Assembly: GCF_002024165.1 (NCBI RefSeq) | Contig: NZ_MWQN01000004.1 | Location: 372,001 to 436,000 of the forward strand | Reading direction: 5' to 3' | Source of the DNA: Embleya scabrispora | GTDB lineage: Bacteria > Actinomycetota > Actinomycetes > Streptomycetales > Streptomycetaceae | Length of the DNA: 64,000 bases | Shown here: piece after piece, positions 1-64,000 of the stretch | Numbering within the stretch: the stretch's first letter is position 1 | How the letters are laid out: every line of letters starts with the position of its first letter | Made by a program: the position numbers and the translations under genes | The notes under the pieces: generated by a model | Seen by the model: the letters and a program-made list of their open reading frames with translations, nothing else | What the model was told of the DNA's origin: nothing | The model's database searches: none

Positions 1-3000
1 CAGCAGGGAGCCCTGTCGGCGGTGCAGGTCGGTCAGGATGTCGCGCAGCGTACGGCCGGGGGCGCAGTCGACGCGCACCGGTAGCGTGTTGATGAACAGG
101 CCCACCATCGAGTCGATCTCGGGGAGTTCGGGCGGGCGTCCGGAGACGGTGCTACCGAAGACCACGTCCTGGCGGCCGGTCAGCCCGGCCAGGAGTACCG
201 CCCAGGACCCCTGCAGCAGTGTGCCGGCGGTGACCCCCAGTGCGGCCGCGGTCCGGGCGAGGTCACGTGCCGCCCGCGGCGGCACGGGCACCTCGATCAG
301 CCCGATCCCCGCACTGTGCCCGTCCGCGGGCGCGTCGGGGACCAGCAGGGTCGGCTCTTCGATCCCGGCCAGTTCCCCGGCCCAGGCGTCGGCCGCCGCG
401 CGCCGATCCCGCCGCGCGAGCCAGGACAGGAAGTCGCGGTAGCCGCGCACCGGGGGCAGCGCCGTACCGTCGCCCGCTGCCGCGTACAGAAGCGGCAGTT
501 CCTTCATCAGCAGTGGCACGGACCAGCCGTCGAACAGTATGTGATGGGCCGTCAGGACCAGTTCCCAGCGGTCCGCCGCCACCTTGACCAGGGAGAGCCG
601 CAGCAGTGGTGGCACCGCCGGATCGAAGTACGCGGCGTGGTCGGCGGCCAGGAACCGCTTCAGCTCCTCGTCCCGGTGCGGTGCCTCCAGCGTGCTCAAG
701 TCCAGGTGGCACCAGGGAAGTTCCACCTTTCGCGGCACTACTTGGCGCCACTCCCCCGACCTGTTCGCGGGGTACGCCGCGCCGAGGTTGGGATGCCTGT
801 CGAGCAGGGCCTGCCCGGCCGCGCGCATGCGCTCCGGCTCCACCTCGCCGGACAGGTGGAAAATGAGCTGCATGTGGTATGCGTCGACGGACGCGCTGCC
901 GGTGAGCATGGTGTGGAACAGCAGACCGGACTGCATCGGGGTCAACGGCCAGACGTCGAGCAGCCCTCCGTATCGCGCCTGCCAGCCGTCCAGTTCGGCC
1001 TGGTCGATGTCCACGAGAGCGGTGTCGGACGGGGTCGGCCCGCCCGCGTCGGGGCGGCTGCCGTGGTCGGCGAGTGCTTCCAGCGCCGTGCGCCACAGGT
1101 CCGTCACGTTTTGTACGTCACGGTGGGACAGCAGGTTCTCGGGGTAGCCGATCCTGGCTTCGAGGCGGGGGCCCTCGGGGAATTCGTCGACGTACGCGGT
1201 GATGTGCAACGAGGCGGGCGCGGGCAGGTCCGGCGCGGGCCCGGGGACGAGGCCCGTGGTGCCCGCGCTCGGTGTGAAGCCGAGGCCGTCGAGATCGTCG
1301 GACGTGTCCCCGACCGCGGCGGGCCGGCCCACGTAGGTGAAGGCGATCTGCCCGGTGGGGTGCGGGCGCAGGACTTCGCCGGTCTCGGGGTTGAGGTGGC
1401 GCAGCAGCCCGTATCCGATGCCGTTGTCCGGGATGCCCGCGAGCTGTTCCTTGACGGCCTTGACGGCGGCTCCGGCGGCCGCCCCGCCGGCGAGCGCTTC
1501 GTCCAGGTCGACCCCGCCCACGTCGAGGCGGACGGGGAACACGCTGGTGAGCCGGCCCACGGTGCGGGACAGGTCGGCGCCCGGCACGATCGCCTCCTCC
1601 CGGCCGTGGCCCTCGACCCGCACCAGGAGCGAGGTCTCGGCGATGCCCCGCCGCTTCCGCCACCGAGCCAGCGCCAGCGCGAGCGCGGTGAGCAGGCCGA
1701 CGTCGACACCGCCGCGGAACGCGGTGGGCAGGGTGGTGAGCAGCGTCCGGGTGAGGGGTGCGGGCAGGTCCAGGTGTACGTACCGGACCGTGGACGTCAC
1801 GTCGAGGGCCGGGTCGAAGGGGCGCGGGCCAAGGTCGGGGTCGGGTCCGGTGACCACGCGTCGCCACAGGGCGAGTTCGCCGGTGCGTCGGGGCGAAGTC
1901 GCCTCCTCGGCGAGGGCGTGCGCCCACCGACGTACCGAGGTGGCGATCTCGGCGAGGCGCGGAGTGCGGCCGTCGCGGACCTGCCGCCAGGCGGCGGCCA
2001 GATCCGGGAGCAGGATGCGCCGGGAGACGTCGTCGACGACGAGGTGGTGCAGGACGATGCTCAGCCTGCCGGCGATCGTCGGGCCCGCGTCGAACCACAC
2101 GAACCGGATCATCACCCCGGCGGCCGGGGCCAACCCGTCGACAGCGTCGTCCAGTTCCCCGCGCGCCCGGTCGAACCAACCCTCGCCCCAAGCGCCGTCG
2201 ACGGGGACCCGGCGGATGAGCCCCGCCACATCGACGGCGCCGGGCGGGGCCATGTCGAGCCCCGTCGCCTCTTCGCCGTTCACCAGGGTCGAGCGCAGGA
2301 CGTCGTGCCGGTCGACGACCGCGGCCAGCGTCGCGACCAGACCGGCCTCGTCGATGCCGACGGGCAGATCGACGGTCGTCGTCATGGCGAACCGGTCGTC
2401 GCCGCCGCCCGCTTGCAGCACGTGGTGGGCCGCCGGGAGCAGCGGTGCGAAGCCGACACCTCCACCCGTCAACTCGGCGAGCACCGGCGTGTGCCGCACG
2501 TCGCCGGCCGCCTCGGCGAGTTCGGCCACGGTGCGGCATTCGAAGATCTGCCTGGGGGTGATCTCGATGCCCTGCGCCTTGGCTCGCGAGACGACCTGGA
2601 TCGAGCGGATGCTGTCGCCGCCGACGGCGAAGAAGTCGTCTTCGACGCCGACCCGTTCCAGCCCGAGTACGTCCGCGTACACCGCGGCGAGCACCTCCTC
2701 GACGGGATTGCCCGGCGCGCGGTAGGCGCCGACGGTGAACTCGGGCTCGGGCAGGGCCTTGTGGTCCAGCTTGCCGTTCGGGGTCAGCGGGACCCGGTCG
2801 ATCAGCACGAACTCCGACGGCACCATGAACTCGGGCAGCCTGGCGGCCACGAATCGGCGCAGCTCTCGCGGCGACACGGTCCCCACCAGGTCCACGTCCA
2901 GCTCGCCGAGGCCGGCCCCGCCGCCGAGGCCGGACGAGCCGGCGTCGGCACCGGCGCCGACGGGCACCGCGTAGCCCACCAGTTGCCGCTCACCGCTACG

Positions 3001-5643
3001 GTTGGCGCCGACGACGACCACGGCCTGTGCGACGCCCGGGTGTGCGGTCAGGGCGGCCTCGACCTCGCCGGGCTCGACGCGGATGCCGCGGATCTTGACC
3101 TGGGCGTCGGTGCGGCCCAGGTACTCCAGTCGACCGTCGGCGTTCCGGCGGGCAAGGTCGCCGGTACGGTACATGCGCCCACCGGGCGGCCCGTAGGGAT
3201 CGGGTACGAAGCGCTCGGCGGTCGATCCGGGACGGTCGCGGTAACCGCGCGCGACGTTGCCCGCCACGTACAACTCGCCCGGAAAGCCGGGCGGTACGGG
3301 CGCCAGTCCGGGGCCGAGCACATAGGCGCGCATGTTGCCCAGCGGCACACCGATCGGAACGGTCACCGCTTCGGGCCGCTCCTCGCCGACGGTGTGGGTG
3401 GTGGCGTAGAAGGACTCGGTCTGGCCGTACGCGTTGACCACACGCACGCCGGGAATCGCCTCGCGTACGCGCCGTACGAGCGCGGCGGGCAGCGCCTCAC
3501 CCGCCAAAACGACGGCGTCGGCCTGCAGACCGTCGCCGCACCGGTCCAGCAGCGCGGCCATGACGGACGGAACCGTGCTGATCACACCGCCTTTCCAGCC
3601 GCCGCGCTCGGCGATCGTCGGCACGTCCGGGACGACCTCGACCGTGCCTCCGGCGGCCAGGGTGGTGATCACCTCGAATACGGAGACGTCGAAGCCGATG
3701 GAGGTTCCCGCGAGCATACGGGTGCCCGCGTCGATGCCGATCGCGTCCTTCAGGCGCAGCACGCCGTTGACGATGTCGCGGTGGGTGAGGGTCACACCCT
3801 TGGGCGTACCGGTGGAGCCGGACGTGTACATCACGTACGCGGCGTTCGCGGGCCGTACCGGCGCCGGCTCCGGGCCCGGGGCCGCGCTCGTGAAGTCGAC
3901 GTCCTCGAACAGCAGATGCGGGGTCCCGGTCCTCGGGAGGGCGCGAGCCGTGTCCGCGTCGGTGAGCACGAGCGCGGGCCGCGCGTCGGCCAGGATCAGG
4001 TCCAGGCGCGCGCCGGGGTACCCGGGGTCGATCGGCAGATAGGCGGCACCTGACTCGAGCACGGCCAGCATGCCCACGACCAGTTCGACCGAGCGTGGCA
4101 GCGCCAGCCCCACCAGGGTCTCCGGGCCGATGCCCCGGCCGGTCAGCTCCCGGGCGAGGCGGTGTGACCGCACCGCCAACTCGGCGTAGGTCACTCGACG
4201 ATCCCCGAAGACCACCGCGACCGCGTCCGGATCCGCCGCCGTCCGGGCCCACAGTCGCGGAACGGTCACGTCGGGCAGCTCGACCGCCGTGTCGTCGGCG
4301 ATGCCCGGCACCTGCTCTCGCGCACCCGGCCCCAGCAGGTCCAACGAGCCGATCGCGGCGTGCGGGTTGCGTGCCGTGCCGCTGATGCAGGCCACCAGGG
4401 TGTCGGCGAATCGACGCACGTCGTCCGCGCTGTACAAGGTGCTGTTGGCGTCCACCCGGATGTGCAGGCCGCTCCTGGCGTGGCCGTCGTAGTAGATGGC
4501 GAGGTGCAGGTCGTCGAAGGCGCCCCAGGAGAAACCGGATTGCCCGTACGCGGTCGCACCGGCGTAGTCGACCTCCGGGGTGACGAAGGGCAGGATGCTG
4601 AGGGTGACTCCGAAGGGACTGGCGACCGACCCCACGTCGGCTCTCCCGGCTCCGGAACGGATGTCGGAGACCTGGTGAGCGGAGTGCCGCCCGATCTGCC
4701 ACAGCTCGCCGGAGATCGTGTGCGCGAAGTCCGGGAATCGTGTGGCCAACGGGGCGTGCACGCGGAAGGGCAGAGTGGTCGACTGCGAGCCGTAGAAGTC
4801 CCTCGCGGCCTTCGTGCGGCCGAGGGCCATCATCGAGAAGGTGAAGTCTTGGCGCCCGCCCACGTGCCGGAAGAAGACGGCGGCGGCGGCGGTCAGGAAG
4901 GCGGGCATCCGCGCGCCGATGGAGGCGGCGGCGTCGAACCACGCGTCCGTATCCCGGGTCGGCACCGCCAGTGTGTGGTGCAGCACCGTGGGGCGGCCGG
5001 CGCTGCGTTGTCCCGGCAGCCGTAGCGGTTCGGGTGCCTCGTCCAGACGCGTTCGCCAGAATTCGGCGTCCTTGGCGAACTGCGGAGAGTTCCGGTAGCG
5101 GAGGTCTTCCAGGCGGATCAGCTCCGGCCCGCCGTGGGAGCGCTCCGGTATCGGCGTGTCGTGCTTCAGGGCCCGGTAGCACTCCGCGATGCGGAGCGGC
5201 AGGAGTCGGGTCAGCGTGTAGCCGTCGGCGACGGTGTGGTGGGCGGCGAGGAACACCAGGTGGCGCGACTTCGACACGCGGGCGATCCCGGCCCGGAACA
5301 GGAGGTCGTGTTCCAGATCGAACGGCTCTCGCTCGATGGCCTCGGCCCATGCGTGGGCCGCCGATTCGGGGTCGGCGGCGGCGCTCGCGTCGTGGAAGGA
5401 GGGCGTCCAGGTGTCCGTGTCGCCCTCGCGGAGCACTTGCCGCAGCTCGTCTCCGAACCGGCGGAAGTTCACCCGTGCGGCGCTGTACTCGTGGAAGACG
5501 ACGCGCAGCGCGGCGCGCAGCAGATCCAGGTCGACATCGCCTGCGACGATCCATCTGCACGCGGGGATGTTCGGCACATCCGGCGTGATCTTCTGAGCCA
5601 GCCACAGGCTCTCCTGCGCTTGTGAAACGCCAATGGAACGCAC
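1..5643 (-). CDS. Non-ribosomal peptide synthetase, C-A-T-E-C (3' end beyond window)
   Basis: Multimodular peptide synthetase; 1,881 codons are visible from a GTG at 5643 (GAGGGAG upstream), open to the window edge. Domains in order: condensation (HHTVADG near residue 135), adenylation (about 465-960, with [11 protein letters not shown] near 605, NAYGQTES and PNGKLD), carrier protein (GGDSI, phosphopantetheine Ser near 1011), epimerization ([13 protein letters not shown] near 1199, later FTYVGRP), and a second condensation domain ([19 protein letters not shown] near 1700). The A-T-E order means the first residue is activated as L and epimerized to D; the second C domain is then expected to be of the DCL type. 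My hand-aligned specificity residues read about D-V-F-S-V-A-A-Y-A-K. This shares a pattern with Phe-type codes (D-A-W-T-V/I-A-A), but the alignment is manual. It is divergent from the 6014-10294 operon, which probably supplies a monomer. The start with a C domain means it either receives an upstream chain or is a starter (acylating) C domain. Confidence 0.93.
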
Positions 5644-6013
5644 CGGATTCGGCTCCCTCGTAAAGACGCGTCGGGATGATTCCCCGAATTCGGAATCCCC
5701 CGTTCCGGAACTCGGCTCCACCGACCGGCCGATGGCCCCTGGGAACATGATGCGAGAAAGCGAATTCGACGCAACTCGGCGCGCGTCGCAAGTACGGCTT
5801 TCACCGTGGAATCTTTTGTCCTGTCGACGGGACCGGTCCGGGAAAGCGGATGCGATCCGTCCGCATGATGTCCCGCGGCGAAATTGCCGGTGCGTCCCGA
5901 ACCATTGATTCCCGGGATGGGAGTACCGGATTCTGTCGAGGTGCATACTCCGGCGCCCTTGGTGTCCACCCCGGTCCCGCCAAAGATCCCATTCCATCGA
6001 AAAGGAGGTCGAA
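5644..6013. promoter_or_regulatory. Divergent intergenic region, NRPS / 2-oxo-acid elongation operon
   Basis: 370 bp with no credible gene. It must carry the promoters for both the leftward synthetase and the rightward operon. A near-perfect Shine-Dalgarno sequence, AAAGGAGGT (6001-6009), lies 5 nt before the TTG start of the rightward gene. I could not assign -35/-10 boxes with confidence. The composition is more AT-rich than the flanks around 5750-5830. Confidence 0.5.
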
Positions 6014-7276
6014 TTGAACGGCATGACCGGCCGGAGCGTGTTTCCGAGCCCTGACATCTGGTTCAACTGGAACACCATGGTCGTGGACGCCGCCCCACAC
6101 CCTACGGCGTACTCCGGAACGTTCTTCGACGAAACCCTCCGCGATGGAATCCAGGCACCCCACATCAGGAATCCCGCACCGGCTCAAAAGCGGGCCCTGA
6201 TCGACCACATGGCTCGCGCCGGGGTGCGATCCGCCGACCTGGGTTTCCCCGGGGCCGACCCGGAGGCACTGCGTGAGTGCGTGGCTCTGGCCCGGCACAT
6301 CATCGCTTCCGGACACCCGATCGTCCCGGGCTACGCCGGCCGCACCCACCCCGCGGACATCGCCGCGATCCGTGAGATCGCGGCGCGGGCCGAGACCCCG
6401 GTGGACGCCTACGTCTTCGTCGGCGTGAGCCCCATCCGGCAGTACGTCGAGGACTGGAGCATCGCCGGCATCCAGCGCAACATCGTCGATTCGGCCGCGG
6501 CCTGCCTCGACGACGAGGTCGACTTCGTCCTGGTCCTGGAGGACGCGGTGCGGTGCACCCCGGAGGTCCTCGGACAGGTCTACGACGCCGCGATCGATTC
6601 CGGAGTGAGCCGGCTGACCCTGTGCGACACCGTCGGAGCGGCCCGCCCGGAGGGTACGGCCGCGCTGCTCCACTGGACCTCCCGGTACTTCCGGAACCGG
6701 CGGCAGTCCGTCGACCTGGAATGGCACGGTCACAACGACCGGGGGCTCGCCCTGGCCAACTCCCTGACGGCGCTGGCCCTGGGCTGCGCCCGGGTGCACG
6801 GCACGATCCTGGGAATCGGGGAGCGCGCCGGGAACGCCTCCCTGGACCAGCTCATCGTCAACAGCCATCTCGACGGACACGGAACATACGACCTGAAGGC
6901 GCTCCGACAGTACGGCGAGTACGCGGCGGACGTACTCCACGTGGACATCCCGCAGAACTACCCCGCGCTGGGCCGGGACGTCTTCAAGACCAGCGCCGGG
7001 GTCCACGCCTCCGCGATCCTCAAGGCGCACCGCAAGGGCGACACGCTCGTCAAGGACAGCGTGTACTCCAGCGTCCCGGCCGGCTACCTGGGCCGCGAAC
7101 AGGAAGTGCTGATCGATCGGGCGTCGGGCACCAACAACGTTCGCTACTGGTTGACCGTTCACGGCTACGACAGCACCGACGCGTCCCTGCTCAAGAAGAT
7201 CCTGGACGGCTCCAGGGCTCATCCGGGTCCCCTCACCGACGAACAGATAGGGCGGATCATTGCGACAGCGGAGTGA
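6014..7276 (+). CDS. HphA-like 2-isopropylmalate/homocitrate synthase-family enzyme
   Basis: HMGL-like (DRE-TIM) acyl-transferring aldolase, 420 aa. It condenses acetyl-CoA with a 2-oxo acid as the first step of one-carbon chain extension. The metal and catalytic motif DETLRDG is at residues 39-45, the metal-binding WHGHND at 237-242 (H238 and H240), and a late [10 protein letters not shown] segment is present. There is no C-terminal LeuA regulatory (allosteric) domain, so it is nearer to homocitrate/benzylmalate synthases than to LeuA. The TTG start is chosen because AAGGAGG ends 5 nt upstream; an ATG at 6023 would sit 14 nt away. It overlaps the next gene by 17 bp. With the fused dehydratase and the dehydrogenase that follow, it matches the hphA-hphCD-hphB arrangement known for homophenylalanine. 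The actual 2-oxo acid substrate (phenylpyruvate, 4-hydroxyphenylpyruvate, 2-oxoglutarate or aliphatic) cannot be read from the sequence. Confidence 0.85.
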
Positions 7277-9245
7277 GCCCCGAGACGACGGGTCCAAGGA
7301 GCGCCGGATCCGCCTGCGCGGCAACGTCCTCGTCCTGACCGAGGACACCGACCTGGTGGCCGCCCAGTTGTCGGGGGGTGCGGCGCCCGGCGTCGCCGAA
7401 CTTCTGCGCGCGCCGCTCATGGACAACATCTCCACCGACGAGATCATCCCGGGCTGGTGCTGCTACTGGTACGACGAGAAGCTCGGTGACTACGCCTACC
7501 TGGGGCTGCGGGACGAGAAGGTCGCCGAGGGGGCCCTGAAGTCCCTCGCGCCCCGGATCATCGTCAGCGGCGAGGCGAAGGGCTGCGGCTCCTCCCGGGA
7601 ACACGCCGTCTATGCCGAGAAGTACGCCGGCGTCGAAGTCGTCTTCGCCCGGTCCTTCGAGCGCATCTACGAGCAGAACTGCCGCAACGTCGGCATCGTC
7701 ACCTGCACCGACTTCGACCTGCTGGAGTCGCTCCTCGACGGCGAGGAACTGCCGCTCGCGGCGTTCACCCGACGTGCCAACGGCATCGAGCGCGCCATCG
7801 TCGACCTCGGGGGCCTGTTCGGCTTCAATCGCCAAGGCTCGGGCCTGACCTCCGACTTCGACCCCGCCCGCCCATTGAACATCGTGGAGAAGATCCTGCA
7901 GCGCGCCCTGTCACCGCGCAACCCGCTCCCCGCGAACGCCTCGGTGCGCGTCGGCGAGTCGTACTTCGTCACCACGGACGTCCGGTTCTCGCACGAGTAC
8001 GTCACCCCCATGGCCGCGGGCATGTTCACGCGACAGTTCGGACCGCACGCCCGGCTCGAACAGCCCGACACCTGCTACTTCTTCCAGGACCACCTCTCCC
8101 TGGCCGCCCCGGTCCTGAAGCGCCGGGACAACGGTGACCGGCTCATCGCCCGGGTCGAGGATCTCGGGCTCCGGCAACGGGAGTTCGCGGAACTCGGTGG
8201 TGGACACCTCATCGGCCCCCGCGAGGGGGGCGGCAGCCGGGCGATCTGTCACAACCACATCCTGGAGCACGTCGCCCGCCCGGGGGACGTGATCATCGGT
8301 ACCGACAGTCACACCTGCACGGGCGGCGCCGTCGGCGCCCTGGCCTTCGGGGTCGGCGCCACCGACATCGCCAACGCCTGGTACAACCGCGAGACCCTGG
8401 TGAAGGTGCCGGCCGTCGTCCGCGTCGAACTCGACGGCGCGCTGCGCCCGGGCGTCTGCGCCAAGGACGTCATGCTCGGCCTGCTGGTCCACCCCGGGAT
8501 CGAGGGGAGTCGGACCCTGGGCAAGGTTCTGCTGTTCACCGGCTCCGGCGTGGGGTCGATCAGCGTGGACGAACGCGCCACCCTGTGCAACATGGCGGTG
8601 GAGGCGGGGGGCATGACCGCGTTGTTCGAAGCCGACGACGTCACTCACGCCCACCTGGCCCGCCGCACTCCGCCGGCTCCCGTCGGCGCCGTACCGACCT
8701 CGGACCCCGGTGCGCGGTACGACTCCACCGTCACCGTGGACCTGGGCTCGGTCCAACCCATGGTGGCCCTGCCGGGAAACCCGCGCAACGCCGTCCCGCT
8801 CGCCTCGGTGCGCGAGGACGTCCGCGTCGACAAGGTGTACGGCGGTTCCTGCACCGGCGGCAAGGCCGAGGACATGGACATGTACGCCGCAGTCTTCGAA
8901 CTCGCCCGCGACCAGGGACGATCGGTCCCCGCCGAGGTCCGGGCGTACATCCAGGTCGGCAGCGAGGCAGTGCTCGACCACGCCGCCGAACGCGGCTATC
9001 TGGACCTCTTCGAGCAGGTCGGCGTCACCGTCCTGCCGCCCTCGTGCGGCGCCTGCATCAACGCCGGGCCGGGTGTCTCGGAGCGGCCCGACGAAGTCAC
9101 CGTCAGCGCTCAGAACCGCAACTTCCCCGGCCGGTCCGGACCCGGCCGGGTCTATCTGGCCTCCCCGTACGTGGTCGCGGCGAGCGCCATCGCGGGACGG
9201 CTCAGCTCCGTGGAGGACATGCTCGCCACCGGAGCGCGGACATGA
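7260..9245 (+). CDS. Fused LeuD-LeuC-type hydro-lyase (aconitase family, HphCD-like)
   Basis: 661 aa, with the small swivel domain first and the catalytic [4Fe-4S] domain second. The N-terminal part has MDNISTDEIIPG and GCGSSREHA, as in LeuD. The C-terminal part carries the three cluster-cysteine motifs of the aconitase family: DSHTCTGGAVG, GGSCTGGKAED and PSCGACI. The expected reaction is isomerization of the 2-alkylmalate made by the upstream enzyme through dehydration and rehydration. LeuC and LeuD are normally separate subunits. The small-then-large fusion is the organisation described for HphCD of homophenylalanine synthesis. The TTG start at 7260 overlaps the upstream stop, so translation is probably coupled; the Shine-Dalgarno sequence is weak, so the exact start is not certain. 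Its stop overlaps the ATG of the dehydrogenase (ATGA). Confidence 0.88.
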   Translation: MRQRSEPRDDGSKERRIRLRGNVLVLTEDTDLVAAQLSGGAAPGVAELLRAPLMDNISTDEIIPGWCCYWYDEKLGDYAYLGLRDEKVAEGALKSLAPRIIVSGEAKGCGSSREHAVYAEKYAGVEVVFARSFERIYEQNCRNVGIVTCTDFDLLESLLDGEELPLAAFTRRANGIERAIVDLGGLFGFNRQGSGLTSDFDPARPLNIVEKILQRALSPRNPLPANASVRVGESYFVTTDVRFSHEYVTPMAAGMFTRQFGPHARLEQPDTCYFFQDHLSLAAPVLKRRDNGDRLIARVEDLGLRQREFAELGGGHLIGPREGGGSRAICHNHILEHVARPGDVIIGTDSHTCTGGAVGALAFGVGATDIANAWYNRETLVKVPAVVRVELDGALRPGVCAKDVMLGLLVHPGIEGSRTLGKVLLFTGSGVGSISVDERATLCNMAVEAGGMTALFEADDVTHAHLARRTPPAPVGAVPTSDPGARYDSTVTVDLGSVQPMVALPGNPRNAVPLASVREDVRVDKVYGGSCTGGKAEDMDMYAAVFELARDQGRSVPAEVRAYIQVGSEAVLDHAAERGYLDLFEQVGVTVLPPSCGACINAGPGVSERPDEVTVSAQNRNFPGRSGPGRVYLASPYVVAASAIAGRLSSVEDMLATGART

Positions 9246-10294
9246 GGATCGCCGTGATTCCCGGCGACGGAATCGGCGGCGAAGTCGTCCCGGCCGTCCT
9301 GCCCGCGCTCGAACTCCTCGGCGACCACTTCGGGTTGGGGCTCTCGTACCGAATCTTCGACTGGGGCGCCGAGCGATGGCTGGCCGAGCGGGTCGGCCTG
9401 CCGCCCGACGCGCTCGACCTGCTCGCCTCCGACTACCCCGCCATTCTCCTCGGAGCCCTGGGCGACCCCAGGATCCCCGACATGGCACATGGTCGCGACA
9501 TTTTGCTGGGCCTTCGTCGAGGCCTCGACCTGTACGTCAACTACCGACCCTTCACCCCTCGCGGCGGCGACCGGACAATCGCCCTGTTCCGGGAGAACAC
9601 CCAGGGCCTGTACGCCGGAGTCGGCGGCACCGTCTCACACGGCAGGCACCCGGCCGTGGCCATCGACGAATGCGTATACACCCGGGAGACCGTGGAGAAG
9701 TTTCTGCGCTACTGCCTGCGCACCCTGAGCGAGAGCGGTCGCGAACGGGTCACCCTGGTGCACAAGAGCAACGCCGTCCCCCACACGGGTCGCCTCTGGC
9801 AAGGGGTCTTCCGTGCCGAACTCGCCGGTTTTCCCGGGCTGGTGGGCAGTGAGGAGTACGTCGACTCCTTCTGCTACCACCTGGTGCGCGACCCCTCGCC
9901 CTACGAGGGCATCGTCGCCTCCAATCTCTTCGGCGACATCGTCAGCGACATCGGCGCGGCCCTGATGGGCGGACTCGGGCTGGCCGCCAGTGCGAGCGTG
10001 TGCCCGGAGACCGGCTGCGCCCTGTTCGAGCCGGTACACGGAAGCGCGCCCGACATCGCGGGCCGGGGCATCGCCAATCCGTATGCCGCGGCGACAGCGG
10101 TCGCCCTCATGCTCGACCACCTCGGCCATCCCCGGGCAGCGGCCCCGCTGCGCCGGGCGCTGGCCGCCGCGGCGCGAACCGACTCCGCCACCCCGGACCT
10201 GGGCGGTCACGGCACCACCGGCACCTTCATGGCGGACGTCATGAAACGGCTGGAAAAGGATCTCGCCGACGACAGGCCCGAACCCCGAACCTGA
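9242..10294 (+). CDS. Isopropylmalate/isocitrate dehydrogenase-family enzyme (HphB-like)
   Basis: 350 aa beta-decarboxylating dehydrogenase. It oxidises and decarboxylates the 3-substituted malate to give the 2-oxo acid longer by one CH2. Visible motifs are GDGIGGEV at the N terminus, RENTQGLYAG in the substrate loop, HKSNAV, the metal-binding SNLFGDIVSDIGAALMGG and the dinucleotide-site motif FEPVHGSAPDIAG. The ATG at 9242 overlaps the upstream TGA (ATGA), so this is the third gene of a coupled operon. The substrate loop differs from canonical LeuB, which suits a non-leucine substrate, but the specificity is inferred from context only. A transaminase for the final 2-oxo acid is not in the window. 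Confidence 0.88.
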   Translation: MRIAVIPGDGIGGEVVPAVLPALELLGDHFGLGLSYRIFDWGAERWLAERVGLPPDALDLLASDYPAILLGALGDPRIPDMAHGRDILLGLRRGLDLYVNYRPFTPRGGDRTIALFRENTQGLYAGVGGTVSHGRHPAVAIDECVYTRETVEKFLRYCLRTLSESGRERVTLVHKSNAVPHTGRLWQGVFRAELAGFPGLVGSEEYVDSFCYHLVRDPSPYEGIVASNLFGDIVSDIGAALMGGLGLAASASVCPETGCALFEPVHGSAPDIAGRGIANPYAAATAVALMLDHLGHPRAAAPLRRALAAAARTDSATPDLGGHGTTGTFMADVMKRLEKDLADDRPEPRT

Positions 10295-10511
10295 ACCGCG
10301 CCCCCGGCGCCGCGACTTCGCGTCGACTCGTCGGCGAGAACCCACGCCCGGTCCTCCTCCGACCACCACACCCCGGCCGGGTATCGGCGCGCCGCGCGGC
10401 CATGCGAACCCCGGCGGGTCGCCCAACTCGAATGGCCCAACCAAGTGGTGCGTTGGTTTGCGTCTCCGGTCAAACTGATCCGGGGGGCCCACCGAAGGAG
10501 GAGAGTGCGCC

Positions 10512-10970
10512 ATGTCGGACGCCGACCAGAAGATGATCGAAGCACTGATGGCGAAGAACAAGGAACTTCAGGACGAGAACAACCGGCTGAAGCAGCAGCA
10601 GGCCACGCAGAACCAGAACAGCCAGAATGGCCAGACGGCTCCCGCGGCCCATCCGCAGCCCACCAACCTCGAACTCTCGCAGGTGCGGGGCAAGCTCGGT
10701 CAGCTGATCGCCGGCAAGGCCCGTGCCCACCTCTCGGACGAGTACGGCGAGCCCATCCGAGGTCAAAGGGTCTTCTTCTTCGTCGCCGGCACCGACGTCG
10801 GTTCCGGCATCACCGACACCAACGGCGATGTGGTCGTGCAATCCAAGGCGTTCGCCGGGGACCCCCAGTCGTGGATCGGCGGGTTGGCCGACGGCTACAC
10901 GGCCGACTTCCGAGGCACCAGGGAATGGGCGCCCTCACACGCCGATGCCCCCGCCGGGGTCTCCGCCTGA
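10512..10970 (+). CDS. Hypothetical protein, N-terminal coiled coil plus Ig-like domain
   Basis: 152 aa, function unknown. Residues about 1-45 form a charged heptad-like helix (MIEALMAKNKELQDENNRLKQQ) followed by a Gln/Asn-rich linker. Residues about 60-140 look like a small beta-sandwich of the invasin/Big-1 kind (GKARAHLSDEYGEPIRGQRVFFFV, then SGITDTNGDVVV), a fold often used as a structural or binding module. There is no signal peptide or membrane segment, so it is probably cytoplasmic, or a tail/contractile-type structural piece. A clear AAGGAGG (10496-10502) lies 9 nt before the ATG. It is 217 bp after the operon and may be a separate unit ending at the 11015-11050 hairpin. Confidence 0.6.
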   Translation: MSDADQKMIEALMAKNKELQDENNRLKQQQATQNQNSQNGQTAPAAHPQPTNLELSQVRGKLGQLIAGKARAHLSDEYGEPIRGQRVFFFVAGTDVGSGITDTNGDVVVQSKAFAGDPQSWIGGLADGYTADFRGTREWAPSHADAPAGVSA

Positions 10971-11014
10971 AACGACCGCCCCGGACCGACCCCCGAACGC
11001 AAGGTCCGAACACG

Positions 11015-11050
11015 CCCCGGGTGGCCTCGACTCCACGAGGCCACCCGGGG
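11015..11050 (+). terminator. Perfect 15-bp stem-loop terminator
   Basis: CCCCGGGTGGCCTCG (11015-11029), a 6-nt loop ACTCCA, then the exact reverse complement (11036-11050). It lies 45 bp after the stop of the 10512 gene. There is no T-tract, as is common for actinomycete terminators. Confidence 0.8.
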
Positions 11051-11218
11051 GCACCGTCGCATCCACGCCCGCGCCTCGGCTTCGCTCTTTATGCGATTAC
11101 CGGGTAAATAGCCTATTCGAATGAAATTTCTGTAATACCCCTATGTGATGTCACCGTAACGCGATGTCATATCCATGCCAGATCGCCCCCGTTCGTCTCG
11201 TCACGGGAAGGCAGCAAC
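11051..11218. promoter_or_regulatory. AT-rich promoter region of secreted peptidase gene
   Basis: The stretch 11085-11175 is strikingly AT-rich for this genome. It contains short palindromic words such as TTCGAA (11115-11120) and a possible -10-like TAATAC near 11133. It presumably drives the secreted cysteine peptidase at 11219. No firm -35 box was assigned. Confidence 0.35.
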
Positions 11219-11782
11219 ATGGGCAGATTCAGGTACGGAATCGCGGTATCGGCCATCGTGCCGGTCGCCTTGGGTTTGTGTGCGACCGCAGGAGGCACCG
11301 CCCACGCGGAAGCGGGTCAGGACAATATCAACATGTACAAACAGGAGAAAACCCAGTGGTGCTGGGTCGCCTCCGGCCTGACCATCGCCAAGTTCCAGGG
11401 CCTCGGCTCCACGCAGACCGACTTCTGCGACCGCGCACAGCCCTACTACGGTTGCAACAACCAGCCCGCCACGCTCGACGACATGGCCAGGGGCTGGAAC
11501 AGCCTGGGCATGAGTCACCCCGGCTCGGGCCTGAACAGCGCCGCCACGTTCAACCAGGTGTACACCGAGGTCAAGGCGGCCCGGCCGGTCGCGGCCCGTA
11601 TCGGGTGGACCTCCGGTGGCGGCCACATGAACGTGGTCTACGGCTTCGACACGTCGCGCAACACGATCGCCGTGGGCGACCCATGGCCGGACACCGCCAC
11701 GTACACGTGGTGGAACTACGCCGACTACGTCAGCAACAGTTCGTCGAAGTGGACGCACTCCCGCATCGGCATCTCCCGCTAA
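11219..11782 (+). CDS. Secreted papain-like (C39/AvrRpt2-type) cysteine peptidase
   Basis: 187 aa with an Ala-rich Sec signal peptide (about residues 1-30, ending AHA-E). The mature part is a compact papain-fold enzyme: catalytic Cys48 in TQWCWVAS, His136 in GGGHMNVVYGF and Asp154 in VGDPWP. QWCW followed by GGHxxVV is the hallmark of the AvrRpt2/C39-like papain-like cysteine peptidase family. It lies 10 bp before the 11793 gene, which encodes a signal-peptide-bearing, C-terminally anchored protein, so the two are probably one operon and may work together at the cell surface. Whether it is a processing protease or a secreted effector cannot be told. Confidence 0.85.
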   Translation: MGRFRYGIAVSAIVPVALGLCATAGGTAHAEAGQDNINMYKQEKTQWCWVASGLTIAKFQGLGSTQTDFCDRAQPYYGCNNQPATLDDMARGWNSLGMSHPGSGLNSAATFNQVYTEVKAARPVAARIGWTSGGGHMNVVYGFDTSRNTIAVGDPWPDTATYTWWNYADYVSNSSSKWTHSRIGISR

Positions 11783-11792
11783 GGCAGGCGAC

Positions 11793-12668
11793 ATGCGCGA
11801 CACCAGCGGCACCACAACGTCCCGCAAGCGGACCGGCTTTCGCCTCTCCCGCCTGACCGTCGTCCTCGCATCGAGCGCGTCCGTCCTGTTGTCCGTCGCC
11901 GGCCCGACCCGGGCGGCTCCGGCCAAGGACCCGCTCCCGGCCGACATCCCCGACTACCAGGCCGCCCTCGACGTGGTGAAGTCCACCGCCGTCCGCGACT
12001 CGGTCTGCCGCTTCCTGAGCACTCCGATCCCCGCCGGCGCCACCGGGACGGTGCAGACGATCCCCGACACACCCGAACCGTGCCAGGGCCTCCCGGCCTT
12101 CACGATCAAGGACCCGGTGGCACTGAACGAGATCACCCCCGGGTTCGTCGCGGGCACCGCCCCACCCCTGCCCACCGAGGCCGTCAAGCTGACAAACCTG
12201 CTCTCCTCGCTGAGCATCACCGTCAACGGCCGCACCGCCACCGTCATGCTCACCCCCACCCAGGGCGGCGGCTGGCACCTGGCAGCCATCCGCGACGGTG
12301 ACACCGACGCCACCTACGCCGGCAGGGCAACCGTCGGCACCCTCGTCTTCACCGAACCGCAACTCCGAGCCTGGTACCAACTCAAGCTCACCACCGTCGA
12401 ACCGCTCAACGACCAGGCCCGGCAGGGGCTGGACGGCCGGGCGTCGATGTCGCTCGGCGACTACCAGAAGCTGGTCAAGGCCCGTTACGCCGACAAACTG
12501 CCCGGCTCGGAGTACGACACGAAGGGGTACTCCAGCGGCTACAGCCCCCGGCACACGACGGACGAAGCGTCGACGTCCACCCCGCTGCTCGCCGGTTCCG
12601 GCGCGGCACTCGTCCTCGCGGGCGGAGCCGTCGTCTTCCACCGGCGCCGGCGCACGACCACCGGCTGA
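11793..12668 (+). CDS. Membrane-anchored secreted protein, partner of cysteine peptidase
   Basis: 291 aa, no family recognised. It has a basic N-region (TSRKRTGFRLSR), then a hydrophobic signal segment and a likely cleavage near RAAPA (about residue 43). The extracellular part is about 200 aa with two cysteines (DSVCRF and PEPCQG) that could form a disulfide. Near the C terminus are a hydrophobic helix (about 262-281) and the positive stop-transfer HRRRRTTTG. That gives a type I membrane topology; there is no LAxTG/LPxTG sortase motif. It starts 10 bp after the cysteine peptidase, so it is probably a substrate, inhibitor or docking partner of it. That role is inference from position only. Confidence 0.7.
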   Translation: MRDTSGTTTSRKRTGFRLSRLTVVLASSASVLLSVAGPTRAAPAKDPLPADIPDYQAALDVVKSTAVRDSVCRFLSTPIPAGATGTVQTIPDTPEPCQGLPAFTIKDPVALNEITPGFVAGTAPPLPTEAVKLTNLLSSLSITVNGRTATVMLTPTQGGGWHLAAIRDGDTDATYAGRATVGTLVFTEPQLRAWYQLKLTTVEPLNDQARQGLDGRASMSLGDYQKLVKARYADKLPGSEYDTKGYSSGYSPRHTTDEASTSTPLLAGSGAALVLAGGAVVFHRRRRTTTG

Positions 12669-12712
12669 ACCCGACCCCGCTCCCTCCTCCCCCGCTTCCG
12701 GCATCCCGGGTA

Positions 12713-12738
12713 GGGGCCAGGGCGAAAGCCCCGGCCCC
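12713..12738. terminator. Hairpin terminator between convergent genes
   Basis: GGGGCCAGGGC (12713-12723), tetraloop GAAA, GCCCCGGCCCC (12728-12738), with one A-C mismatch. It lies between the + gene ending at 12668 and the - gene ending at 12796 and could serve both strands. Confidence 0.7.
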
Positions 12739-12795
12739 GACCGGGCGTCCGCGCCCGGGGCGTGCCCGTACTCCCCGCGGTTCACGGACGGGTCG

Positions 12796-13182
12796 TCAGG
12801 TGGCCGGGCTGTGGAACGTCTTGCCGGCGATCAGCCACCGCCCGTCCGTACGCACCAGGGAGAAGTGGTTGACGAAGTCGGCGCCCCGGTAGCCGTACTC
12901 CTCCAGCACCGCGACCGCGACCTCGCCGTTCACCTCGATGGAGCGGATTTCCCAGGAGTACCGCGCCGACCATCGCCGCTCGCCGGACTCGGCGGCCACC
13001 ACCGCGCAGAACTCCTCGATGGGCGCGGAGACGAACCTTTCGCCGAGATACCCCCACATGCGGGCGTCGGGGTGGAAGACGGCCCGGACGGCGTCGGCGT
13101 CCCCGGCGGTCACCGCGCGCACATAGGAGCGGACGGCGGCGTGGACGCCGTCGTGATCGGGGTGGGTGTGGGAGGAGGTCAT
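12796..13182 (-). CDS. NTF2-like / putative lumazine-binding family protein
   Basis: 128 aa, SnoaL/NTF2-like alpha+beta cone fold. Features are an N-terminal helix pattern (VHAAVRSYVRAVTAGDADAVRAVFHPDARMWG), a central helix with EEFCAVVA, and a C-terminal strand pair ending in LVRTDGRWLIAGKTFHS, typical of nuclear-transport-factor-2-like proteins. Such proteins bind or convert small hydrophobic ligands, but no catalytic residues identify the reaction. The ATG at 13182 is preceded by the complement of GAGGTCAT with little spacing. It lies 35 bp after the aldehyde dehydrogenase gene on the same strand, so it is probably in the same operon. Confidence 0.75.
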   Translation of the reverse strand: MTSSHTHPDHDGVHAAVRSYVRAVTAGDADAVRAVFHPDARMWGYLGERFVSAPIEEFCAVVAAESGERRWSARYSWEIRSIEVNGEVAVAVLEEYGYRGADFVNHFSLVRTDGRWLIAGKTFHSPAT

Positions 13183-13217
13183 GTCGGTACCCGGCTTTCG
13201 TCGTCGAAGCGGCATGC

Positions 13218-14663
13218 TCAGCCGTGGTGCACCCAGACGCCCTTGGTTTCGGTGAACGCGTCGAGGGCGTACGAGCCCATCTCCCGCCCCCAGCCACTGC
13301 TGCGAAACCCGCCCCAGGGCGCCGCCGGATCGGGGACGGGGGGCATGTTCACGAACAGCGCGCCGGCCCGGATGCCGGCCGTCAGCCGGTGCGCGGTGCG
13401 CAGGTCCGCGGTCCACACCGCGGCGGCCAGCCCGTAGTCGGTGTCGTTGGCGCGGGCGATCAGTTCGTCCTCGTCGTCGTACGTGAGTATCGGCAACACC
13501 GGGCCGAACACCTCGTCGCGGGCGATGGACATGGCGTCGCCGACGCCCGCCAGTACGGTGGGCCGGTAGAAATTGCCCCGCGCCAGGTCGCCGCCCGCCC
13601 GAGCGCCACCGGTGACGACCTCGGCGCCCTCGGCGACGCCCGCGGCGACCATGGACTCCACCCGGTTCAGGTGCTCCTCGCTGACCAGGGGGCCGAGGTC
13701 GGTTCCGGCGGCCAGCCCCGGACCCAGCCGGAGCGCGGTGACGGCCGCGGCGAGCTTCTCGGTGAACTCCGCGGCGCGGGCGCGGTCCACGTAGAACCGG
13801 GAGTACGCCGCGCACACCTGGCCGCTGTTCAGCAGCGCGCCCCGGACGTTGCCCGCCACCGCGGCGTCGATGTCCGCGTCGCGGGCGATGATGCTGGGGG
13901 CTTTGCCGCCCAGTTCGAGCGTGACCCGCTTCAGGTCGTCGGCGCTCGTCCGGGCTATCTCCCGGCCCACCTCGGTGGAGCCGGTGAACGAGACCTTGTC
14001 CACTCCCCGGTGGGCGACCAGCGCCTGTCCGGTCCGCGGGCCGCCGGTGAGCAGGTTGACCACCCCGGCGGGCAGTCCCGCCTCCTGGCAGAGCCGGATC
14101 AGGTGCACCGAGGTGAGCGAGGTCTGCTCGGCGGGCTTCAGGATCACCGTATTGCCGCAGGCCAGCGCGGGGGCGATCTTCCAGGCCGCGATCATCAGCG
14201 GGAAGTTCCACGGGGTGATCAGCGCGCAGACGCCGACCGGTTCGCGCCGGGTGTAGTGCAGGGTGTCGGGGAAGGACACCGGGGCCACCGACCCCTCGAT
14301 CTTGGTCACCCACCCCGCGTAGTAGCGGAAGTGCTCGGCGGCTCCCGCCACGCTCACCGCGCGCGCCACGCCCAGCGGCTGACCCTGGTCACGGGTCTCC
14401 AGTTCGGCCAACTCGGCGGCGTCGCGCTCGATCAGGTCGGCTATCCGCCACAGGAGGCGGGCCCGCTCGGCCGCGGTGATCCGCGTCCAGGCCGGATCGC
14501 CGAGGGCGGCCCTCGCCGCATCGACCGCGGCGTCCACGTCCGGCCGACCGGCCGCGGCGAGCCGGCCGAGCGGCGCACCGCTCGCCGGGTCGTGCGCGGG
14601 GAACTCCGCACCGTCCGCCGCCGCCGTCCACGCTCCGCCGATGAGAAGCCGGCCCTTCGGCAT
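13218..14663 (-). CDS. NAD(P)-dependent aldehyde dehydrogenase
   Basis: 481 aa, normal length for the ALDH superfamily. Visible are the cofactor-binding TPWNFP, KPAEQTS and FTGSTEVG, the general-base motif ELGGKAPSII and the catalytic Cys in NSGQVCAAYSRFYV. The EVFGP segment and the C-terminal PWGGFRSSGWGREMG are also typical. It most resembles the betaine/phenylacetaldehyde-type class I-II ALDHs, but the substrate cannot be assigned. The upstream AraC regulator (14811-15770, same strand) and the direct repeats between them (14740-14777) suggest it is the regulated target. The NTF2-like gene follows. Confidence 0.92.
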   Translation of the reverse strand: MPKGRLLIGGAWTAAADGAEFPAHDPASGAPLGRLAAAGRPDVDAAVDAARAALGDPAWTRITAAERARLLWRIADLIERDAAELAELETRDQGQPLGVARAVSVAGAAEHFRYYAGWVTKIEGSVAPVSFPDTLHYTRREPVGVCALITPWNFPLMIAAWKIAPALACGNTVILKPAEQTSLTSVHLIRLCQEAGLPAGVVNLLTGGPRTGQALVAHRGVDKVSFTGSTEVGREIARTSADDLKRVTLELGGKAPSIIARDADIDAAVAGNVRGALLNSGQVCAAYSRFYVDRARAAEFTEKLAAAVTALRLGPGLAAGTDLGPLVSEEHLNRVESMVAAGVAEGAEVVTGGARAGGDLARGNFYRPTVLAGVGDAMSIARDEVFGPVLPILTYDDEDELIARANDTDYGLAAAVWTADLRTAHRLTAGIRAGALFVNMPPVPDPAAPWGGFRSSGWGREMGSYALDAFTETKGVWVHHG

Positions 14664-14739
14664 GCCGCCGCCCTGGTGTCACGGCGCGTCCGACGCGCGC
14701 CTCCCGGAGCGAGGATCCCCCTCCGGGGGCCCGGACTTC

Positions 14740-14777
14740 TTGTCTTTGGGCGCCCGGCACTTGTCCATGGGCGCCGG
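14740..14777 (-). promoter_or_regulatory. Two direct repeats 21 bp apart, putative AraC operator
   Basis: TTGTCTTTGGGCGCC (14740-14754) and TTGTCCATGGGCGCC (14761-14775) differ at two bases and are spaced 21 bp start to start, two helical turns. They sit between the AraC-type regulator gene and the aldehyde dehydrogenase start (14663). This is the spacing expected for tandem half-sites of a dimeric AraC-family activator. Confidence 0.6.
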
Positions 14778-14810
14778 CCCGATCCCCGTTCCGGCCGCCC
14801 ATGCGACGCC

Positions 14811-15770
14811 TCATCCGAGTGCCGCCGCGCGATACTCGCGCGGGCTGCATCCGTACGCGTGGCGGAACGTGCGGCTGAACCGGGCCGCGTCCGTCAGGCC
14901 CCAGCGGGCGGCGACGGCCCCGACCGGGCGTTCCCGGAGCGTGGGATCGCCCAGCTCGCGACGACAGCGCTCCAGTCGGCGATGCCGTATCCAGCCGGAC
15001 ACGGTCGTCCCCTGCTCCTGGAAGAGCCGATGCAGGTGGCGGGTGGAGACGTAGTGCGCGGCGGCCACTCGTTCCGGGCCCAGGCCGGGATCGCCGAGCC
15101 GGTCCTCGATATAGGCCTTGATCGTGGTGATCGACACCCCTCGGCCCGACCCGCCGCCGGACGCGACCGGGGCGAGCCGGGCCGTGACCAGACCGGCCAC
15201 CAGATCGCTCACCGTGTCGGCCAGCCGGTGCCGCTCGGCCCCCTGGAACTCCGCCTGGTGCTGCGGGAGTTGCCGCAACACGCTCACCGCGAGGGCACCG
15301 AAGCCGCGCTGCCCGGACAGCCGCCGGGCGGTGGCCCGGTCCATCTCTCGCAACGGGACACGCAGCAGGGACCGCGGCAACATCACCACCAGTTGACGGT
15401 ATTCGGCCTCGAAGGACAGGCGGTACGGGCGGGTGGTGTCGTATATCGCGAAGTCGCCGGCCGCGAGCGCCACTTCCCGGCCGTCCTGGCTCAGCACGCA
15501 TCCCCCGGAGAGCTGGAGGCCCAGCTTGAAGTACTCGCCACCGGACGCCGTGATCAGGCGAGGGGTCCGGTATACGGCGTGAGCATCCGCCGAGACCTCG
15601 GTGATCTGTAGCGCGCCCAGCGCCATGGACCGCATCCGGCCCCGGAACGGCCGCCCGGCGCCGCGCGCCGGCTCGGCGCGCAGCGGGACGAAGGTGTCGG
15701 AGACGGCCGATCGCCAGTATTCGAAGCGCTCGGCGCCGCGCAGGCCGTCCGTCGTGAGCACGAATTCCAT
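14811..15770 (-). CDS. AraC-family transcriptional regulator
   Basis: 319 aa. The N-terminal about 200 residues form an AraC-binding-like (cupin) sensor domain (RFEYWRSAVSDTFVPL, then FKLGLQLSGGCVLSQDGREVALAAGDFAIYDTTRPY). The C-terminal about 110 residues hold two helix-turn-helices (RHLHRLFQEQGTTVSGWIRHRRLERCRREL and GLTDAARFSRTFRHAYGCSPREYR). This matches regulators of catabolic aldehyde or oxygenase operons. The ATG at 15770 is chosen because the sensor domain begins directly after it. It lies 147 bp upstream of the aldehyde dehydrogenase and is the probable activator of that operon. It is related in architecture to the three AraC proteins at 52-55 kb. Confidence 0.9.
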   Translation of the reverse strand: MEFVLTTDGLRGAERFEYWRSAVSDTFVPLRAEPARGAGRPFRGRMRSMALGALQITEVSADAHAVYRTPRLITASGGEYFKLGLQLSGGCVLSQDGREVALAAGDFAIYDTTRPYRLSFEAEYRQLVVMLPRSLLRVPLREMDRATARRLSGQRGFGALAVSVLRQLPQHQAEFQGAERHRLADTVSDLVAGLVTARLAPVASGGGSGRGVSITTIKAYIEDRLGDPGLGPERVAAAHYVSTRHLHRLFQEQGTTVSGWIRHRRLERCRRELGDPTLRERPVGAVAARWGLTDAARFSRTFRHAYGCSPREYRAAALG

Positions 15771-16017
15771 GTCACGCCAAGCCTTCCGGGATCTCGGTAG
15801 GCGGTCATTGTGTCCTCCGGCGGGTGTCGCGCGCCAGATCGGAGGAACATCGCCGGCCGAGGGCGGAGCGGCGTCGTGCCGGGCGGGGCGGCGGCGTACC
15901 GGGGGCACACCGGACACGGGGAAGTGGCCGCCCCGTACCGCACGGTGGTGCTCGTCCGACCCGCGACCGACGCGCGGGTCGGACGTTGCGATCGGCGGAT
16001 GCGTTCGTTGTCGGATC

Positions 16018-16599
16018 TCAGGACACGTCGACCATCACCCGGCCGTCGGCCGGGATGTGCGCGGCGGCACGGCCGCCGTAGTTGTACTCGACCCGCGATC
16101 GCTCGGCCGCGTCGGGAACGGGGTTCCTACAGCCGACTCCCGCGCTGGAGCCCGACATCAGCTTGGAGCACGGACCCGGCTTGTTGTCGGGCAGGCCCAG
16201 GTTGTGGCCGATCTCATGGGCGGCTATCCGGGTCTTGTCGTAGCCCTGGTCGACCGCCTGGCTGCCGAGTTCCACCCACGACTGTCCACCCGGGCGGACC
16301 GGACCCAGGCTTGCCTGGGGCCAACCGTTGGTGGCGGTGATCCGAATCTGGGCCCGGGTGCCGGGCGGCGCCTTCATCAGCTTCACGCTGGTGACGTTCG
16401 CGTTCCAGGTGGCGACGCCGGCTGTGATGGCCGCCTCCCAGCCGGCGGCTCGGGAGTCGTCGTAGTAGAGGGTCGTCGCCGCCGAAACGCTGTCCGGAGC
16501 GGCGTTGGACGGCGCGGCCGCGGCTTGCTCCGCAGGCGCCATGACCATGGTGACGACCGCGGCGGTCCCGAGTGCCGCGAACCATTTGGGCTGGGGCAT
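16018..16599 (-). CDS. snpA: Secreted snapalysin-type (M7) zinc metalloprotease
   Basis: 193 aa. A signal peptide covers about residues 1-29 (ends AEQAAAA) and a short propeptide follows. The zinc motif HEIGHNLGLPD gives ligands H128 and H132, catalytic E129 and third ligand D138, exactly the HExxHxxGxxD of Streptomyces snapalysins. Two cysteines (GPCSKLM and VGCRNP) fit the family disulfide. Mature length of about 140 aa is normal. Snapalysin genes usually have a divergent LysR activator next door; none is adjacent here. The ATG at 16599 gives the standard signal peptide. Confidence 0.9.
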   Translation of the reverse strand: MPQPKWFAALGTAAVVTMVMAPAEQAAAAPSNAAPDSVSAATTLYYDDSRAAGWEAAITAGVATWNANVTSVKLMKAPPGTRAQIRITATNGWPQASLGPVRPGGQSWVELGSQAVDQGYDKTRIAAHEIGHNLGLPDNKPGPCSKLMSGSSAGVGCRNPVPDAAERSRVEYNYGGRAAAHIPADGRVMVDVS

Positions 16600-16782
16600 G
16601 AGCGTCCTTCCTCGACGTGTGCATGGCGGGGAAAGCACAGGTCCCTCGGATGTCGGCGACCTGTCGACTCGTTTCATCGTTGGGAGTATGTGCGTGCTCG
16701 TCGGTTCCCAGACATACCAGCCGGCCATAACATCCGCGCAGGCGTCGACATGAGAAGGAACCGCCCACCGCACAGCCGAGCG

Positions 16783-16807
16783 CCGGCCCCCGAATCGGGG
16801 GCCGGCG
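16783..16807 (-). terminator. Strong GC hairpin terminator
   Basis: GCCGGCCCCCG (16783-16793), loop AAT, CGGGGGCCGGC (16797-16807). A perfect 11-bp stem, 22 bp downstream of the leftward DUF4232 lipoprotein gene. Confidence 0.8.
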
Positions 16808-16828
16808 GGTTCCTGCGGGTCGTGCGGG

Positions 16829-17581
16829 TCAGCCGCCCTGGCCGGCGCTGCCGATGGGGCCGACGTCGACCGGGGAGCCGGCGCCGTCGATGACCGGCAG
16901 GGTGGGCGTGCCGGGCCAGTTCAGCGTGATGGTCTTGGTCTCCCCGGGCGGGGTGACCTCGAGGCCGGTGATCTTGACGCCGTAGGGGCCGGTGGCGCCG
17001 CTGGGGTAGGTGACCCCGAAGGACACCGACGTGCCGCTCTTCAGGGTGAACGGGGCGGCCGGGTCGCCGACGCGCTTCGCGGACAGGGGGCCCTTCGCCG
17101 TCTGGAGGTCCACGCCCGCGAACCCGGACATCGTGCAGTTGTGGCCGATGTTCTCGAACGTCACCGCGACGGTGAGTGCGTCGTCGCCGCCGATCGTGGC
17201 GTCCTGTGCGGTGGCCCGCAGATCGTCGGTGCGGCACTTGCCGATCGAGCCGTCGCCACCGGCGCCACCGCCTCCGCCGCCGGTGGTCGCGCCCTGCCCG
17301 CCGGCGCTCTTCCCGGCGGAGTCCTTCCCGGAGGAGACCTTCCCGGCGGGTTCGGTCGCGCCGGCGCTCCCGCTGCCTCCCGCGCTACCTCCCGCGCTGC
17401 CGCCTGTGTTGCCGCCGGGGGCCGCCGCAGCGGGCGGTGCGGCCGGCGGCGCGACGGGTGAGGAGCCCTGTGCGGCCCCCGACTTCGAGTTCGAGTCCGA
17501 TCCCTGGCACGCCGTCATCGACATCGCGCCGCCGAGGACGGCTGCGGAGACGAGGAGGGCGGTGCGACGGTTGCGGAACAT
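16829..17581 (-). CDS. DUF4232 lipoprotein
   Basis: 250 aa exported lipoprotein. The N terminus has Arg residues, a hydrophobic stretch and a lipobox-like SMTAC (Cys about 25). A long Ala/Pro/Gly/Ser linker follows (about 26-110), including GGSAGGSAGGSG-type low-complexity repeats. The C-terminal DUF4232 domain begins near KCRTDDLRATAQDA and contains NIGHNCTMSGFAGVDL, with two Cys that probably pair. The function is unknown; the family is common in actinomycetes as cell-surface lipoproteins. AAGGGG lies just before the ATG at 17581. The long upstream region contains several dyads. Confidence 0.85.
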   Translation of the reverse strand: MFRNRRTALLVSAAVLGGAMSMTACQGSDSNSKSGAAQGSSPVAPPAAPPAAAAPGGNTGGSAGGSAGGSGSAGATEPAGKVSSGKDSAGKSAGGQGATTGGGGGGAGGDGSIGKCRTDDLRATAQDATIGGDDALTVAVTFENIGHNCTMSGFAGVDLQTAKGPLSAKRVGDPAAPFTLKSGTSVSFGVTYPSGATGPYGVKITGLEVTPPGETKTITLNWPGTPTLPVIDGAGSPVDVGPIGSAGQGG

Positions 17582-17984
17582 GAACGACCCCTTGATAGCT
17601 GGTGGTTGGAGCCGAAACCCGCTCGGCTCCCCGGTGCCTGCCCAACCACCATGGCGGGTCCGCCGCCTCTGGCGATACCCGAGTCGTCGCACCACGACAC
17701 CGTCGTCACCGACCGGTGACAAGGTCACGAGAGGGAACGACGGCCACCTCGATCCACCCGCCCGACACCCCGGCAATACCACGTTCGCCCAGGTCACAGC
17801 CGACACGCCGCGACCCGACGGATGGTGTTACACGCGTCCCGCGGCCTGCGGCGCAGTGGCCGCCCCCATCGTCGGCGCGGTAACACACGCCGCCGGTCAC
17901 TCGCGTCCCCCCGACCGTCGGCCCGACGGCGCCGCTTCGATACGAGATCACCGGGCGTCCGGGGTGTCGGGGCCACCGGCAGGC
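17582..17984. promoter_or_regulatory. 403-bp intergenic region with several inverted repeats
   Basis: No credible gene. Within the leader of the leftward lipoprotein gene lies a nested hairpin: outer arms GGTGGTTGG (17601-17609) and CCAACCACC (17642-17650), inner arms AGCCGA (17610-17615) and TCGGCT (17623-17628). Further out are the dyad GTCACCG-AC-CGGTGAC (17705-17720) and a wide inverted repeat around GTGTTAC (17825-17831) and GTAACAC (17881-17887). These are candidate operators or a structured 5' leader. Confidence 0.4.
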
Positions 17985-19412
17985 TCATGCCCGCAGTTCG
18001 GTCCAGGTCCAGGTGCCGCCGACGCGTACGTACAGGCGCTTGTCGGTGGTGTCGACGGCCATCGTGCCGTCGAGCGGGGGGTATTGGAACGACGCGTCGG
18101 AGACCGGGCCCGCGACCAGGCGCAGCGGTGGGTTGGGCTGGTTGCGGGTGGGGATGGCGCCACTGGCCTGTCCGCCGGTGTTGCCGTAGGAGTTCTCGAC
18201 GCGGAAGTCGCCGGTCGAACTCTGTTCGTAGTAGATGTGCGTGCCGGCGGGCTTGGTGCCGTACAGGCCGTTGACGTTGCGCAGGACGCCGGTCTGGCCC
18301 TTGGCCGAGTACAGGATGACGCCGGAGTTGACGGTCGTCGTCGTGCCGCACGCGATGAGGGTGTCCTCCAGCGCGCTCGCGGAGGGGGCCCAGTCGATGA
18401 TGTTCTGCGGAGTGCCGTATCCGGTGGCGAAGTTGCCCGCGTACGCGTAGATGTTGCGGGCGAACACGTGTCGGCAGGACGCGTCGACCCTGAAGTGTGG
18501 TCCACCCTTCATCGCGGACGTCTCGAACTTGCAGTCGGTGATGTGGATTCCGTTGGGGTTGCTGGTTCCCGCGGTGCCCTGGGTGACCCACAGTGCGCCG
18601 GTGCCGAAGTTCTCCAGGCGGCAGCCGGTCAGGTGGACCTGATTGACGTTGTCGGTGCCGTAGCCCCATTCCCGGGGGTTCGCGGTGGAGGAGTTCCGCA
18701 GCCAGACGTTGGGGTGTCGACTGCTGTCCGCGGGACCCGTGCAGGATTCCACGACCATGTCGTGGAATCGCGAGTCCCACAGTTCGACGGCGTCGACGGC
18801 GATGTCCGCGTTGCTCGTCAGGTAGACGTCGCGGATGTGGGTGTTGTTGTTGTAGTAGAGCTCGAGCAGCAGGCCCGTCCTGCCGTTTCCGTTGAGGCCG
18901 AGGTTCTCGATCGCGCAGTAGCGGCGGTGTGTGGTGCCTTTCGCGTCGAGTGAGGGGCCGGTGCCGGAGATCCGCAGGAGGATGCCGTCGGTTTTCTTGA
19001 CGAGCATGGCGGCCTTGCTGCCGGCGCCGACCAGGCGTACGCCGTCGCCGTTCACGGACAGCGCGGCGGCGGGTTTGCCGGCAACGGGCACCGGGGCCAC
19101 GAGGTATCGGCCGGCGGGGAAGTAGACCGTGCCGCCCGCTCGCGCCGCGGCGTCGATCGCGGACTGGACGGCTGCGGTGTCGTCCGCGACGCCGTCGCCG
19201 ATCGCGCCGTGTGCCTTGACGTCGTACCAGTCCGCGGCGTTGCCCGCCGCGGTCGCCGGGGCCGATGTCGTCGCCACGAGCCCGACCCCCACCGCTGTCG
19301 CCGTCACCGCACCGGTCAGGAACGCCCGACGGCCTCCGGCTCCCCGCCGCCCTGTCATGTCCTTGCCATCCCGCTGTCGCGCTCTTTCGTCGGACGAGTG
19401 CTCGCCGTTCAT
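17985..19412 (-). CDS. Tat-exported pectate-lyase-fold (right-handed beta-helix) protein
   Basis: 475 aa. The N terminus carries a twin-arginine signal (GRRAFLTGAV, then a hydrophobic core ending TSAPATAAG), so it is exported folded. The start of the mature part, WYDVKAHGAIGDGVADDTAAVQSAIDAA, is the classic N-terminal segment of the Pectate_lyase_3/GH28-like beta-helix family. Asn-rich turns such as LNGNGRTGLLLELYYNNNTHIRDVYLTSNADI fit parallel-beta-helix rungs. Such proteins cleave or bind polysaccharides; a definite catalytic triad was not identified. ATG at 19412 preceded by a GGGGGG run acting as Shine-Dalgarno. Confidence 0.85.
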   Translation of the reverse strand: MNGEHSSDERARQRDGKDMTGRRGAGGRRAFLTGAVTATAVGVGLVATTSAPATAAGNAADWYDVKAHGAIGDGVADDTAAVQSAIDAAARAGGTVYFPAGRYLVAPVPVAGKPAAALSVNGDGVRLVGAGSKAAMLVKKTDGILLRISGTGPSLDAKGTTHRRYCAIENLGLNGNGRTGLLLELYYNNNTHIRDVYLTSNADIAVDAVELWDSRFHDMVVESCTGPADSSRHPNVWLRNSSTANPREWGYGTDNVNQVHLTGCRLENFGTGALWVTQGTAGTSNPNGIHITDCKFETSAMKGGPHFRVDASCRHVFARNIYAYAGNFATGYGTPQNIIDWAPSASALEDTLIACGTTTTVNSGVILYSAKGQTGVLRNVNGLYGTKPAGTHIYYEQSSTGDFRVENSYGNTGGQASGAIPTRNQPNPPLRLVAGPVSDASFQYPPLDGTMAVDTTDKRLYVRVGGTWTWTELRA

Positions 19413-19662
19413 TGCCGTCCCCCCGTGGAAGCGCCGGACGGGAGATCGCCCGGCTTCGGTGGATGATGCCAGGGCGCGTTCTCTCCCGTCGGCTTCGCGT
19501 GAATCGACCACGCGGCGCCCGCGCGTATCGGACACATCGCCGTCGGGTCGACGTCGTCCCGGCGTCGGGGAACGAGACGCCGGGTCTTCACCGGGGCGGA
19601 GCAGGTGGGGTCCGTCGATAAATGCCTCGACAGCGGGCGCGGTGTTGGGGATGCTTCGCACG

Positions 19663-20169
19663 ATGACCACAATCAACGACACGCCGCCCGCATGGGACGA
19701 GCGCACCCAGCTCACCACGTTCCTCGACTACGCACGGGGCACCGCCCGCGCCAAGTGCGACGGCATCTCCGCGGAGAACGCCCGCAAAGCGCTCCTGCCG
19801 GGATCGCCGCTGATGACCGTGAGCGGGTTGGTCAACCACCTCCGCTGGACCGAGTACTACTGGTTCCAGGTGGTCTTCCTCGGCGAGGAGGACCGGGCCC
19901 CGATGACGGACGAGGACCCCGACCGCGAGATGCGTATCGCCGTCGACTTCCCGCTCACGGAGTTGCTCGACACGTATGCCGAACAGAGCGCCCGCTACCG
20001 CGAACTGGTCGCCGCGAACGAGCTGGACACTCGGGCGGTGGGAACCATCCGCGACGGCCTCCACGTCGACCTGCGCTGGATCCTCCTCCATCTCACCGAA
20101 GAGACGGCCCGCCACAACGGTCATCTGGACATCCTGCGCGAGATGCTCGACGGCAGGACCGGCAAGTAG
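19663..20169 (+). CDS. DinB-like (DUF664) family protein
   Basis: 168 aa four-helix-bundle DinB/YfiT-type protein. ERTQLTTFLDYARGT with an ARAKCDGIS helix, then GLVNHLRWTEYYWF and, near the C terminus, EETARHNGHLDIL. The His in NHLRWTE and the His residues in EETARHNGHLD fit the three-His metal site of the superfamily, which includes thiol-dependent (mycothiol) transferases. The substrate is unknown. An in-frame ATG also exists at 19651, but it directly abuts a GGGG; the ATG at 19663 leaves a usable Shine-Dalgarno distance. Confidence 0.88.
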   Translation: MTTINDTPPAWDERTQLTTFLDYARGTARAKCDGISAENARKALLPGSPLMTVSGLVNHLRWTEYYWFQVVFLGEEDRAPMTDEDPDREMRIAVDFPLTELLDTYAEQSARYRELVAANELDTRAVGTIRDGLHVDLRWILLHLTEETARHNGHLDILREMLDGRTGK

Positions 20170-20213
20170 AGCGGCCCACGACACGGCAGTGCGCAGGACG
20201 GCTGGAGACACCT

Positions 20214-20933
20214 TTGCGGGACGGCTTTTCCGATGGGTTCCTGACGCGCCTGGCCCACGAGACACATCCGGTGGACCTGATGTGTCTGTATCTGTTCCAT
20301 GGTTCGCTCGATCGTATCCCCGGTCTGTTGGTCGATCGCGAGGTGCTGTCGTTCGAGCATCTGAGTCGGCATGTGCGTGCGGTGGACCGCGCCGGGCATG
20401 ACGACGCGGACATGTTCTCGCTCTCCGTCAGGAGGAAGGTCCGCGGGCGGCTGTACGGCTTGGAGTTCAGAATCTACTTCGTCGCCGGTGAGCCCTATGC
20501 CGACGCGGTGGTTCCGTTCGGGGCGTCCGTCGAGTTGCCCCGGTTCGTGCACCACCTTCGCGGCCGCTACGGCGCGGGGGCGGCGCCTGGCGACTGGGAC
20601 TTCGACGTGTACACCGACGTGCGTGATCTCCGGGAGAGTGTCGTGCTGTTCGGCAACGGGCGCGAGGTCTGGTTCCAGGTCAACCGCGGCCCGGTGGTGG
20701 CCGGCGGGTCCAGGTCGACCCCTTGGCACCGGGGCCGGTTGGTGACCGGCCGTCTGCACGGCAACCGGTTCGGAACGAGTACCCGACCGCACGCGGGCGG
20801 AGTGTTGTTCCCCGACCGCCTCGCCGCCGTCGACGACGCCTCGGCCGAGGCGAGGGCCTATCGGCGGTACCTGGCCGGGTTGCGCGATCCGCTCCCCTCG
20901 CGGCCGCCGTCCACTCGGCCATTCGGCGAATAG
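20214..20933 (+). CDS. Hypothetical protein
   Basis: 239 aa by a TTG start at 20214, chosen because GGAG (20204-20207) lies 6 nt upstream; an in-frame ATG at 20280 is an alternative. I recognise no family. It looks soluble and alpha/beta, with no signal or membrane segment. Notable are aromatic-rich strands (RRKVRGRLYGLEFRIYF), a DWDFDVYTDVRDLRE segment and a C-terminal Arg/Pro tail. It follows the DinB-like gene by 44 bp and may be cotranscribed with it. GC pattern and codon use look like normal coding sequence. Confidence 0.55.
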   Translation: MRDGFSDGFLTRLAHETHPVDLMCLYLFHGSLDRIPGLLVDREVLSFEHLSRHVRAVDRAGHDDADMFSLSVRRKVRGRLYGLEFRIYFVAGEPYADAVVPFGASVELPRFVHHLRGRYGAGAAPGDWDFDVYTDVRDLRESVVLFGNGREVWFQVNRGPVVAGGSRSTPWHRGRLVTGRLHGNRFGTSTRPHAGGVLFPDRLAAVDDASAEARAYRRYLAGLRDPLPSRPPSTRPFGE

Positions 20934-20995
20934 GCGGCGGCCGTTCGACGTACGCATCCGGCCCCGTCACGGACCCCGGGGCGTGTTCGGCGGGC

Positions 20996-21967
20996 TCAGC
21001 GCGGCATCGCCGCCATCAGATCCGTGCCGAGAGCCGCCGTCGCGGAGGTGTCGAGGTCGTACAGCACGTACCGGCCGCGCCGTCGCGTGCTCAGCAGGCC
21101 CGCCTCGCGCAGGACCGCCAGGCGCCGGGAGACCTCGGGCGCGCTCAGGTCCCAGGCCGAGGCCAACTCGCCCGTGGTGTGCGAACCCCGCGCGAGCGTC
21201 CGTACCAGGCGCAGCCGGACCGGATGCGACAGGGCTTCGAGCCGCAGTCGCACCAGTTCCATCGCCACCGGCTCGGGGAACGCCCGGTCGCCGCCCACGA
21301 CCGGGTACTGCACGACGGGACGCCATCCCCGCGCGTGCACCACGACCAGGTGCGGATCGCCGAACACCGTGGGCAGGAAGGTCACCCCGTCGCCGCGCGC
21401 GCCGGTCGTGTTGTCCTGGAGCTTGTCGATCACGATGCGCTGTCGCCGCTCGTCCAGTGCCACCGCCCCGGAGATCGAGGCCAACGTTTCGGCCACGCCG
21501 CGCCGGGCCATGAGGTCGGCCCGCAGGCACAGATCCGCGGCGAGCCGAGGGGCCACCCGCTGTCACTCCGCGCCGAAGAACGACGCCTCGCACTCCTCGA
21601 GCATGCGCCGCACGCGGGTCCGCAGCAACATGCGGTCGGTACCGCAGGTCGCGACCAACGCCGTCGACATGTAGGTGTCCTGGTCGAGCCGGTCGACCCG
21701 GTCCAACTCGTCCGCCAGGGTCGCGCCCGGGCGGCCCGGCAGCAGGAAGTCCGCGCGCGAGGAGCGCCACAGGAACTCCGCCTCGAGCAGTTGCCCGGCC
21801 GGCTCCGGCCGCAGCGCCGACCGGGTCTCGGCCGCCCGGACGCGGTGTGCCGGGTGGTGCGCGGGCTCGGCGAGCACGTGCAACGTCGCGGTCGGCTCCG
21901 CGAGGGGCGAGAGCGCGAACAGCAGGCGCTCGGGCGGCACTCCGGCGATGTCGATGGTCAGACTCAC
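20996..21967 (-). pseudogene. DUF5937/ArsR-type regulator interrupted by in-frame TGA
   Basis: One reading frame encodes a DUF5937-like N-terminal half (21967 to 21566, ends ECEASFFGAE). A TGA stop at 21565-21563 follows, then the same frame continues (QRVAPRLAADLCLRADLMARRG) into the rest of DUF5937 and a winged helix (RLEALSHPVRLRLVRTLARGSHTTGELASAWDLSAPEVSRRLAVLREAGLL). Together it is 324 codons, the normal size for a single DUF5937-HTH repressor. The stop may replace a Trp codon (TGG to TGA). A GTG at 21556 could re-initiate the C-terminal 186 aa, including the HTH. So this is either a nonsense pseudogene, two separate polypeptides or a sequence error. Confidence 0.8.
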
Positions 21968-22092
21968 AGCGGGATCATCGCAGGTTCCCGGCCCGGGGCC
22001 CGCGTCGATGGACGACGACCGTCAATCGCGACGACCGCCCGCGGCGGGCGGACCGGCGGACGCTCGGGTGTCGAACCGGGGCGGCTCGGGGC

Positions 22093-22126
22093 CCGGGGCG
22101 GCGCGGCGTGTGCCGCGCAGCCCCGG
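22093..22126 (-). terminator. Stem-loop terminator of the glyoxalase-fold gene
   Basis: 22093-22107 pairs with 22112-22126 (14 of 15 pairs) around a GTGT loop. It lies 26 bp beyond the stop of the leftward gene at 22152. Confidence 0.65.
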
Positions 22127-22151
22127 ACGCCGGTGCGGCCGGCGGTCGCGA

Positions 22152-22565
22152 CTACTCGGCGTAGGGCTGGTCGGTTCCCTGGGCGCTGTAGCCGAGACTC
22201 CAGATGTAGCCGTCCGGGTCGGCGAAGGTGCCGCCGTAGCCGCCCCACGGGAGAGCACCGGCGGGGTTGAGGATCGTGGCGCCGGCCTTGCGGGCCTCCG
22301 CCATGATCTCGTCGACGCGTGCCTCGCTGCGGACGACGTAGGTCAGAACCAGCCCGCTGAAGCCGCTGCCCTCCGGGTCCGTGCCCACCTGGCCGGCCAG
22401 GCCCTCGCGAGCGTAGAACCCGACCGGCGACGCGCCGTCCGATGCGAAGAACACCGAGATGCCGTAGTCGTTCTCGATCTTCCAACCGAGCCCTTCGGTG
22501 TAGAACTCCTTGGCCCGGTCCATGTCACGGACACCGAGAAGAATCGAGCTGACGTGCGCCTTCAT
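22152..22565 (-). CDS. VOC (glyoxalase/bleomycin-resistance fold) protein
   Basis: 137 aa, two beta-alpha-beta-beta-beta modules. SSILLGVRDMDRAKEFYTEGLGWKIEND opens the first. FADPDGYIWSLGY closes the second and is the typical DPDGN-like motif of the family. No complete metal triad is obvious, so it could be a binding protein, a drug-sequestering protein or a dioxygenase-like enzyme. ATG at 22565, monocistronic, followed by a hairpin. Confidence 0.88.
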   Translation of the reverse strand: MKAHVSSILLGVRDMDRAKEFYTEGLGWKIENDYGISVFFASDGASPVGFYAREGLAGQVGTDPEGSGFSGLVLTYVVRSEARVDEIMAEARKAGATILNPAGALPWGGYGGTFADPDGYIWSLGYSAQGTDQPYAE

Positions 22566-22791
22566 GACTTGCCCCTTGCACAGTGGATGTGTACCCGCGG
22601 GGCATCCGGACTGTGGCCCGGATGCCCCGCGGTTGCCATGACCATCACGCTAGGGGCAGCACGGCGGCCGGGGCTTCTCGAATCCTGCTCGGTACCGACG
22701 TCGCTCTTCGGCTGCCGTCCCTCGCTCCGCCTCGCGTGGCGGGCGCTGTCGTCGAGCACGGGACGGTGCTCGTCGACGGGTCGCGGGCGGG

Positions 22792-23544
22792 TCAGTCCTC
22801 CGACCGGTTCGCCGGTTCCTTCCTGTGCCGCGGGAGGCGATGCGTCGTGATCGGCCGGCCGCCGATCAGGTGGTCGGCCACGATCGCGCCGATCGTCGCC
22901 GGGTCCACGTGCCCGTACCAGACGTCGTCGGGCTGCACGCTGATCACGGGGGCCTGGTTGCAGGGGAACTGGCACCCCGTCTGCGTGACGAGGACGTCGT
23001 CGTCGCCGAGCCCGTGCTCCGTGAGTCGGCGGATCAGCGCAACCTGGGTGTCGTCCGCGCCCTTGGCCGTGCAGCGCGGTCCGCGGCACACCATCACCTG
23101 GTGCCGGTGGGTGGTGACCTCCTCCCAGGCCGGAGAGGTGAGACCGGGTTCCTCCCCGGTGATCGGTTTGACGGTCGTCGCAACCTCGGCCACCGCGTCC
23201 GCGGATTCGGCGAGCCGCGTGGCAACCAGCAGCGCGGGACGATGGCCGGTGCGCTCGCGCCACCAGTACGCCGCGATCCGCCGCAGCCAGGAGTGTCCGG
23301 GGCCGGATGCCCCCAGGCGGACCCCGATCAGGACGACGGCCTGCGCGCCCGCGTCGGCCAGCCTGGTCAACTCGGCCGACAGGGACGGCTCGCCCTGCTG
23401 CAGGAACGCCGTCGTGGCGCCCGACGGCACGGCGGCCGCGAGCAGTTCGGCCCGCCGATCGGCCTCCGTGACGGACATCCCGACCAGGACCGTCACACCG
23501 CCCGCGACAGGCCCGTCGAGGGCTCGCGCACCTTCTCCACTCAT
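22792..23544 (-). CDS. CbiX-like / thioredoxin-like [2Fe-2S] ferredoxin domain protein
   Basis: 250 aa. The N-terminal half resembles a sirohydrochlorin-chelatase (CbiX) lobe (VTVLVGMSVTE, QQGEPSLSAELTRLADAGAQAVVLIGVRLG, PGHSWLRRIAAYWWRER). The C-terminal half is a thioredoxin-fold [2Fe-2S] ferredoxin with the four Cys in CRGPRCTAKG and QTGCQFPCNQAP. It is the last gene of the cobalamin-riboswitch operon (its ATG overlaps the btuD stop as ATGA), so a role in cobalt/corrin or B12 metabolism, such as cobalt loading or redox, is inferred. The usual catalytic His of CbiX was not located with certainty. Confidence 0.8.
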   Translation of the reverse strand: MSGEGARALDGPVAGGVTVLVGMSVTEADRRAELLAAAVPSGATTAFLQQGEPSLSAELTRLADAGAQAVVLIGVRLGASGPGHSWLRRIAAYWWRERTGHRPALLVATRLAESADAVAEVATTVKPITGEEPGLTSPAWEEVTTHRHQVMVCRGPRCTAKGADDTQVALIRRLTEHGLGDDDVLVTQTGCQFPCNQAPVISVQPDDVWYGHVDPATIGAIVADHLIGGRPITTHRLPRHRKEPANRSED

Positions 23545-24356
23545 GACTCGACCCCTTCGGTAAGCAAGCCGTTCCATCGAATGTGCGGTCGGGAATGCAG
23601 GGGATGGCGCTCCACGGTCGCGTCGACGCCGTAGACGCGCGCGATCGTGGCGGAGGTGAGCACTTCGGCGACGGGCCCATGCGCCACCAGTCGGCCGTCG
23701 AGCAGCACGGCGACGTCGTCGCAGTAGGCGGCGGCGAGTTCGAGGTCGTGCAGGGCCGCGACGGTGGTGATGCCGAGCCCGCGCACGGTTTCGAGGAAGC
23801 CGAGTTGGTAGCGCAGGTCGAGGTGGTTGGTGGGCTCGTCCAGCAGCAGCACCTCCGGTTCCTGGACCAGGGCGCGCGCGAGTTGCACGCGCTGGCGCTC
23901 GCCGCCGGACAGGGACGACCAGGTCCTGTCGAGCAGCGCGCCGACATCGGTGGCGGAGGCGGCCTCGGCGAGCACGGCATCCTCGTGGGCGCTCGCGAGG
24001 CCCGGCAGCACGGGCCACCGGCCGCGGTGCGGCGTGCGCCCCAGATCGATGACCTGGCGGGCCGTCAGCGGCAGCGCGGTGTCGGCCTGCTGCTCCATGA
24101 AGGCCACCCTGCGCGCGCGTCGGCGGGCCGTGAGGCCGTACAGGTCGTCGCCGTCGAGGAGGACTCGGCCCGTCTGCGGCCGGCGCAGACCGGCCAGGAC
24201 CCGTAGCAGCGTCGTCTTGCCGGCACCGTTCGGCCCGAGCAGGCCCGTCACCCGGCCGAGGGCGAAGCCGACCGTCACGTCCGTCAACAATGTGGCGCCG
24301 TCGACGCGCACGCCTACGTTCTCGGCGGCCGGCCCCGCCCGGTTCGCGTTGATCAC
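23541..24356 (-). CDS. btuD: Cobalamin/iron-type ABC transporter ATP-binding protein
   Basis: 271 aa FecE/BtuD-type ATPase. Walker A GPNGAGKTTLL, Q-loop MEQQ, signature LSGGERQRVQLARAL, Walker B LLLDEP, D-loop NHLDL and H-loop ALHDLELA. The GTG at 24356 overlaps the permease stop (GTGA). Coupled downstream to the [2Fe-2S] protein. The riboswitch ahead of the operon argues for cobalamin or a cobalt-corrinoid as substrate rather than ferric siderophore. Confidence 0.93.
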   Translation of the reverse strand: MINANRAGPAAENVGVRVDGATLLTDVTVGFALGRVTGLLGPNGAGKTTLLRVLAGLRRPQTGRVLLDGDDLYGLTARRRARRVAFMEQQADTALPLTARQVIDLGRTPHRGRWPVLPGLASAHEDAVLAEAASATDVGALLDRTWSSLSGGERQRVQLARALVQEPEVLLLDEPTNHLDLRYQLGFLETVRGLGITTVAALHDLELAAAYCDDVAVLLDGRLVAHGPVAEVLTSATIARVYGVDATVERHPLHSRPHIRWNGLLTEGVES

Positions 24357-25435
24357 GACCGACTCCCCCCGGCCGACCTGCCTGCCGCCTGGCGCCACAA
24401 CAACCATGCGAAGAACGGCGCTCCGAGCCCGGCGGTGACGACGCCGACGGGGATCTCCTGCTCCGGGAGCACCGAGCGCGCCACGATGTCGCTGCCCACG
24501 AGCAGCGACGCGCCCACGAGTGCGGACATCGGCAGCAGGAGGGCGTGGCGCGGACCGCACACCAGGCGGACCACGTGCGGCACGACCAGACCCACGAACC
24601 CGATGACGCCGGTATTGGCCACCAGACACGCGGTCACCAGCGCCGCCGCGGCGATCAGGGCCCAGCGGGTCCGTTCGACGTGCACGCCGACGGAACGGGC
24701 CGCGGTCTCGCCGAACGCGAACGCGTCGAGGTCCCGGGCGGCCGCGCCCATCGCCACCGTGCCGAGGACGGCCACCGCGACCAGGAAGACGGCCGTGTTC
24801 CACCGCACCCCGGCCACCGAACCCAGCGTCCACTCCATGACGCCGCGAGCGGCGTTGCGGTCGCCGAGGACGAGCACGACGAACGAGGTGTACGCGCCGC
24901 ACAACTGCCCCACCGCGATGCCGGCCAGCACGGTTCGCGAGGCCGGCAGGGTCCGGCTGTGCGCCCCGGCCAGGGTCAGCACGACGAGGACGGCGAGCAG
25001 GGCACCGACGAAGGCGGCGGCCGGGAGCGCGCCGATTCCCGCGGTGCCGGAGACCCCTACACCGAGGACGATCACGGTGACCGCGCCGACGGCGGCGCCG
25101 TTGGAGATCCCGAGCAGGTAGGGGTCGGCCAGGTCGTTGCCGGTCAGGGTCTGCAACACGGCCCCGCACACCGCGAGTCCCGCGCCGGTCGCGGCGGCCC
25201 CCAGGACGCGCGGCAGCCGAAGTTGCCAGACGATCTGATCGTCCAACGGCGTGACGTCGGAGCCACCGAGGCCCAGTCGGCGCAGCACCACGTCGGCCAC
25301 GACGTGCGGCGGCTCGTGCACCGATCCCACGGCGAGGCCGAGCACAACGGTGGACAGCAGCAGCACTGCGGCGACGGCCAGGGCCACCGCCGCACGACTC
25401 GCGCCGGCGAGTCGTGCGGCGGGACGAGCGGTCAC
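24353..25435 (-). CDS. btuC: Cobalamin-type ABC transporter permease (FecCD/BtuC family)
   Basis: 360 aa, about ten membrane helices. Family signatures are RLPRVLGAAATGAGLAVCGAVLQTLTGNDLADPYLLGISNGAAVGAV near the N-terminal third and VGFVGLVVPHVVRLVCGPRH near the C-terminal third. The GTG at 25435 overlaps the TGA of the binding-protein gene. It forms the membrane channel for the 25432 and 23541 products. Confidence 0.94.
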   Translation of the reverse strand: MTARPAARLAGASRAAVALAVAAVLLLSTVVLGLAVGSVHEPPHVVADVVLRRLGLGGSDVTPLDDQIVWQLRLPRVLGAAATGAGLAVCGAVLQTLTGNDLADPYLLGISNGAAVGAVTVIVLGVGVSGTAGIGALPAAAFVGALLAVLVVLTLAGAHSRTLPASRTVLAGIAVGQLCGAYTSFVVLVLGDRNAARGVMEWTLGSVAGVRWNTAVFLVAVAVLGTVAMGAAARDLDAFAFGETAARSVGVHVERTRWALIAAAALVTACLVANTGVIGFVGLVVPHVVRLVCGPRHALLLPMSALVGASLLVGSDIVARSVLPEQEIPVGVVTAGLGAPFFAWLLWRQAAGRSAGGSRS

Positions 25436-26511
25436 GGACGCGGAGTCAGGTTGCCCAGGCCGGCCGAGACCCGGACGGCACCGTCGGCGAGTTGCACGCC
25501 GGGGGTCGACTCGGAGAACGGCACGACCACGTACGCACGGCGTTGGACGGCCTTGAGCTTGCTCAGCACGGGGTCGTGTTCGAGATAGTCGATCTTGGAT
25601 TGTGCGGTGTCCCACCCGGCGTCCGCGAGCACGATGGCGTCCGGGTCCGCCGCGACCACCTGCTCCCAACTCGTGCTCTTCCAGCCACCGGGCAGCGTGT
25701 CGAAGACGTTGCGGGCGCCGACGGCGTCGAGCACGAGCTGGGGTCCGCCGTGGCCCGCGCCGACGTAGGGGGTCTTGGTATCCGAGTCGTACCAGAGCAC
25801 CTTCAGGCCCTTGCCCGTCGACTTGGCGGTGACTTCGGCCAGTTGCCGCTGCTGCGTGTCCCGGATGGCGGCGGCACGCGGTGCGACGCCGAACAGCTCG
25901 GCGACATCGCCCAGTTCGTCCCATACCGCCTGGAAGGAGGGCGACGCCGACTGCTTGCCGTCGGCGCAACCCAGCGGCGACAGGTAGGTGGTGATGCCCT
26001 GGGAACCCAGTTCGTCCCGCGTGCCCGCCACCTTGTCGGTGAACGCGCTGGAGTAGGAGGCGTAGAGGAAGTCCGGGCGCGCCGCGAGGAGTTTCTCCTT
26101 GGACGGGTACTTCTCGGAGAGCACCGGGACGGTGTCGTAGGCCGTCTTCCATCGCGCCGGGACCGCGTCGTCGAGGTACGCCGTTCCGGCCATCCGGGTC
26201 TGCAGGTCGAGGGCCAGGGCGACTTCGGTGGCGCCCTGGTTGAGGGTGACCAGCCGGGCCGGCGGTGCCGTCACGGTGGTGGTGACGCCGCACCTGTTCA
26301 CGCTCACCGGTGTCGGGTGGCTGCTCCCCGCCGCCGCGACGGGCTTGTCGGCCTCGGGCGCGCCCGTGCAGGCGCCGAGCGCGCCGACGAGCAGGAGCGC
26401 CACGGCGGCGAGACCGGAGCGGGTGGAGCGTATGGGGCGCACGGAGTGCGGGGCGCCCGCCGGAGGTATGGAACGTTCGGCTCGAAACGGGCGCAGGGCA
26501 GCGCGGGGCAT
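25432..26511 (-). CDS. btuF: Cobalamin-type substrate-binding lipoprotein
   Basis: 359 aa. It has a basic N-region, a hydrophobic core and the lipobox LGAC (SGLAAVALLLVGALGAC), then a BtuF/FepB-type two-lobed binding domain (PARLVTLNQGATEVALALDL, PDFLYASYSSAF, LGSQGITTYLS, DPDAIVLADAGWD). It is the first gene of the operon, 36 nt downstream of the B12-box of the riboswitch. GGAG lies 6 nt before the ATG at 26511. The long Arg-rich leader before the hydrophobic stretch is somewhat unusual. Confidence 0.92.
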   Translation of the reverse strand: MPRAALRPFRAERSIPPAGAPHSVRPIRSTRSGLAAVALLLVGALGACTGAPEADKPVAAAGSSHPTPVSVNRCGVTTTVTAPPARLVTLNQGATEVALALDLQTRMAGTAYLDDAVPARWKTAYDTVPVLSEKYPSKEKLLAARPDFLYASYSSAFTDKVAGTRDELGSQGITTYLSPLGCADGKQSASPSFQAVWDELGDVAELFGVAPRAAAIRDTQQRQLAEVTAKSTGKGLKVLWYDSDTKTPYVGAGHGGPQLVLDAVGARNVFDTLPGGWKSTSWEQVVAADPDAIVLADAGWDTAQSKIDYLEHDPVLSKLKAVQRRAYVVVPFSESTPGVQLADGAVRVSAGLGNLTPRP

Positions 26512-26539
26512 GTGTTCTCCAACCCTCGTGGAACATGTC

Positions 26540-26750
26540 GCGCCGTGGCCGGTCTCCTGGCTTCCGCATCGACGCTCCGCGGCCGGCCTTCCCGGTTGGC
26601 TCGTTCCCGATCCATCCAGTGACCCCGACCGCCTGGGGAGCGGTCGGCGAGGGCTGCGGAACTCCGCGGCTACAGTGGCGAGGGCCGCGCCGGCATTCGA
26701 CCGGCTTCCCGTACACCACGGCGGCCACAGGCTACCAAACCGCTCGTCGC
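26540..26750 (-). ncRNA. Cobalamin (B12) riboswitch
   Basis: Read leftwards, the leader contains GGGAAGCCGG (26710-26701), CGGCGCGGCCCTCGCCACTGT (26695-26675), then a variable hairpin GACCGC/GCGGTC, CACTGGATGG, and the B12-box GAAGCCAGGAGACCGGCC ending at 26548. These are the ordered conserved elements of the cobalamin class. It controls btuF-btuC-btuD and the [2Fe-2S] gene and is expected to repress them when adenosylcobalamin is plentiful. The B12-box end lies close to the Shine-Dalgarno, so control of translation initiation is plausible. The outer 5' boundary is approximate. Confidence 0.95.
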
Positions 26751-26792
26751 GTCTCGCCGGCGCTCGACGCGGCGGCCGGAGCCGGAACCGCG

Positions 26793-27476
26793 TTACAGAC
26801 CCGCCGCGATGGCTCGGCGCACCGCGTCGGCGCGGTCGCGAATGCCGGCTTTGGCGAAAAGGTTGTTGATGTGGGTCTTGACGGTGGCCTCGCTGATGAA
26901 GAGTTTCTCGGCGATGGCCCGGTTGGGCAGGCCTTGGCCGATGAGCGCGAGGACTTCGCGTTCACGGGGTGTTATGTCGTCGGGGAGGTTGTCTTTCGGC
27001 GTCGTGGCCCGGGTGCGGACGGTGGCGAGCAGCCGGTCCTGGACCTCGCGGTCGAGCACGGACTGGCCCGCGGCGGCGGCCCGGATCGCGCGGACGATGT
27101 CCTGGCGGCCCGCGTTCTTGGTCAGGTAGCCGCGCGCACCCGCGCTCAGCGCGGCCAGGATCGAGTCGTCGTCGGCGAAGGTGGTCAGGACGACGACGGC
27201 CACCCCGGGGTGTTCCTCGGTCAGTCGCCGGGTCGCCTCGATGCCGTCGGTCCGGGGCATGCGCAGGTCCATGAGCACCACGTCCACCGGGCCCGCGGCC
27301 GCGGCGGCGAGCACCTCGTCCCCGTCCGCGGCGGCCGCGACGACGTCTATGTCCTCGGCGAGCGCGAGCACGGCCGCCAGCGGTTCGCGGATGGCGGCCT
27401 GGTCGTCGGCCACCACCACCCGCAGCCGCCGGGTCGCGTCGGCCGATCGCGGGTCGTGCCCTGTGGTGTCGTTCAT
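26793..27476 (-). CDS. NarL/LuxR-family response regulator
   Basis: 227 aa. Receiver domain with acidic pocket VVADDQ, phosphorylation Asp in VDVVLMDLRMP, Thr in VVLTTFADDD and the Lys in YLTKNAG. The C-terminal LuxR helix-turn-helix is LPDDITPREREVLALIGQGLPNRAIAEKLFISEATVKTHINNLFAKAG. Its ATG overlaps the stop of the histidine kinase gene (ATGA), which is its cognate partner. Confidence 0.95.
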   Translation of the reverse strand: MNDTTGHDPRSADATRRLRVVVADDQAAIREPLAAVLALAEDIDVVAAAADGDEVLAAAAAGPVDVVLMDLRMPRTDGIEATRRLTEEHPGVAVVVLTTFADDDSILAALSAGARGYLTKNAGRQDIVRAIRAAAAGQSVLDREVQDRLLATVRTRATTPKDNLPDDITPREREVLALIGQGLPNRAIAEKLFISEATVKTHINNLFAKAGIRDRADAVRRAIAAGL

Positions 27477-28681
27477 TCCGGGATCACCGCCTCCACCTGC
27501 CAGCCGCCTCGTTCCGGTCCTTCGGTGATCGGTCCGGCCGTGAGGGTTCCGTCCACCATGGCGATGCGTTCGCGCATGCCGATCAGTCCCATGCCGCCGC
27601 CGGGCCCGGCCGCCTCCAAGGTGGCGGGGCCGTTGCGGATCCGCAGTGTGATCGACGCGGCTGCGAACGTCACCTCCACCCGCACATCGCCGCCGGGGGC
27701 GTGCCGGGCGGCGTTGGTCAGCGCCTCCTGGGCGATCCGCAGCAGGTGCTGGACCGTCCGGGCGGGTGGTTCGCGTACGGTGCCGCCGACGGTGAGCGCG
27801 TCCCGGTGGCCCGACGACTCGACCATGGCGGTCAGGCTCGCCATGAGCGGCAGCGCGTCCTCGCGCAGCGCGTGGACGGTCCATTGGGCCTGCTTCAGGC
27901 TCTCTTTCACCAGACTGTGCGCCTTGTCGTTGGCTTCGCGAACCTTGGCCAGGTCGCCCGTGTCGAGGAGGGCGTCGACGAGTTCGAGTTGCATGTTGAT
28001 GCCGGCCAGCGAGTGTGCGAGGACGTCGTGCACGTCCCGGGCGATCCGGCTGCGCTCGGCCAGTGCGGCCGTGCGGGCCTCGGCGCGGGCGGCGCGCTCG
28101 GCGGATTCGGCGGATTCGATCACGGCCTCCACCGCCCGCTGTCGACTGCGGCTGATGATCCCCATCACCACCGGCAGGGTGGTGGACAATCCCAGGCCCC
28201 AGGGCAACGCCTCGTGGCCCGGGCCGAGATGCAGGTACAGCACGCCACCGCAGAGCAGCCCGCCCAGCACCGCGAGCGGGGCCGCCTGCGCAAGCGGCAG
28301 GCGGTAGCCGATGTGGCCGACGAGGAAGTACGCGAACAGATAGCTCGTACCGCCGCGGGCGGTGCCGACCAGGGCGGCCGCCGCCACGAGGCCCAGCACC
28401 ATCCATACCACGCCCACGCGTGGGGGGACCCTGTCCTCGGGGACGTTGCGGCCCAGCAGGAACAGGGAGTTGAGCGCGATGAGGACGACGACGGCCAGAC
28501 CGCGACCGCTGGAGCCCACCGGGCGGATCGTCGCGATGCCCACGGCGATGACGCCGAGGCTGACGACCCACTGCACCCGGGGATCGTGGCGTGCCGTCGC
28601 TCGCGGGCCGGACTCCCGTCCCCGGGCCGACCCGGGGACGGGAACACTCTCGGATACGGGCACGGCGCGACCATATCCCAT
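27473..28681 (-). CDS. Sensor histidine kinase (HisKA_3 type)
   Basis: 402 aa. About five membrane helices in the first half, a coiled segment, then the phosphoacceptor ERSRIARDVHDVLAHSLAGINMQLELVDALL and a HATPase domain (IAQEALTNAARHAPGG, GGGMGLIGMRER). Typical NarX/DesK-like kinase. The ATG at 28681 comes 2 nt after the upstream membrane-protein stop, so the three genes form one operon. The signal is unknown. Confidence 0.93.
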   Translation of the reverse strand: MGYGRAVPVSESVPVPGSARGRESGPRATARHDPRVQWVVSLGVIAVGIATIRPVGSSGRGLAVVVLIALNSLFLLGRNVPEDRVPPRVGVVWMVLGLVAAAALVGTARGGTSYLFAYFLVGHIGYRLPLAQAAPLAVLGGLLCGGVLYLHLGPGHEALPWGLGLSTTLPVVMGIISRSRQRAVEAVIESAESAERAARAEARTAALAERSRIARDVHDVLAHSLAGINMQLELVDALLDTGDLAKVREANDKAHSLVKESLKQAQWTVHALREDALPLMASLTAMVESSGHRDALTVGGTVREPPARTVQHLLRIAQEALTNAARHAPGGDVRVEVTFAAASITLRIRNGPATLEAAGPGGGMGLIGMRERIAMVDGTLTAGPITEGPERGGWQVEAVIPE

Positions 28682-28683
28682 GG

Positions 28684-29226
28684 TCAGAGCGCGTGGTCGA
28701 GGGACGACACGGGACGCGCCACCGCGGTCACCGGTTGCCGGGCGGCCACCATCCGGCTCCGTACGAAGATCGTGGCCACCCGCGTGACGACCTCGGTCAC
28801 CGCCATCAGCACGAACGCCGCGACCCATGCCCGACCCGAGGTGATGTCGTGGTCGAGGCTGAAGCGGGCGACGTGGTCGGCACCGCCGTGGTCGACCCAT
28901 ACCTGGAAGCCCATCCGCGCCCCCATGCCCAGCACCCACAACACCGCCGAGACGGCGCCGGCCTTGATCAGCAGATGCCCGCCGGCGGAGCGGATCCGGG
29001 TGAAGACGCCACCCGCCACGCCGAGCGCCGCGCCGATCGCCACCAACGTGCCGATGAGCACCGTGTCGTTGCCTGCGGTGGGGATCGTGTGGAGGTACTT
29101 GAACCCTACGAAGGCCACGATCCCCAGGGGGATGAGGAAGGTCTTGCGGTCCAGTCGCTCTTCCCGCATCTGCCGGAAGACGATGAGAACGAGGATGATG
29201 TCGGTGATCCAGTCCGTGGTGTTCAT
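28684..29226 (-). CDS. Small polytopic membrane protein, CcdC/DUF1453-like
   Basis: 180 aa with about five hydrophobic helices (WITDIILVLIVFRQM, FLIPLGIVAFVGFKYL, VLIGTLVAIGAALGVAGGVF, LIKAGAVSAVLWVLGMGA, AWVAAFVLMAVTEVVTRV). The order RQMREERLD after helix 1 resembles CcdC-like proteins, but I am not certain of the family. It is the first gene of the two-component operon and may be an accessory sensor for the kinase. Three 12-bp-spaced direct repeats lie upstream. Confidence 0.75.
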   Translation of the reverse strand: MNTTDWITDIILVLIVFRQMREERLDRKTFLIPLGIVAFVGFKYLHTIPTAGNDTVLIGTLVAIGAALGVAGGVFTRIRSAGGHLLIKAGAVSAVLWVLGMGARMGFQVWVDHGGADHVARFSLDHDITSGRAWVAAFVLMAVTEVVTRVATIFVRSRMVAARQPVTAVARPVSSLDHAL

Positions 29227-29269
29227 GTCCCCAGACTGTCGCCGTCGCCTTTCCCGCACCTGGACCCAC

Positions 29270-29302
29270 GGGTGGAACATCGGGTGGAGCCGCGGGTGGA
29301 GC
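29270..29302 (-). repeat. Three tandem GGGTGGARC repeats, 12-bp period
   Basis: GGGTGGAAC (29270-29278), GGGTGGAGC (29282-29290) and GGGTGGAGC (29294-29302), each exactly 12 bp apart, sit 44-76 bp ahead of the two-component operon start (29226). They could be a promoter-proximal operator; no protein is assigned. Confidence 0.5.
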
Positions 29303-29440
29303 CGAGGAGGAGCCCCCGTGAAGGCCGACTACGGAGCGTGTTCGCCCGGCGTCGGACCGGCGTGGTCGCGGGGCGTCGTCCGCGTCGTCGCTCCGTCGAC
29401 GGCGAACGGCGTCGGGCGGGTGACGCGGGCCTGGTCCCGC

Positions 29441-29475
29441 GGTCGCGGCCGGCCCCGATCGATCCGGCCGCGACC
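29441..29475 (-). terminator. Terminator of the chitinase gene
   Basis: GGTCGCGGCCGG (29441-29452) and its exact complement CCGGCCGCGACC (29464-29475), 11-nt loop, 19 bp past the chitinase stop. Confidence 0.75.
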
Positions 29476-29493
29476 TTGCTCGGGCGGGGTGGG

Positions 29494-31049
29494 CTATCCC
29501 AGTCCGCCGTTGAGGGCTGCGGCGAGTTCGCCGTTCTCGGTGTCGCCGCTCAGTTCCCAGAAGAAGGCACCGCCCAGCTTCTGTTCCTTGGCCCACTTCG
29601 TCTTGACCGCGAGGCTGGCCGGGGTGTCGTAGCCCCACCATTCGTCGCCGCAGTGACCGTACGAGGTGCCGCCGGCCAGGCCGGTGGCGGGACAACGCAC
29701 CTTGAGCGCGCGGTAGCTGCCGTCACCCGACGCGGGCGCGGTCGCGGTGCCGCCCGGTTCGTTCCGGGTCACGCCCGTCCAGCCGTGGCCGTAGAAGGGA
29801 ATGCCGAGCAGCAGCTTCTTCGCGGGTACGCCCTTCGTCCGGAGCTTGGCGATCGCGTCGGCCGAGTTGAAGTTCGGCACGGGGATGCCCGGGTACGACG
29901 TCAGCGGCGAGTGCGGGGCGGTCGGGCCCTGCGCCATCCACGGACCGAAGAAGTCGTACGTCATCACGTTGTACCAGTCCACGGCCCCCGAGGCGCCGCC
30001 GTAGTCGGCGACGTCGAGCTTGCCGCCCGGGGCGGCGTCGGCCGTGATGGCGGCGGTGACCAGGTTGCCGGCGCCGAAGCGGGCGCGGGTGGCGTCCAGC
30101 AGGGTCTTGATCGACCCGAAGCCGCTCGCGTCACAGGTCAGGCCGCACGCGTTCGGGTATTCCCAGTCCAGGTCGATGCCGTCGAACACGTCGGCCCAGC
30201 GCGGGTCTTCGACCACGCTGTGGCACGACTCGGCGAACGCGGCCGGGTTCTGCACGGCCTCGGTGAAGCCTCCGGACCAGGTCCAGCCGCCGAACGAGTA
30301 GAGGATCTTGAGGTTCGGGTACTTCTTCTTCAGCTCGCGCAACTGGTTGAAGTGGCCCTTCAGCGGCTGCTCCGCGGTGTCGGCGACACCGTCGACGCTG
30401 TCGGCGGCGGAGTAGGGCTTCTGGTAGTCGGCCCAGGGATCGCCGACCACGCACTTGCCGCCCACGACGTTGCCGAACGCGTAGTTGATGTGGGTGATGT
30501 TGCGGGCCGTGCCGGACGTGTCGATGTTCTTGGCCAGGTAGGGGCCCCAGTTGGTGAAGTAGCCCAGTTTGACCTTCGCTTCTCCGCTGGTGCGCACCTT
30601 CGCGGGGAGCTTGCGGGACCGACCTGATCCCTCGTGTCGCGCGCGACGACGGTGTAGGTGTAGCCGGTTCCGGTGTTGAGGCCGCGGTCGACGTAGGACG
30701 TGTGCCGAACGGTGGCGACCTTGACGCCGTCGCGCAGCACGTCGTAGTTCCGCACGCCCCGGTCGTCCCTGGCCGCGCGCCAGGACAGTTTGACCGAGGT
30801 ATCGGTGACGTGGCTCGCGTGCGGCCTGCCCGGGGCGGTCGGCGGTCGGTCCCGGCTCCAACCGGAGGTCTGGTCGGACGTCTCCGCGCCGCCGGTGCCC
30901 TCGGCATGGGCCGGCCCGGTCAGGCCGACCAGTGCGCCCAGGGGCAACAGCAGGGCCGCGAGCAGAGCGACGAGCATACGACCGCGCCTGGTGCCCGGCC
31001 GATCGGGGTCTCGCGTGTGCGTGACGGGTCGTGCGGTGCCTGTGCTCAA
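29494..31049 (-). pseudogene. Secreted GH18 chitinase with FnIII domain, apparent 1-base frameshift
   Basis: A TTG start (31049, GAGGAG 6 nt upstream) opens a frame encoding a basic signal peptide (ends GPAHAEG) and a fibronectin-III domain (PPTAPGRPHASHVTDTSVKLSW to GYTYTVVARDT). Near 30628 the frame breaks. The catalytic GH18 domain (VKLGYFTNWGPYLAKN, ILYSFGGWTWSGG, catalytic DGIDLDWEYPN, YNVMTYDFFGPW) continues in another frame to the TAG at 29494. Adding one C to the CCC at the junction joins VGPRKLPAKV and gives 519 codons, a normal FnIII-GH18 chitinase. So it is either a decayed gene or an undercalled homopolymer. It hydrolyses chitin outside the cell. DasR-box-like sites lie 120-155 bp upstream. 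Confidence 0.88.
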
Positions 31050-31172
31050 GGGAACTCCTCGAACTCGGTCCGAACGTACGGGGAGACTGCGTCGCCACGC
31101 AGGCGTGTCGAAAGCTGCGACACACCCCGTCGCGGCTGCATGAGCCTAGGAAGGGTCCGAACCGCCGGTCAA

Positions 31173-31199
31173 TGGTCTGTACCAGATTGGTCTGGACCA
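31173..31199. promoter_or_regulatory. Two DasR-box-like operators (dre) upstream of chitinase
   Basis: TGGTCTGTACCA (31173-31184) and TGGTCTGGACCA (31188-31199), start to start 15 bp, both close to the known DasR/chitinase operator TGGTCTAGACCA. They lie in the chitinase promoter region and may also act on the divergent hydrolase. Confidence 0.8.
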
Positions 31200-31308
31200 G
31201 ACTTTCGCGACTCCGATCGTGAACTCCGGCCGCGGGCCGCGGAATCGCCCGATCGCACCATGCTCGATTCGAGGGCTTCGGGGGCTGTCGTGATGGCCTG
31301 CGGTTCCC

Positions 31309-31324
31309 TATGGTCTAGACCATG
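31309..31324. promoter_or_regulatory. Perfect DasR box overlapping start of secreted hydrolase
   Basis: TGGTCTAGACCA at 31311-31322 is an exact match to the palindromic core, extended to 14 bp (ATGGTCTAGACCAT, 31310-31323). Its last A is the first base of the ATG at 31322. No Shine-Dalgarno sequence precedes that ATG, so a leaderless transcript with the operator inside the -10 region is possible (TATGGT, 31309-31314). Confidence 0.85.
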
Positions 31325-32866
31325 CTGAAACGTTCGGGCACGATGCTGTGTGCGGCGGTGGTGCTTGCCTTGGCGTCCACTCTCGTGTCGGCGGTCCCCG
31401 CCGGCGCGGCCATGTCGGTGCCGGCTCCGGTCTGGGGAGACTGTCCGCCCTCGGCCTTCGGCCCCGCGGATCCACGATTGAGATGCACGACCGTACAGGT
31501 CCCCCTCGACTACCGGGCGCCGTCGGGGCGCAGGATCGACATCGCCGTCTCCCGACTGTCGACGGCGAAGCCGGGACTGCGCCGCGGCGTGCTGGTACAC
31601 AACGGCGGCGGTCCCGGTGTGCCGAGTCTGCATCTGCCCGAACTGTGGTCGAACTACTACCCCCGGGAGGTTCTGGATCGATACGACCTGGTCGGTTTCG
31701 ACCCCCGCGGGCTCGGCCGCAGTACGCCCATCACGTGCGGACGCACCGCCGACCGGGTCCCCCACGAACGGGTGATCCCGTTCCCCGGCCCGGACGGGGC
31801 GATCACGGCCAATGTACGGTTCGCCCGCGAGTTGGCGCGCGACTGCCTGGCCAACGGCGGCGAGGTGTTGCGGCACGTGACCACCGCGAATACCGCGCGG
31901 GACCTGGACCGCATCAGGATCGCCCTCGGCGAGCGCAAGATCTCGTATCGAAGCGCGTCGTACGGCAGTTACCTGGGAGCGGTCTACTCCGAGCTGTTTC
32001 CCGAGCGCACCGATCGCATCGTGCTGGACGCGAGTTCGGACCCCAACAGCACCTGGCACGAGCGATGGGCCGACTGGGATCGCGGATTCGACGTGCGGTT
32101 CGGGGACTTCGCCTCCTGGGCCGCCGAACGCGCGGCCGTCCTGGGCCTCGGTGACGACCCGGCCGCGGTGCGTGCGAACTATCTCGAACTGGCCGAGCGC
32201 CTGGACCGATCGCCGGTGACACACCCGGTCGCCGGCCCCGTCGACGGCGCGTTCTTCCGCTCCGTCTGGCAGCTGAACGCCTATCACACGCTGCAATTCC
32301 CGGAATTCGCCGCGTGGTTCAGGTTCCTCCGCCAGGGCGGGCCCGCGCCCCGATGGGCTCCGCCCCCGACCACGCCGGGCGTACCCGAGGACAACGAAGT
32401 CGCGGTGCTGTTGGCGGTGACCTGCGGCGACACCCGCGTGCCCCGCGACGTCGCCCGCTATCGGCGCGAAGTCACGGCGAGCCGCGCCCGGTTCCCCATC
32501 CTGGGCGGTGCGGGCGCGAACATCCAACCCTGCGCGTTCTGGCCGGACCCGGTCGGGAAAGCGGTGCGGGTGACCGACCGGGGGCCGGCGAACATCCTGC
32601 TGTTGCAGACGCTTCGCGATCCGGCCACGCCCTACGCGGGTGCGCTGGGCATGCGCAGGGCCCTGGGCGACCGGGCCCGCATGATCACGGTGGACGGCGG
32701 CAACCACGGCGGCTACGACCCGGAGGCCCCGTCGTGCGCGCTGCGCGAGGCCGATCGATTCCTGGCCACGGGGACCCGACCTTCGCGCGACCTGTTCTGT
32801 CGCCCGGATCCCCCCACCGCCTCGAGCCCGACGGCCCACGATCCTCGACGGCTCGAACGGCTCTGA
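31322..32866 (+). CDS. Secreted alpha/beta hydrolase, TAP-type (tripeptidyl aminopeptidase-like)
   Basis: 514 aa. Signal peptide residues 1-30 (MLKRSGTM, hydrophobic core, ends AGAAM). Core alpha/beta hydrolase: oxyanion VLVHNGGGPG near residues 92-101, DLVGFDPRGLGRS, nucleophile S213 in RSASYGSYLG (the first Gly of GxSxG is replaced by Ala), and the C-terminal TAP-like domain with an LRDPATPYAGALGMRRAL Asp and a GGNHGGY His. Cys residues fit the disulfides of Streptomyces SlpD/E and Tap proteins. It probably removes N-terminal peptides from secreted proteins or takes part in peptide scavenging. The exact DasR box at its start links it to N-acetylglucosamine control. Confidence 0.88.
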   Translation: MLKRSGTMLCAAVVLALASTLVSAVPAGAAMSVPAPVWGDCPPSAFGPADPRLRCTTVQVPLDYRAPSGRRIDIAVSRLSTAKPGLRRGVLVHNGGGPGVPSLHLPELWSNYYPREVLDRYDLVGFDPRGLGRSTPITCGRTADRVPHERVIPFPGPDGAITANVRFARELARDCLANGGEVLRHVTTANTARDLDRIRIALGERKISYRSASYGSYLGAVYSELFPERTDRIVLDASSDPNSTWHERWADWDRGFDVRFGDFASWAAERAAVLGLGDDPAAVRANYLELAERLDRSPVTHPVAGPVDGAFFRSVWQLNAYHTLQFPEFAAWFRFLRQGGPAPRWAPPPTTPGVPEDNEVAVLLAVTCGDTRVPRDVARYRREVTASRARFPILGGAGANIQPCAFWPDPVGKAVRVTDRGPANILLLQTLRDPATPYAGALGMRRALGDRARMITVDGGNHGGYDPEAPSCALREADRFLATGTRPSRDLFCRPDPPTASSPTAHDPRRLERL

Positions 32867-32996
32867 TCCGGACCCGGTCAACCGCTGCCGGGCCGGCAGG
32901 GGCGAACGCCGATCACGGGCCCGGTCCTCCCGACGAGGTGCGCCGCGTGCCCGCATGTGTGCGTGGCTTCGCCTTTCGGCACGCGCGCCGGTCGAG

Positions 32997-33038
32997 AAGG
33001 GTGACGGGGCCGCGGGAAACGCGCGACCCCGTTCCCTT
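32997..33038. terminator. Bidirectional hairpin between convergent genes
   Basis: AAGGG..ACGGGG..GCG pairs with CGC..CCCCGT.CCCTT (32997-33038) with small internal loops. It sits between the stop of the hydrolase (32866) and that of the leftward serine protease (33087). Confidence 0.55.
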
Positions 33039-33086
33039 CGGTGACGCGTCATCGGGCGGGAACGTGGCGTTCCCCGGGGGCAGGCG

Positions 33087-33920
33087 TCAGGGTTTGGGCA
33101 GGGTGCAGCCCGGCAGGTTCAGGTCGACCTTGTTGCCGATACCTATGCAGGGCACGACGATGTACGTCTCCTGGGCGTAGTTGATGCCCTGACGGATGGT
33201 CACGTTGCCGTTCTCGTCGACCTCACACGGGTTGTTCTCCGTGCAGCGGGCGCCATCCTCGTTACCCGTGTTGTTGACGGCGACCACCTTGCCTGTCGTC
33301 GTGTCGATCACCGGAGAGCCTGACGTACCGCCGATGGTGTTGCAGGACGACGTGTAGCGCACCGAGTCCCGCCAGGTCCAGTCGGCCTCCTTGAGGCGAT
33401 AGACGAAGCCGTCCACGTTGCAGCTGTAGATCCGCTTCCAATACCCGGAGACCACCTTGATCGCCGAACCGGCCACGGGGTGGCGGTCGTTGAGGGTCAG
33501 CGCACTGATCCCGTACGACCTCTGGATCTGCGCGTAGGTCTGGGTGAGTTCGTAGATCGAGATGTCCGTGTCGGTCATCGTGGCGTACGAGACCTTGTGG
33601 GCCCGCAGGGTGGCGACCCTGGAACCGGAGGCGCCGAGCAGCGAGAAGGTGCGGGACGACGGCTGGTCGGTGATGACCTCACCGGCACCGGGGAATCCGG
33701 TCTCGAGGCAGTGGCCGTTGGAGAGGACGAGCGCGGGGTCGCCCGGCTGCGAGCCGGGCATCCGGATCACGGACCCCGAACAGTTGCTCAGCGCTACCGT
33801 ACCGGCGAAGTTGACCGCCTTGACGGTGGCCGGCGGGGCGCCGACGGCGGATGTCGTGCCCACGGCCGTGAACAGCAGGGCACAGACGGCGCCGAGTGCG
33901 CCGACGAGGGACTTCTTCAT
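33087..33920 (-). CDS. Secreted trypsin-fold serine protease
   Basis: 277 aa. Signal peptide residues 1-27 (MKKSLVGALGAVCALLF, ends SAVGA). Catalytic triad: H70 in SNGHCLE, Asp in MTDTDISIYEL and S202 in GGTSGSPV. Several Cys pairs follow (SCNVDG, SCNTIGG, ARCTENNPCEV, PCIG, GCTLP). S1-type fold, resembling the trypsin-like peptidases secreted by streptomycetes. Substrate unknown. ATG at 33920; the upstream region has a CACAATTGTG palindrome. Confidence 0.88.
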   Translation of the reverse strand: MKKSLVGALGAVCALLFTAVGTTSAVGAPPATVKAVNFAGTVALSNCSGSVIRMPGSQPGDPALVLSNGHCLETGFPGAGEVITDQPSSRTFSLLGASGSRVATLRAHKVSYATMTDTDISIYELTQTYAQIQRSYGISALTLNDRHPVAGSAIKVVSGYWKRIYSCNVDGFVYRLKEADWTWRDSVRYTSSCNTIGGTSGSPVIDTTTGKVVAVNNTGNEDGARCTENNPCEVDENGNVTIRQGINYAQETYIVVPCIGIGNKVDLNLPGCTLPKP

Positions 33921-33958
33921 GTGAGGTTCCCCTTTTGAGGGTGGGGACGATGAAGGAG

Positions 33959-33968
33959 CACAATTGTG
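33959..33968. promoter_or_regulatory. CACAATTGTG palindrome in protease promoter
   Basis: Perfect 10-bp palindrome 39 bp ahead of the protease ATG, in an unusually AT-rich stretch (33955-34030). A possible operator; the binding protein is unknown. Confidence 0.35.
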
Positions 33969-34138
33969 TGGTGCATGCGCATTGTTGAGGCTCCGGCACC
34001 CAGGAGACAAGTAAACAAAGTGAGTTGGGTGTTTCTTTGCGCGCACCGACCATCGGCGCGCTCGACGCCGCATTTGGTCGCTGTGCCGAAATGGCGGGTG
34101 GGCAGCGGGCGTTCGTGGGTCGGTTGGGGTGGACTGGC

Positions 34139-36564
34139 TCATCCGGCCGGTATCCGGTGGCGGTTGGGGCGGAGGGCCATCCACGCGGGGCCGACGGAGG
34201 CGGTGAGGGCGGCCGTGAGGCATGTGGCGATGACGCCGCCGACGAGCGGCCACGGCACGACCAAGGGGACCGAGGCGCCGGCGAGATCGCTCAGCGCCGA
34301 ACGCAGGCTCAGCAGCGACGGCACGGCGACGATCGCGCCGAGCGCCGTGCCGATGGTCACGACGATGGCCGACTCGGCGGCGATGGCGCACAGCGCCTGC
34401 CGGACGGTCGCGCCGGAAAGGCGCAGGACGCGCAGGTCGGGCAGCCGATCGGCGGTGGCCATCATCAGGGTGTTCGCTATCGCGATGGCCGTGTAGCCGA
34501 CGGAGACCACCACGAGCAGCACGGTGAAGATCCACACGAGGCGTTGCTCCTCGGCGTCGGCCGACGAGGCGTAGGCGGCGACGCTCACCTCCTTGCCGCC
34601 CAGCGGCGCCGGCGCGGAATCGGCGCCGGTGCGAAAGACGGCCGCCGTCAGGGCCGAGGGATCATGCGCGCGGACGGTCCCGCGCGGAAACAGGACGTCG
34701 TAGGGCGTCGATCGGTCGGCCAGCACGGCGACCACGCGCATCGTCTCGGTGGCGCCGTCGCGGAAGGTCACCCGCGCGTCGCCGCCCTGTCGCCAGCCCA
34801 GGCGCGCGGCGACGCTTTCGGACACCGCCATCGTGGTGGGGCCGCGCAACTCGGCGAAGGAGCCCTGTCGGGTCTCGACCCGGTCGCCGATGGCGGCGAA
34901 CGCGTCGGTGACCACTCCCGCCGCCTCGACGACCGCGCCCTTGTCGTCGTAGACCGTCGTGGGTGTCAGAGGGGTGCCCGCCACCTCGGCCACCGCGGCG
35001 TCCGTCAGGCCCGGGGTGTCTTCCGGCACGATCACGCGCTCGGCTCGCACCGACGCCGCGCGCCGAGCCTCATAGGACTGCGCGGTGGTCGCGACCATGC
35101 CCGTGATCAGCACCGCGAGGCCGACCGTCGCGAGCACGGGGGCGGCGGTGGCGGCGGTGCGGCGCACGGCCGTGAGCATGCCCTCGCGCACGAGCAACCC
35201 GATCGCCCCGGCGCCTCGCGACAACGGCCACGTCAGCACCCGCACCACGGGAGGCACGACCGCGGGAGCGAGCATGGTCAGCCCGACAATGAGGGCCATC
35301 GGCGGATACAGCCCGAAATCCGCGAGCGCCCGGGGGTCGGCCGTCGCCGTGATCGCCGCCGAGACGACGCCGAGCGCCACGAACAACAGCCCCCCGACGA
35401 CGCGCCCGCGCGACATCGGCCGGTTGTCCACGTCGGCTTCGCGCAGGGCCTCCAAAGGTGCGATCCGCGCGGCGCGACGGGACGCCGACCACACTCCCGC
35501 CATGGCCACGACCATGCCCGACACAAACGCGCCGGCCAGGGGGAGCACGCCGACCTCGACCGTGAAGCCCTCGGGCTCGAACCCGAGATCGACCAGGACG
35601 GCGCCGAGCGTGGGGGAAAGCACTCCACCGAGCCCGGCGCCGAGCCCGGCCGCGAGCGCGGCGACGACGCCCGCCTCCGCGAACAGCGCGCGCCGAACCT
35701 GCCTCGGAGTGGCGCCGATGGTGCGCAGCAGACCGAACTCGCGCCGGCGCCCCGCGACGGAGAGGGCGAACGTGGACGCCACGACGAACACGGTCGTGAA
35801 CGCGGCCAGAGCCGCCATGGCGGACAGCACCTGAAGGCCCACCCACCGGGTGAACGCGGCGTGGCCCGGTTCCAGTTCGGCACGGTCGGAGCCGGTGAGC
35901 ACCCGCCCCTCCGCACCCACCACCGCCCGCACCGCCGCCGGGTCGAGCGTCGCGCCGGCGCCGGCGAGCAGGCCCAACACGCGTACGCTGCCCGCGAGTC
36001 GATCCGCCTGGCCGTCCGTCAGATAGATGCCGGGGCCGTCGACGAGACCCGACACCGTGTAGGTCGCGGGTCCGGACGCGGTGAGCACGGTGACCGTGTC
36101 GCCAGGGCGCGGCCCGAGCCGGCGGTCGAGCACCACCTCGTGGTCGGCGCCGGGTGGCCGCCCCGCGACCGGCGCGCGGGCCGCGAGCGCGGCGCTCGAC
36201 CAACCGTGCCCCAACGGATCGTCGAGGCGGGGATCGTCCGCGGGGCGCCCGCCGATCACCACCTGGGCGTAGAACGAGCGGTCCGTGACGACGCGCCCGA
36301 CTCCGGGCACGGCCGCGAGACGATCCGCGAGCCGCCGCGCCCGTTGCGCCGTCCACGGGGGCCGTCGTCGAACGGAGGCGCCGGCCGCCGGGCCTCGCCG
36401 CTGCGCACGAGCACCGACGCGGCCGCGAACCGCTCCGGGGTCTCGGGGCCCGAGGAGAGCAGCACCACGCCCGTCGTCGCGAGGATCGTCACGCCCAGCC
36501 CGAGGCCCACGAAGGAGCTCAGGAACGAGACCCACCGGGCCCGCATGCCGGCGAGGGTCAGCAC
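34139..36564 (-). CDS. MacB/FtsX-type ABC transporter permease, apparent 1-base frameshift
   Basis: FtsX-like permease with a first membrane helix (MRARWVSFLSSFVGLGLGVTILATTGVVLL), a large extracytoplasmic domain and two FtsX modules (LSAMAALAAFTTVFVVASTFALSVAGRRREFGLLRTIGATPRQVRRALFAEA; IFTVLLVVVSVGYTAIAIANTLMMAT, RLSGATVRQALCAIAAESA). The first about 70 codons (GTG 36564, after GGAGGAG, overlapping the ATPase stop) are in a different frame from the rest. Adding one C to the CCCCC run at about 36356-36360 joins DDGP to WTAQRARRLADRLAAVPG and yields 809 codons, a normal size. It exports an unknown substrate (antibiotic, lipid or lipoprotein) with the 36558 ATPase. Confidence 0.88.
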
Positions 36565-37331
36565 AACTCCTCCAGCCACGCCATGCGCGCCGCGATGATC
36601 TCGGCGCAGACGCCGGCCCCGTCCGCGCCGCGATGGATCTCGTCGGCCACGCGGCCGTCGGTGAGCAGCACCACTCGATCCGCGAAGGCCGCGGCGGTCG
36701 GGTCGTGCGTGACCATCACCACCGTCTGGCCGCGCGCGTCGACGACGTCGCGCAGCAGGCGCAGGACGTCGCGCGATGCCTTCGAGTCGAGCGCGCCGGT
36801 CGGCTCGTCGGCGAACACCACCGCGGGCCGGGTGATCAACGCGCGGGCGATGGCGACGCGTTGTCGCTGCCCGCCGGACAACTCGGCCGGTCGATGGCGG
36901 GCCCGATCCGCGAGCCCCACCTCGGCCAGGGCCGCCGCGACGTGCGCCGGGTCCGGACGGCGCCCGGCGAGGCGCAGCGGCAGGGCGACGTTCTGCTCGG
37001 CGGTGAGCGCGGAGACCAGATTGAAGGACTGGAAGACGAAGCCGACGCGGGAGCGGCGAAACAGCGTCGACCCGTGCTCGTCGAGGGCGCGGACGTCGAC
37101 GCCGTCGACCCGGATCTCGCCGCCGTCGGCGCGGTCGATGCCGGCCGCGCATTGCAACAACGTGGACTTGCCCGAGCCGGAGGCGCCCATCACCGCCGTC
37201 AGCGTGCCGCGCGGGAAGTCGAGGGTGACGCCGTCGAGCGCGGTGACCCGCTGGGCTCCCGCGTGGTGCGTCTTCGTCACGCGGAGCAGGCGCACGGCCG
37301 GGCCCGCCGGTGTGGATGTCGCTGTGGTCAT
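36558..37331 (-). CDS. MacB/LolD-type ABC transporter ATP-binding protein
   Basis: 257 aa. Walker A GASGSGKSTLL, Q-loop FVFQSFNLV, signature LSGGQRQRVAIARAL, Walker B VVFADEP, D-loop TGALDSK and H-loop MVTHDPTAAAF. Partner of the FtsX permease: its stop overlaps the permease GTG (GTGCTGA). ATG at 37331 after CTGGAGGGC; an upstream in-frame ATG at 37367 is less likely. Divergent from the 37441 kinase, with a symmetrical operator in between. Confidence 0.94.
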   Translation of the reverse strand: MTTATSTPAGPAVRLLRVTKTHHAGAQRVTALDGVTLDFPRGTLTAVMGASGSGKSTLLQCAAGIDRADGGEIRVDGVDVRALDEHGSTLFRRSRVGFVFQSFNLVSALTAEQNVALPLRLAGRRPDPAHVAAALAEVGLADRARHRPAELSGGQRQRVAIARALITRPAVVFADEPTGALDSKASRDVLRLLRDVVDARGQTVVMVTHDPTAAAFADRVVLLTDGRVADEIHRGADGAGVCAEIIAARMAWLEELC

Positions 37332-37369
37332 GCCCTCCAGGAAACCGTCGGCGAACGCCCGGCACATTG

Positions 37370-37402
37370 GTGCCAGGGCGAGAGCGGGACTAGCCCTGGC
37401 AC
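37370..37402. promoter_or_regulatory. Inverted-repeat operator between ABC exporter and two-component genes
   Basis: GTGCCAGGGC (37370-37379) and GCCCTGGCAC (37393-37402), perfect 10-bp arms with a 13-bp spacer, centred in the 109-bp gap between divergent transcription units. A likely binding site for the response regulator encoded at 38643. Confidence 0.65.
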
Positions 37403-37440
37403 TACCGACGCGGCCGTCGCGCGCCGGTTAACGTCGTCGC

Positions 37441-38661
37441 ATGTTCGCGCAAGCCTCGTGGGACTCGATCGGTCGGCGACCGGTGCGTTTCCTGTCGTCT
37501 CCGGCGCCATGGCGGGCCCTGTCCTATCTCGGGGCGAGTTGGGTCGTCGGGGCGGTCGTGGTGGTGACCGTGACGTCGGTCGTGGCCGTCGGCGTCGCGA
37601 CGTGGGAGACGTCGGTCGGCCCGGCGTTCACCGCGTCGCTCGGGCTCGTGGCGCTCGCGTGCATGGCGATCGCCGCCGCGCCGTTCGAGCGGTGGCGGCT
37701 GCGGCTCATCGGCGCTCCCCTCGCGGCGCCGGAGCGGTCGGGCGGTGTGCGGGCGCGGCTGCGCGAGCCCGCCGGTCGGCGCGAGTTCGGCTACGCGCTG
37801 GTCTCGTTGCTGGCGCTGTGGTGGGTGGACCTGGGCATCGCGTCGGTGGCGTTGGTGATCCCGGGGCTGTTGATCTCGGCGCCGTTGCAGCCCACGGCGC
37901 CGCTGTGGATGGCGGTGGTGCTGCCGTTGGTGGGGGTCGTGCTGCTGCCCGTGGCGCTGTTCCTGATCGCGGCATGGGCGGGCGTGCGGGCGACGATGAC
38001 GCGCGCCGTGCTCTCGCCTCGCGAGGCGGAGTTGATCGAGGTGGTCCGCTCCAGGGCGCGTCTGGTCGACGCGTTCGAAACGGAGCGCCGGCGGATCGAG
38101 CGCGATCTGCACGACGGCGCGCAGCAACGCCTGGTCGCGTTGAGCATGAAGCTGGGCCTGGCCTCGCTCGACCTGCCGCCCGGGTCGCCCGCCGCCCGTC
38201 AGGTCCGCGAGGCACACGAGATGGCTCGGGCCGCGCTGTCCGACCTGCGTGAGCTGATTCGCGGTGTGCACCCCCACGTGCTCACCGAACGGGGACTGCC
38301 GGCCGCCGTCCGCGACATCGCGGGGCGCTCGCCGATCCCGGTCGACGTCGATGTCGAACTGGCCGGGCGGTTGCCCACGGCGGTGGAGGTGACCGCCTAT
38401 TTCGTGGTGTGCGAGGCGTTGACGAACGTGGCCAAGCACAGCGGCGCGCAGCGGTGTGCGGTCCGCGGGCGGGTGGCCGACGGGCTGCTGGCGTTGGAGG
38501 TGCGCGACGGCGGTGCGGGCGGCGCCGACCCGGAGGCGGGCACCGGGCTGACGGGTCTGGTCGATCGACTCGCGGTTCTCGACGGCAGAATGTTGTTGTC
38601 CAGCCCGATCGGTGGCCCGACCCTGTTGCGAGTGGAGATCCCGTGTCCGGCCTCAGAGTAG
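37441..38661 (+). CDS. Sensor histidine kinase (HisKA_3 type)
   Basis: 406 aa. Four membrane helices (ALSYLGASWVVGAVVVVTVTSVVAVGV, TASLGLVALACMAIAAAPF, YALVSLLALWWVDLGIASVALVIPGLLI, WMAVVLPLVGVVLLPVALFLIAAW). Then a phosphoacceptor segment, ETERRRIERDLHDGAQQRLVALSMKLGL, and a HATPase with VVCEALTNVAKHSGAQ and GTGLTGLVDRL. Overlaps the response-regulator start by 19 bp. It probably senses an agent exported by the divergent ABC system. Confidence 0.94.
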   Translation: MFAQASWDSIGRRPVRFLSSPAPWRALSYLGASWVVGAVVVVTVTSVVAVGVATWETSVGPAFTASLGLVALACMAIAAAPFERWRLRLIGAPLAAPERSGGVRARLREPAGRREFGYALVSLLALWWVDLGIASVALVIPGLLISAPLQPTAPLWMAVVLPLVGVVLLPVALFLIAAWAGVRATMTRAVLSPREAELIEVVRSRARLVDAFETERRRIERDLHDGAQQRLVALSMKLGLASLDLPPGSPAARQVREAHEMARAALSDLRELIRGVHPHVLTERGLPAAVRDIAGRSPIPVDVDVELAGRLPTAVEVTAYFVVCEALTNVAKHSGAQRCAVRGRVADGLLALEVRDGGAGGADPEAGTGLTGLVDRLAVLDGRMLLSSPIGGPTLLRVEIPCPASE

Positions 38662-39293
38662 TACTCGCGGAGGACGCCGTGCTGTTGCGCGAGGGGCTGG
38701 TGGGCCTGCTCGAGCGTTTCGGCCACGAAGTGGCCGCCGCGGTGGGCGACGGTCCTTCGCTGATCGCGGCCACGCGGGAGCATCGCCCCGATGTCGTGAT
38801 CGCCGACGTGCGCATGCCGCCCGACTTCACCGACGAAGGGTTGCGCGCCGCGCGCGAACTCCAGGCGGCACTACCGTCGTTGGCCGTCCTGGTGCTCAGC
38901 CAGTATGTCGAGCAGACCTTCGCGGAGGAGCTTTTCGACGCTCGGGGCGCCTCGGGCATGGGATATCTGCTGAAGGAACGCATCGGCGACGTGGAGGAGT
39001 TCGCCGACGCCCTGACCCGCGTCGCCGGGGGCGGAACCGTCGTCGACCCCGAGGTCGTCCGCCAACTCCTGGCGCGCCGGCGCGATCCGCTGCGGCGCCT
39101 GACTCCGCGCGAACGCGAGGTTCTCGCCCACATGGCCGAGGGGCGCTCCAACGCCGCCATCGCGCGTGCGTTGGTGGTGACGGAGGCCGCCGTGGCCAAA
39201 CACATCGCGAGCATCCTGACCAAACTCGACCTCCCGCCGGCCCCCGACGACCACCGCCGAGTCCTGGCCGTCCTGGCCTACCTCCGCGGCTGA
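38643..39293 (+). CDS. LuxR-family response regulator
   Basis: 216 aa from GTG 38643, which overlaps the kinase stop. Receiver: VVLAEDAVLLRE, Asp in VIADVRMP, Ser in VLVLSQYVE, Lys in YLLKERIGD. HTH: RLTPREREVLAHMAEGRSNAAIARALVVTEAAVAKHIASILTKLDL. Cognate regulator of the 37441 kinase and the expected ligand of the 37370-37402 inverted repeat. Confidence 0.93.
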   Translation: MSGLRVVLAEDAVLLREGLVGLLERFGHEVAAAVGDGPSLIAATREHRPDVVIADVRMPPDFTDEGLRAARELQAALPSLAVLVLSQYVEQTFAEELFDARGASGMGYLLKERIGDVEEFADALTRVAGGGTVVDPEVVRQLLARRRDPLRRLTPREREVLAHMAEGRSNAAIARALVVTEAAVAKHIASILTKLDLPPAPDDHRRVLAVLAYLRG

Positions 39294-39348
39294 AGCCATC
39301 ACCCGCGTGCCGGACCCCGCGACGGCCGGGCCGCAGGTGCTCGCGTGC

Positions 39349-40215
39349 TCAGTGGCGGTACGCGGCCATCGCGATCTCGACGAAGGAGCGGATCACGGGG
39401 TTGGTGTCGCCGTCGTTCCACACCGCGACCACCCGGCTCGGCGCCATGTCGGCCAGCGGAACCACGGCCAGGTTCTCGGGTGGCACGTTCTTCGCCGGAC
39501 CGTGTCCGAGCGGAGCCAGACCGACGGTGCTGTTCCAGAGCACCGCCTGCACACATTCCTGGACGACACGTACCACCGGGCCCTCGCGCGGCTCGCCGCC
39601 GTTCCAGTACGACTGCCAGATCGGGTCGGTGCCCGGTGGGAACCGGAACCAGCGGCGGTCGGCCAGATCGGCGATCTCCAGACGATCGCGACGGGTCAGC
39701 GGATCGTCGGCGCGCAGTAGCGCGCCGACCGGATCCGCGCGCAGTTCGCGCAGCGCCAGGGCCGTCTCGTCGAAGGGTGCGCGCGTCAGGGCCACATCGA
39801 CCAGTCCGGCGCGCAGCCCACAGGTCGGGTCGGTCAGGTCCGCGTCGCGGATGCGGATGTCGACCCCGGGATGGCCGCGACGGAAGGCGGTGGCCAGCCT
39901 GGTGATGCCGGGATCGCCGGTGTCCCCCAGGATGCCCACGGTGATGCCGGCCGGGCCGGCCGCCGCCGCCACACGCGCGCGAAGAAGGTCGGCCTGCCCG
40001 AGCAGGGCCCGCGCCTCGTCGAGCAGGATCGCCCCCACCGGCGTGGGGGTGACACCGCCGGGCGAGCGGGCGAACAGCGCGGCCCCGACCTCGCTCTCCA
40101 ACCGCTTGATCGCCCGGCTCAGCGGCGGCTGACTCATGTGCAGCCGAGCCGCGGCCCGGCCGAAGTGGAGTTCCTCGGCGACCGCCACGAAGTAGCGCAG
40201 GGTACGTAGCTCCAC
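39349..40215 (-). CDS. LysR-family transcriptional regulator
   Basis: 288 aa. N-terminal winged HTH (LRTLRYFVAVAEELHFGRAAARLHMSQPPLSRAIKRLESEVGAALFARS) and a periplasmic-binding-like effector domain (GITVGILGDTGDPGITRLATAFRRGHPGVDIRIRDADL). The GTG at 40215 is chosen because VELRTLRYF is the family N terminus. Divergent from the cupin gene (80 bp apart), which is its probable target, possibly together with the DoxX-like gene. Confidence 0.93.
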   Translation of the reverse strand: MELRTLRYFVAVAEELHFGRAAARLHMSQPPLSRAIKRLESEVGAALFARSPGGVTPTPVGAILLDEARALLGQADLLRARVAAAAGPAGITVGILGDTGDPGITRLATAFRRGHPGVDIRIRDADLTDPTCGLRAGLVDVALTRAPFDETALALRELRADPVGALLRADDPLTRRDRLEIADLADRRWFRFPPGTDPIWQSYWNGGEPREGPVVRVVQECVQAVLWNSTVGLAPLGHGPAKNVPPENLAVVPLADMAPSRVVAVWNDGDTNPVIRSFVEIAMAAYRH

Positions 40216-40295
40216 GCTGCAACGATACCCGTGCGGTATCGGCGTGCCGGAACGGGTCTTGGACAGCGGCCGAGCCCCGGCGGTGCACTTGGAGC

Positions 40296-40808
40296 ATGAC
40301 TTGCGAGAGCACATCCGCCGAAGCGATGTCCGGTGAACCGCAGGCCGCCCACCCCGGCGTCTCGGTGGTCGGCCCCGACGACGGCGAGGTGATCCTCATG
40401 GCCACCACGCGCATGCGAGTCCTCGAGGACGGCAGCCACACGGAGCACCGTCTCGGGGTCACCGAGTCCATTCTCGCCCCGCACACCTCGGGGCCGCCGC
40501 AACACCGCCATGCCCTGCACGACGAGGGTTTCTACATCGTCTCGGGCACGCTGGTATTCACCATCGGGGACAGTCGGCACGACGCGGCCGCGGGCACACT
40601 CGTGGTCGTCCCGCGCGGAGCCCCGCACACCTTCGCCAACGAAACCGACCAACCCGCCATCCTGCTCAGCATGTTCACCCCCGACCTGTACGTGCAGTAC
40701 TTCCGAGACCTCCAGGCCATGACCGCGGACGGCGGACCGCCGGCGCCACGGGCCGGCCTCGAGACGATGAGCCGCTACGCCACCGAGGCCACCACCGACT
40801 TCGCCTGA
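40296..40808 (+). CDS. Cupin-domain protein
   Basis: 170 aa single-domain cupin. HRHALHDEGFYIVSGTLVFTIGDSRHDAAAGTLVVVPRGAPHTFAN contains the two cupin motifs with metal-ligand His/Glu/His. Could be a small oxygenase, an isomerase or a binding protein. Next to a divergent LysR gene and followed 101 bp later by a DoxX-like membrane protein, so redox or aromatic metabolism is plausible but unproven. Confidence 0.9.
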   Translation: MTCESTSAEAMSGEPQAAHPGVSVVGPDDGEVILMATTRMRVLEDGSHTEHRLGVTESILAPHTSGPPQHRHALHDEGFYIVSGTLVFTIGDSRHDAAAGTLVVVPRGAPHTFANETDQPAILLSMFTPDLYVQYFRDLQAMTADGGPPAPRAGLETMSRYATEATTDFA

Positions 40809-40909
40809 AGACGCTGGTGTGGACCGAATCGCTCCCACACGCCCGTCCACGGCTCCGGGCCGCCCGGACCCGGCGGGTCACCCGTATGCGGTGACCCCGA
40901 ACGGAGATC

Positions 40910-41272
40910 ATGAACATCGCCTATTGGATCGTCGCCGGCCTGCTCGCCTCCTTCTACCTCTACGCGGGTGGGCTCAAGATGGTCCGCAGCCCCGAACAAC
41001 TCCGGCCGATGATGGCTTGGGTGGACCGGATACCGCTGCCGGCCGTCAGGGCGCTGGGAACGGTCGAAGTATTGGGCGCCGTCGGCCTGCTCCTCCCGCC
41101 GGCGACCGGCATCGCCCCCTGGCCGGCCCTGGCCGCGGCCATCGGTTTCACCGTGCTGCAGACAGGTGCGATCGTCGTCCACCTGACCGGCCAAGACCGC
41201 CGAATCATCCTCAACATCGGACTGGTCACCGCCGCTGCCGTGACGATCTGGCTCGCCACGGCTCGGCTGTGA
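40910..41272 (+). CDS. DoxX-like membrane protein
   Basis: 120 aa with four membrane helices. IVAGLLASFYLYAGGLKMVRSPEQ is the usual start of the DoxX-like family; AVRALGTVEVLGAVGLLLPPATG and WPALAAAIGFTVLQTGAIVVHL follow. Function unknown. Such proteins often sit beside redox or stress genes. Confidence 0.88.
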   Translation: MNIAYWIVAGLLASFYLYAGGLKMVRSPEQLRPMMAWVDRIPLPAVRALGTVEVLGAVGLLLPPATGIAPWPALAAAIGFTVLQTGAIVVHLTGQDRRIILNIGLVTAAAVTIWLATARL

Positions 41273-41358
41273 TGCAACGCGGTCCCCCGCCCGGGCGAAC
41301 GCGACCGCCACTCCGGACACGCCGGCCGCCGTCGGTGGGGGCTGCGACCATCGGGGAC

Positions 41359-43332
41359 ATGACCGTGACCGAACGTGATCATGCGGATGACTGGCCCGAC
41401 TTCCTCGCGCGTTGGAGCGCCGAGTGGGCGGACGCCGAAGACCCCGCCCACCTCGAGGGCGACGACCTGGCGGCGTGGCGGCGCCGGTGGTTGGGCTTCC
41501 CCGGTGCCGACGAGGAGCGGTTGGCCGCCCTGGAGACGCGGATCGGCCGCCGCCTGCCGCCCTCGTACCGCTCGTTCCTGGCGCTCACCGACGGCTGGTT
41601 GCACGCGGGGAACTTCGTGAGGCGCCTGGCCGGCACAGCCGAGGTGGCACCGCTGAGCGAGACGGACGCCGAACTGTACACGGAATACGACGGCTTCCTC
41701 TGGGAGGACGACGACCCCACCGAGGAGATGATCCACCGGTCCCGGATGTGGCACCGGGCCCTGCGGATCGACGCCGAGGCGGACGCGGGCATCCTGATGC
41801 TGGATCCGGGCGACGTCGGCCCGGACGGCGAGTGGGCGGTCTATTCCTGGCACAGTTGGCGGGCCGAATCGGCGCGGCGTTTCGAGACCTTCCGCGCCTT
41901 CATGCAGGACAAATACCGGGAGTTCCACGCACTTGCCGCCGACAGCGGCATGGTCAACGACACCACGCGAGCACTGGACGCGGAAGTGGAACAGGCCCGC
42001 GAGGACGTGCTCGCCGGGCGATGGGAACAAGCGGCCGAGGTCTTCGCCCGCGCCGGGCAGTTCGGTCGCCCCGGCGCGGGCGAACTCGGTCGCCAACTGC
42101 ACGCGTTCCTGGGGAAGCCCGACGCCTTGCCGGGGGTGGCTTACCTGCCCGGGAACCCGACCGATCCCACCGAGATCCTGCCGGCGTGCGTAGCCCGGGA
42201 GATTCGCGGCTCGTGGCGGCGGCCGCATGAGGTGGTCGGTGAACTTCCCGACAACGTACGCGAGTTGGCCCAAAGCATCGTCGACGCCACCTTCGTCTAC
42301 GAACCCCCCGGCCCCTTCGGGGCCGGAGTACTGCGGGCACGTGAGGCCGCTCGGTGGGGCGATACCGACGAAGCGTGGCGGATTCTGCGCGACGGCCTCG
42401 CACAGTGGACCCCGCCCGCCGGGGACGTCGTGGCCCCGGTCGGTCTGCTCGCGGATCCGCTGCTCGCCCCGGTGATCACGCCGGAGCGCGGCCGGGAGCT
42501 TCTGGCCATACCCCGCGCGGGTCGCACCGGCGTACTGCCCGAGCCGGGGCCCGACTTGGACCCCGGGGGCCTGGATTGGCTCGCCGGGCAGACCTGGCCC
42601 TTCCGCGGCGGCTACCGCTTCGTACTGGTCGAGGATGTCGAACCGGCGCACCTGGTGGCCTTGTTCGGCCATGAGGAGCAGAACGGGCTGTCCGCTCCGG
42701 CCACTTCGAACGAGTTGATCGAACGTCACATGGCGTCGGCACAGCTGCGCTCCGCCGATCCGTGGGACGACCGCGCCGTCATGGTGGTGGGCCGGGCCGG
42801 GTCGTCCGGATGGGCCTTCGCGTTCGCTCCCGAGTCCGCCGGTCCCAACGCGGACCGGCTGCGCAGCCCGGCCGCCCGGGCATCACGATCCGCTTCGGGC
42901 GCGCGGGCCGTGGCAGTGTGGTGCGTCCCCGGATCCCGCCGAGGGGCGGACGGGCCCTGGGAACCGCCTGCGTTCCACCTTTCCGTGGCCCGGCACGGCG
43001 AGATCGAGTACGCCCTCACCGTGACCATGCCGCCTGTTTTCGCGGCGACCGAGGACGGGCCGGCACGCACACCGGTGGTGACCCGCGTCGGCACGCTGCC
43101 CCGCGCGTTCGACCCGGACACGATGCTCGCCGAGGTCGCGGCCGCCGGATCGGAGGAGCGCGAACGCCGCCCCGGCGAGGACCACATGCTCCGGGCGACG
43201 GCCGACGAGTTCGGGGTCACGCTGCCCCGCCACGCGCTCTTGCACGGCCGACTGCACTCGTTCGAGACCGTCAGTTGGTCCCGCGAGGCCCGACCGGGCG
43301 ACACATGGCTGAGCATCAGGACCGTTCGATGA
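41359..43332 (+). CDS. Large SMI1/KNR4-domain protein
   Basis: 657 aa. N-terminal SMI1/KNR4 (SUKH) domain at about residues 40-195: EERLAALETRIGRRLPPSYRSFLALTDGWLHAGNF followed by VAPLSETDAELY. SUKH domains are common as immunity proteins against secreted nuclease or polymorphic toxins. The remaining about 450 aa show no family I recognise; a repetitive helical stretch (residues 210-360: EVEQAREDVLAGRWEQAAEVFARAGQFGRPGAGELGRQL) looks solenoid-like. No toxin gene is adjacent. ATG at 41359. Confidence 0.82.
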   Translation: MTVTERDHADDWPDFLARWSAEWADAEDPAHLEGDDLAAWRRRWLGFPGADEERLAALETRIGRRLPPSYRSFLALTDGWLHAGNFVRRLAGTAEVAPLSETDAELYTEYDGFLWEDDDPTEEMIHRSRMWHRALRIDAEADAGILMLDPGDVGPDGEWAVYSWHSWRAESARRFETFRAFMQDKYREFHALAADSGMVNDTTRALDAEVEQAREDVLAGRWEQAAEVFARAGQFGRPGAGELGRQLHAFLGKPDALPGVAYLPGNPTDPTEILPACVAREIRGSWRRPHEVVGELPDNVRELAQSIVDATFVYEPPGPFGAGVLRAREAARWGDTDEAWRILRDGLAQWTPPAGDVVAPVGLLADPLLAPVITPERGRELLAIPRAGRTGVLPEPGPDLDPGGLDWLAGQTWPFRGGYRFVLVEDVEPAHLVALFGHEEQNGLSAPATSNELIERHMASAQLRSADPWDDRAVMVVGRAGSSGWAFAFAPESAGPNADRLRSPAARASRSASGARAVAVWCVPGSRRGADGPWEPPAFHLSVARHGEIEYALTVTMPPVFAATEDGPARTPVVTRVGTLPRAFDPDTMLAEVAAAGSEERERRPGEDHMLRATADEFGVTLPRHALLHGRLHSFETVSWSREARPGDTWLSIRTVR

Positions 43333-43453
43333 CACGAGGGCACACACATCTTCGCGGTCACCGGTGGCACCGGCACCTACATCGCCGCCACCGGCATGAT
43401 CACGATCGAACACCCGACCGGGGACGACGACCGACTGACGATCGACCCGACCC
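43333..43453 (+). pseudogene. Remnant of allene-oxide-cyclase-like (dirigent-type) barrel gene
   Basis: Immediately after the SMI1 stop, the same frame reads HEGTHIFAVTGGTGTYIAATG then MITIEHPTG. FAVTGGTGxYxxATG is the C-terminal hallmark of bacterial AOC-barrel-like proteins. Only about 35 residues are present and no upstream part is seen, so it looks like the left-over 3' end of a deleted gene. A 40-bp palindrome (terminator) follows directly. Confidence 0.45.
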
Positions 43454-43493
43454 GACCCGTCCGAGGCGGCCGGCCGGCCGCCTCGGACGGGTC
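43454..43493. terminator. 40-bp perfect palindrome, bidirectional terminator
   Basis: The sequence 43454-43473 (starting GACCCGTCCGAGG) is exactly complementary to 43474-43493, giving a 20-bp stem. It lies between the rightward SMI1/remnant genes and the leftward vanX and probably terminates both. Confidence 0.8.
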
Positions 43494-43584
43494 ACGGCAG
43501 CCGCGAACTCCGGCGGTCCGGGCACGACCGTCACCGGTCTCGCGAACCGCCGAAGCTTCGGCGTGGCCGTCGGGGCTTCGGCGG

Positions 43585-44193
43585 CTACGCGATGGGGAAA
43601 TCGAAATAGGTGTCCGGGTAGGGCTCGTCCGTCAGCGTGTAGTGCCACCACTCGCGGTCGTACGCGCTGAACCCGGCGGCCTCCATAATGGAGCGGAGGT
43701 ATTGCCGGTTGGTCGTTTCGACCCGCGTGATCCCCCGTGCTCCGTGGTGCGAGATCGGGTCCATCAGGTCGTGGTGACCTCCCATGGGAGCCAGGTCGCC
43801 GGTATCGAGGTGATACAGCGTCAGGTCGACGGTACTGCCCCGGCTGTGGCCCGACTTGGCGGCCACATACCCCTTTTCGAACATCTCGGCTCTGTCGATA
43901 TTCGGATAGTGTCGCGGCTTCGTGCGTCCGTCCTCCGCCTGGGTCGACCAGGCCACGAACCGGTCGACGGCCCGCTGTGGGCGATAGCCGTCCCAGAGAA
44001 CCAGGTCGAACCCGACGGACGCGGCCTCCTCCCGCGCTCGTTTCAGGGCCGCGCACAAGGCCCTCGTACCGACGATCCGATTGGCCGGATACCCGTCCAC
44101 GGGCTTGCCGGTGAAGTTGTCCCAGGTGGCGTACTTGGCGTCCCACCGCACCCCGGGGATCAGCTCGTCGACGAAGGCGAAGTCGTCGTTCAT
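43585..44193 (-). CDS. vanX: D-Ala-D-Ala dipeptidase VanX
   Basis: 202 aa zinc dipeptidase that destroys D-Ala-D-Ala so that only D-Ala-D-Lac enters cell-wall precursors. Motifs: zinc ligands in SGHSRGSTVDLTLY (H and D) and EWWHY (E base and H), and LWDGYRPQRAV with the catalytic Arg. Full family length. ATG at 44193 overlaps the vanA stop (ATGA). Last gene of vanH-vanA-vanX, followed by the long palindromic terminator. Confidence 0.97.
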   Translation of the reverse strand: MNDDFAFVDELIPGVRWDAKYATWDNFTGKPVDGYPANRIVGTRALCAALKRAREEAASVGFDLVLWDGYRPQRAVDRFVAWSTQAEDGRTKPRHYPNIDRAEMFEKGYVAAKSGHSRGSTVDLTLYHLDTGDLAPMGGHHDLMDPISHHGARGITRVETTNRQYLRSIMEAAGFSAYDREWWHYTLTDEPYPDTYFDFPIA

Positions 44194-45230
44194 CGATTCT
44201 TTCCTTCGATCGCCAGCGACACCAACCGATCGATCACCTCGGACAACGGGAATCCGGCGGCTGCCATCATGCGCGGATAGCGGCTGTACGAGGTGAGGCC
44301 GGGGAGGGTGTTGACCTCGTTGAGGACCACGCTTCCGGCTGCCGTGAGGAACATGTCCACGCGCGCCAGCCCCCTGCACCCGAGGGCGCGATAGATGGCC
44401 TTGGCCGTCTCCTGGACGCGAGCGCGCGACGTTGCCGGGATATCGGCCGGCACGATCGGTGTCGAATTGTCGGATCCGTTTTCGGGCGTCGCCTCCTGAT
44501 GGATCTTGAAGAATCCGTGCGACAGCGCGATGCGATCCACTTCCCCCGTGATCAATTCCGGGTCGTTGCCCAATATCGCGCACCCGACCTCGCTGCCGAC
44601 GACGGCCTCTTCGATCAGGATCTTCGAGTCGTATCGGCGGGCCGCGGCGATCGCATCGGCCAGTTCTTCCGGCCGGGACACCTTGCCGACCCCGAACGAC
44701 GATCCGGAACGGGCCGGCTTCACGAACGCGGGATAGACGATCCCGTCGGCGTCGACCTTCTCGTCCGCCGTGACGGTGATGAAGTTCGGTGTGTCGATTC
44801 CCGCGCCTGCGGCGACGGCGTAGGCAAGGGATTTGTCCATACACAGCGCGGAGCTTTGGATATCGCAGCCCACATAGGGTATTCCGGAAAGCTCCAGCAG
44901 ACCCTGCGGCGCGCCGTCTTCGCCGAGCTTGCCGTGCAGCACGGGCAACACCACGTCCAGGCGGATCGTCTCGTAGCGACCTGCCTCCAGGACGAGCAGT
45001 CCGTGCACGCCGGGATCCGGTGCCAGTACGACCGGACGGCAATCGCCGTCCTCCCAGTCCGCGTCGGGGCCGTCACACAGTTTCCAACCGCCGCTCTTCG
45101 TGATTCCGATGTAGAAGGGCAGATACTTTTCCGGGTCGAGGTTCTTCGCGACCAGTTGCGCCGATTTGACGGAGATGGGGTGCTCTTCGGAGCTGCCCCC
45201 GAATATGATGCCGATTCTCGTCTCAGTCAC
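44190..45230 (-). CDS. vanA: D-alanine--D-lactate ligase VanA type
   Basis: 346 aa ATP-grasp ligase. IIFGGSSEEHPISVKSA at the N terminus, PAFVKPARSGSSFGVGKV in the ATP site, and NEVNTLPGLTSYSRYPRM at the C terminus. An omega-loop with ISLSHG-like residues (VDRIALSHGFFKIHQE) marks the VanA/B D-Lac ligase subfamily rather than Ddl. It makes the ester that lowers vancomycin affinity. Start overlaps the vanH stop by 8 bp; stop overlaps vanX. Confidence 0.96.
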   Translation of the reverse strand: MTETRIGIIFGGSSEEHPISVKSAQLVAKNLDPEKYLPFYIGITKSGGWKLCDGPDADWEDGDCRPVVLAPDPGVHGLLVLEAGRYETIRLDVVLPVLHGKLGEDGAPQGLLELSGIPYVGCDIQSSALCMDKSLAYAVAAGAGIDTPNFITVTADEKVDADGIVYPAFVKPARSGSSFGVGKVSRPEELADAIAAARRYDSKILIEEAVVGSEVGCAILGNDPELITGEVDRIALSHGFFKIHQEATPENGSDNSTPIVPADIPATSRARVQETAKAIYRALGCRGLARVDMFLTAAGSVVLNEVNTLPGLTSYSRYPRMMAAAGFPLSEVIDRLVSLAIEGKNR

Positions 45231-46263
45231 GCTGATCCCCGCTCTCGAACTTCAGGCAGTTGACGATGGAGTTTTCGACCGTGTCACGGAGGGCGTGATC
45301 CGTGTAATAGGCGGTGTGCGGGCTGATCAGGGCGTTGGGAAGCGCGTGCAGCCGAAGCAGCGACTTGCTCTCGACGGGCTTGTCCCGGCGGTCGGCATAG
45401 AAGATTCCTTCCTCGCCTTCGAGCACGTCCAGCGCCGCGCCGCCCAATCCGCCGCGCTCCAGCGCCGCGATCAGGGCCTCGGTTTCGATCAGTGCGCCGC
45501 GTCCGGTGTTGACGATGAGGGCGCCGTTCTTCATCCGCTCGATGCGTCGGGCGTCGATGAGGTGGTGGGTGTCCGCAGTGAGCGGTGTGTGCAGCGTGAC
45601 GATGTCGCTCACGCGGAGCAGTTCGTCGAGGTCGACGTAATCCGCCGCGATTTTGGGGGTGGTGTCGTGGGCCACGATGCGGCAGCCGAAGCCCCGGAGC
45701 CTGTCCACGACGGCCGCGCCGATGCGCCCCGTTCCCACCACCCCGACGGTCAGGTCGCGCAACTCTTTTCCGCGCACGTCGTTCGGTGAGTAGTCGTGCG
45801 CGTCCGCACGGCGGATGATGGACCTCGCATTTCGCAGTGCCATCAGGATGAGCATCAGCGTGTAGTCGGCCACGCTGTCGGGGGAATAGCGGACGTTGCC
45901 GACGGAGATCCCGACGCTCTCCGCGTATTTCACATCGATGTGGTTGTATCCGATGCTTCGTGTGGAGATATACGCCACGCCGGCCCGACCGAGTGCGAGG
46001 AGCGTGGCGTCGGCGATGCGCGTCTTGTGGCCGACACTGATGCAGCGGTTTCCCGACGCCAACTCGATATTGGCCTCGGACGGCGCTGCCGCGGTAATGG
46101 TCGGCACGACGTCGAAGCGGGGTGACATCTCTCGGAACAGAGCGGCCTCGTCCCGCTCACAGCCATAGATCGTGATTCCCGTGGTTCGGACGGCCGAGGA
46201 AGCCGAGGATGCCCCGGACCCGGTGCGGCGGACTTCCGTTCGTATCGGATCGCGATAACTCAT
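45223..46263 (-). CDS. vanH: D-lactate dehydrogenase VanH
   Basis: 346 aa 2-hydroxyacid dehydrogenase that reduces pyruvate to D-lactate for VanA. GITIYGCERDEAALF, the STRSIGYNHIDV segment, Rossmann GVVGTGRIGAAVVDRL, catalytic NTGRG and ISPHTAYYTD. First gene of vanHAX. The ATG at 46263 lies 7 nt from a 58-bp element shared with vanK, taken to be a VanR-controlled promoter. An N-terminal extension of about 25 residues precedes the conserved part. Confidence 0.96.
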   Translation of the reverse strand: MSYRDPIRTEVRRTGSGASSASSAVRTTGITIYGCERDEAALFREMSPRFDVVPTITAAAPSEANIELASGNRCISVGHKTRIADATLLALGRAGVAYISTRSIGYNHIDVKYAESVGISVGNVRYSPDSVADYTLMLILMALRNARSIIRRADAHDYSPNDVRGKELRDLTVGVVGTGRIGAAVVDRLRGFGCRIVAHDTTPKIAADYVDLDELLRVSDIVTLHTPLTADTHHLIDARRIERMKNGALIVNTGRGALIETEALIAALERGGLGGAALDVLEGEEGIFYADRRDKPVESKSLLRLHALPNALISPHTAYYTDHALRDTVENSIVNCLKFESGDQRD

Positions 46264-46270
46264 GCCACCC

Positions 46271-46328
46271 AGTCAAGGCGGTGTGGCGTTGTCGGAACGT
46301 ATCCGCGTTTCGATATGCCGACGCTATG
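46271..46328 (-). promoter_or_regulatory. 58-bp VanR-type promoter/operator of vanH
   Basis: The 58 bp before vanH align without gaps with 47589-47646 before vanK, 46 of 58 identical. Conserved words on the + strand are ACGTAT, TTTCGATA and CCGACG. It sits at the same distance (6-7 nt) from both ATGs, as expected for two co-regulated promoters of the VanRS system. Confidence 0.8.
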
Positions 46329-46388
46329 TTACTCGCGGGTATTACCATGGTGGCGACAAACCCGCGAACCGCGCGGTGACACACGGCG

Positions 46389-47582
46389 TCATCGCCCGCG
46401 GCGCCTCATGTACAAGTCGAAGGCCCGGTAGACCATCGGTCGCAGCGGCAGGTCCCACTCGCCGACGTACCGCACCGCCCGACCGCCGGTGCCGACCTTG
46501 AACCGGATCAGGCCCACGTGCGGGTCGTCCGCATCGAGGGTGGGGGTGATGCCGCGCAGGTCGTAGACGTCGCAGCCGGCCGCCAGCGAGTCGCGGATCA
46601 TCGCCCACTGGCACGCGTTGGAGCCGCGCACCTCGCGCTTGTCGGTGGAGGACGCGCCGTACGAGTACCACGCGTGCGCACCCACGCGGACCAGGATGGT
46701 CGCGGCGACCGGGTCGCTCCCGTGGCGAGCCACGTAGAGCTTGATCCGCTCCGGATCCTCCGCGCCCATCGCCTCGAACATGCTCTCGAAGTAGCGCAGG
46801 GGCCGGGGAATGAAGCGGTCGCGTTCGGCGGTGTGCACGTAGAGGTCGTGGAATGCCGGCAGGTCCGTTTCGATCGCGACCACCACGCCCTCCTTCTCCG
46901 CCTTCCTGATGTTGCGACGCCAGAGCTGGTTCATGCCCGCGAGCACGTCGTCCTCGGTCCTGCCGGCCAGCGGAATCTCGTACTTGAACTGCGGCTGACC
47001 GAGCCCGAAACCGTCTTCCGGGCTCTGCGGCAGCCATCCGGCGTCCCTGAGTCGGCCGCTCACGTGGGCGCCGACCGGGTCGGGCGAGCGACCGGGGATG
47101 TCGGTGAGCCGCCGGATGTCCGGATCGGCGGCACCCTCCTTGACCTGTTCCGCGCTCCACGTGTCCATGCGCACCGGCGGGCACAGCCGGATCGCGAACG
47201 CCCCGCGGGCCTCGAGGTGGGCCGCCAGCGGGTCGAGCCAGGCGTCGATCTCACCGGTCCAATCGATGGTCGGCCCTTCCGGCAGATAGGCCAGCGTGTA
47301 GCGCTCCAGCCGCGGCACCGGACGGTGCAGTACGAGTCCGGCGCCGACCAGTCGCGGCCCGTCGAACCAGCCGACCGATTCGCCGCGCCACTCGGTCTTG
47401 ACGCGACCCCACGCCGGCGTCTGGAGGAAGCTGACCGAGCGCTGCGCCCGCACGAACGCCAAGTGCTCGGTCGTGCCGATCGACGCGACGGTCAGACCTG
47501 CTCCCGCGGCCGGGGGCGCGGCGGGCGGCCGGGAGGGACGAGGACGCCGGACTGCCGTTCGTTTCGGCTGGCGGGAGGACAT
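46389..47582 (-). CDS. vanK: FemX/VanK-type peptidoglycan bridge aminoacyltransferase
   Basis: 397 aa FemABX-family aminoacyl-tRNA-dependent transferase with two GNAT-like lobes: FLQTPAWGRVKTEWRGESVGWFDG in the first, NQLWRRNIRKAEKEGV and YSYGASSTDKREVRGSNACQWAMI in the second. In Streptomyces, VanK adds the branch amino acid to D-Lac-ended precursors that the housekeeping FemX cannot use. An Arg/Pro-rich tail of 30 residues precedes the domain. It shares its promoter element with vanH, so it belongs to the VanRS regulon. Divergent from vanR. Confidence 0.92.
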   Translation of the reverse strand: MSSRQPKRTAVRRPRPSRPPAAPPAAGAGLTVASIGTTEHLAFVRAQRSVSFLQTPAWGRVKTEWRGESVGWFDGPRLVGAGLVLHRPVPRLERYTLAYLPEGPTIDWTGEIDAWLDPLAAHLEARGAFAIRLCPPVRMDTWSAEQVKEGAADPDIRRLTDIPGRSPDPVGAHVSGRLRDAGWLPQSPEDGFGLGQPQFKYEIPLAGRTEDDVLAGMNQLWRRNIRKAEKEGVVVAIETDLPAFHDLYVHTAERDRFIPRPLRYFESMFEAMGAEDPERIKLYVARHGSDPVAATILVRVGAHAWYSYGASSTDKREVRGSNACQWAMIRDSLAAGCDVYDLRGITPTLDADDPHVGLIRFKVGTGGRAVRYVGEWDLPLRPMVYRAFDLYMRRRGR

Positions 47583-47588
47583 TGCGCC

Positions 47589-47646
47589 AGTGAAGGCGGC
47601 GCGCCGTTGCGGGCACGTATGCGCTTTTCGATAGACCGACGATATG
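47589..47646 (-). promoter_or_regulatory. 58-bp VanR-type promoter/operator of vanK (vanR divergent)
   Basis: Second copy of the element described for vanH. It lies within the 86-bp gap between vanK (start 47582) and the divergent vanR (start 47669), so VanR binding here could also affect its own gene. Confidence 0.8.
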
Positions 47647-47668
47647 CGGCGCCTCGTAGCATCGGGGC

Positions 47669-48364
47669 ATGCGTGTGCTGATCGTCGAGGACGAGCCCTA
47701 TATGGCCGAAGCCATCCGCGATGGCCTGCGCCTGGAGGCGATCGCGGCCGACATCGCCGGAGACGGCGACACGGCCCTGGAGTTGCTGAGCGTCAACAGC
47801 TACCACATCGCCGTCCTCGACCGGGACATCCCCGGCCCGTCGGGCGACGAGGTCGCCACCCGCATCATCGCCTCCGGCAGCGGCATGCCCATCCTCATGC
47901 TCACCGCCGCCGACCGCATCGACGACAAGGTCACCGGGTTCGAACTCGGCGCCGACGACTACCTCACCAAGCCGTTCGAGCTGCGCGAACTCGTGCTCAG
48001 GCTGCGGGCTTTGGACCGCAGACGCGCACACAGCAGACCTCCGGTGCGCGAACTGGCGGGTGTGCGGCTGGACCCCTTCCGTCGAGAGGTCTACCGCGAC
48101 GGGCGCTATGTGGCGCTGACGAGGAAGCAGTTCGCGGTGCTCGAAGTCCTCGTCGCCGCCGAAGGCGGTGTCGTCAGCGCCGAGGAACTCCTGGCGCGCG
48201 CCTGGGACGAGAACGCCGACCCGTTCACCAACGCGGTACGCATCACCGTCTCGGCCCTGCGCAAACGGCTCGGCGAGCCCTGGATCATCCTCACCGTACC
48301 CGGCGTCGGGTACCGCATCGACGCCCAACCGGAGCCCGATCGCGAGGGCGCGGGCCGTGCATAG
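47669..48364 (+). CDS. vanR: Response regulator VanR
   Basis: 231 aa OmpR-type regulator. Receiver VLIVEDEPYMAE, DRDIPGPSG with the phospho-Asp region, MLTAADR, DDYLTKPF; C-terminal winged helix EVYRDGRYVALTRKQFAVLEVL to RITVSALRKRLGEPWIILTVPGVGYR. Activates vanH/vanK promoters on sensing glycopeptide via VanS. Its TAG overlaps the VanS GTG region. Identification as VanR rests on family plus the surrounding van genes. Confidence 0.95.
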   Translation: MRVLIVEDEPYMAEAIRDGLRLEAIAADIAGDGDTALELLSVNSYHIAVLDRDIPGPSGDEVATRIIASGSGMPILMLTAADRIDDKVTGFELGADDYLTKPFELRELVLRLRALDRRRAHSRPPVRELAGVRLDPFRREVYRDGRYVALTRKQFAVLEVLVAAEGGVVSAEELLARAWDENADPFTNAVRITVSALRKRLGEPWIILTVPGVGYRIDAQPEPDREGAGRA

Positions 48365-49556
48365 GGCGTCGGTTCAGCCCCTGGGCAAGGCACCCCCGCA
48401 GGCCGTGCACAAGACGCCCGAGCAGCCGGTGGACCGCGCTCCCGGACTGAGCGCCCGCCTCAAACTGACCCTCAGCTACGCCGGCTTCCTCATGTTGGCC
48501 GGCTTCCTGCTGCTGATCGTGCTGTGGTGGTCCCTGTGGCGCTATGTGCCCTACAAGCCGATCAGGGACAGCGACGGTTTGGTCCCCCGGCACGGTCGCA
48601 TGATCTTCCTGCGCTCCTTCATGCCGGTCGCGACCACGATCATGAGCTTCCTGCTGGTGTTCGGTCTGGTGGGCGGATGGATTCTCGCCGGCCGCATGCT
48701 CGCCCCGCTCACCCGCATCACGGACGCCACGCGCAAGGCCGCCGACGGGTCGCTCTCCCACCGGATCCGATTGCGGGGCCGCAAGGACGAGTTCCGCGAA
48801 CTCGCCGACACCTTCGACGCGATGCTCGCCCGCCTCGAGGAACACGTCGCCGAACAACGAAGATTCGCCGCCAACGCCTCGCACGAACTGCGCACCCCGC
48901 TGGCGATCTCGCAAACGCTTCTCGACGTGGCCCGCAACAATCCGACCCAGGACCACGGCGAACTCGTCGCCCGCCTGCACGCCGTCAACACCCGGGCGAT
49001 CGAACTCACCGAGGCGCTGCTCGTCCTCAGCCGCACCGACCAGGGCTCCGTCACCCGAGAACCCGTCGACCTGTCGCTGTTGGCGGAGGAAGCCGCCGAA
49101 ACACTGCTCCCGCTCGCCGAGAAACGTGGCGTCACCATCGACGCCTCCGGCGAGATCACCCCCACCGTCGGGTCGCCGGCGCTCCTGCTCCAGATGACGA
49201 CGAACCTCGTACACAACGCCATCGTGCACAACCTGCCCGAACAGGGCGCCGTGTGGGTCGAGACCGGCGTCCGCGCGAACAACGTGGTGCTCACGGTGGA
49301 AAACAGCGGCGAGGTGCTGTCCACGCAGCTGGTCTCGACCCTCACCGAACCCTTCCAGCGCGGCACCGAACGCATCCGCAACGACCACGCGGGCGTCGGC
49401 CTGGGGCTGGCGATCGTCAAGAGCATCGTCCGGGTACACGACGGATCCCTCGTCATCACCCCACGCCCCTGGGGCGGACTGCGCATCACCGTCGAATTGC
49501 CCACCGCGACCCGAACGCCCGCCCCGCGGTCCCGGCGAGCGGACGCGACACCGTAA
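48357..49556 (+). CDS. vanS: Sensor histidine kinase VanS
   Basis: 399 aa from GTG 48357, overlapping vanR by 8 bp. Two membrane helices (LTLSYAGFLMLAGFLLLIVLWW and FMPVATTIMSFLLVFGLVGGWILAG) around a short extracytoplasmic loop of about 30 residues; then HAMP (RMLAPLTRITDATRKAADGSL), phosphoacceptor NASHELRTPLAISQTLLD, and HATPase motifs NLVHNAIVHN and GVGLGLAIVK. It detects glycopeptide at the membrane face and controls VanR. Confidence 0.95.
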   Translation: MHRASVQPLGKAPPQAVHKTPEQPVDRAPGLSARLKLTLSYAGFLMLAGFLLLIVLWWSLWRYVPYKPIRDSDGLVPRHGRMIFLRSFMPVATTIMSFLLVFGLVGGWILAGRMLAPLTRITDATRKAADGSLSHRIRLRGRKDEFRELADTFDAMLARLEEHVAEQRRFAANASHELRTPLAISQTLLDVARNNPTQDHGELVARLHAVNTRAIELTEALLVLSRTDQGSVTREPVDLSLLAEEAAETLLPLAEKRGVTIDASGEITPTVGSPALLLQMTTNLVHNAIVHNLPEQGAVWVETGVRANNVVLTVENSGEVLSTQLVSTLTEPFQRGTERIRNDHAGVGLGLAIVKSIVRVHDGSLVITPRPWGGLRITVELPTATRTPAPRSRRADATP

Positions 49557-49754
49557 GCGGGCCCGAGGCGTCCTGGACGTCATGCCCCTCGCCTCGAAGC
49601 CGTATCTCGTCGAGATGACGACTGTGGACCGTGACCCCCGTGGTATCGCTGTCCCAGGCCCGTCAGGGGGACTCGGCCCGCCCACCGCGCGTCATCGCGC
49701 CACAATGGGCCTCGCGCCACCGCACATCGCCGACACCAGGCCAGGGAGCCCGCC

Positions 49755-50771
49755 GTGACCGCGACCCGCCGCCTCATCTCGCCCCGCCGCTGGGCCCCTC
49801 CCCCGGCCCCGGCCGATCGTGGACGCACACGCGTCACCGGCCGCTTCGTCGTCGACCGCCGCATCGCGACCGGCGGGCACGGCCCCGAGGACGTGATCTT
49901 CGACGAGCGGGGCGGACTGCTCACCGGCCTCGGCGACGGCAGCGTCGTGCGCATCGACCCTGCCACCGGTGCCCGTACGGTGCTCGGGAACACCGGAGGC
50001 CGTCCGCTGGGGCTCGAACCCTCCGCCGACGGCGGCGTCCTGGTGTGCGACCACGATCGGGGGCTGCTGCGCATGTCCGCCGACGGATCGGTCGAAGTAC
50101 TCGTCGACACGGTCGAGGACCGGCCGCTCACCTTCGCGAGCAACGTGGTGGAAGGCCCGGGCGGGACCGTCTGGTTCACGGTGTCCACGCGTCGCTGGGA
50201 CCTGGAACACCACCTCGGCGACTTCCTGGAGCACTCCTGTACCGGCCTGCTGGTCCGTCGTGACCGCGACGGCGCTGTCACCGTGCTGCGCGACGACCTC
50301 AAGTTCGCCAACGGCCTCGTCCTCGCACCGGATGCCTCCCACCTGCTCGTGGCCGAGACCAGCGGGTACCGGGTGAGCCGCTACCGTCTCACCGGGCCGA
50401 ACGCCGGCGGCATGGAGCCCTTCGTCGACAACCTCCCCGGCCTGCCCGACAACATGAGCCTGGGCCGGGACGGGTTGGTGTGGGTGTCCCTCGTGGCGCC
50501 CCGAAACGCGCTGCTGGACCGGCTGTTGCCGCTGCCGGGCTTCCTTCGACTGCTGGTGTGGAACCTCCCGGAGGCGATCCGCCCCGAGGCCACCCCCATC
50601 GCCTGGGTGATGGCGTTCGACCTCGACGGTCGCCTCGTCCACGACCTGCGCGCGGACGACGGTTCGTACGCCTTCGTCACCAGCGTCGCCGAACACGACG
50701 GAACGCTGGTCGCGGGCAGCGTGCGCCAGGACGACATCGTCGTCCTGGCGCACACACCCTCGGCGGGGTGA
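49755..50771 (+). CDS. SMP-30/strictosidine-synthase-like beta-propeller protein
   Basis: 338 aa, six-bladed propeller of the gluconolactonase/strictosidine-synthase superfamily. GPEDVIFDERGGLLTGLGDGSVVRID, NVVEGPGGTVWFTVST, FANGLVLAPDASHLLVAETSGYRVSRYRLTG and LPGLPDNMSLGRDGLVWVSLVAPRNALLDRL fit the Arylesterase/Str_synth repeats. The likely role is a lactonase- or arylesterase-type hydrolase acting on an unknown small molecule. GTG at 49755 with GGGAG upstream. First gene of the hydrolase/regulator cluster. Confidence 0.85.
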   Translation: MTATRRLISPRRWAPPPAPADRGRTRVTGRFVVDRRIATGGHGPEDVIFDERGGLLTGLGDGSVVRIDPATGARTVLGNTGGRPLGLEPSADGGVLVCDHDRGLLRMSADGSVEVLVDTVEDRPLTFASNVVEGPGGTVWFTVSTRRWDLEHHLGDFLEHSCTGLLVRRDRDGAVTVLRDDLKFANGLVLAPDASHLLVAETSGYRVSRYRLTGPNAGGMEPFVDNLPGLPDNMSLGRDGLVWVSLVAPRNALLDRLLPLPGFLRLLVWNLPEAIRPEATPIAWVMAFDLDGRLVHDLRADDGSYAFVTSVAEHDGTLVAGSVRQDDIVVLAHTPSAG

Positions 50772-50991
50772 AGAGCCACCGGAGGATGCGCGCCGAGGCC
50801 GTCCCCGTCACCGGCGTCCCGCCGGTCGCGGCGCCGGGGGTGGTCTGCGGGCGGTGGAGGAATCTGTGCACGGAACGGCACGTGTTCTTCCACAGGGCGC
50901 GGCCTCCGCGCCGGGTCCGCTCCGTAAGGTTGGGACCGGAAGCCGCGCCCGTCGGTCGAGAGGCCGAGGGCATGCCGAAGCAGGAGTCTCC

Positions 50992-51960
50992 GTGGACCAC
51001 GAACCCCAACCCGGACGGGAACCGGTCGTGCTCGAACCCTTGGTGCGCGCGTTCGTGGACGAGCACCGGCGCGTGGCTTCGACCGGCGAGGACGGGGTGC
51101 GCTCACCCACTCGGCTCAACGGTTTCCTCCCGGGACGGCACTCGGAGGCGTCCGGCACCCACGCCGCGGACGACCCCGACGTCGAGGAGGAGCGGCTGAC
51201 GGTGCCCGTCGCGCGCGACGATCGTCAGATCGTCCGCGTCCTGCGCCCCGTCGACGCCGACGAGCCCCTGCCGGTGATCCTGTACCTACCCGCCCCGTCC
51301 CGGACCCGGACCGACGCTCCCCCGCAGCAGGCGTTCGAGCGCGACCTCGTGCTCGGCGCGGACGCCGCGGTCGTCGTCCTCGACCCGCCGCACCCGCACG
51401 GCGAGGGCCATCCCGCCACGGTGGAGCGCCTCCACGCGGTCGCCTCGTGGCTCCGCGCACACGGCTCGGACGCGGGACTCGACCCGCGTCGCGTCGCCGC
51501 CGTCGGCGTGTCCACCGGGGCGAACCTGGTGGCCGGCCTGACCCTGACCACTAAGCGCCACGGCGGTCCGCCGCTGCTTCAACAGGTGCTGATCTGCCCG
51601 GCCGCCGATGCCTCGGCCTTTTCGACGTCCTGGTATGCCGAATTCGTGGACGGCTGCGTCCTCGACCCCGGGCTCCTTCGCGAGAGCACCGTGTCGCCGC
51701 TGCACGCCGGTGTCGACGAACTGTCGGGCCTGCCTCCCGCGCTGATCCTCGTCGCGGAGGCCGACGTCCTGCGCGACGAGGGGGAAGCGTACGCCGCCAG
51801 GCTGCGCACCGCCGGTGTCCCCGTGGTCTCGCTGCGCTACCACGGGACGATCCACGCCTTCGTCGCCCTCGACGCGCTGCGCGAGAGCCACGCCTCCCGG
51901 GCGGCGCGCGTCCAGGTCGTCGACACGCTGCACGTCGCGCTGCACACCTGGCGCGGTTGA
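50992..51960 (+). CDS. HSL-type alpha/beta hydrolase lacking the HGG oxyanion motif
   Basis: 322 aa from GTG 50992 (AGGAG 5 nt upstream). Clearly paralogous to the 59205 enzyme over its whole length (RASEDVLRDEGEAYA-type C terminus: EADVLRDEGEAYAARLRTAGVPV). It keeps the nucleophile motif GVSTGANL and the terminal Asp/His regions (EADVLRDE, GTIHAFV). Where the paralogue has PVILYIHGAGWVFGN, this one has PVILYLPAPSRTR. The HG(G/A)G oxyanion hole is therefore gone, and a lid segment is shortened. It may be inactive, a binding protein or an altered catalyst. Same strand as the AraC genes that follow. Confidence 0.85.
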   Translation: MDHEPQPGREPVVLEPLVRAFVDEHRRVASTGEDGVRSPTRLNGFLPGRHSEASGTHAADDPDVEEERLTVPVARDDRQIVRVLRPVDADEPLPVILYLPAPSRTRTDAPPQQAFERDLVLGADAAVVVLDPPHPHGEGHPATVERLHAVASWLRAHGSDAGLDPRRVAAVGVSTGANLVAGLTLTTKRHGGPPLLQQVLICPAADASAFSTSWYAEFVDGCVLDPGLLRESTVSPLHAGVDELSGLPPALILVAEADVLRDEGEAYAARLRTAGVPVVSLRYHGTIHAFVALDALRESHASRAARVQVVDTLHVALHTWRG

Positions 51961-52011
51961 CGGAGTCGACAGCCAAACCGCCTGCTCGGGAGCCGGTCGA
52001 CGCGCCGTCGG

Positions 52012-52054
52012 GCGTAAGTCGATCGACCCGGCTTCGCGCGTGAGTCAGTTGACC
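52012..52054 (+). promoter_or_regulatory. Two 17-bp direct repeats ahead of tandem AraC genes
   Basis: GCGTAAGTCGATCGACC (52012-52028) and GCGTGAGTCAGTTGACC (52038-52054), 26 bp apart, 13 of 17 identical. They lie in the leader of the first AraC-type gene (start 52136) and could be operator half-sites for one of the three regulators. Confidence 0.45.
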
Positions 52055-52135
52055 TAACGTCGCGTGCGGACGCCGCGCAAGGATCATGGAGCGGCCGGTC
52101 CAGCGCCGTACGACGGCGACCTGGGTGGAGTGACG

Positions 52136-53031
52136 ATGCGGCCTGTCATGGTGACGGAACCCCCGCGGGCCGAGGCCACGCCCGGATCGTCGGCCCGCGG
52201 CACCGGACTGCGGGCCCGGACGGTGCGCCTTCTCGACGGGGACGGACTTCCCGATCTCGCGGGTGCGGCGAACGCGGACGCGCACACGGGCGCGGACCCG
52301 CGTACGGACACGGTCGTGGTCGCGATCCCGATCTCCGGATCGATCACCGTGACCACCGACGACGGCGACGACGTTCTCTCGACGGGCGCCCTCCTCGTCG
52401 TCGACGGCCGGCGCCCGTCGACGTTCGCCTCCGTCGGAGTCTGCGAACTGGCACTGGTGGCGTTCGCCCGGGGACTGCTGACCGAGCCGGACCCGGCCAT
52501 TCGGCGGGTGGCCGGACGTGTCCTCGACGCCGAGCGCGGCACCGCCGCCCTCGTCTCGTCGGCCGTGGTGTCCCTGTGCCGAACCCCGGGGCCCGACGTC
52601 GTACCGCTCGACCGGATGAGCCATCACGTGGCGGACCTCGTCTCGACGCTGATCGCGGAACTCGACGAGAACCCGCGGCCGGCTCGTGCCGACGAACTGA
52701 TGGCCGACATCCGCTGGTACGTCAACTGCCGCCTCGGCGACCCGGGACTGAGCCCCGAGAGCATCGCGGCGGCGCACTACATATCCGTCCGCTATCTGCA
52801 CAAGCTCTTCGAGGGGAAGGCGTCACCCTCGCCCGCTGGATCCAAAGGCGTCGTCTGCACGAGTGCCGTCGGGAACTCGGGCGCACGGGCCGGGACACCG
52901 TGAAGGTCGCCACCGTGGCCCAGCGCTGGGGTTTCGCCAATCCGGCGCATTTCAGCCGGGCCTTTCGCGCCGCCTTCGGCGTCTCGCCCCGGGACTGGCG
53001 CGAGTCGCGTGCCACGGGGCGCGAGGACTGA
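52136..53031 (+). pseudogene. AraC-family regulator (tandem copy 1), apparent 1-base frameshift
   Basis: Starts at ATG 52136 (GGTGGAG 5 nt upstream). The N-terminal cupin-like sensor and first HTH helix (LGDPGLSPESIAAAHYISVRYLHKLFEG) are in one frame; after GAGGGGAAGG (52811-52820) the protein drops out of frame. The second HTH (TLARWIQRRRLHECRRELG, RWGFANPAHFSRAFRAAFGVSPRDWR) continues in another frame to 53031. One extra G in the GGGG run restores EGEGVTLARW and 299 codons, the family length. As it stands the ORF stops at 52903 without the second HTH and would not bind DNA normally. Confidence 0.85.
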
Positions 53032-53159
53032 GGTGCCCGCAGCCCGGCACCCGTCCCACGGGGGCGCCGGTCACGACCCGCACGCCGGCACGGCGGCGGC
53101 ACCGCGACGACGCGAAAGCGGACGACCGGCCCCGGTCACCCCACGGAAGGAAGCGATAG

Positions 53160-54053
53160 GTGAGCGTCACCGACCAGGCGTCGTTGCCACGTGTGGTCCG
53201 CACGAACAGGCTCGGCTACCTCCGGGTCGCAACGATCGAGGCGGACCCGGGCGCGCCGCACACGGTGCCCCCGCGCTTCGCGGACAGGTCCGCCCCGTAC
53301 CTCGGCGTCGGAGTCCAGGATCTCGGCACCTCCCGGGTGGTCCAGAACGGGCACGGATCGCTCGTGCGCCCGGGTGAGCTCTTCGTCGTCGACGCGGACA
53401 GGACGTTCACGCTCGAACACGAGAGCCACGTGCGCGTGCACGCGTTCCGGCTGCCCCGTCGGGCCGTGGCCATCGCCGACCGCGACGTGCACGCCGTCAC
53501 CGCGCGGGCCATCGTCCCGGGCAGCGGTGTCTCCGCCGTGGTCAAGGCCGTGCTGACCTCGCTGGCCTGTTCGCCCGATCCCTTCGCACCGGCGGTGGGC
53601 GAAAGACTGGCGGGCAACGTCACGGACCTGCTGGCGAGCCTGATCACCGAGCTCGCCCCGTCGGCGGCGCCCGCGCCGCCCTCGGTGTCGAGCGAGCTCA
53701 CGCTCCGTATCCGGAAGTACATCGACGCGAACCTCGGCGATCCCGACCTCTCGCCGGAGCGGGTCGCACGCTCGCAGCGCATCTCGCCGCGCTACCTGCA
53801 CCGGGTGTTCGAGTCCGAGGACATCACCGTGGGCAGACTGATCCAGCGCCGCCGTCTCGAGGAGTGCGCTCGCGAGCTCGCCAGGCGCGGACGCAGCAGC
53901 CCCACCGTGGCGGCGGTCGCCCAACGTTGGGGCTTCGTCAGCCCGGCCCACTTCAGCCGGGCCTTCCGCGCGATGTACGGCGTCTCTCCGACGGAGTGGC
54001 GCGACCGGGGGCAGGGGCCGCACCCGGCGGTGCCCGGCCCTGGGAAGTCCTGA
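53160..54053 (+). CDS. AraC-family regulator (tandem copy 2)
   Basis: 297 aa from GTG 53160. Sensor domain with the AraC-binding-like pattern (SRVVQNGHGSLVRPGELFVVDADRTFTLEHESHVRVHAFRLPRRAV) and two HTHs (LGDPDLSPERVARSQRISPRYLHRVFESEDITVGRLIQRRRLEECARELAR; VAQRWGFVSPAHFSRAFRAMYGVSPTEWR). Intact. Very similar layout to copies 1 and 3; arose by tandem duplication or shared recruitment. The shared C-terminal sequence suggests similar operators. Confidence 0.9.
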   Translation: MSVTDQASLPRVVRTNRLGYLRVATIEADPGAPHTVPPRFADRSAPYLGVGVQDLGTSRVVQNGHGSLVRPGELFVVDADRTFTLEHESHVRVHAFRLPRRAVAIADRDVHAVTARAIVPGSGVSAVVKAVLTSLACSPDPFAPAVGERLAGNVTDLLASLITELAPSAAPAPPSVSSELTLRIRKYIDANLGDPDLSPERVARSQRISPRYLHRVFESEDITVGRLIQRRRLEECARELARRGRSSPTVAAVAQRWGFVSPAHFSRAFRAMYGVSPTEWRDRGQGPHPAVPGPGKS

Positions 54054-54218
54054 CGGCGGGCACGGGGCCCGGGTCCCGGTGCGCGAAGTGCCACGTCGGC
54101 CGCCGGCGCGCGGCGGGTACGGCCGTAACCTGGTGCCGGAGATCCCGACGAGTGGCAACGCGCCGGTCGCTACGCGACGGACGCACCCCGAATGATCGCG
54201 GCCTGGTGAGGAGGCGGT

Positions 54219-55187
54219 GTGGACGTCCTGCTGGAAACCACGTTCGACGACGAACGCGACGCGCGTGAGCGCCTCGAAGGCGCGTTTCGCCGATCCCTCG
54301 GGCCGGTCGGGGTCACCGTTCCGCGAGGGCGTCGGGTCGGAGCCGCATTCACCGGCACCCGGATCGGATACGCACGCGTGCTCACCGTCGCGTCGAGCGG
54401 CCTGGGGTTCGGCCGCGGCACCCGGATGACGCACCGTCACCCGCTCGGGGCCGTGACCGTCGCCCTCCAGCGCCAGGGCGTCGCGTCCATCGCGCAGGAC
54501 GGCCGTGACACCGTGCTCAGGGGTGGTCAGGCCGCCCTCATCGACATGCGCCGCCCCTTCGCCGTCCGCCAGTGCGACGACTTCACGATGAACCTCGTGC
54601 GCTTGCCCCACGACGTCGTCGCCCGGCTCGGCGGAGCGTTGGAAGACGCCACGGGTCGGGTGATCGCGCCCGGATCCGGTGTCGGCGGGATCTTCGTCGA
54701 CTTCGTCGCCCGGCTCGCCGACGTCTGCGTCCACGTCTCCGCCGGGATCGGCGAGCGTCTCGCCGGCCACACCGCGGAGCTGCTGGCGACCGTCCTCGAA
54801 GAGGAGTACCGGACCGACGGCGCACGAACCGATGCCGCAATCCCCCGGGTACACCTCGTCGACCAGGTCCTGGGCTACATCGACACCCACCTCGGCGACC
54901 CCGGACTGTCCCCCGAGGCAATCGCGGCGCAGCAGCGCATCACGGTGGGCCACCTCCACCGGCTCTTCGACGGCGGGCAGGGGGCCTCACTCGGCCGGGT
55001 CATCCAGCAGCGTCGTGTCGACGCGTGCGTCCGCGAACTCGACCGGCGTGCCGCCATGCGCCCGCGACTGACCGACGTGGCCCGTCGGTGGGGGTTCGCC
55101 GATACGGCGCACTTCACGAAGGCGTTCGCGGCCGTGCACGGCACGCCGTTTCGGTCACGCCGCGCACGGCCGCTCGCGACGGGGTAG
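54219..55187 (+). CDS. AraC-family regulator (tandem copy 3)
   Basis: 322 aa from GTG 54219 (GAGGAGG 4 nt upstream). N-terminal sensor with HPLGAVTVALQRQGVASIAQDGRDTVLRGGQAALIDMRRPF; C-terminal HTHs LGDPGLSPEAIAAQQRITVGHLHRLFDGGQGASLGRVIQQRRVDACVREL and VARRWGFADTAHFTKAFAAVHGTPFR. The recognition-helix residues (DTAHFTKAF) differ from copies 1 and 2 (NPAHFSRAF, SPAHFSRAF), so its target may differ. Ends about 90 bp before the convergent STAS gene. Confidence 0.9.
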   Translation: MDVLLETTFDDERDARERLEGAFRRSLGPVGVTVPRGRRVGAAFTGTRIGYARVLTVASSGLGFGRGTRMTHRHPLGAVTVALQRQGVASIAQDGRDTVLRGGQAALIDMRRPFAVRQCDDFTMNLVRLPHDVVARLGGALEDATGRVIAPGSGVGGIFVDFVARLADVCVHVSAGIGERLAGHTAELLATVLEEEYRTDGARTDAAIPRVHLVDQVLGYIDTHLGDPGLSPEAIAAQQRITVGHLHRLFDGGQGASLGRVIQQRRVDACVRELDRRAAMRPRLTDVARRWGFADTAHFTKAFAAVHGTPFRSRRARPLATG

Positions 55188-55202
55188 CCGCGCGACGCGC
55201 GG
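55188..55202. terminator. Short GC hairpin after AraC copy 3
   Basis: CCGCGCG-A-CGCGCGG (55188-55202) immediately after the AraC stop, in the 85-bp gap between convergent genes. Small, so only a weak terminator candidate. Confidence 0.35.
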
Positions 55203-55272
55203 ACGGGACGACTTCGCGACGAGACGGGACGATCGCACGACCATGCTTCGGGCCGCGCCCCCGGAGGCGACC

Positions 55273-55749
55273 TCACGCGCGGAGGCCGCCCGGCACCGGG
55301 AAGCCGACGAGGTCCAGGAGCCGACGCGGTTGCGCGCCGACACCGATCAGGTACAGGGGAGCCCCCACGGCCCGGCATCGCTCGCGGAGCGACCAGAGGA
55401 ATCCGACGCCGCTCGTGTCCATGAACCCGACGTCGGCCATGTCCACACGGACGGCCACCTCACCGGAGCGAACGCGCGCCACCGCCCACGCCAGTTCCGG
55501 ACGCGCGCACAGATCGATCTCGCCCCGCAGGTCGATGCGGACGACACCGCCGTGCCTGGACACTCGGCACGAGAAATCGGCCGCCGGCCGTCCGGGGGAC
55601 GTCGCGCCCTCCCCGGACTCCGCGCCGGTCGTGGGTGGAGCGTCGGCCGGGTCGGTGTCGGGCGGCGGTTTCGGCCGCGGGCACGGCCGCGTCTCGACGT
55701 CGACGACCGTCGAGCACACGTGCTCGGGGTCGGGTTGGGGCCGCGTCAT
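55273..55749 (-). CDS. STAS-domain protein (anti-sigma factor antagonist type)
   Basis: 158 aa. Pro/Asp-rich N-terminal 55 residues, then a STAS domain: VRIDLRGEIDLCARPELAWAVARV, VDMADVGFMDTSGVGFLWSLRERCRAVG, YLIGVGAQPRRLLDLVG. The phosphorylatable Ser/Thr is in DTSGVGF, as in SpoIIAA/RsbV. It would bind an anti-sigma kinase when unphosphorylated. No anti-sigma or sigma gene is adjacent; the HATPase at 63179 is about 7.5 kb away. ATG at 55749. Confidence 0.88.
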   Translation of the reverse strand: MTRPQPDPEHVCSTVVDVETRPCPRPKPPPDTDPADAPPTTGAESGEGATSPGRPAADFSCRVSRHGGVVRIDLRGEIDLCARPELAWAVARVRSGEVAVRVDMADVGFMDTSGVGFLWSLRERCRAVGAPLYLIGVGAQPRRLLDLVGFPVPGGLRA

Positions 55750-56265
55750 CTCGCTTTGCCTTTCACGATCGCCGGCGGGGCCCGTGGGACGCCCGATGTC
55801 GGTGTCGACCGTACGGCCGCCGAAAACCGGTGAAGGTCCCCGGAACGCACAAGTAGTTGACCGTTGAAGAACCACGGGAAGGCCACCAGCCTTCGACACC
55901 CGGCGCCCCACACCGGGATCGCCGCTCGCGGACGAGACGGTGGGCCGCGGCGGTCACCGCCGGGTCGGATAGGGCGGGGTACTACAGTGGGCGGGCGACG
56001 GAGCGGTTGGATTCGGGGTGATCCGATGCTCGTGCCGAGCCTCGGTGCCGCCCCCACGGGTGGTGCGCTCGGGCGGACGCCCGTCGCGGCGACGCGGGCG
56101 GACATCGTGCCGCGGGATCGTGGTCCGCCGACCTTCGGCACACACCACCGTCCCGGCCGGCCGGGCGCACGCGTCCCCTCGGCCCCGTGTCGGAGCGGTG
56201 CGGGCGCCGTCCCGACCGGATGCCGGCGCTCCGAGGGCACGAAACGACCATGAGGGAGACGGGCA
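55750..56265. promoter_or_regulatory. 516-bp divergent intergenic region, STAS gene / LuxR-LAL gene
   Basis: No convincing gene. The open frames here have no Shine-Dalgarno and no recognisable domain. It contains a TTGACC (55857-55862) and a GGGGTAC (55976-55982) followed by TACAGT that could be promoter pieces, but I could not assign a complete promoter. It must hold the starts of both the leftward STAS and the rightward LAL transcripts. Confidence 0.4.
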
Positions 56266-59007
56266 GTGGACGGCGGGGAGCGAAGCGCTTCCGACCTCGT
56301 GGGTCGTGAGCGCGAGAAGGCGCTGCTCGCTCGGAGCCTGCACGATGTCCGGGTCGACCGAAGAGGCACCGGAGTCCTGCTGCGTGGCGAAGCCGGCATC
56401 GGCAAGACCGCCCTGCTCGCGTGGACGGAGACCCGGGCCCGGCGGATCGGTTTCACCGTGCTGCGTGCCGTGGGTTCCGAGGCGGAGCAGGGACTGGCCT
56501 TCGGGGCACTGCACCAGGTTTTGTGGCCCCTCCTCGACGGCGACGACACAGCGGAGCACGCCGACGCCCTCTACCGGGCGCTGGGACTGCGCGAAGGCAT
56601 GCCGCCCGGCGGTTTCGCGGTGGGCGCGGCGGCCCTGCGGATGCTCGCCGACGCCGCTCGTTCGGGCCCGCTCGTCCTCCTTCTCGACGACCTACAGTGG
56701 GTGGACGCGTCCAGCGCGACGGTGTTCGCGTTCCTGCGCCGGCGCATCACGGACCTGCCGGTGCTCATCGTGGGTGCCGTCCGTCCCGAGGCGGACGCGG
56801 ATGCCGACGCGCACGACGGTTGGCCGGCCGACCCCGTCGAGGTGGGCGCGCTCGCCCACGCGGACGCGGGAGAGCTGTTGCGGCGACGCTTCCCGGCCAT
56901 GGTCGCCACGGCGGCGAACCGTGTGCTGGACGCCGCCGACGGCAATCCGCTCGCCGTGGTCGAACTGCCGGTACAGCTCGAGGAGGGCCACGTCGAAGGG
57001 CTCCTTCCGATGCCCGAGATGCTGCCCCTCGGCCGACGTCTGGAACGCCTGTTCGCCGGTCGGATCAACTCGCTGCCGCCCGACGCCCTGCGTGTCCTGC
57101 TGCTCAGCGCGCTGTGCGTCGGCACCGCGGCCGGCAACGCCGGCGCATGGCTGCGCGCCGTATCGGGCGACGACGCGGAACGCACACTCGCGCACATCGA
57201 GGCGAGCGGGCTGGCCCGACTCGACGAGTCGAAGGCGCTGGCCTTCCGCCACCCGCTGGTGCGCAGCGCGGTGATCGCCGCCGCCTCGGGCCACGACCTG
57301 CGGGCGGCACACCGAACGCTCGCCGAAACACTGCTGCCCGATGATCCGCAGCGCCTGGTGCACGAGGCCGCCGCGGCGATCCTCCCGGACGAGAACCTGG
57401 CCGCGCGCCTCGAACGCGCGGGGCGCCGGCTCGCGCGCCGAGGCGGAGACGCCGAAGGCGCGCTGCTCCTGGACCGCGCCGCCGCCCTGAGTCCGACTCC
57501 CGACCGGCGGGCCCGACGGTTGACGTGGGCCGCGGTCATGGCCGCGCGCGGCGGCCGACTGTGCTTCGCGGCGCAGCTGGTCGACGCGCTGAAGCGCGGA
57601 TCGGTCCCCGCCGACATCGCCCCGCTGTTCGGATACGCGGTGGTGTACGTCGATCAAAGTCACCACGTCGACTTCGAGTCGTCGTTCACGCTGCTGCCCG
57701 AGGTTTTGCGGGCGTTGGCGCAACCGGGCGCGGACTCGTTCGGGGGCCTGGCCGAGCAGGTGTACTTCAAGCTGCTGCTCGCCACGTCCCTCACGGACGA
57801 CCCGCGCGGCTGGGACGCCCTCGACCGCCGGCTCGCGATGGCCTCGCCCCTCGGTCGGCTGTGCTACCGCGCGTGGGTGGACCCGCCCCGTACCGCGCAC
57901 GGCGTGGCCGAGGAACTGCGGACACTGCTGACGGACATGAGCGACGAGCGGGAGGCGGGAGACGGCTGGCTCGCGCTGTGGACGGCGTCGGCGGTCGACG
58001 CCGCCGACGCGGACCTGCGGCGTCGATTCACGGGCGGGCACGGCTACGCCATGCAGGGCTCGCTCGCGAAGGCCGAGCGCTATCAGGACTTCCTGCGCGG
58101 AAACTGGGACACGGCCGAGCTCTGCCTGCGGGAGGCGCAGGCTGCCGACGACATCGGTTATCGCAGCAACGCGTTGCTGTTCCGCTTCTACTACGCGCAT
58201 TTCCTGGCGGGCCGAGGCGCCGAGGCGGAGCTGCGCGAGATCGAGCGGTCGATCCGACCCGTCGCGGCGACCGCGCGGATGCGCTTCGTCCTGGACAACC
58301 TCACTCGTCTGCGCGGCCTGGCCGCGTTGGGTCACGGCCGGTACGAGGAGGCCTATGCGCATCTGACCGAACTCACCGAGCCGGGCGTGCTGCCGCGCCG
58401 CATGCCGTGGTTCCATCTCGCCTTCTTCGACTTCGTCGAGGCGGCGGTGCGTACCGGCCGGCTCGCGGAGGCGCGGGCACACGTGGCGGCCGGCGAAGCC
58501 GCGCGGATGGAGAAGATCTCCGACCACCACGCCTTCCTGCTCGCGGCAGCCGCCGCGACGACCGCACCGGACCAGGTCGCGGACGCGCGCTTTCGGGACG
58601 CGTACGCGGTGCCCGGCGCCGCGCAGTGGGTATTCGACATGGCACGTCTGCGCCTCGCGCACGGCTCGTGGCTGCGTCGTCGGCACCGCGCCGAGGCCCG
58701 GGACGTGCTGCGCGAGGCCCATCACACGTTCCGTCGGCTCCGCGCCGACTCGTGGCGGCAACTGGCCGAACAGGAGCTGCGCGCCGCCGGCGATCCCGTC
58801 GGCGCGGTCGGGGGGTCGAACACCTCGCTGAGCGCGCAGGAACTGCGCATCGCACGACTCGCCGCGCAGGGGCTGTCCAACAAGGACATCGGTCAGCGGC
58901 TGCAACTCTCGCCGCGCACGGTCTCGGCGCATCTGTACCGGATCTTCCCCAAGCTCGGGATCACCTCCCGGGCGGCCATCGGCCAGGCCCTGGGCAGCGA
59001 CTCCTGA
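56266..59007 (+). CDS. LAL-type (MalT-like) LuxR transcriptional regulator
   Basis: 913 aa. N-terminal AAA ATPase: DLVGREREKALLARSL, Walker A GEAGIGKTALL (41-51), Walker B LVLLLDDLQWVDASS. A long helical (TPR-like) middle follows. C-terminal LuxR HTH LSAQELRIARLAAQGLSNKDIGQRLQLSPRTVSAHLYRIFPKLGI. Large ATP-binding LuxR regulators of this kind control degradative or secondary-metabolite operons. Followed by the intact HSL hydrolase, its most obvious target. GTG at 56266. Confidence 0.92.
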   Translation: MDGGERSASDLVGREREKALLARSLHDVRVDRRGTGVLLRGEAGIGKTALLAWTETRARRIGFTVLRAVGSEAEQGLAFGALHQVLWPLLDGDDTAEHADALYRALGLREGMPPGGFAVGAAALRMLADAARSGPLVLLLDDLQWVDASSATVFAFLRRRITDLPVLIVGAVRPEADADADAHDGWPADPVEVGALAHADAGELLRRRFPAMVATAANRVLDAADGNPLAVVELPVQLEEGHVEGLLPMPEMLPLGRRLERLFAGRINSLPPDALRVLLLSALCVGTAAGNAGAWLRAVSGDDAERTLAHIEASGLARLDESKALAFRHPLVRSAVIAAASGHDLRAAHRTLAETLLPDDPQRLVHEAAAAILPDENLAARLERAGRRLARRGGDAEGALLLDRAAALSPTPDRRARRLTWAAVMAARGGRLCFAAQLVDALKRGSVPADIAPLFGYAVVYVDQSHHVDFESSFTLLPEVLRALAQPGADSFGGLAEQVYFKLLLATSLTDDPRGWDALDRRLAMASPLGRLCYRAWVDPPRTAHGVAEELRTLLTDMSDEREAGDGWLALWTASAVDAADADLRRRFTGGHGYAMQGSLAKAERYQDFLRGNWDTAELCLREAQAADDIGYRSNALLFRFYYAHFLAGRGAEAELREIERSIRPVAATARMRFVLDNLTRLRGLAALGHGRYEEAYAHLTELTEPGVLPRRMPWFHLAFFDFVEAAVRTGRLAEARAHVAAGEAARMEKISDHHAFLLAAAAATTAPDQVADARFRDAYAVPGAAQWVFDMARLRLAHGSWLRRRHRAEARDVLREAHHTFRRLRADSWRQLAEQELRAAGDPVGAVGGSNTSLSAQELRIARLAAQGLSNKDIGQRLQLSPRTVSAHLYRIFPKLGITSRAAIGQALGSDS

Positions 59008-59204
59008 AGCACCGGCACACCACCCGCGTACCGCAACGTAACAGTGCACGGCGTGCCGTTTGCATGCATTGTGAGGTCAAGACCGGTGCACGGATGGTCA
59101 ATTTCCGGCGCTTTCGGAGTTCTAGCGTAAGGATCGACGGCCCCGCAGATCGCCGCATCTGTTCCGGAGGGGCCGCAACCTCACACGAGATCCAGGAGAT
59201 GCAC

Positions 59205-60176
59205 GTGTCCGACATCGTGGAGCCGGTACGGCCGGTGCTGGAGCCGGCGGCCGCCGCGTTCGCCGAAGCGACCGCCAATCCGCCCTACCTGTTCGACCTG
59301 CCGCCCGCCGAGGGTCGCAAGGCCGTCGACGAGGTGCAGTCCGGCAGGGCCGACAAGCCGCAGATCGACGAGGAGTGGATCACCGTCTCGGGCGGCCCGA
59401 CGGGCAGCGTCCGCGCCCGCGTCGTGCGCCCCGCCGGCGTGGAGGGGGCCCTGCCGGTGATCCTCTACATCCACGGCGCGGGCTGGGTGTTCGGCAACGC
59501 CCACACCCACGACCGCCTCGTACGCGAACTCGCCGTCGGCGCGAACGCCGCCGTGGTCTTCCCCGAATACGACCTCTCCCCCGAGGCCCGCTACCCGGTC
59601 GCCATCGAGCAGAACTACGCGGTCGCGCAGTGGGTCGTCCGGCAGGGCGCGTCCAGGAGCCTGGACGGCTCGCGGCTGGCCGTCGCCGGCGACTCCGTCG
59701 GCGGCAACATGACCGCCGCCCTGACCCTGATGGCCAAGGAACGCGGCGACGTCCCGCTCGTGCAGCAGGTGCTGTTCTACCCGGTCACCGACGCGAACTT
59801 CGACACTCCCTCCTACCACCAGTTCGCCGAGGGCTACTTCCTGCGCCGCGACGGCATGCGGTGGTTCTGGGACCAGTACACGACCGACGAGTCCGAGCGC
59901 GCGCAGATCACCGCCTCCCCGCTGCGGGCCACCACCGAACAGCTCACCGGCCTGCCACCGGCCCTGGTCGTCACCGGCGAGGCCGACGTGCTGCGCGACG
60001 AGGGCGAGGCGTACGCGAACAAGCTGCGCGAAGCCGGCGTCCCCGTCACCGCCGTCCGCTTCCAGGGCATCATCCACGACTTCGTCATGCTCAACGCCCT
60101 CCGTGAGACCCACGCCGCCCAGGCCGCCATCACGCTGGCCGCCGGCACCCTGCTCACCGCGCTCCACACCGGCTGA
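59205..60176 (+). CDS. HSL-type alpha/beta hydrolase (esterase), intact
   Basis: 323 aa. Oxyanion motif YIHGAGWVFGN, nucleophile GDSVGGNM, acid in TGEADVLRDEGEAYA and His in GIIHDFVML complete the HSL (bacterial hormone-sensitive lipase) triad. GTG 59205 is favoured because AGGAG ends 6 nt before it; the ATG at 59199 would have no spacing. Paralogue of the degenerate 50992 protein. Promoter region 59030-59190 is relatively AT-rich. Probably a carboxylesterase; natural substrate unknown. Confidence 0.92.
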   Translation: MSDIVEPVRPVLEPAAAAFAEATANPPYLFDLPPAEGRKAVDEVQSGRADKPQIDEEWITVSGGPTGSVRARVVRPAGVEGALPVILYIHGAGWVFGNAHTHDRLVRELAVGANAAVVFPEYDLSPEARYPVAIEQNYAVAQWVVRQGASRSLDGSRLAVAGDSVGGNMTAALTLMAKERGDVPLVQQVLFYPVTDANFDTPSYHQFAEGYFLRRDGMRWFWDQYTTDESERAQITASPLRATTEQLTGLPPALVVTGEADVLRDEGEAYANKLREAGVPVTAVRFQGIIHDFVMLNALRETHAAQAAITLAAGTLLTALHTG

Positions 60177-60232
60177 CGCCGCGCTCCACGTCAACCTCCG
60201 AGACCTCCGACAACAGGAAGAACCACCCGAAC

Positions 60233-60955
60233 ATGACCACGAATCCCACCCCCACAGCCGTGCTCGTGCACGGGGCCTTCGCGGACGCCGCCAGTTGGAC
60301 CGGGGTCATCGCGGAACTGCAAAACCATGACATCCCCGTGGTCGCGCCACCGAACCCGCTGCGCGGCCTGGCGTCCGACGCCGCCTACATCGCGTCCGTC
60401 GTCGCGCGGATCGACGGTCCGGTGGTGCTCGTCGGCCACTCCTACGGCGGTGCGGTCATCTCCGTGGCGGGCACCGCGGACAACGTCGTCGGGCTGGTCT
60501 ACGTAGCGGCCTACGTCACCGAAGAGGGCGAGAGCCTGGGCGAGTTGCAGGGCCGCTTCCCGCTGTCGCCGCTCGTCGACAACCTGAACGAGGCGACGTA
60601 CCCCGCGGAGGGGGCGAAGCCCGCCGTGGAAGTCACCATCAGGGCCGAGGCGTTCCCGGACATCTTCGCCGCCGACGTCCCGGCCGCCACCACCAGGGTC
60701 CTCGCGGTGGCGCAGCGTCCGCTGGCCGCCTCGGCGTTCACGGAGACGGCCTCGGCCGCCGCGTGGAAGACCAGGCCCTCCTGGGCGCTCGTGGCCGGCG
60801 CGGACCAGGCGATCAACCCCGAGGTCGAACGCTTCGGAGCCAAGCGGGCCGGCGCGACGATCGTCGAGATCGAGGGCGCCTCGCACGCCGTGGCCGTGTC
60901 CCGGCCCAAGGAGGTCGCCGAGCTGATCCGCGAAGCGGTACGCGCGGCCGGCTGA
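60233..60955 (+). CDS. Small alpha/beta hydrolase (EstA-like)
   Basis: 240 aa. Oxyanion/VHGAFADAASW at the N terminus, nucleophile VLVGHSYGGAV, acid near ALVAGADQAINPE and His in EGASHAVAVS. Typical of the alpha/beta hydrolase subgroup annotated as salicylate-esterase-like. 56 bp after the 59205 gene, so probably cotranscribed; the pair ends at a hairpin (60969). Confidence 0.9.
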   Translation: MTTNPTPTAVLVHGAFADAASWTGVIAELQNHDIPVVAPPNPLRGLASDAAYIASVVARIDGPVVLVGHSYGGAVISVAGTADNVVGLVYVAAYVTEEGESLGELQGRFPLSPLVDNLNEATYPAEGAKPAVEVTIRAEAFPDIFAADVPAATTRVLAVAQRPLAASAFTETASAAAWKTRPSWALVAGADQAINPEVERFGAKRAGATIVEIEGASHAVAVSRPKEVAELIREAVRAAG

Positions 60956-60968
60956 CGAGGCGACGGTC

Positions 60969-61007
60969 GCGCGGGGGCACTCGGCACACGGTCGGTGCCC
61001 CCCGCGC
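60969..61007. terminator. Hairpin terminator between convergent genes
   Basis: GCGCGGGGGCAC (60969-60980) pairs with GTGCCCCCCGCGC (60995-61007), one bulged C. It lies between the hydrolase stop (60955) and the leftward methyltransferase stop (61044). Confidence 0.75.
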
Positions 61008-61043
61008 GGCCCTTCGGTCCCGGCCGCGGGCCGCCGAGTCGGG

Positions 61044-61784
61044 TCACCGCGCCGCGAGCTCGGCTCGGTGGCACTCGGTCACATAGGGCATCTCCGCCGG
61101 GCGCTCCGCGTCGAGCAGCGTGCGGACCCGGGACAGCAACTCCTCCCGCGCGGCGGGCTCCAGCGTGATCACATAGCTGCGGGAGGCGACCATGTCCACG
61201 ACCTCTCCGGCCGACACCGGATGACTCCAGCGGAAGTCCTGCCGCTCGACGGGCCCGAACGGCGCGCCCACGTGCTCCACTTGCCGGGCATTCGTCGGTG
61301 CCGCGGCGCAGTCGCGCAGGATGCGGTCGAGTTCCGCCACCCAAGGCACCGATACGTCACGGAAGTTCCACACCAGGCCCAGTCGCCCGCCCGGGCGCAG
61401 CACCCGGGCGGCTTCCGGGACGGCTCGGTCCGGATTCACCCAGTGCCAGGCCTGCGCACAGACCAGGACGTCCACGCTCGCATCCGGAAGCGGGATCGAT
61501 TCCCCGGTCCCGTCCAGAACCCGCATGTCGGGAAGCACGTGCGAGAACTGCTCGCGCATCCCGATCGAGGGCTCCACCGCGACGACCTCCCGGCCCGGGG
61601 CCCGCAGCGCCCGGGTCAGCTTGCCCGTACCCGCGCCGACGTCGACCACGGTTCGCGCGTCCTGGGGCACCAGCCAGGCCACGGCCTCCGGCGGGTAGGA
61701 GGGGCGGCCACGTTCGTAGGCGTCCGCCGCGGCCCCGAACGACCGCGCCTGACGAAACTCGTCCCGTCCCTCGGCTCGCGTCAT
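61044..61784 (-). CDS. Class I SAM-dependent methyltransferase
   Basis: 246 aa. SAM motif I VVDVGAGTGKLTRALRA, acidic EVVAVEPSIGM, post-I region ESIPLPDASVDVLVCAQAWHWV, and VLRPGGRLGLVWNFRD. Ubie/COQ5-like small-molecule methyltransferase of unknown substrate. Start ATG 61784; an in-frame ATG three codons upstream (61793) is an alternative. Transcribed together with the 61826 gene on the same strand. Confidence 0.9.
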   Translation of the reverse strand: MTRAEGRDEFRQARSFGAAADAYERGRPSYPPEAVAWLVPQDARTVVDVGAGTGKLTRALRAPGREVVAVEPSIGMREQFSHVLPDMRVLDGTGESIPLPDASVDVLVCAQAWHWVNPDRAVPEAARVLRPGGRLGLVWNFRDVSVPWVAELDRILRDCAAAPTNARQVEHVGAPFGPVERQDFRWSHPVSAGEVVDMVASRSYVITLEPAAREELLSRVRTLLDAERPAEMPYVTECHRAELAAR

Positions 61785-61825
61785 GTCCGGCATCCTGCCA
61801 GGTACGGTGCCGCAAGCACACTTCG

Positions 61826-62446
61826 TCACCTTGTTCGGCTCCCATAGGCCGTGCCGTTGCGGCGGTTTCTCTCCACGAGTTCCAGTTGCACGATCAAGTC
61901 GCCCAGGTAGGTGGAGAGTTCGCGGACGGCCTGCTCATCGACGCCGTTGTCGAGCCTGCCGAAGTAGTGGACCAGACGCGTCGCGCGGTCGACGAACAGG
62001 CTGCCGGACCTGGTTCCCGCCGGAGGGCGACTCGCGTCGGCCATGTCGATGTCGGTCAGCAGCGCCTCGAAGCCCTCCGATCCCGGCCGCCGGTAGTCCA
62101 TCGTGAAGTGGCCGTCGCGGGTCAGTACGAGGCTGTCCGACGACCATCCCGCGATGTTCAGCGTTTCCCCGGCTCCCCGGAAGGACGGGGCGAGTGGCCA
62201 AAAGTGCCGGCCACGGCTCGCGAACAGGCCCCGCCGCGAGCGGTCGGTGTGCGTCTGCGTCGGTATCCGCGACGCCTCCAACTGTCGTCGCACCGGCTCG
62301 GCCAGTGCTCGGAGCGCCGGTTCGGCGATCGCCCGGGCTTGCGACCGACCGTCCTGCGCTCGTCGCTCCCGATCCCCGTGCTCGTGTCGCGCGTGCGCCT
62401 GACGCTCCGAAGCGGCTCGGAACGCGTCTTCGAAAGAGGGAGCCAT
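61826..62446 (-). CDS. Hypothetical protein
   Basis: 206 aa, no family recognised. The N-terminal 90 residues are highly charged and Arg-rich (SERQAHARHEHGDRERRAQDGRSQARAIA), perhaps helical. The second half looks like a small alpha/beta domain (GETLNIAGWSSDSLVLTRDGHFTMDYRRPG; GTRSGSLFVDRATRLVHYFGRL). No signal peptide. It lies just upstream of the methyltransferase; the gap between 61784 and 61826 is only 41 bp, suggesting one transcript. Confidence 0.55.
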   Translation of the reverse strand: MAPSFEDAFRAASERQAHARHEHGDRERRAQDGRSQARAIAEPALRALAEPVRRQLEASRIPTQTHTDRSRRGLFASRGRHFWPLAPSFRGAGETLNIAGWSSDSLVLTRDGHFTMDYRRPGSEGFEALLTDIDMADASRPPAGTRSGSLFVDRATRLVHYFGRLDNGVDEQAVRELSTYLGDLIVQLELVERNRRNGTAYGSRTR

Positions 62447-62706
62447 GACAACCGTCCCGCACAGGTGGCAGTGACGACCGCGGACGGGGCAGCCACCCCG
62501 GCGACCGGGCTCGGATCCCGAGCAGCACCGCCATCATGCAGCAACGACACCGCGACGTGAACGCCGATCGACGCCGCTCTCGCCCTGCTCGCCGCGCGCG
62601 TCACAATCGTGTGACCGCGCGTCACAGGATCGTCGCGGTGCGCTCTGCGCAGGAGAGCGCGGCGATACTCGGTCGTACCAGCGGGCACTCGCGAGGGGGA
62701 GCGGCC

Positions 62707-63033
62707 GTGACACAGCTCGACAGGGTCGACAACACACTGTGCGCCACCGGGCGGCACGTCTTCACCGGGCAGCGGGGCCGAAATCCCGGATGCGTCGGGT
62801 GGTGGGCGGTGTTGCGGGCCGGCGTGTGGGGCCTGGGAACGATCGCCATCGCGTGTGCGATCACTTCCTTCACCCACGGTCCGATGGTGGCGGGCGCGGT
62901 CCTGGGCGTCGTCGTGGCCGCGATGGCGGTGTGCTTCGCGTGGAACCTGCTGCGCGGGCATCGTGGCGGATGCGCCGCGAAGCGGTCGGTACGCGCGGTG
63001 CTGTGCGCCTACGAGGGGGCCTCTCCACCGTGA
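62707..63033 (+). CDS. Small membrane protein, two helices
   Basis: 108 aa from GTG 62707 (GAGGGGGAG 6-7 nt upstream). Two membrane helices (GVWGLGTIAIACAITSF and MVAGAVLGVVVAAMAVCFAWNLL), several Cys (TLCATG, PGCVG, GGCAAK, VLCAY) and a basic C-terminal part. No known family. Confidence 0.55.
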   Translation: MTQLDRVDNTLCATGRHVFTGQRGRNPGCVGWWAVLRAGVWGLGTIAIACAITSFTHGPMVAGAVLGVVVAAMAVCFAWNLLRGHRGGCAAKRSVRAVLCAYEGASPP

Positions 63034-63178
63034 CGCGCGGCGGCGAATCCCGAAGGGCTCGGCGAAGCGGAGGCGGCCGGCGGAGAGGGACGAAAGCCGT
63101 CGTCCGGGGTAGTTGGGATCGTCGATCGCGGGCAGGGATGCCCGTCCATCGACGCCGAGGTCACCGCCGGAGATCGAC

Positions 63179-63576
63179 ATGGACGACGAACCACCCGCAT
63201 CGCCACACCCTCGCGAGACGATCCGTTGGGACGTGCCGCCCAACCCGGGCACCTTACGCCTGGTCCGTCACGCGGTACGCGACACCCTCACCGATTGGGG
63301 CTGGGCCCGCGAACGTGTTCACACCGCCGTGTGGGTGACCTCCGAACTCGTCGGCAACGCCCTGCGCCACACCGACGCCGGCGCCGTGCTCACCCTGACG
63401 CCCCTCCCCCACGGCGTCCGCCTGACCGTCACCGACACGTCCCCACGCCCGCCCGTCCGCCGTACCCCCGGCCCCCACGGCGGGCACGGGTTGCGTGTCC
63501 TCGACACCCTCGCCCCGGGTGGAGCGTCGAACACCACCCGCACGGCAAGAGCATCCATGCCGACATCCGGACCTGA
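63179..63576 (+). CDS. Anti-sigma-type HATPase (RsbW/SpoIIAB-like), apparent frameshift, TTA codon
   Basis: Small GHKL ATPase: VWVTSELVGNALRHTDAGAVLTL (N box) and GPHGGHGLRVLDTLA (G2 box). Such proteins phosphorylate STAS anti-anti-sigma proteins and hold sigma factors. The current frame runs on past its natural end; one added C or G in CCCCGGG (near 63519-63525) joins LAPG to WSVEHHPHGK then SIHADIRT and gives 133 codons, the usual size ending at 63576. There is a single TTA codon (63254-63256, residue 26), so translation may depend on the bldA tRNA. ATG at 63179. Confidence 0.82.
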
Positions 63577-63717
63577 CGCCGCGCGACACCGACTCGCCCG
63601 GCCGCCGGCGGGACGGAGCGAACGGCGGATCCTTTCCGGGAAAGACCGCGGGAAACGCACCGATTCCGGGGAATGCGGCCTCTCGGGCGGGGCAGACGTG
63701 GGGCGGAGGTAAAAACA

Positions 63718-63888
63718 ATGATTCCCCTTTTGGTCGTCCTGCTTCTCGCCCTGATCCTTTTCGGCGCCGGCTTCGCGCTCCAGGCCCTGTGGTGGATAGC
63801 CGTCATCGTCCTGGTCGTGTGGGCCCTGGGCTTCATATTCCGCTCGGCCGGCACCGGCGGCCGGCGGGGCCGGTGGTACCGCTGGTAG
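63718..63888 (+). CDS. Short hydrophobic membrane protein (lmo0937/DUF5670-like)
   Basis: 56 aa, two adjacent membrane helices (PLLVVLLLALILFGAGFALQ and WWIAVIVLVVWALGFIF) and a basic Arg/Gly tail. Matches the small hydrophobic proteins with PLLVVLLLALILFGAGF that are common in actinobacteria. GGAGG 9 nt before ATG 63718. Confidence 0.75.
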   Translation: MIPLLVVLLLALILFGAGFALQALWWIAVIVLVVWALGFIFRSAGTGGRRGRWYRW

Positions 63889-64000
63889 ACCACGGACCAC
63901 ACCGCGTCATCGACGGTCCGTCGTATATCCGACAACAAGACGCGACAGACACGCTCTCCCGCTGTGTGACCGACGGGGTGGGGTGTGGGCCGAACCCGCG

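What the first reader, a model, noticed from the sequence alone, without database searches (positions are those of the whole stretch)
1..10294. NRPS divergent from an HphA/HphCD/HphB-like chain-extension operon
The operon encodes a LeuA/homocitrate-synthase-type enzyme without the regulatory domain, a fused small+large aconitase-type dehydratase and a dehydrogenase, translationally coupled. This is the layout described for homophenylalanine biosynthesis (hphA-hphCD-hphB) in cyanobacteria; in an actinomycete next to an epimerizing NRPS it suggests an unusual extended amino acid in a peptide.
Basis: partly seen in the sequence, partly recalled or inferred. Interest (0 to 1): 0.85.

Follow-up and report, generated by a model that had tools for sequence, protein, structure and literature searches.

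The report
Amino-acid-lengthening operon beside peptide synthetase
A Streptomyces-family bacterium carries a three-gene cassette that probably lengthens an amino acid's side chain by one carbon for a small peptide product; it looks like the cyanobacterial homophenylalanine pathway but seems to have evolved separately, and which amino acid it lengthens is not yet shown.

Summary
In detail: an NRPS (minus strand, running off the left edge) is divergent from a coupled synthase / fused small+large aconitase / dehydrogenase operon (6014-10294). Left of the window the NRPS continues as C-A-PCP-E / C-A-MT-PCP / C-A-PCP-TE, interrupted by two frameshifts. A1 has the piperazate code DVFSVAAYAK, A3 a Thr-type code; A2 (DAYCLGASFK) is unassigned. 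A piperazate-type gene pair lies elsewhere in the genome. The operon is not orthologous to hph: the synthase+HphA and dehydratase+HphCD clades are rejected (AU p 1.6e-5 and 1.9e-66); the dehydrogenase was not tested that way. Synthase pocket residues are A/V/V/T/H, not HphA, homocitrate-synthase or isopropylmalate-synthase type. Ten of 392 sampled genomes of another genus of the family carry the same cassette, each with an aminotransferase in the cluster, inside different kinds of NRPS or NRPS-PKS cluster; in four, a second prephenate dehydratase lies within 4-15 kb. Best reading: an independently assembled alpha-keto-acid homologation cassette feeding A2, with phenylpyruvate to homophenylalanine the leading, unproven substrate. 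Homoleucine-type extension (mycoplanecin precedent) stays open. New variant of a known kind.

The parts
1..5643 (-). NRPS, first part: C - A1 - PCP - E - start of second C; continues left of the window to about -7353 (A2-MT-PCP, C-A3-PCP-TE)
   Evidence: GTG start at 5643 chosen by codon score
2770..4245 (-). A1 domain, code DVFSVAAYAK (identical to HmtL-A1 and Lun22: piperazic acid)
   Evidence: meaning of the code from passages of PMC9866976 and PMC3943440
2509..2694 (-). PCP of module 1
   Evidence: Pfam PF00550
1110..2490 (-). epimerisation domain of module 1 (limits approximate)
   Evidence: EGHGR motif and position after the PCP
5644..6013 (.). divergent intergenic region with AAGGAGGT ribosome-binding site at 6002-6009
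6014..7276 (+). LeuA/homocitrate-synthase-type synthase (420 aa), residues A108/V172/V174/T202/H262 at the published specificity positions
7260..9245 (+). fused small+large aconitase-type dehydratase (661 aa)
9242..10294 (+). isopropylmalate/isocitrate-type dehydrogenase (350 aa) with RENTQGLY motif

Best explanation
The operon is a dedicated amino-acid homologation cassette. The synthase condenses an alpha-keto acid with acetyl-CoA, the fused dehydratase isomerises the 2-substituted malate, the dehydrogenase oxidises and decarboxylates it, giving the alpha-keto acid with one more CH2; an aminotransferase from elsewhere in the genome makes the amino acid. The divergent NRPS uses it at module 2 (A2, with N-methyltransferase) in a tripeptide D-piperazate - N-methyl-X - Thr. 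Most likely X is homophenylalanine made from phenylpyruvate. Shown: gene content, overlaps, catalytic motifs, conservation across the family, non-orthology of synthase and dehydratase with hph. Inferred: the reaction series (about 0.85), use by A2 (about 0.6), aromatic substrate (about 0.5), release by the Cys-type TE.
For: Domain content and catalytic motifs. The same three genes with an aminotransferase in the cluster in 10 of 10 close relatives (8 directly adjacent, G578 one gene away, G194 about 12 kb away); the ten aminotransferases are one family (68-95% identical to that of G086), and G560's is nearest to multiple-substrate and 2-aminoadipate aminotransferases. The synthase lacks the carboxylate-binding His and Arg of homocitrate synthase and has Ala at the position (A73) that governs specificity in HphA (PMC12961565). 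A second prephenate dehydratase, 81-84% identical to the other copy in the same genome, lies 4-15 kb from the operon in G086, G336, G356 and G320, pointing to phenylpyruvate; in the three of these four whose NRPS could be read, module 1 has a Phe code (recalled). The one A domain recognised in four NRPS-PKS proteins has a Phe-like code, DALTVGVVLK. Piperazate (A1) and Thr-type (A3) codes leave A2 as the open slot in the window's NRPS.
Against: The second prephenate dehydratase may simply feed the Phe-coded module, is probably one ancestral event, and is absent from the window's genome and from the closest relative G560 (one copy each). Four of the five specificity positions differ from published HphA. 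The candidate codes differ between window (DAYCLGASFK) and relatives (DALAVGGSLK, DALTVGVVLK). The window's genome has no close aminotransferase orthologue (best 41%). Two frameshifts in the NRPS could mean it is dead. Five of ten relatives carry crotonyl-CoA reductase-type genes in the cluster (40 kb away in G560), a link the aromatic reading does not explain in G560, where no KS or AT motif was found.
Confidence: 0.5

Rival explanations
1. Same cassette chemistry but an aliphatic keto acid is lengthened (homoleucine, homonorleucine or homoisoleucine), as MypK/MypL do for mycoplanecin in an actinomycete.
For: Direct actinomycete precedent reconstituted in vitro (PMC10817943 passages); homoleucine also in ulleungmycin A and noursamycin C (PMC7459860 section 9). 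Pocket residues V/V are hydrophobic. The window's A2 region is most like three G560 A domains with Val-like codes (recalled) (53-58%).
Against: Second prephenate dehydratase in four relatives; Ala at the position where IPMS has Leu suggests a larger side chain, though A73 is also variable among HphA homologues according to the same paper.
Confidence: 0.3
2. The cassette extends an acidic or otherwise polar keto acid (2-oxoglutarate to 2-oxoadipate, or a phosphonopyruvate-like substrate).
For: G560's aminotransferase is near 2-aminoadipate transaminase; the synthase has His where homocitrate synthase has His; the dehydrogenase scores best in the PDB search against tartrate, isocitrate and homoisocitrate dehydrogenases as well as isopropylmalate dehydrogenases.
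Against: The His and Arg positions that bind the distal carboxylate are Ala and Val in all 11 members. NCBIfam homocitrate synthase score is far under cut-off (142 against 463 bits). No phosphonate gene was noticed among the genes called at the locus, but none was searched for.
Confidence: 0.12
3. The operon does not serve the divergent NRPS, or the NRPS is a pseudogene.
For: Two frameshifts in the NRPS; no aminotransferase of the family and no piperazate gene pair beside it in this genome.
Against: In the closest relative G560 the operon is also divergent from an NRPS, with one aldehyde dehydrogenase gene between. Both shifts lie in G/C runs and the domain motifs on either side are intact. 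A piperazate-type gene pair exists in trans.
Confidence: 0.15

Closest known systems
HphA / HphB / HphCD (cyanobacterial homophenylalanine and homotyrosine pathway)
   Same: Same three enzyme types, fused small-then-large dehydratase, NRPS genes nearby; Ala at the synthase's A73 position (A or S in nine hph-type synthases).
   Different: Against hph-type operons found here by synteny: synthase 21-24%, dehydratase 33-38%, dehydrogenase 31-35% identical; joint clades rejected for synthase and dehydratase; different gene order; 4 of 5 specificity residues differ from published HphA; RENTQGLY in 11 of 11 members here, 0 of 11 HphB-type proteins.
MypK / MypL with LeuB and LeuC (mycoplanecin homo-amino acids, actinomycete)
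   Same: Dedicated LeuA-like homologation for an actinomycete NRPS (PMC10817943, passages).
   Different: MypL is a LeuD-transaminase fusion and the pathway borrows LeuB and LeuC from primary metabolism; here dehydratase and dehydrogenase are both in the cassette. No sequence comparison was made.
Fused aconitase-family proteins of Burkholderiales plasmids (Paraburkholderia terrae, Caballeronia, Variovorax)
   Same: Closest outside relatives of the dehydratase among those compared (41-43%, same small-large order).
   Different: Of three loci read, two lie near CoA-transferase genes (one also near HMG-CoA lyase); none shows a LeuA-type synthase or NRPS in the 8-10 kb read.
Piperazate NRPS modules (HmtL-A1, KtzH-A1, Lun22)
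   Same: A1 code identical to HmtL-A1 and Lun22.
   Different: Combined here with a homologation cassette and a three-module synthetase ending in a Cys-type TE (GHCAG).
ObiF beta-lactone-forming TE (GXCXG)
   Same: Cys in the TE nucleophile motif and a beta-hydroxy amino acid (Thr-type code, recalled) in the last module; PMC6668435 passages.
   Different: Only the motif was compared; Cys TEs may do other chemistry, so beta-lactone release is a suggestion only.

Membership tests
HphA | residues A73/D157/A159/M186/S242 as published (PMC12961565 Table 1) | tested here: not met
   Window A/V/V/T/H, same in 10 of 11 members (G194 has C for T). Nine cyanobacterial hph-type synthases keep A or S at 73, A at 159 and S at 242, with K, E or C at 157 and Y, I, V or L at 186; none has exactly the published set. 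Cyanobacterial LeuA gives L/E/S/N/E as in the published table, which checks the column mapping.
HphA | common descent with HphA | tested here: not met
   AU test of one clade p 1.6e-5, 43 rows; the tool warns of long branches; the HphA rows were identified by synteny, the characterised Nostoc HphA was not at hand.
HphCD | fused small-then-large subunits in that order | tested here: met
   20 matches in 234 Nostocales genomes span both domains collinearly, 19 read. Similar fusions occur outside hph, so this is not diagnostic.
HphCD | common descent with HphCD | tested here: not met
   AU p 1.9e-66 on the quick tree; groups with three Burkholderiales proteins, SH-aLRT 100.
HphB | common descent with HphB | tested here: inconclusive
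   Separate branches, SH-aLRT 100 each, but three outgroup rows only and no constraint test.
Hph pathway | turnover of phenylpyruvate to homophenylalanine | not testable with these tools
   needs an enzyme assay
2-isopropylmalate synthase LeuA | L/E/S/N/E pocket, C-terminal regulatory domain, score over NCBIfam cut-off | tested here: not met
   A/V/V/T/H; HMGL-like domain only; 147 bits against a 517 cut-off for the best LeuA model.
homocitrate synthase | His and Arg that bind the distal carboxylate | tested here: not met
   Ala and Val in 11 of 11; 142 bits against 463.
mycoplanecin-type homologation (MypK/MypL) | LeuA-like enzyme plus LeuD-transaminase fusion, aliphatic C6 keto acids | not tested
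   Sequences not at hand; Pfam shows no transaminase domain in the three operon proteins.
piperazate-activating A domain | code DVFSVAAYAK or near | tested here: met
   supported by a PF04299 / PF13434 gene pair at C1:5.764-5.766 Mb.

The most novel reading that the evidence does not exclude
Actinobacteria assembled their own complete homophenylalanine cassette, unrelated by descent to cyanobacterial hph, and pass it as a module among unrelated assembly lines (a piperazate tripeptide, glycosyltransferase-rich NRPS clusters with their own prephenate dehydratase, and NRPS-PKS clusters with crotonyl-CoA reductase); in the window it supplies a D-piperazate - N-methyl-homophenylalanine - Thr peptide that a Cys-type thioesterase may release as a beta-lactone.
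Probability: 0.2. Interest if true: 0.75.

Novelty: new variant of a known kind. Interest (0 to 1): 0.55.

Why it matters
Homo-amino acids are thought to improve the stability of peptide natural products (PMC12961565 introduction), and few dedicated pathways to them are characterised (recalled). A compact, self-contained, non-orthologous cassette in Streptomyces-family genomes would be a second natural solution to the same chemistry, a search handle for new peptides (ten further clusters are listed here), and a source of a synthase whose pocket is unlike HphA, LeuA or homocitrate synthase.

Tried and rejected
Orthology with hph: tested with nine HphA-type synthases, 19 fused dehydratases and 11 dehydrogenases found by synteny in Nostocales genomes; rejected for synthase and dehydratase. 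Homocitrate synthase and LeuA: rejected on residues and scores. The fused dehydratase as a marker of hph: rejected, since similar fusions occur in Burkholderiales plasmids. Published codes for A2 and the relatives' odd A domains: no paper in the library holds DAYCLGASFK, DALAVGGSLK, DALAIGGSLK, DALTVGVVLK or DAMLVGAITK. Literature for an actinomycete homophenylalanine operon: searches (0 papers; 30 of 41 listed; 8; 2; 12 of 88 listed) showed none in the titles and abstract starts listed; the library lacks most subscription journals. The 33-36% relatives were set aside as another subfamily: G175, G334 and G942:C392 have separate dehydratase subunits, and beside G483's synthase no dehydratase was seen. 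Structure prediction was not run: it would not have decided the substrate.
Full report
What is there. The window lies at C4:372001-436000 of an 11-Mb, 8-contig genome. The operon 6014-10294 encodes a 420-aa synthase with an HMGL-like domain only, a 661-aa chain with the small aconitase domain first and the large one second, and a 350-aa isopropylmalate/isocitrate-type dehydrogenase. The genes overlap by 17 and 4 nt. The divergent NRPS starts at about 5643 and shows C-A-PCP-E and the start of a second C inside the window. The left flank shows that it continues to about -7353: C-A2-MT-PCP and C-A3-PCP-TE, with one frameshift inside A2 and one inside A3, both in G/C runs and outside the window. 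Whether these are sequencing errors or real is not settled. The TE carries GHCAG, a Cys nucleophile motif.

What the NRPS makes. The codes are A1 DVFSVAAYAK, A2 DAYCLGASFK (read across the shift), A3 DFWNVGMVHK. The A1 code is identical to HmtL-A1 and to Lun22, reported for piperazic acid (passages of PMC9866976 and PMC3943440). The genome holds a PF04299 (KtzT-type) gene divergent from a PF13434 (N-hydroxylase) gene at C1:5764087-5766431; no A-domain or PCP motif occurs in the 60 kb around them, where the same motif search finds the three A domains of the window's NRPS. NCBIfam names neither above cut-off. A3 is a Thr-type code (recalled). So the first, epimerised residue is probably D-piperazate and the open slot is A2, which carries an N-methyltransferase.

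Relatives. With E at most 1e-50, 4 of 292 other genomes of the order match the synthase: G086, G200 and G194 at 66-70% and G175 at 36%. In 392 sampled genomes of genus g2, another genus of the same family, 13 match at E at most 1e-60: ten at 66-84% and three at 35-36% (the four are among them). In 394 genomes of the class only the window's own matches. The synthase of the G194 cluster is also on plasmid NZ_CP139046.1 of Streptomyces sp. KN37, apparently the same sequence. All ten close relatives have the three genes in the same order and an aminotransferase of one family (68-95% identical to that of G086): directly adjacent in eight, one gene away in G578, about 12 kb away in G194. The window's genome has no such gene nearby and none closer than 41% to G560's anywhere.

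Three contexts. (a) G086, G356, G336, G320: glycosyltransferase, transporter and two-component genes (names by look), NRPS genes, and a second prephenate dehydratase 4-15 kb from the operon. Module 1 reads DAWTVAAVCK or DAWTIAAVCK (Phe type, recalled) and module 2 DALAVGGSLK or DALAIGGSLK in G356, G336 and G320; the G086 NRPS is broken and was not read. Of 11 genomes searched with PF00800, these four and G200 have two copies; neither G200 copy is on its cluster's contig. Within each of the four genomes the two copies are 81-84% identical. (b) G194, G200, G343, G389: one or two crotonyl-CoA carboxylase/reductases, a 555-557 aa acyl-CoA dehydrogenase, a separate thioesterase and a PCP-C-A-PCP-KS-AT-PCP protein; its A code is DALTVGVVLK in all four. 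(c) G560, the closest (84-86%): genes that look like the arginine pathway, a weakly scored N-hydroxylase-type protein, an aldehyde dehydrogenase, a large NRPS with nine A domains read, three of piperazate type or near, and, 40 kb from the operon, a protein 75% identical to a G194 crotonyl-CoA reductase; no KS or AT motif was found in G560, where the same search finds them in G194, G200, G343 and G389. No crotonyl-CoA reductase motif was found in the stretches read of G086, G336, G356, G320, G578 or the window's locus. G578 is cut by its contig end.

Test against hph. Hph-type operons were sought by synteny: of 234 Nostocales genomes, 84 match the dehydratase at E at most 1e-50, and 20 of the listed matches span both domains. 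Nineteen stretches were read: nine show a LeuA-type synthase, 11 a dehydrogenase, and eight all three in the order synthase-dehydrogenase-dehydratase; these eight also have an A-domain match in the stretch, weak in L236. The nine synthases have A or S at position 73, Ala at 159 and Ser at 242, the two positions PMC12961565 reports as best kept, and other residues than the published D157 and M186 (parts 1-4 of 6 read). That they are HphA is inferred from synteny and these residues. The window family is A/V/V/T/H (10 of 11; G194 has Cys for Thr). Cyanobacterial LeuA gives L/E/S/N/E as in the paper's Table 1, which checks the mapping. Synthase tree of 43 rows: window family 100/100, HphA group 100/100, joint clade rejected with p 1.6e-5 (the tool warns of long branches). 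Dehydratase tree of 43 rows (quick): joint clade rejected, p 1.9e-66, nearest outside rows are Burkholderiales fusions at 41-43%. Dehydrogenase tree of 25 rows (quick): separate groups, not tested by constraint.

Mechanism. From established knowledge of the LeuA/LeuCD/LeuB route, the set should add one CH2 to an alpha-keto acid. The catalytic motifs checked are present. The distal-carboxylate His and Arg of homocitrate synthase are replaced by Ala and Val, which argues against 2-oxoglutarate. Ala where IPMS has Leu argues for a side chain larger than valine's. The second prephenate dehydratase in context (a) argues for phenylpyruvate, though it could serve the Phe-coded module and is likely one ancestral event. 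Against this, the candidate codes differ between contexts, the window's own A2 region is most like Val-type A domains of G560 (53-58%), and crotonyl-CoA reductase occurs in five of ten relatives (context b, and G560) without explanation in G560. The actinomycete precedent is mycoplanecin, where MypK/MypL plus LeuB/LeuC make homoleucine (PMC10817943 passages); an aliphatic substrate is therefore a serious rival.

Verdict. A real, conserved homologation cassette, convergent with hph in layout, not a member of it; substrate open. For the literature I saw: PMC12961565 parts 1-4 of 6; PMC7459860 a passage and section 9; passages only of PMC9866976, PMC3943440, PMC6668435, PMC11253843, PMC6562525, PMC10817943 and PMC11085741; Koketsu 2013 was not held.

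Noticed in passing
window 43585-46128 (minus strand), with an unassigned protein at 46389-47453: A vanH / D-Ala-D-Lac ligase / vanX set: VanX and D-Ala-D-Lac ligase models pass their cut-offs, VanH models score 501-505 bits, under theirs (540 or more). GC dips to 0.647 there. Described only.
   Followed up: partly
window 34139-39293: ABC transporter, permease and response-regulator type genes whose relatives (33-62% identity) sit inside the context (a) clusters that share the homologation cassette. Such genes are common, so this may mean nothing.
   Followed up: partly
G000:C1:5764087-5766431 (L114): Piperazate-type gene pair standing alone, with no NRPS motif in the 60 kb fetched, possibly supplying the window's NRPS in trans.
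   Followed up: partly
L021/L022 (G194) and L025 (KN37 plasmid): NRPS-PKS clusters with two crotonyl-CoA reductases and a 557-aa acyl-CoA dehydrogenase beside the cassette; on the KN37 plasmid also annotated DAHP synthase, anthranilate-synthase-family, isochorismatase and fatty acyl-AMP ligase genes. The architecture reminds of epoxyketone clusters (recalled, not tested).
   Followed up: partly
L125, L126, L147, L148 (G560): A piperazate-type NRPS with nine A domains read, arginine-pathway-like genes, an aldehyde dehydrogenase and a crotonyl-CoA reductase-like gene but no PKS motif: the role of the reductase is unexplained.
   Followed up: partly
L172 (G942:C58): A cyanobacterial synthase (35-38%) next to an HphCD-like fused dehydratase, yet outside the HphA group of the synthase tree: possibly another independent homologation pair.
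   Followed up: no
C4:443109-445623 (window coordinate 71109-73623, right of the window): Genes that look like the lower meta-cleavage pathway (4-hydroxy-2-oxovalerate aldolase type and neighbours, by eye), found as a weak synthase hit.
   Followed up: no
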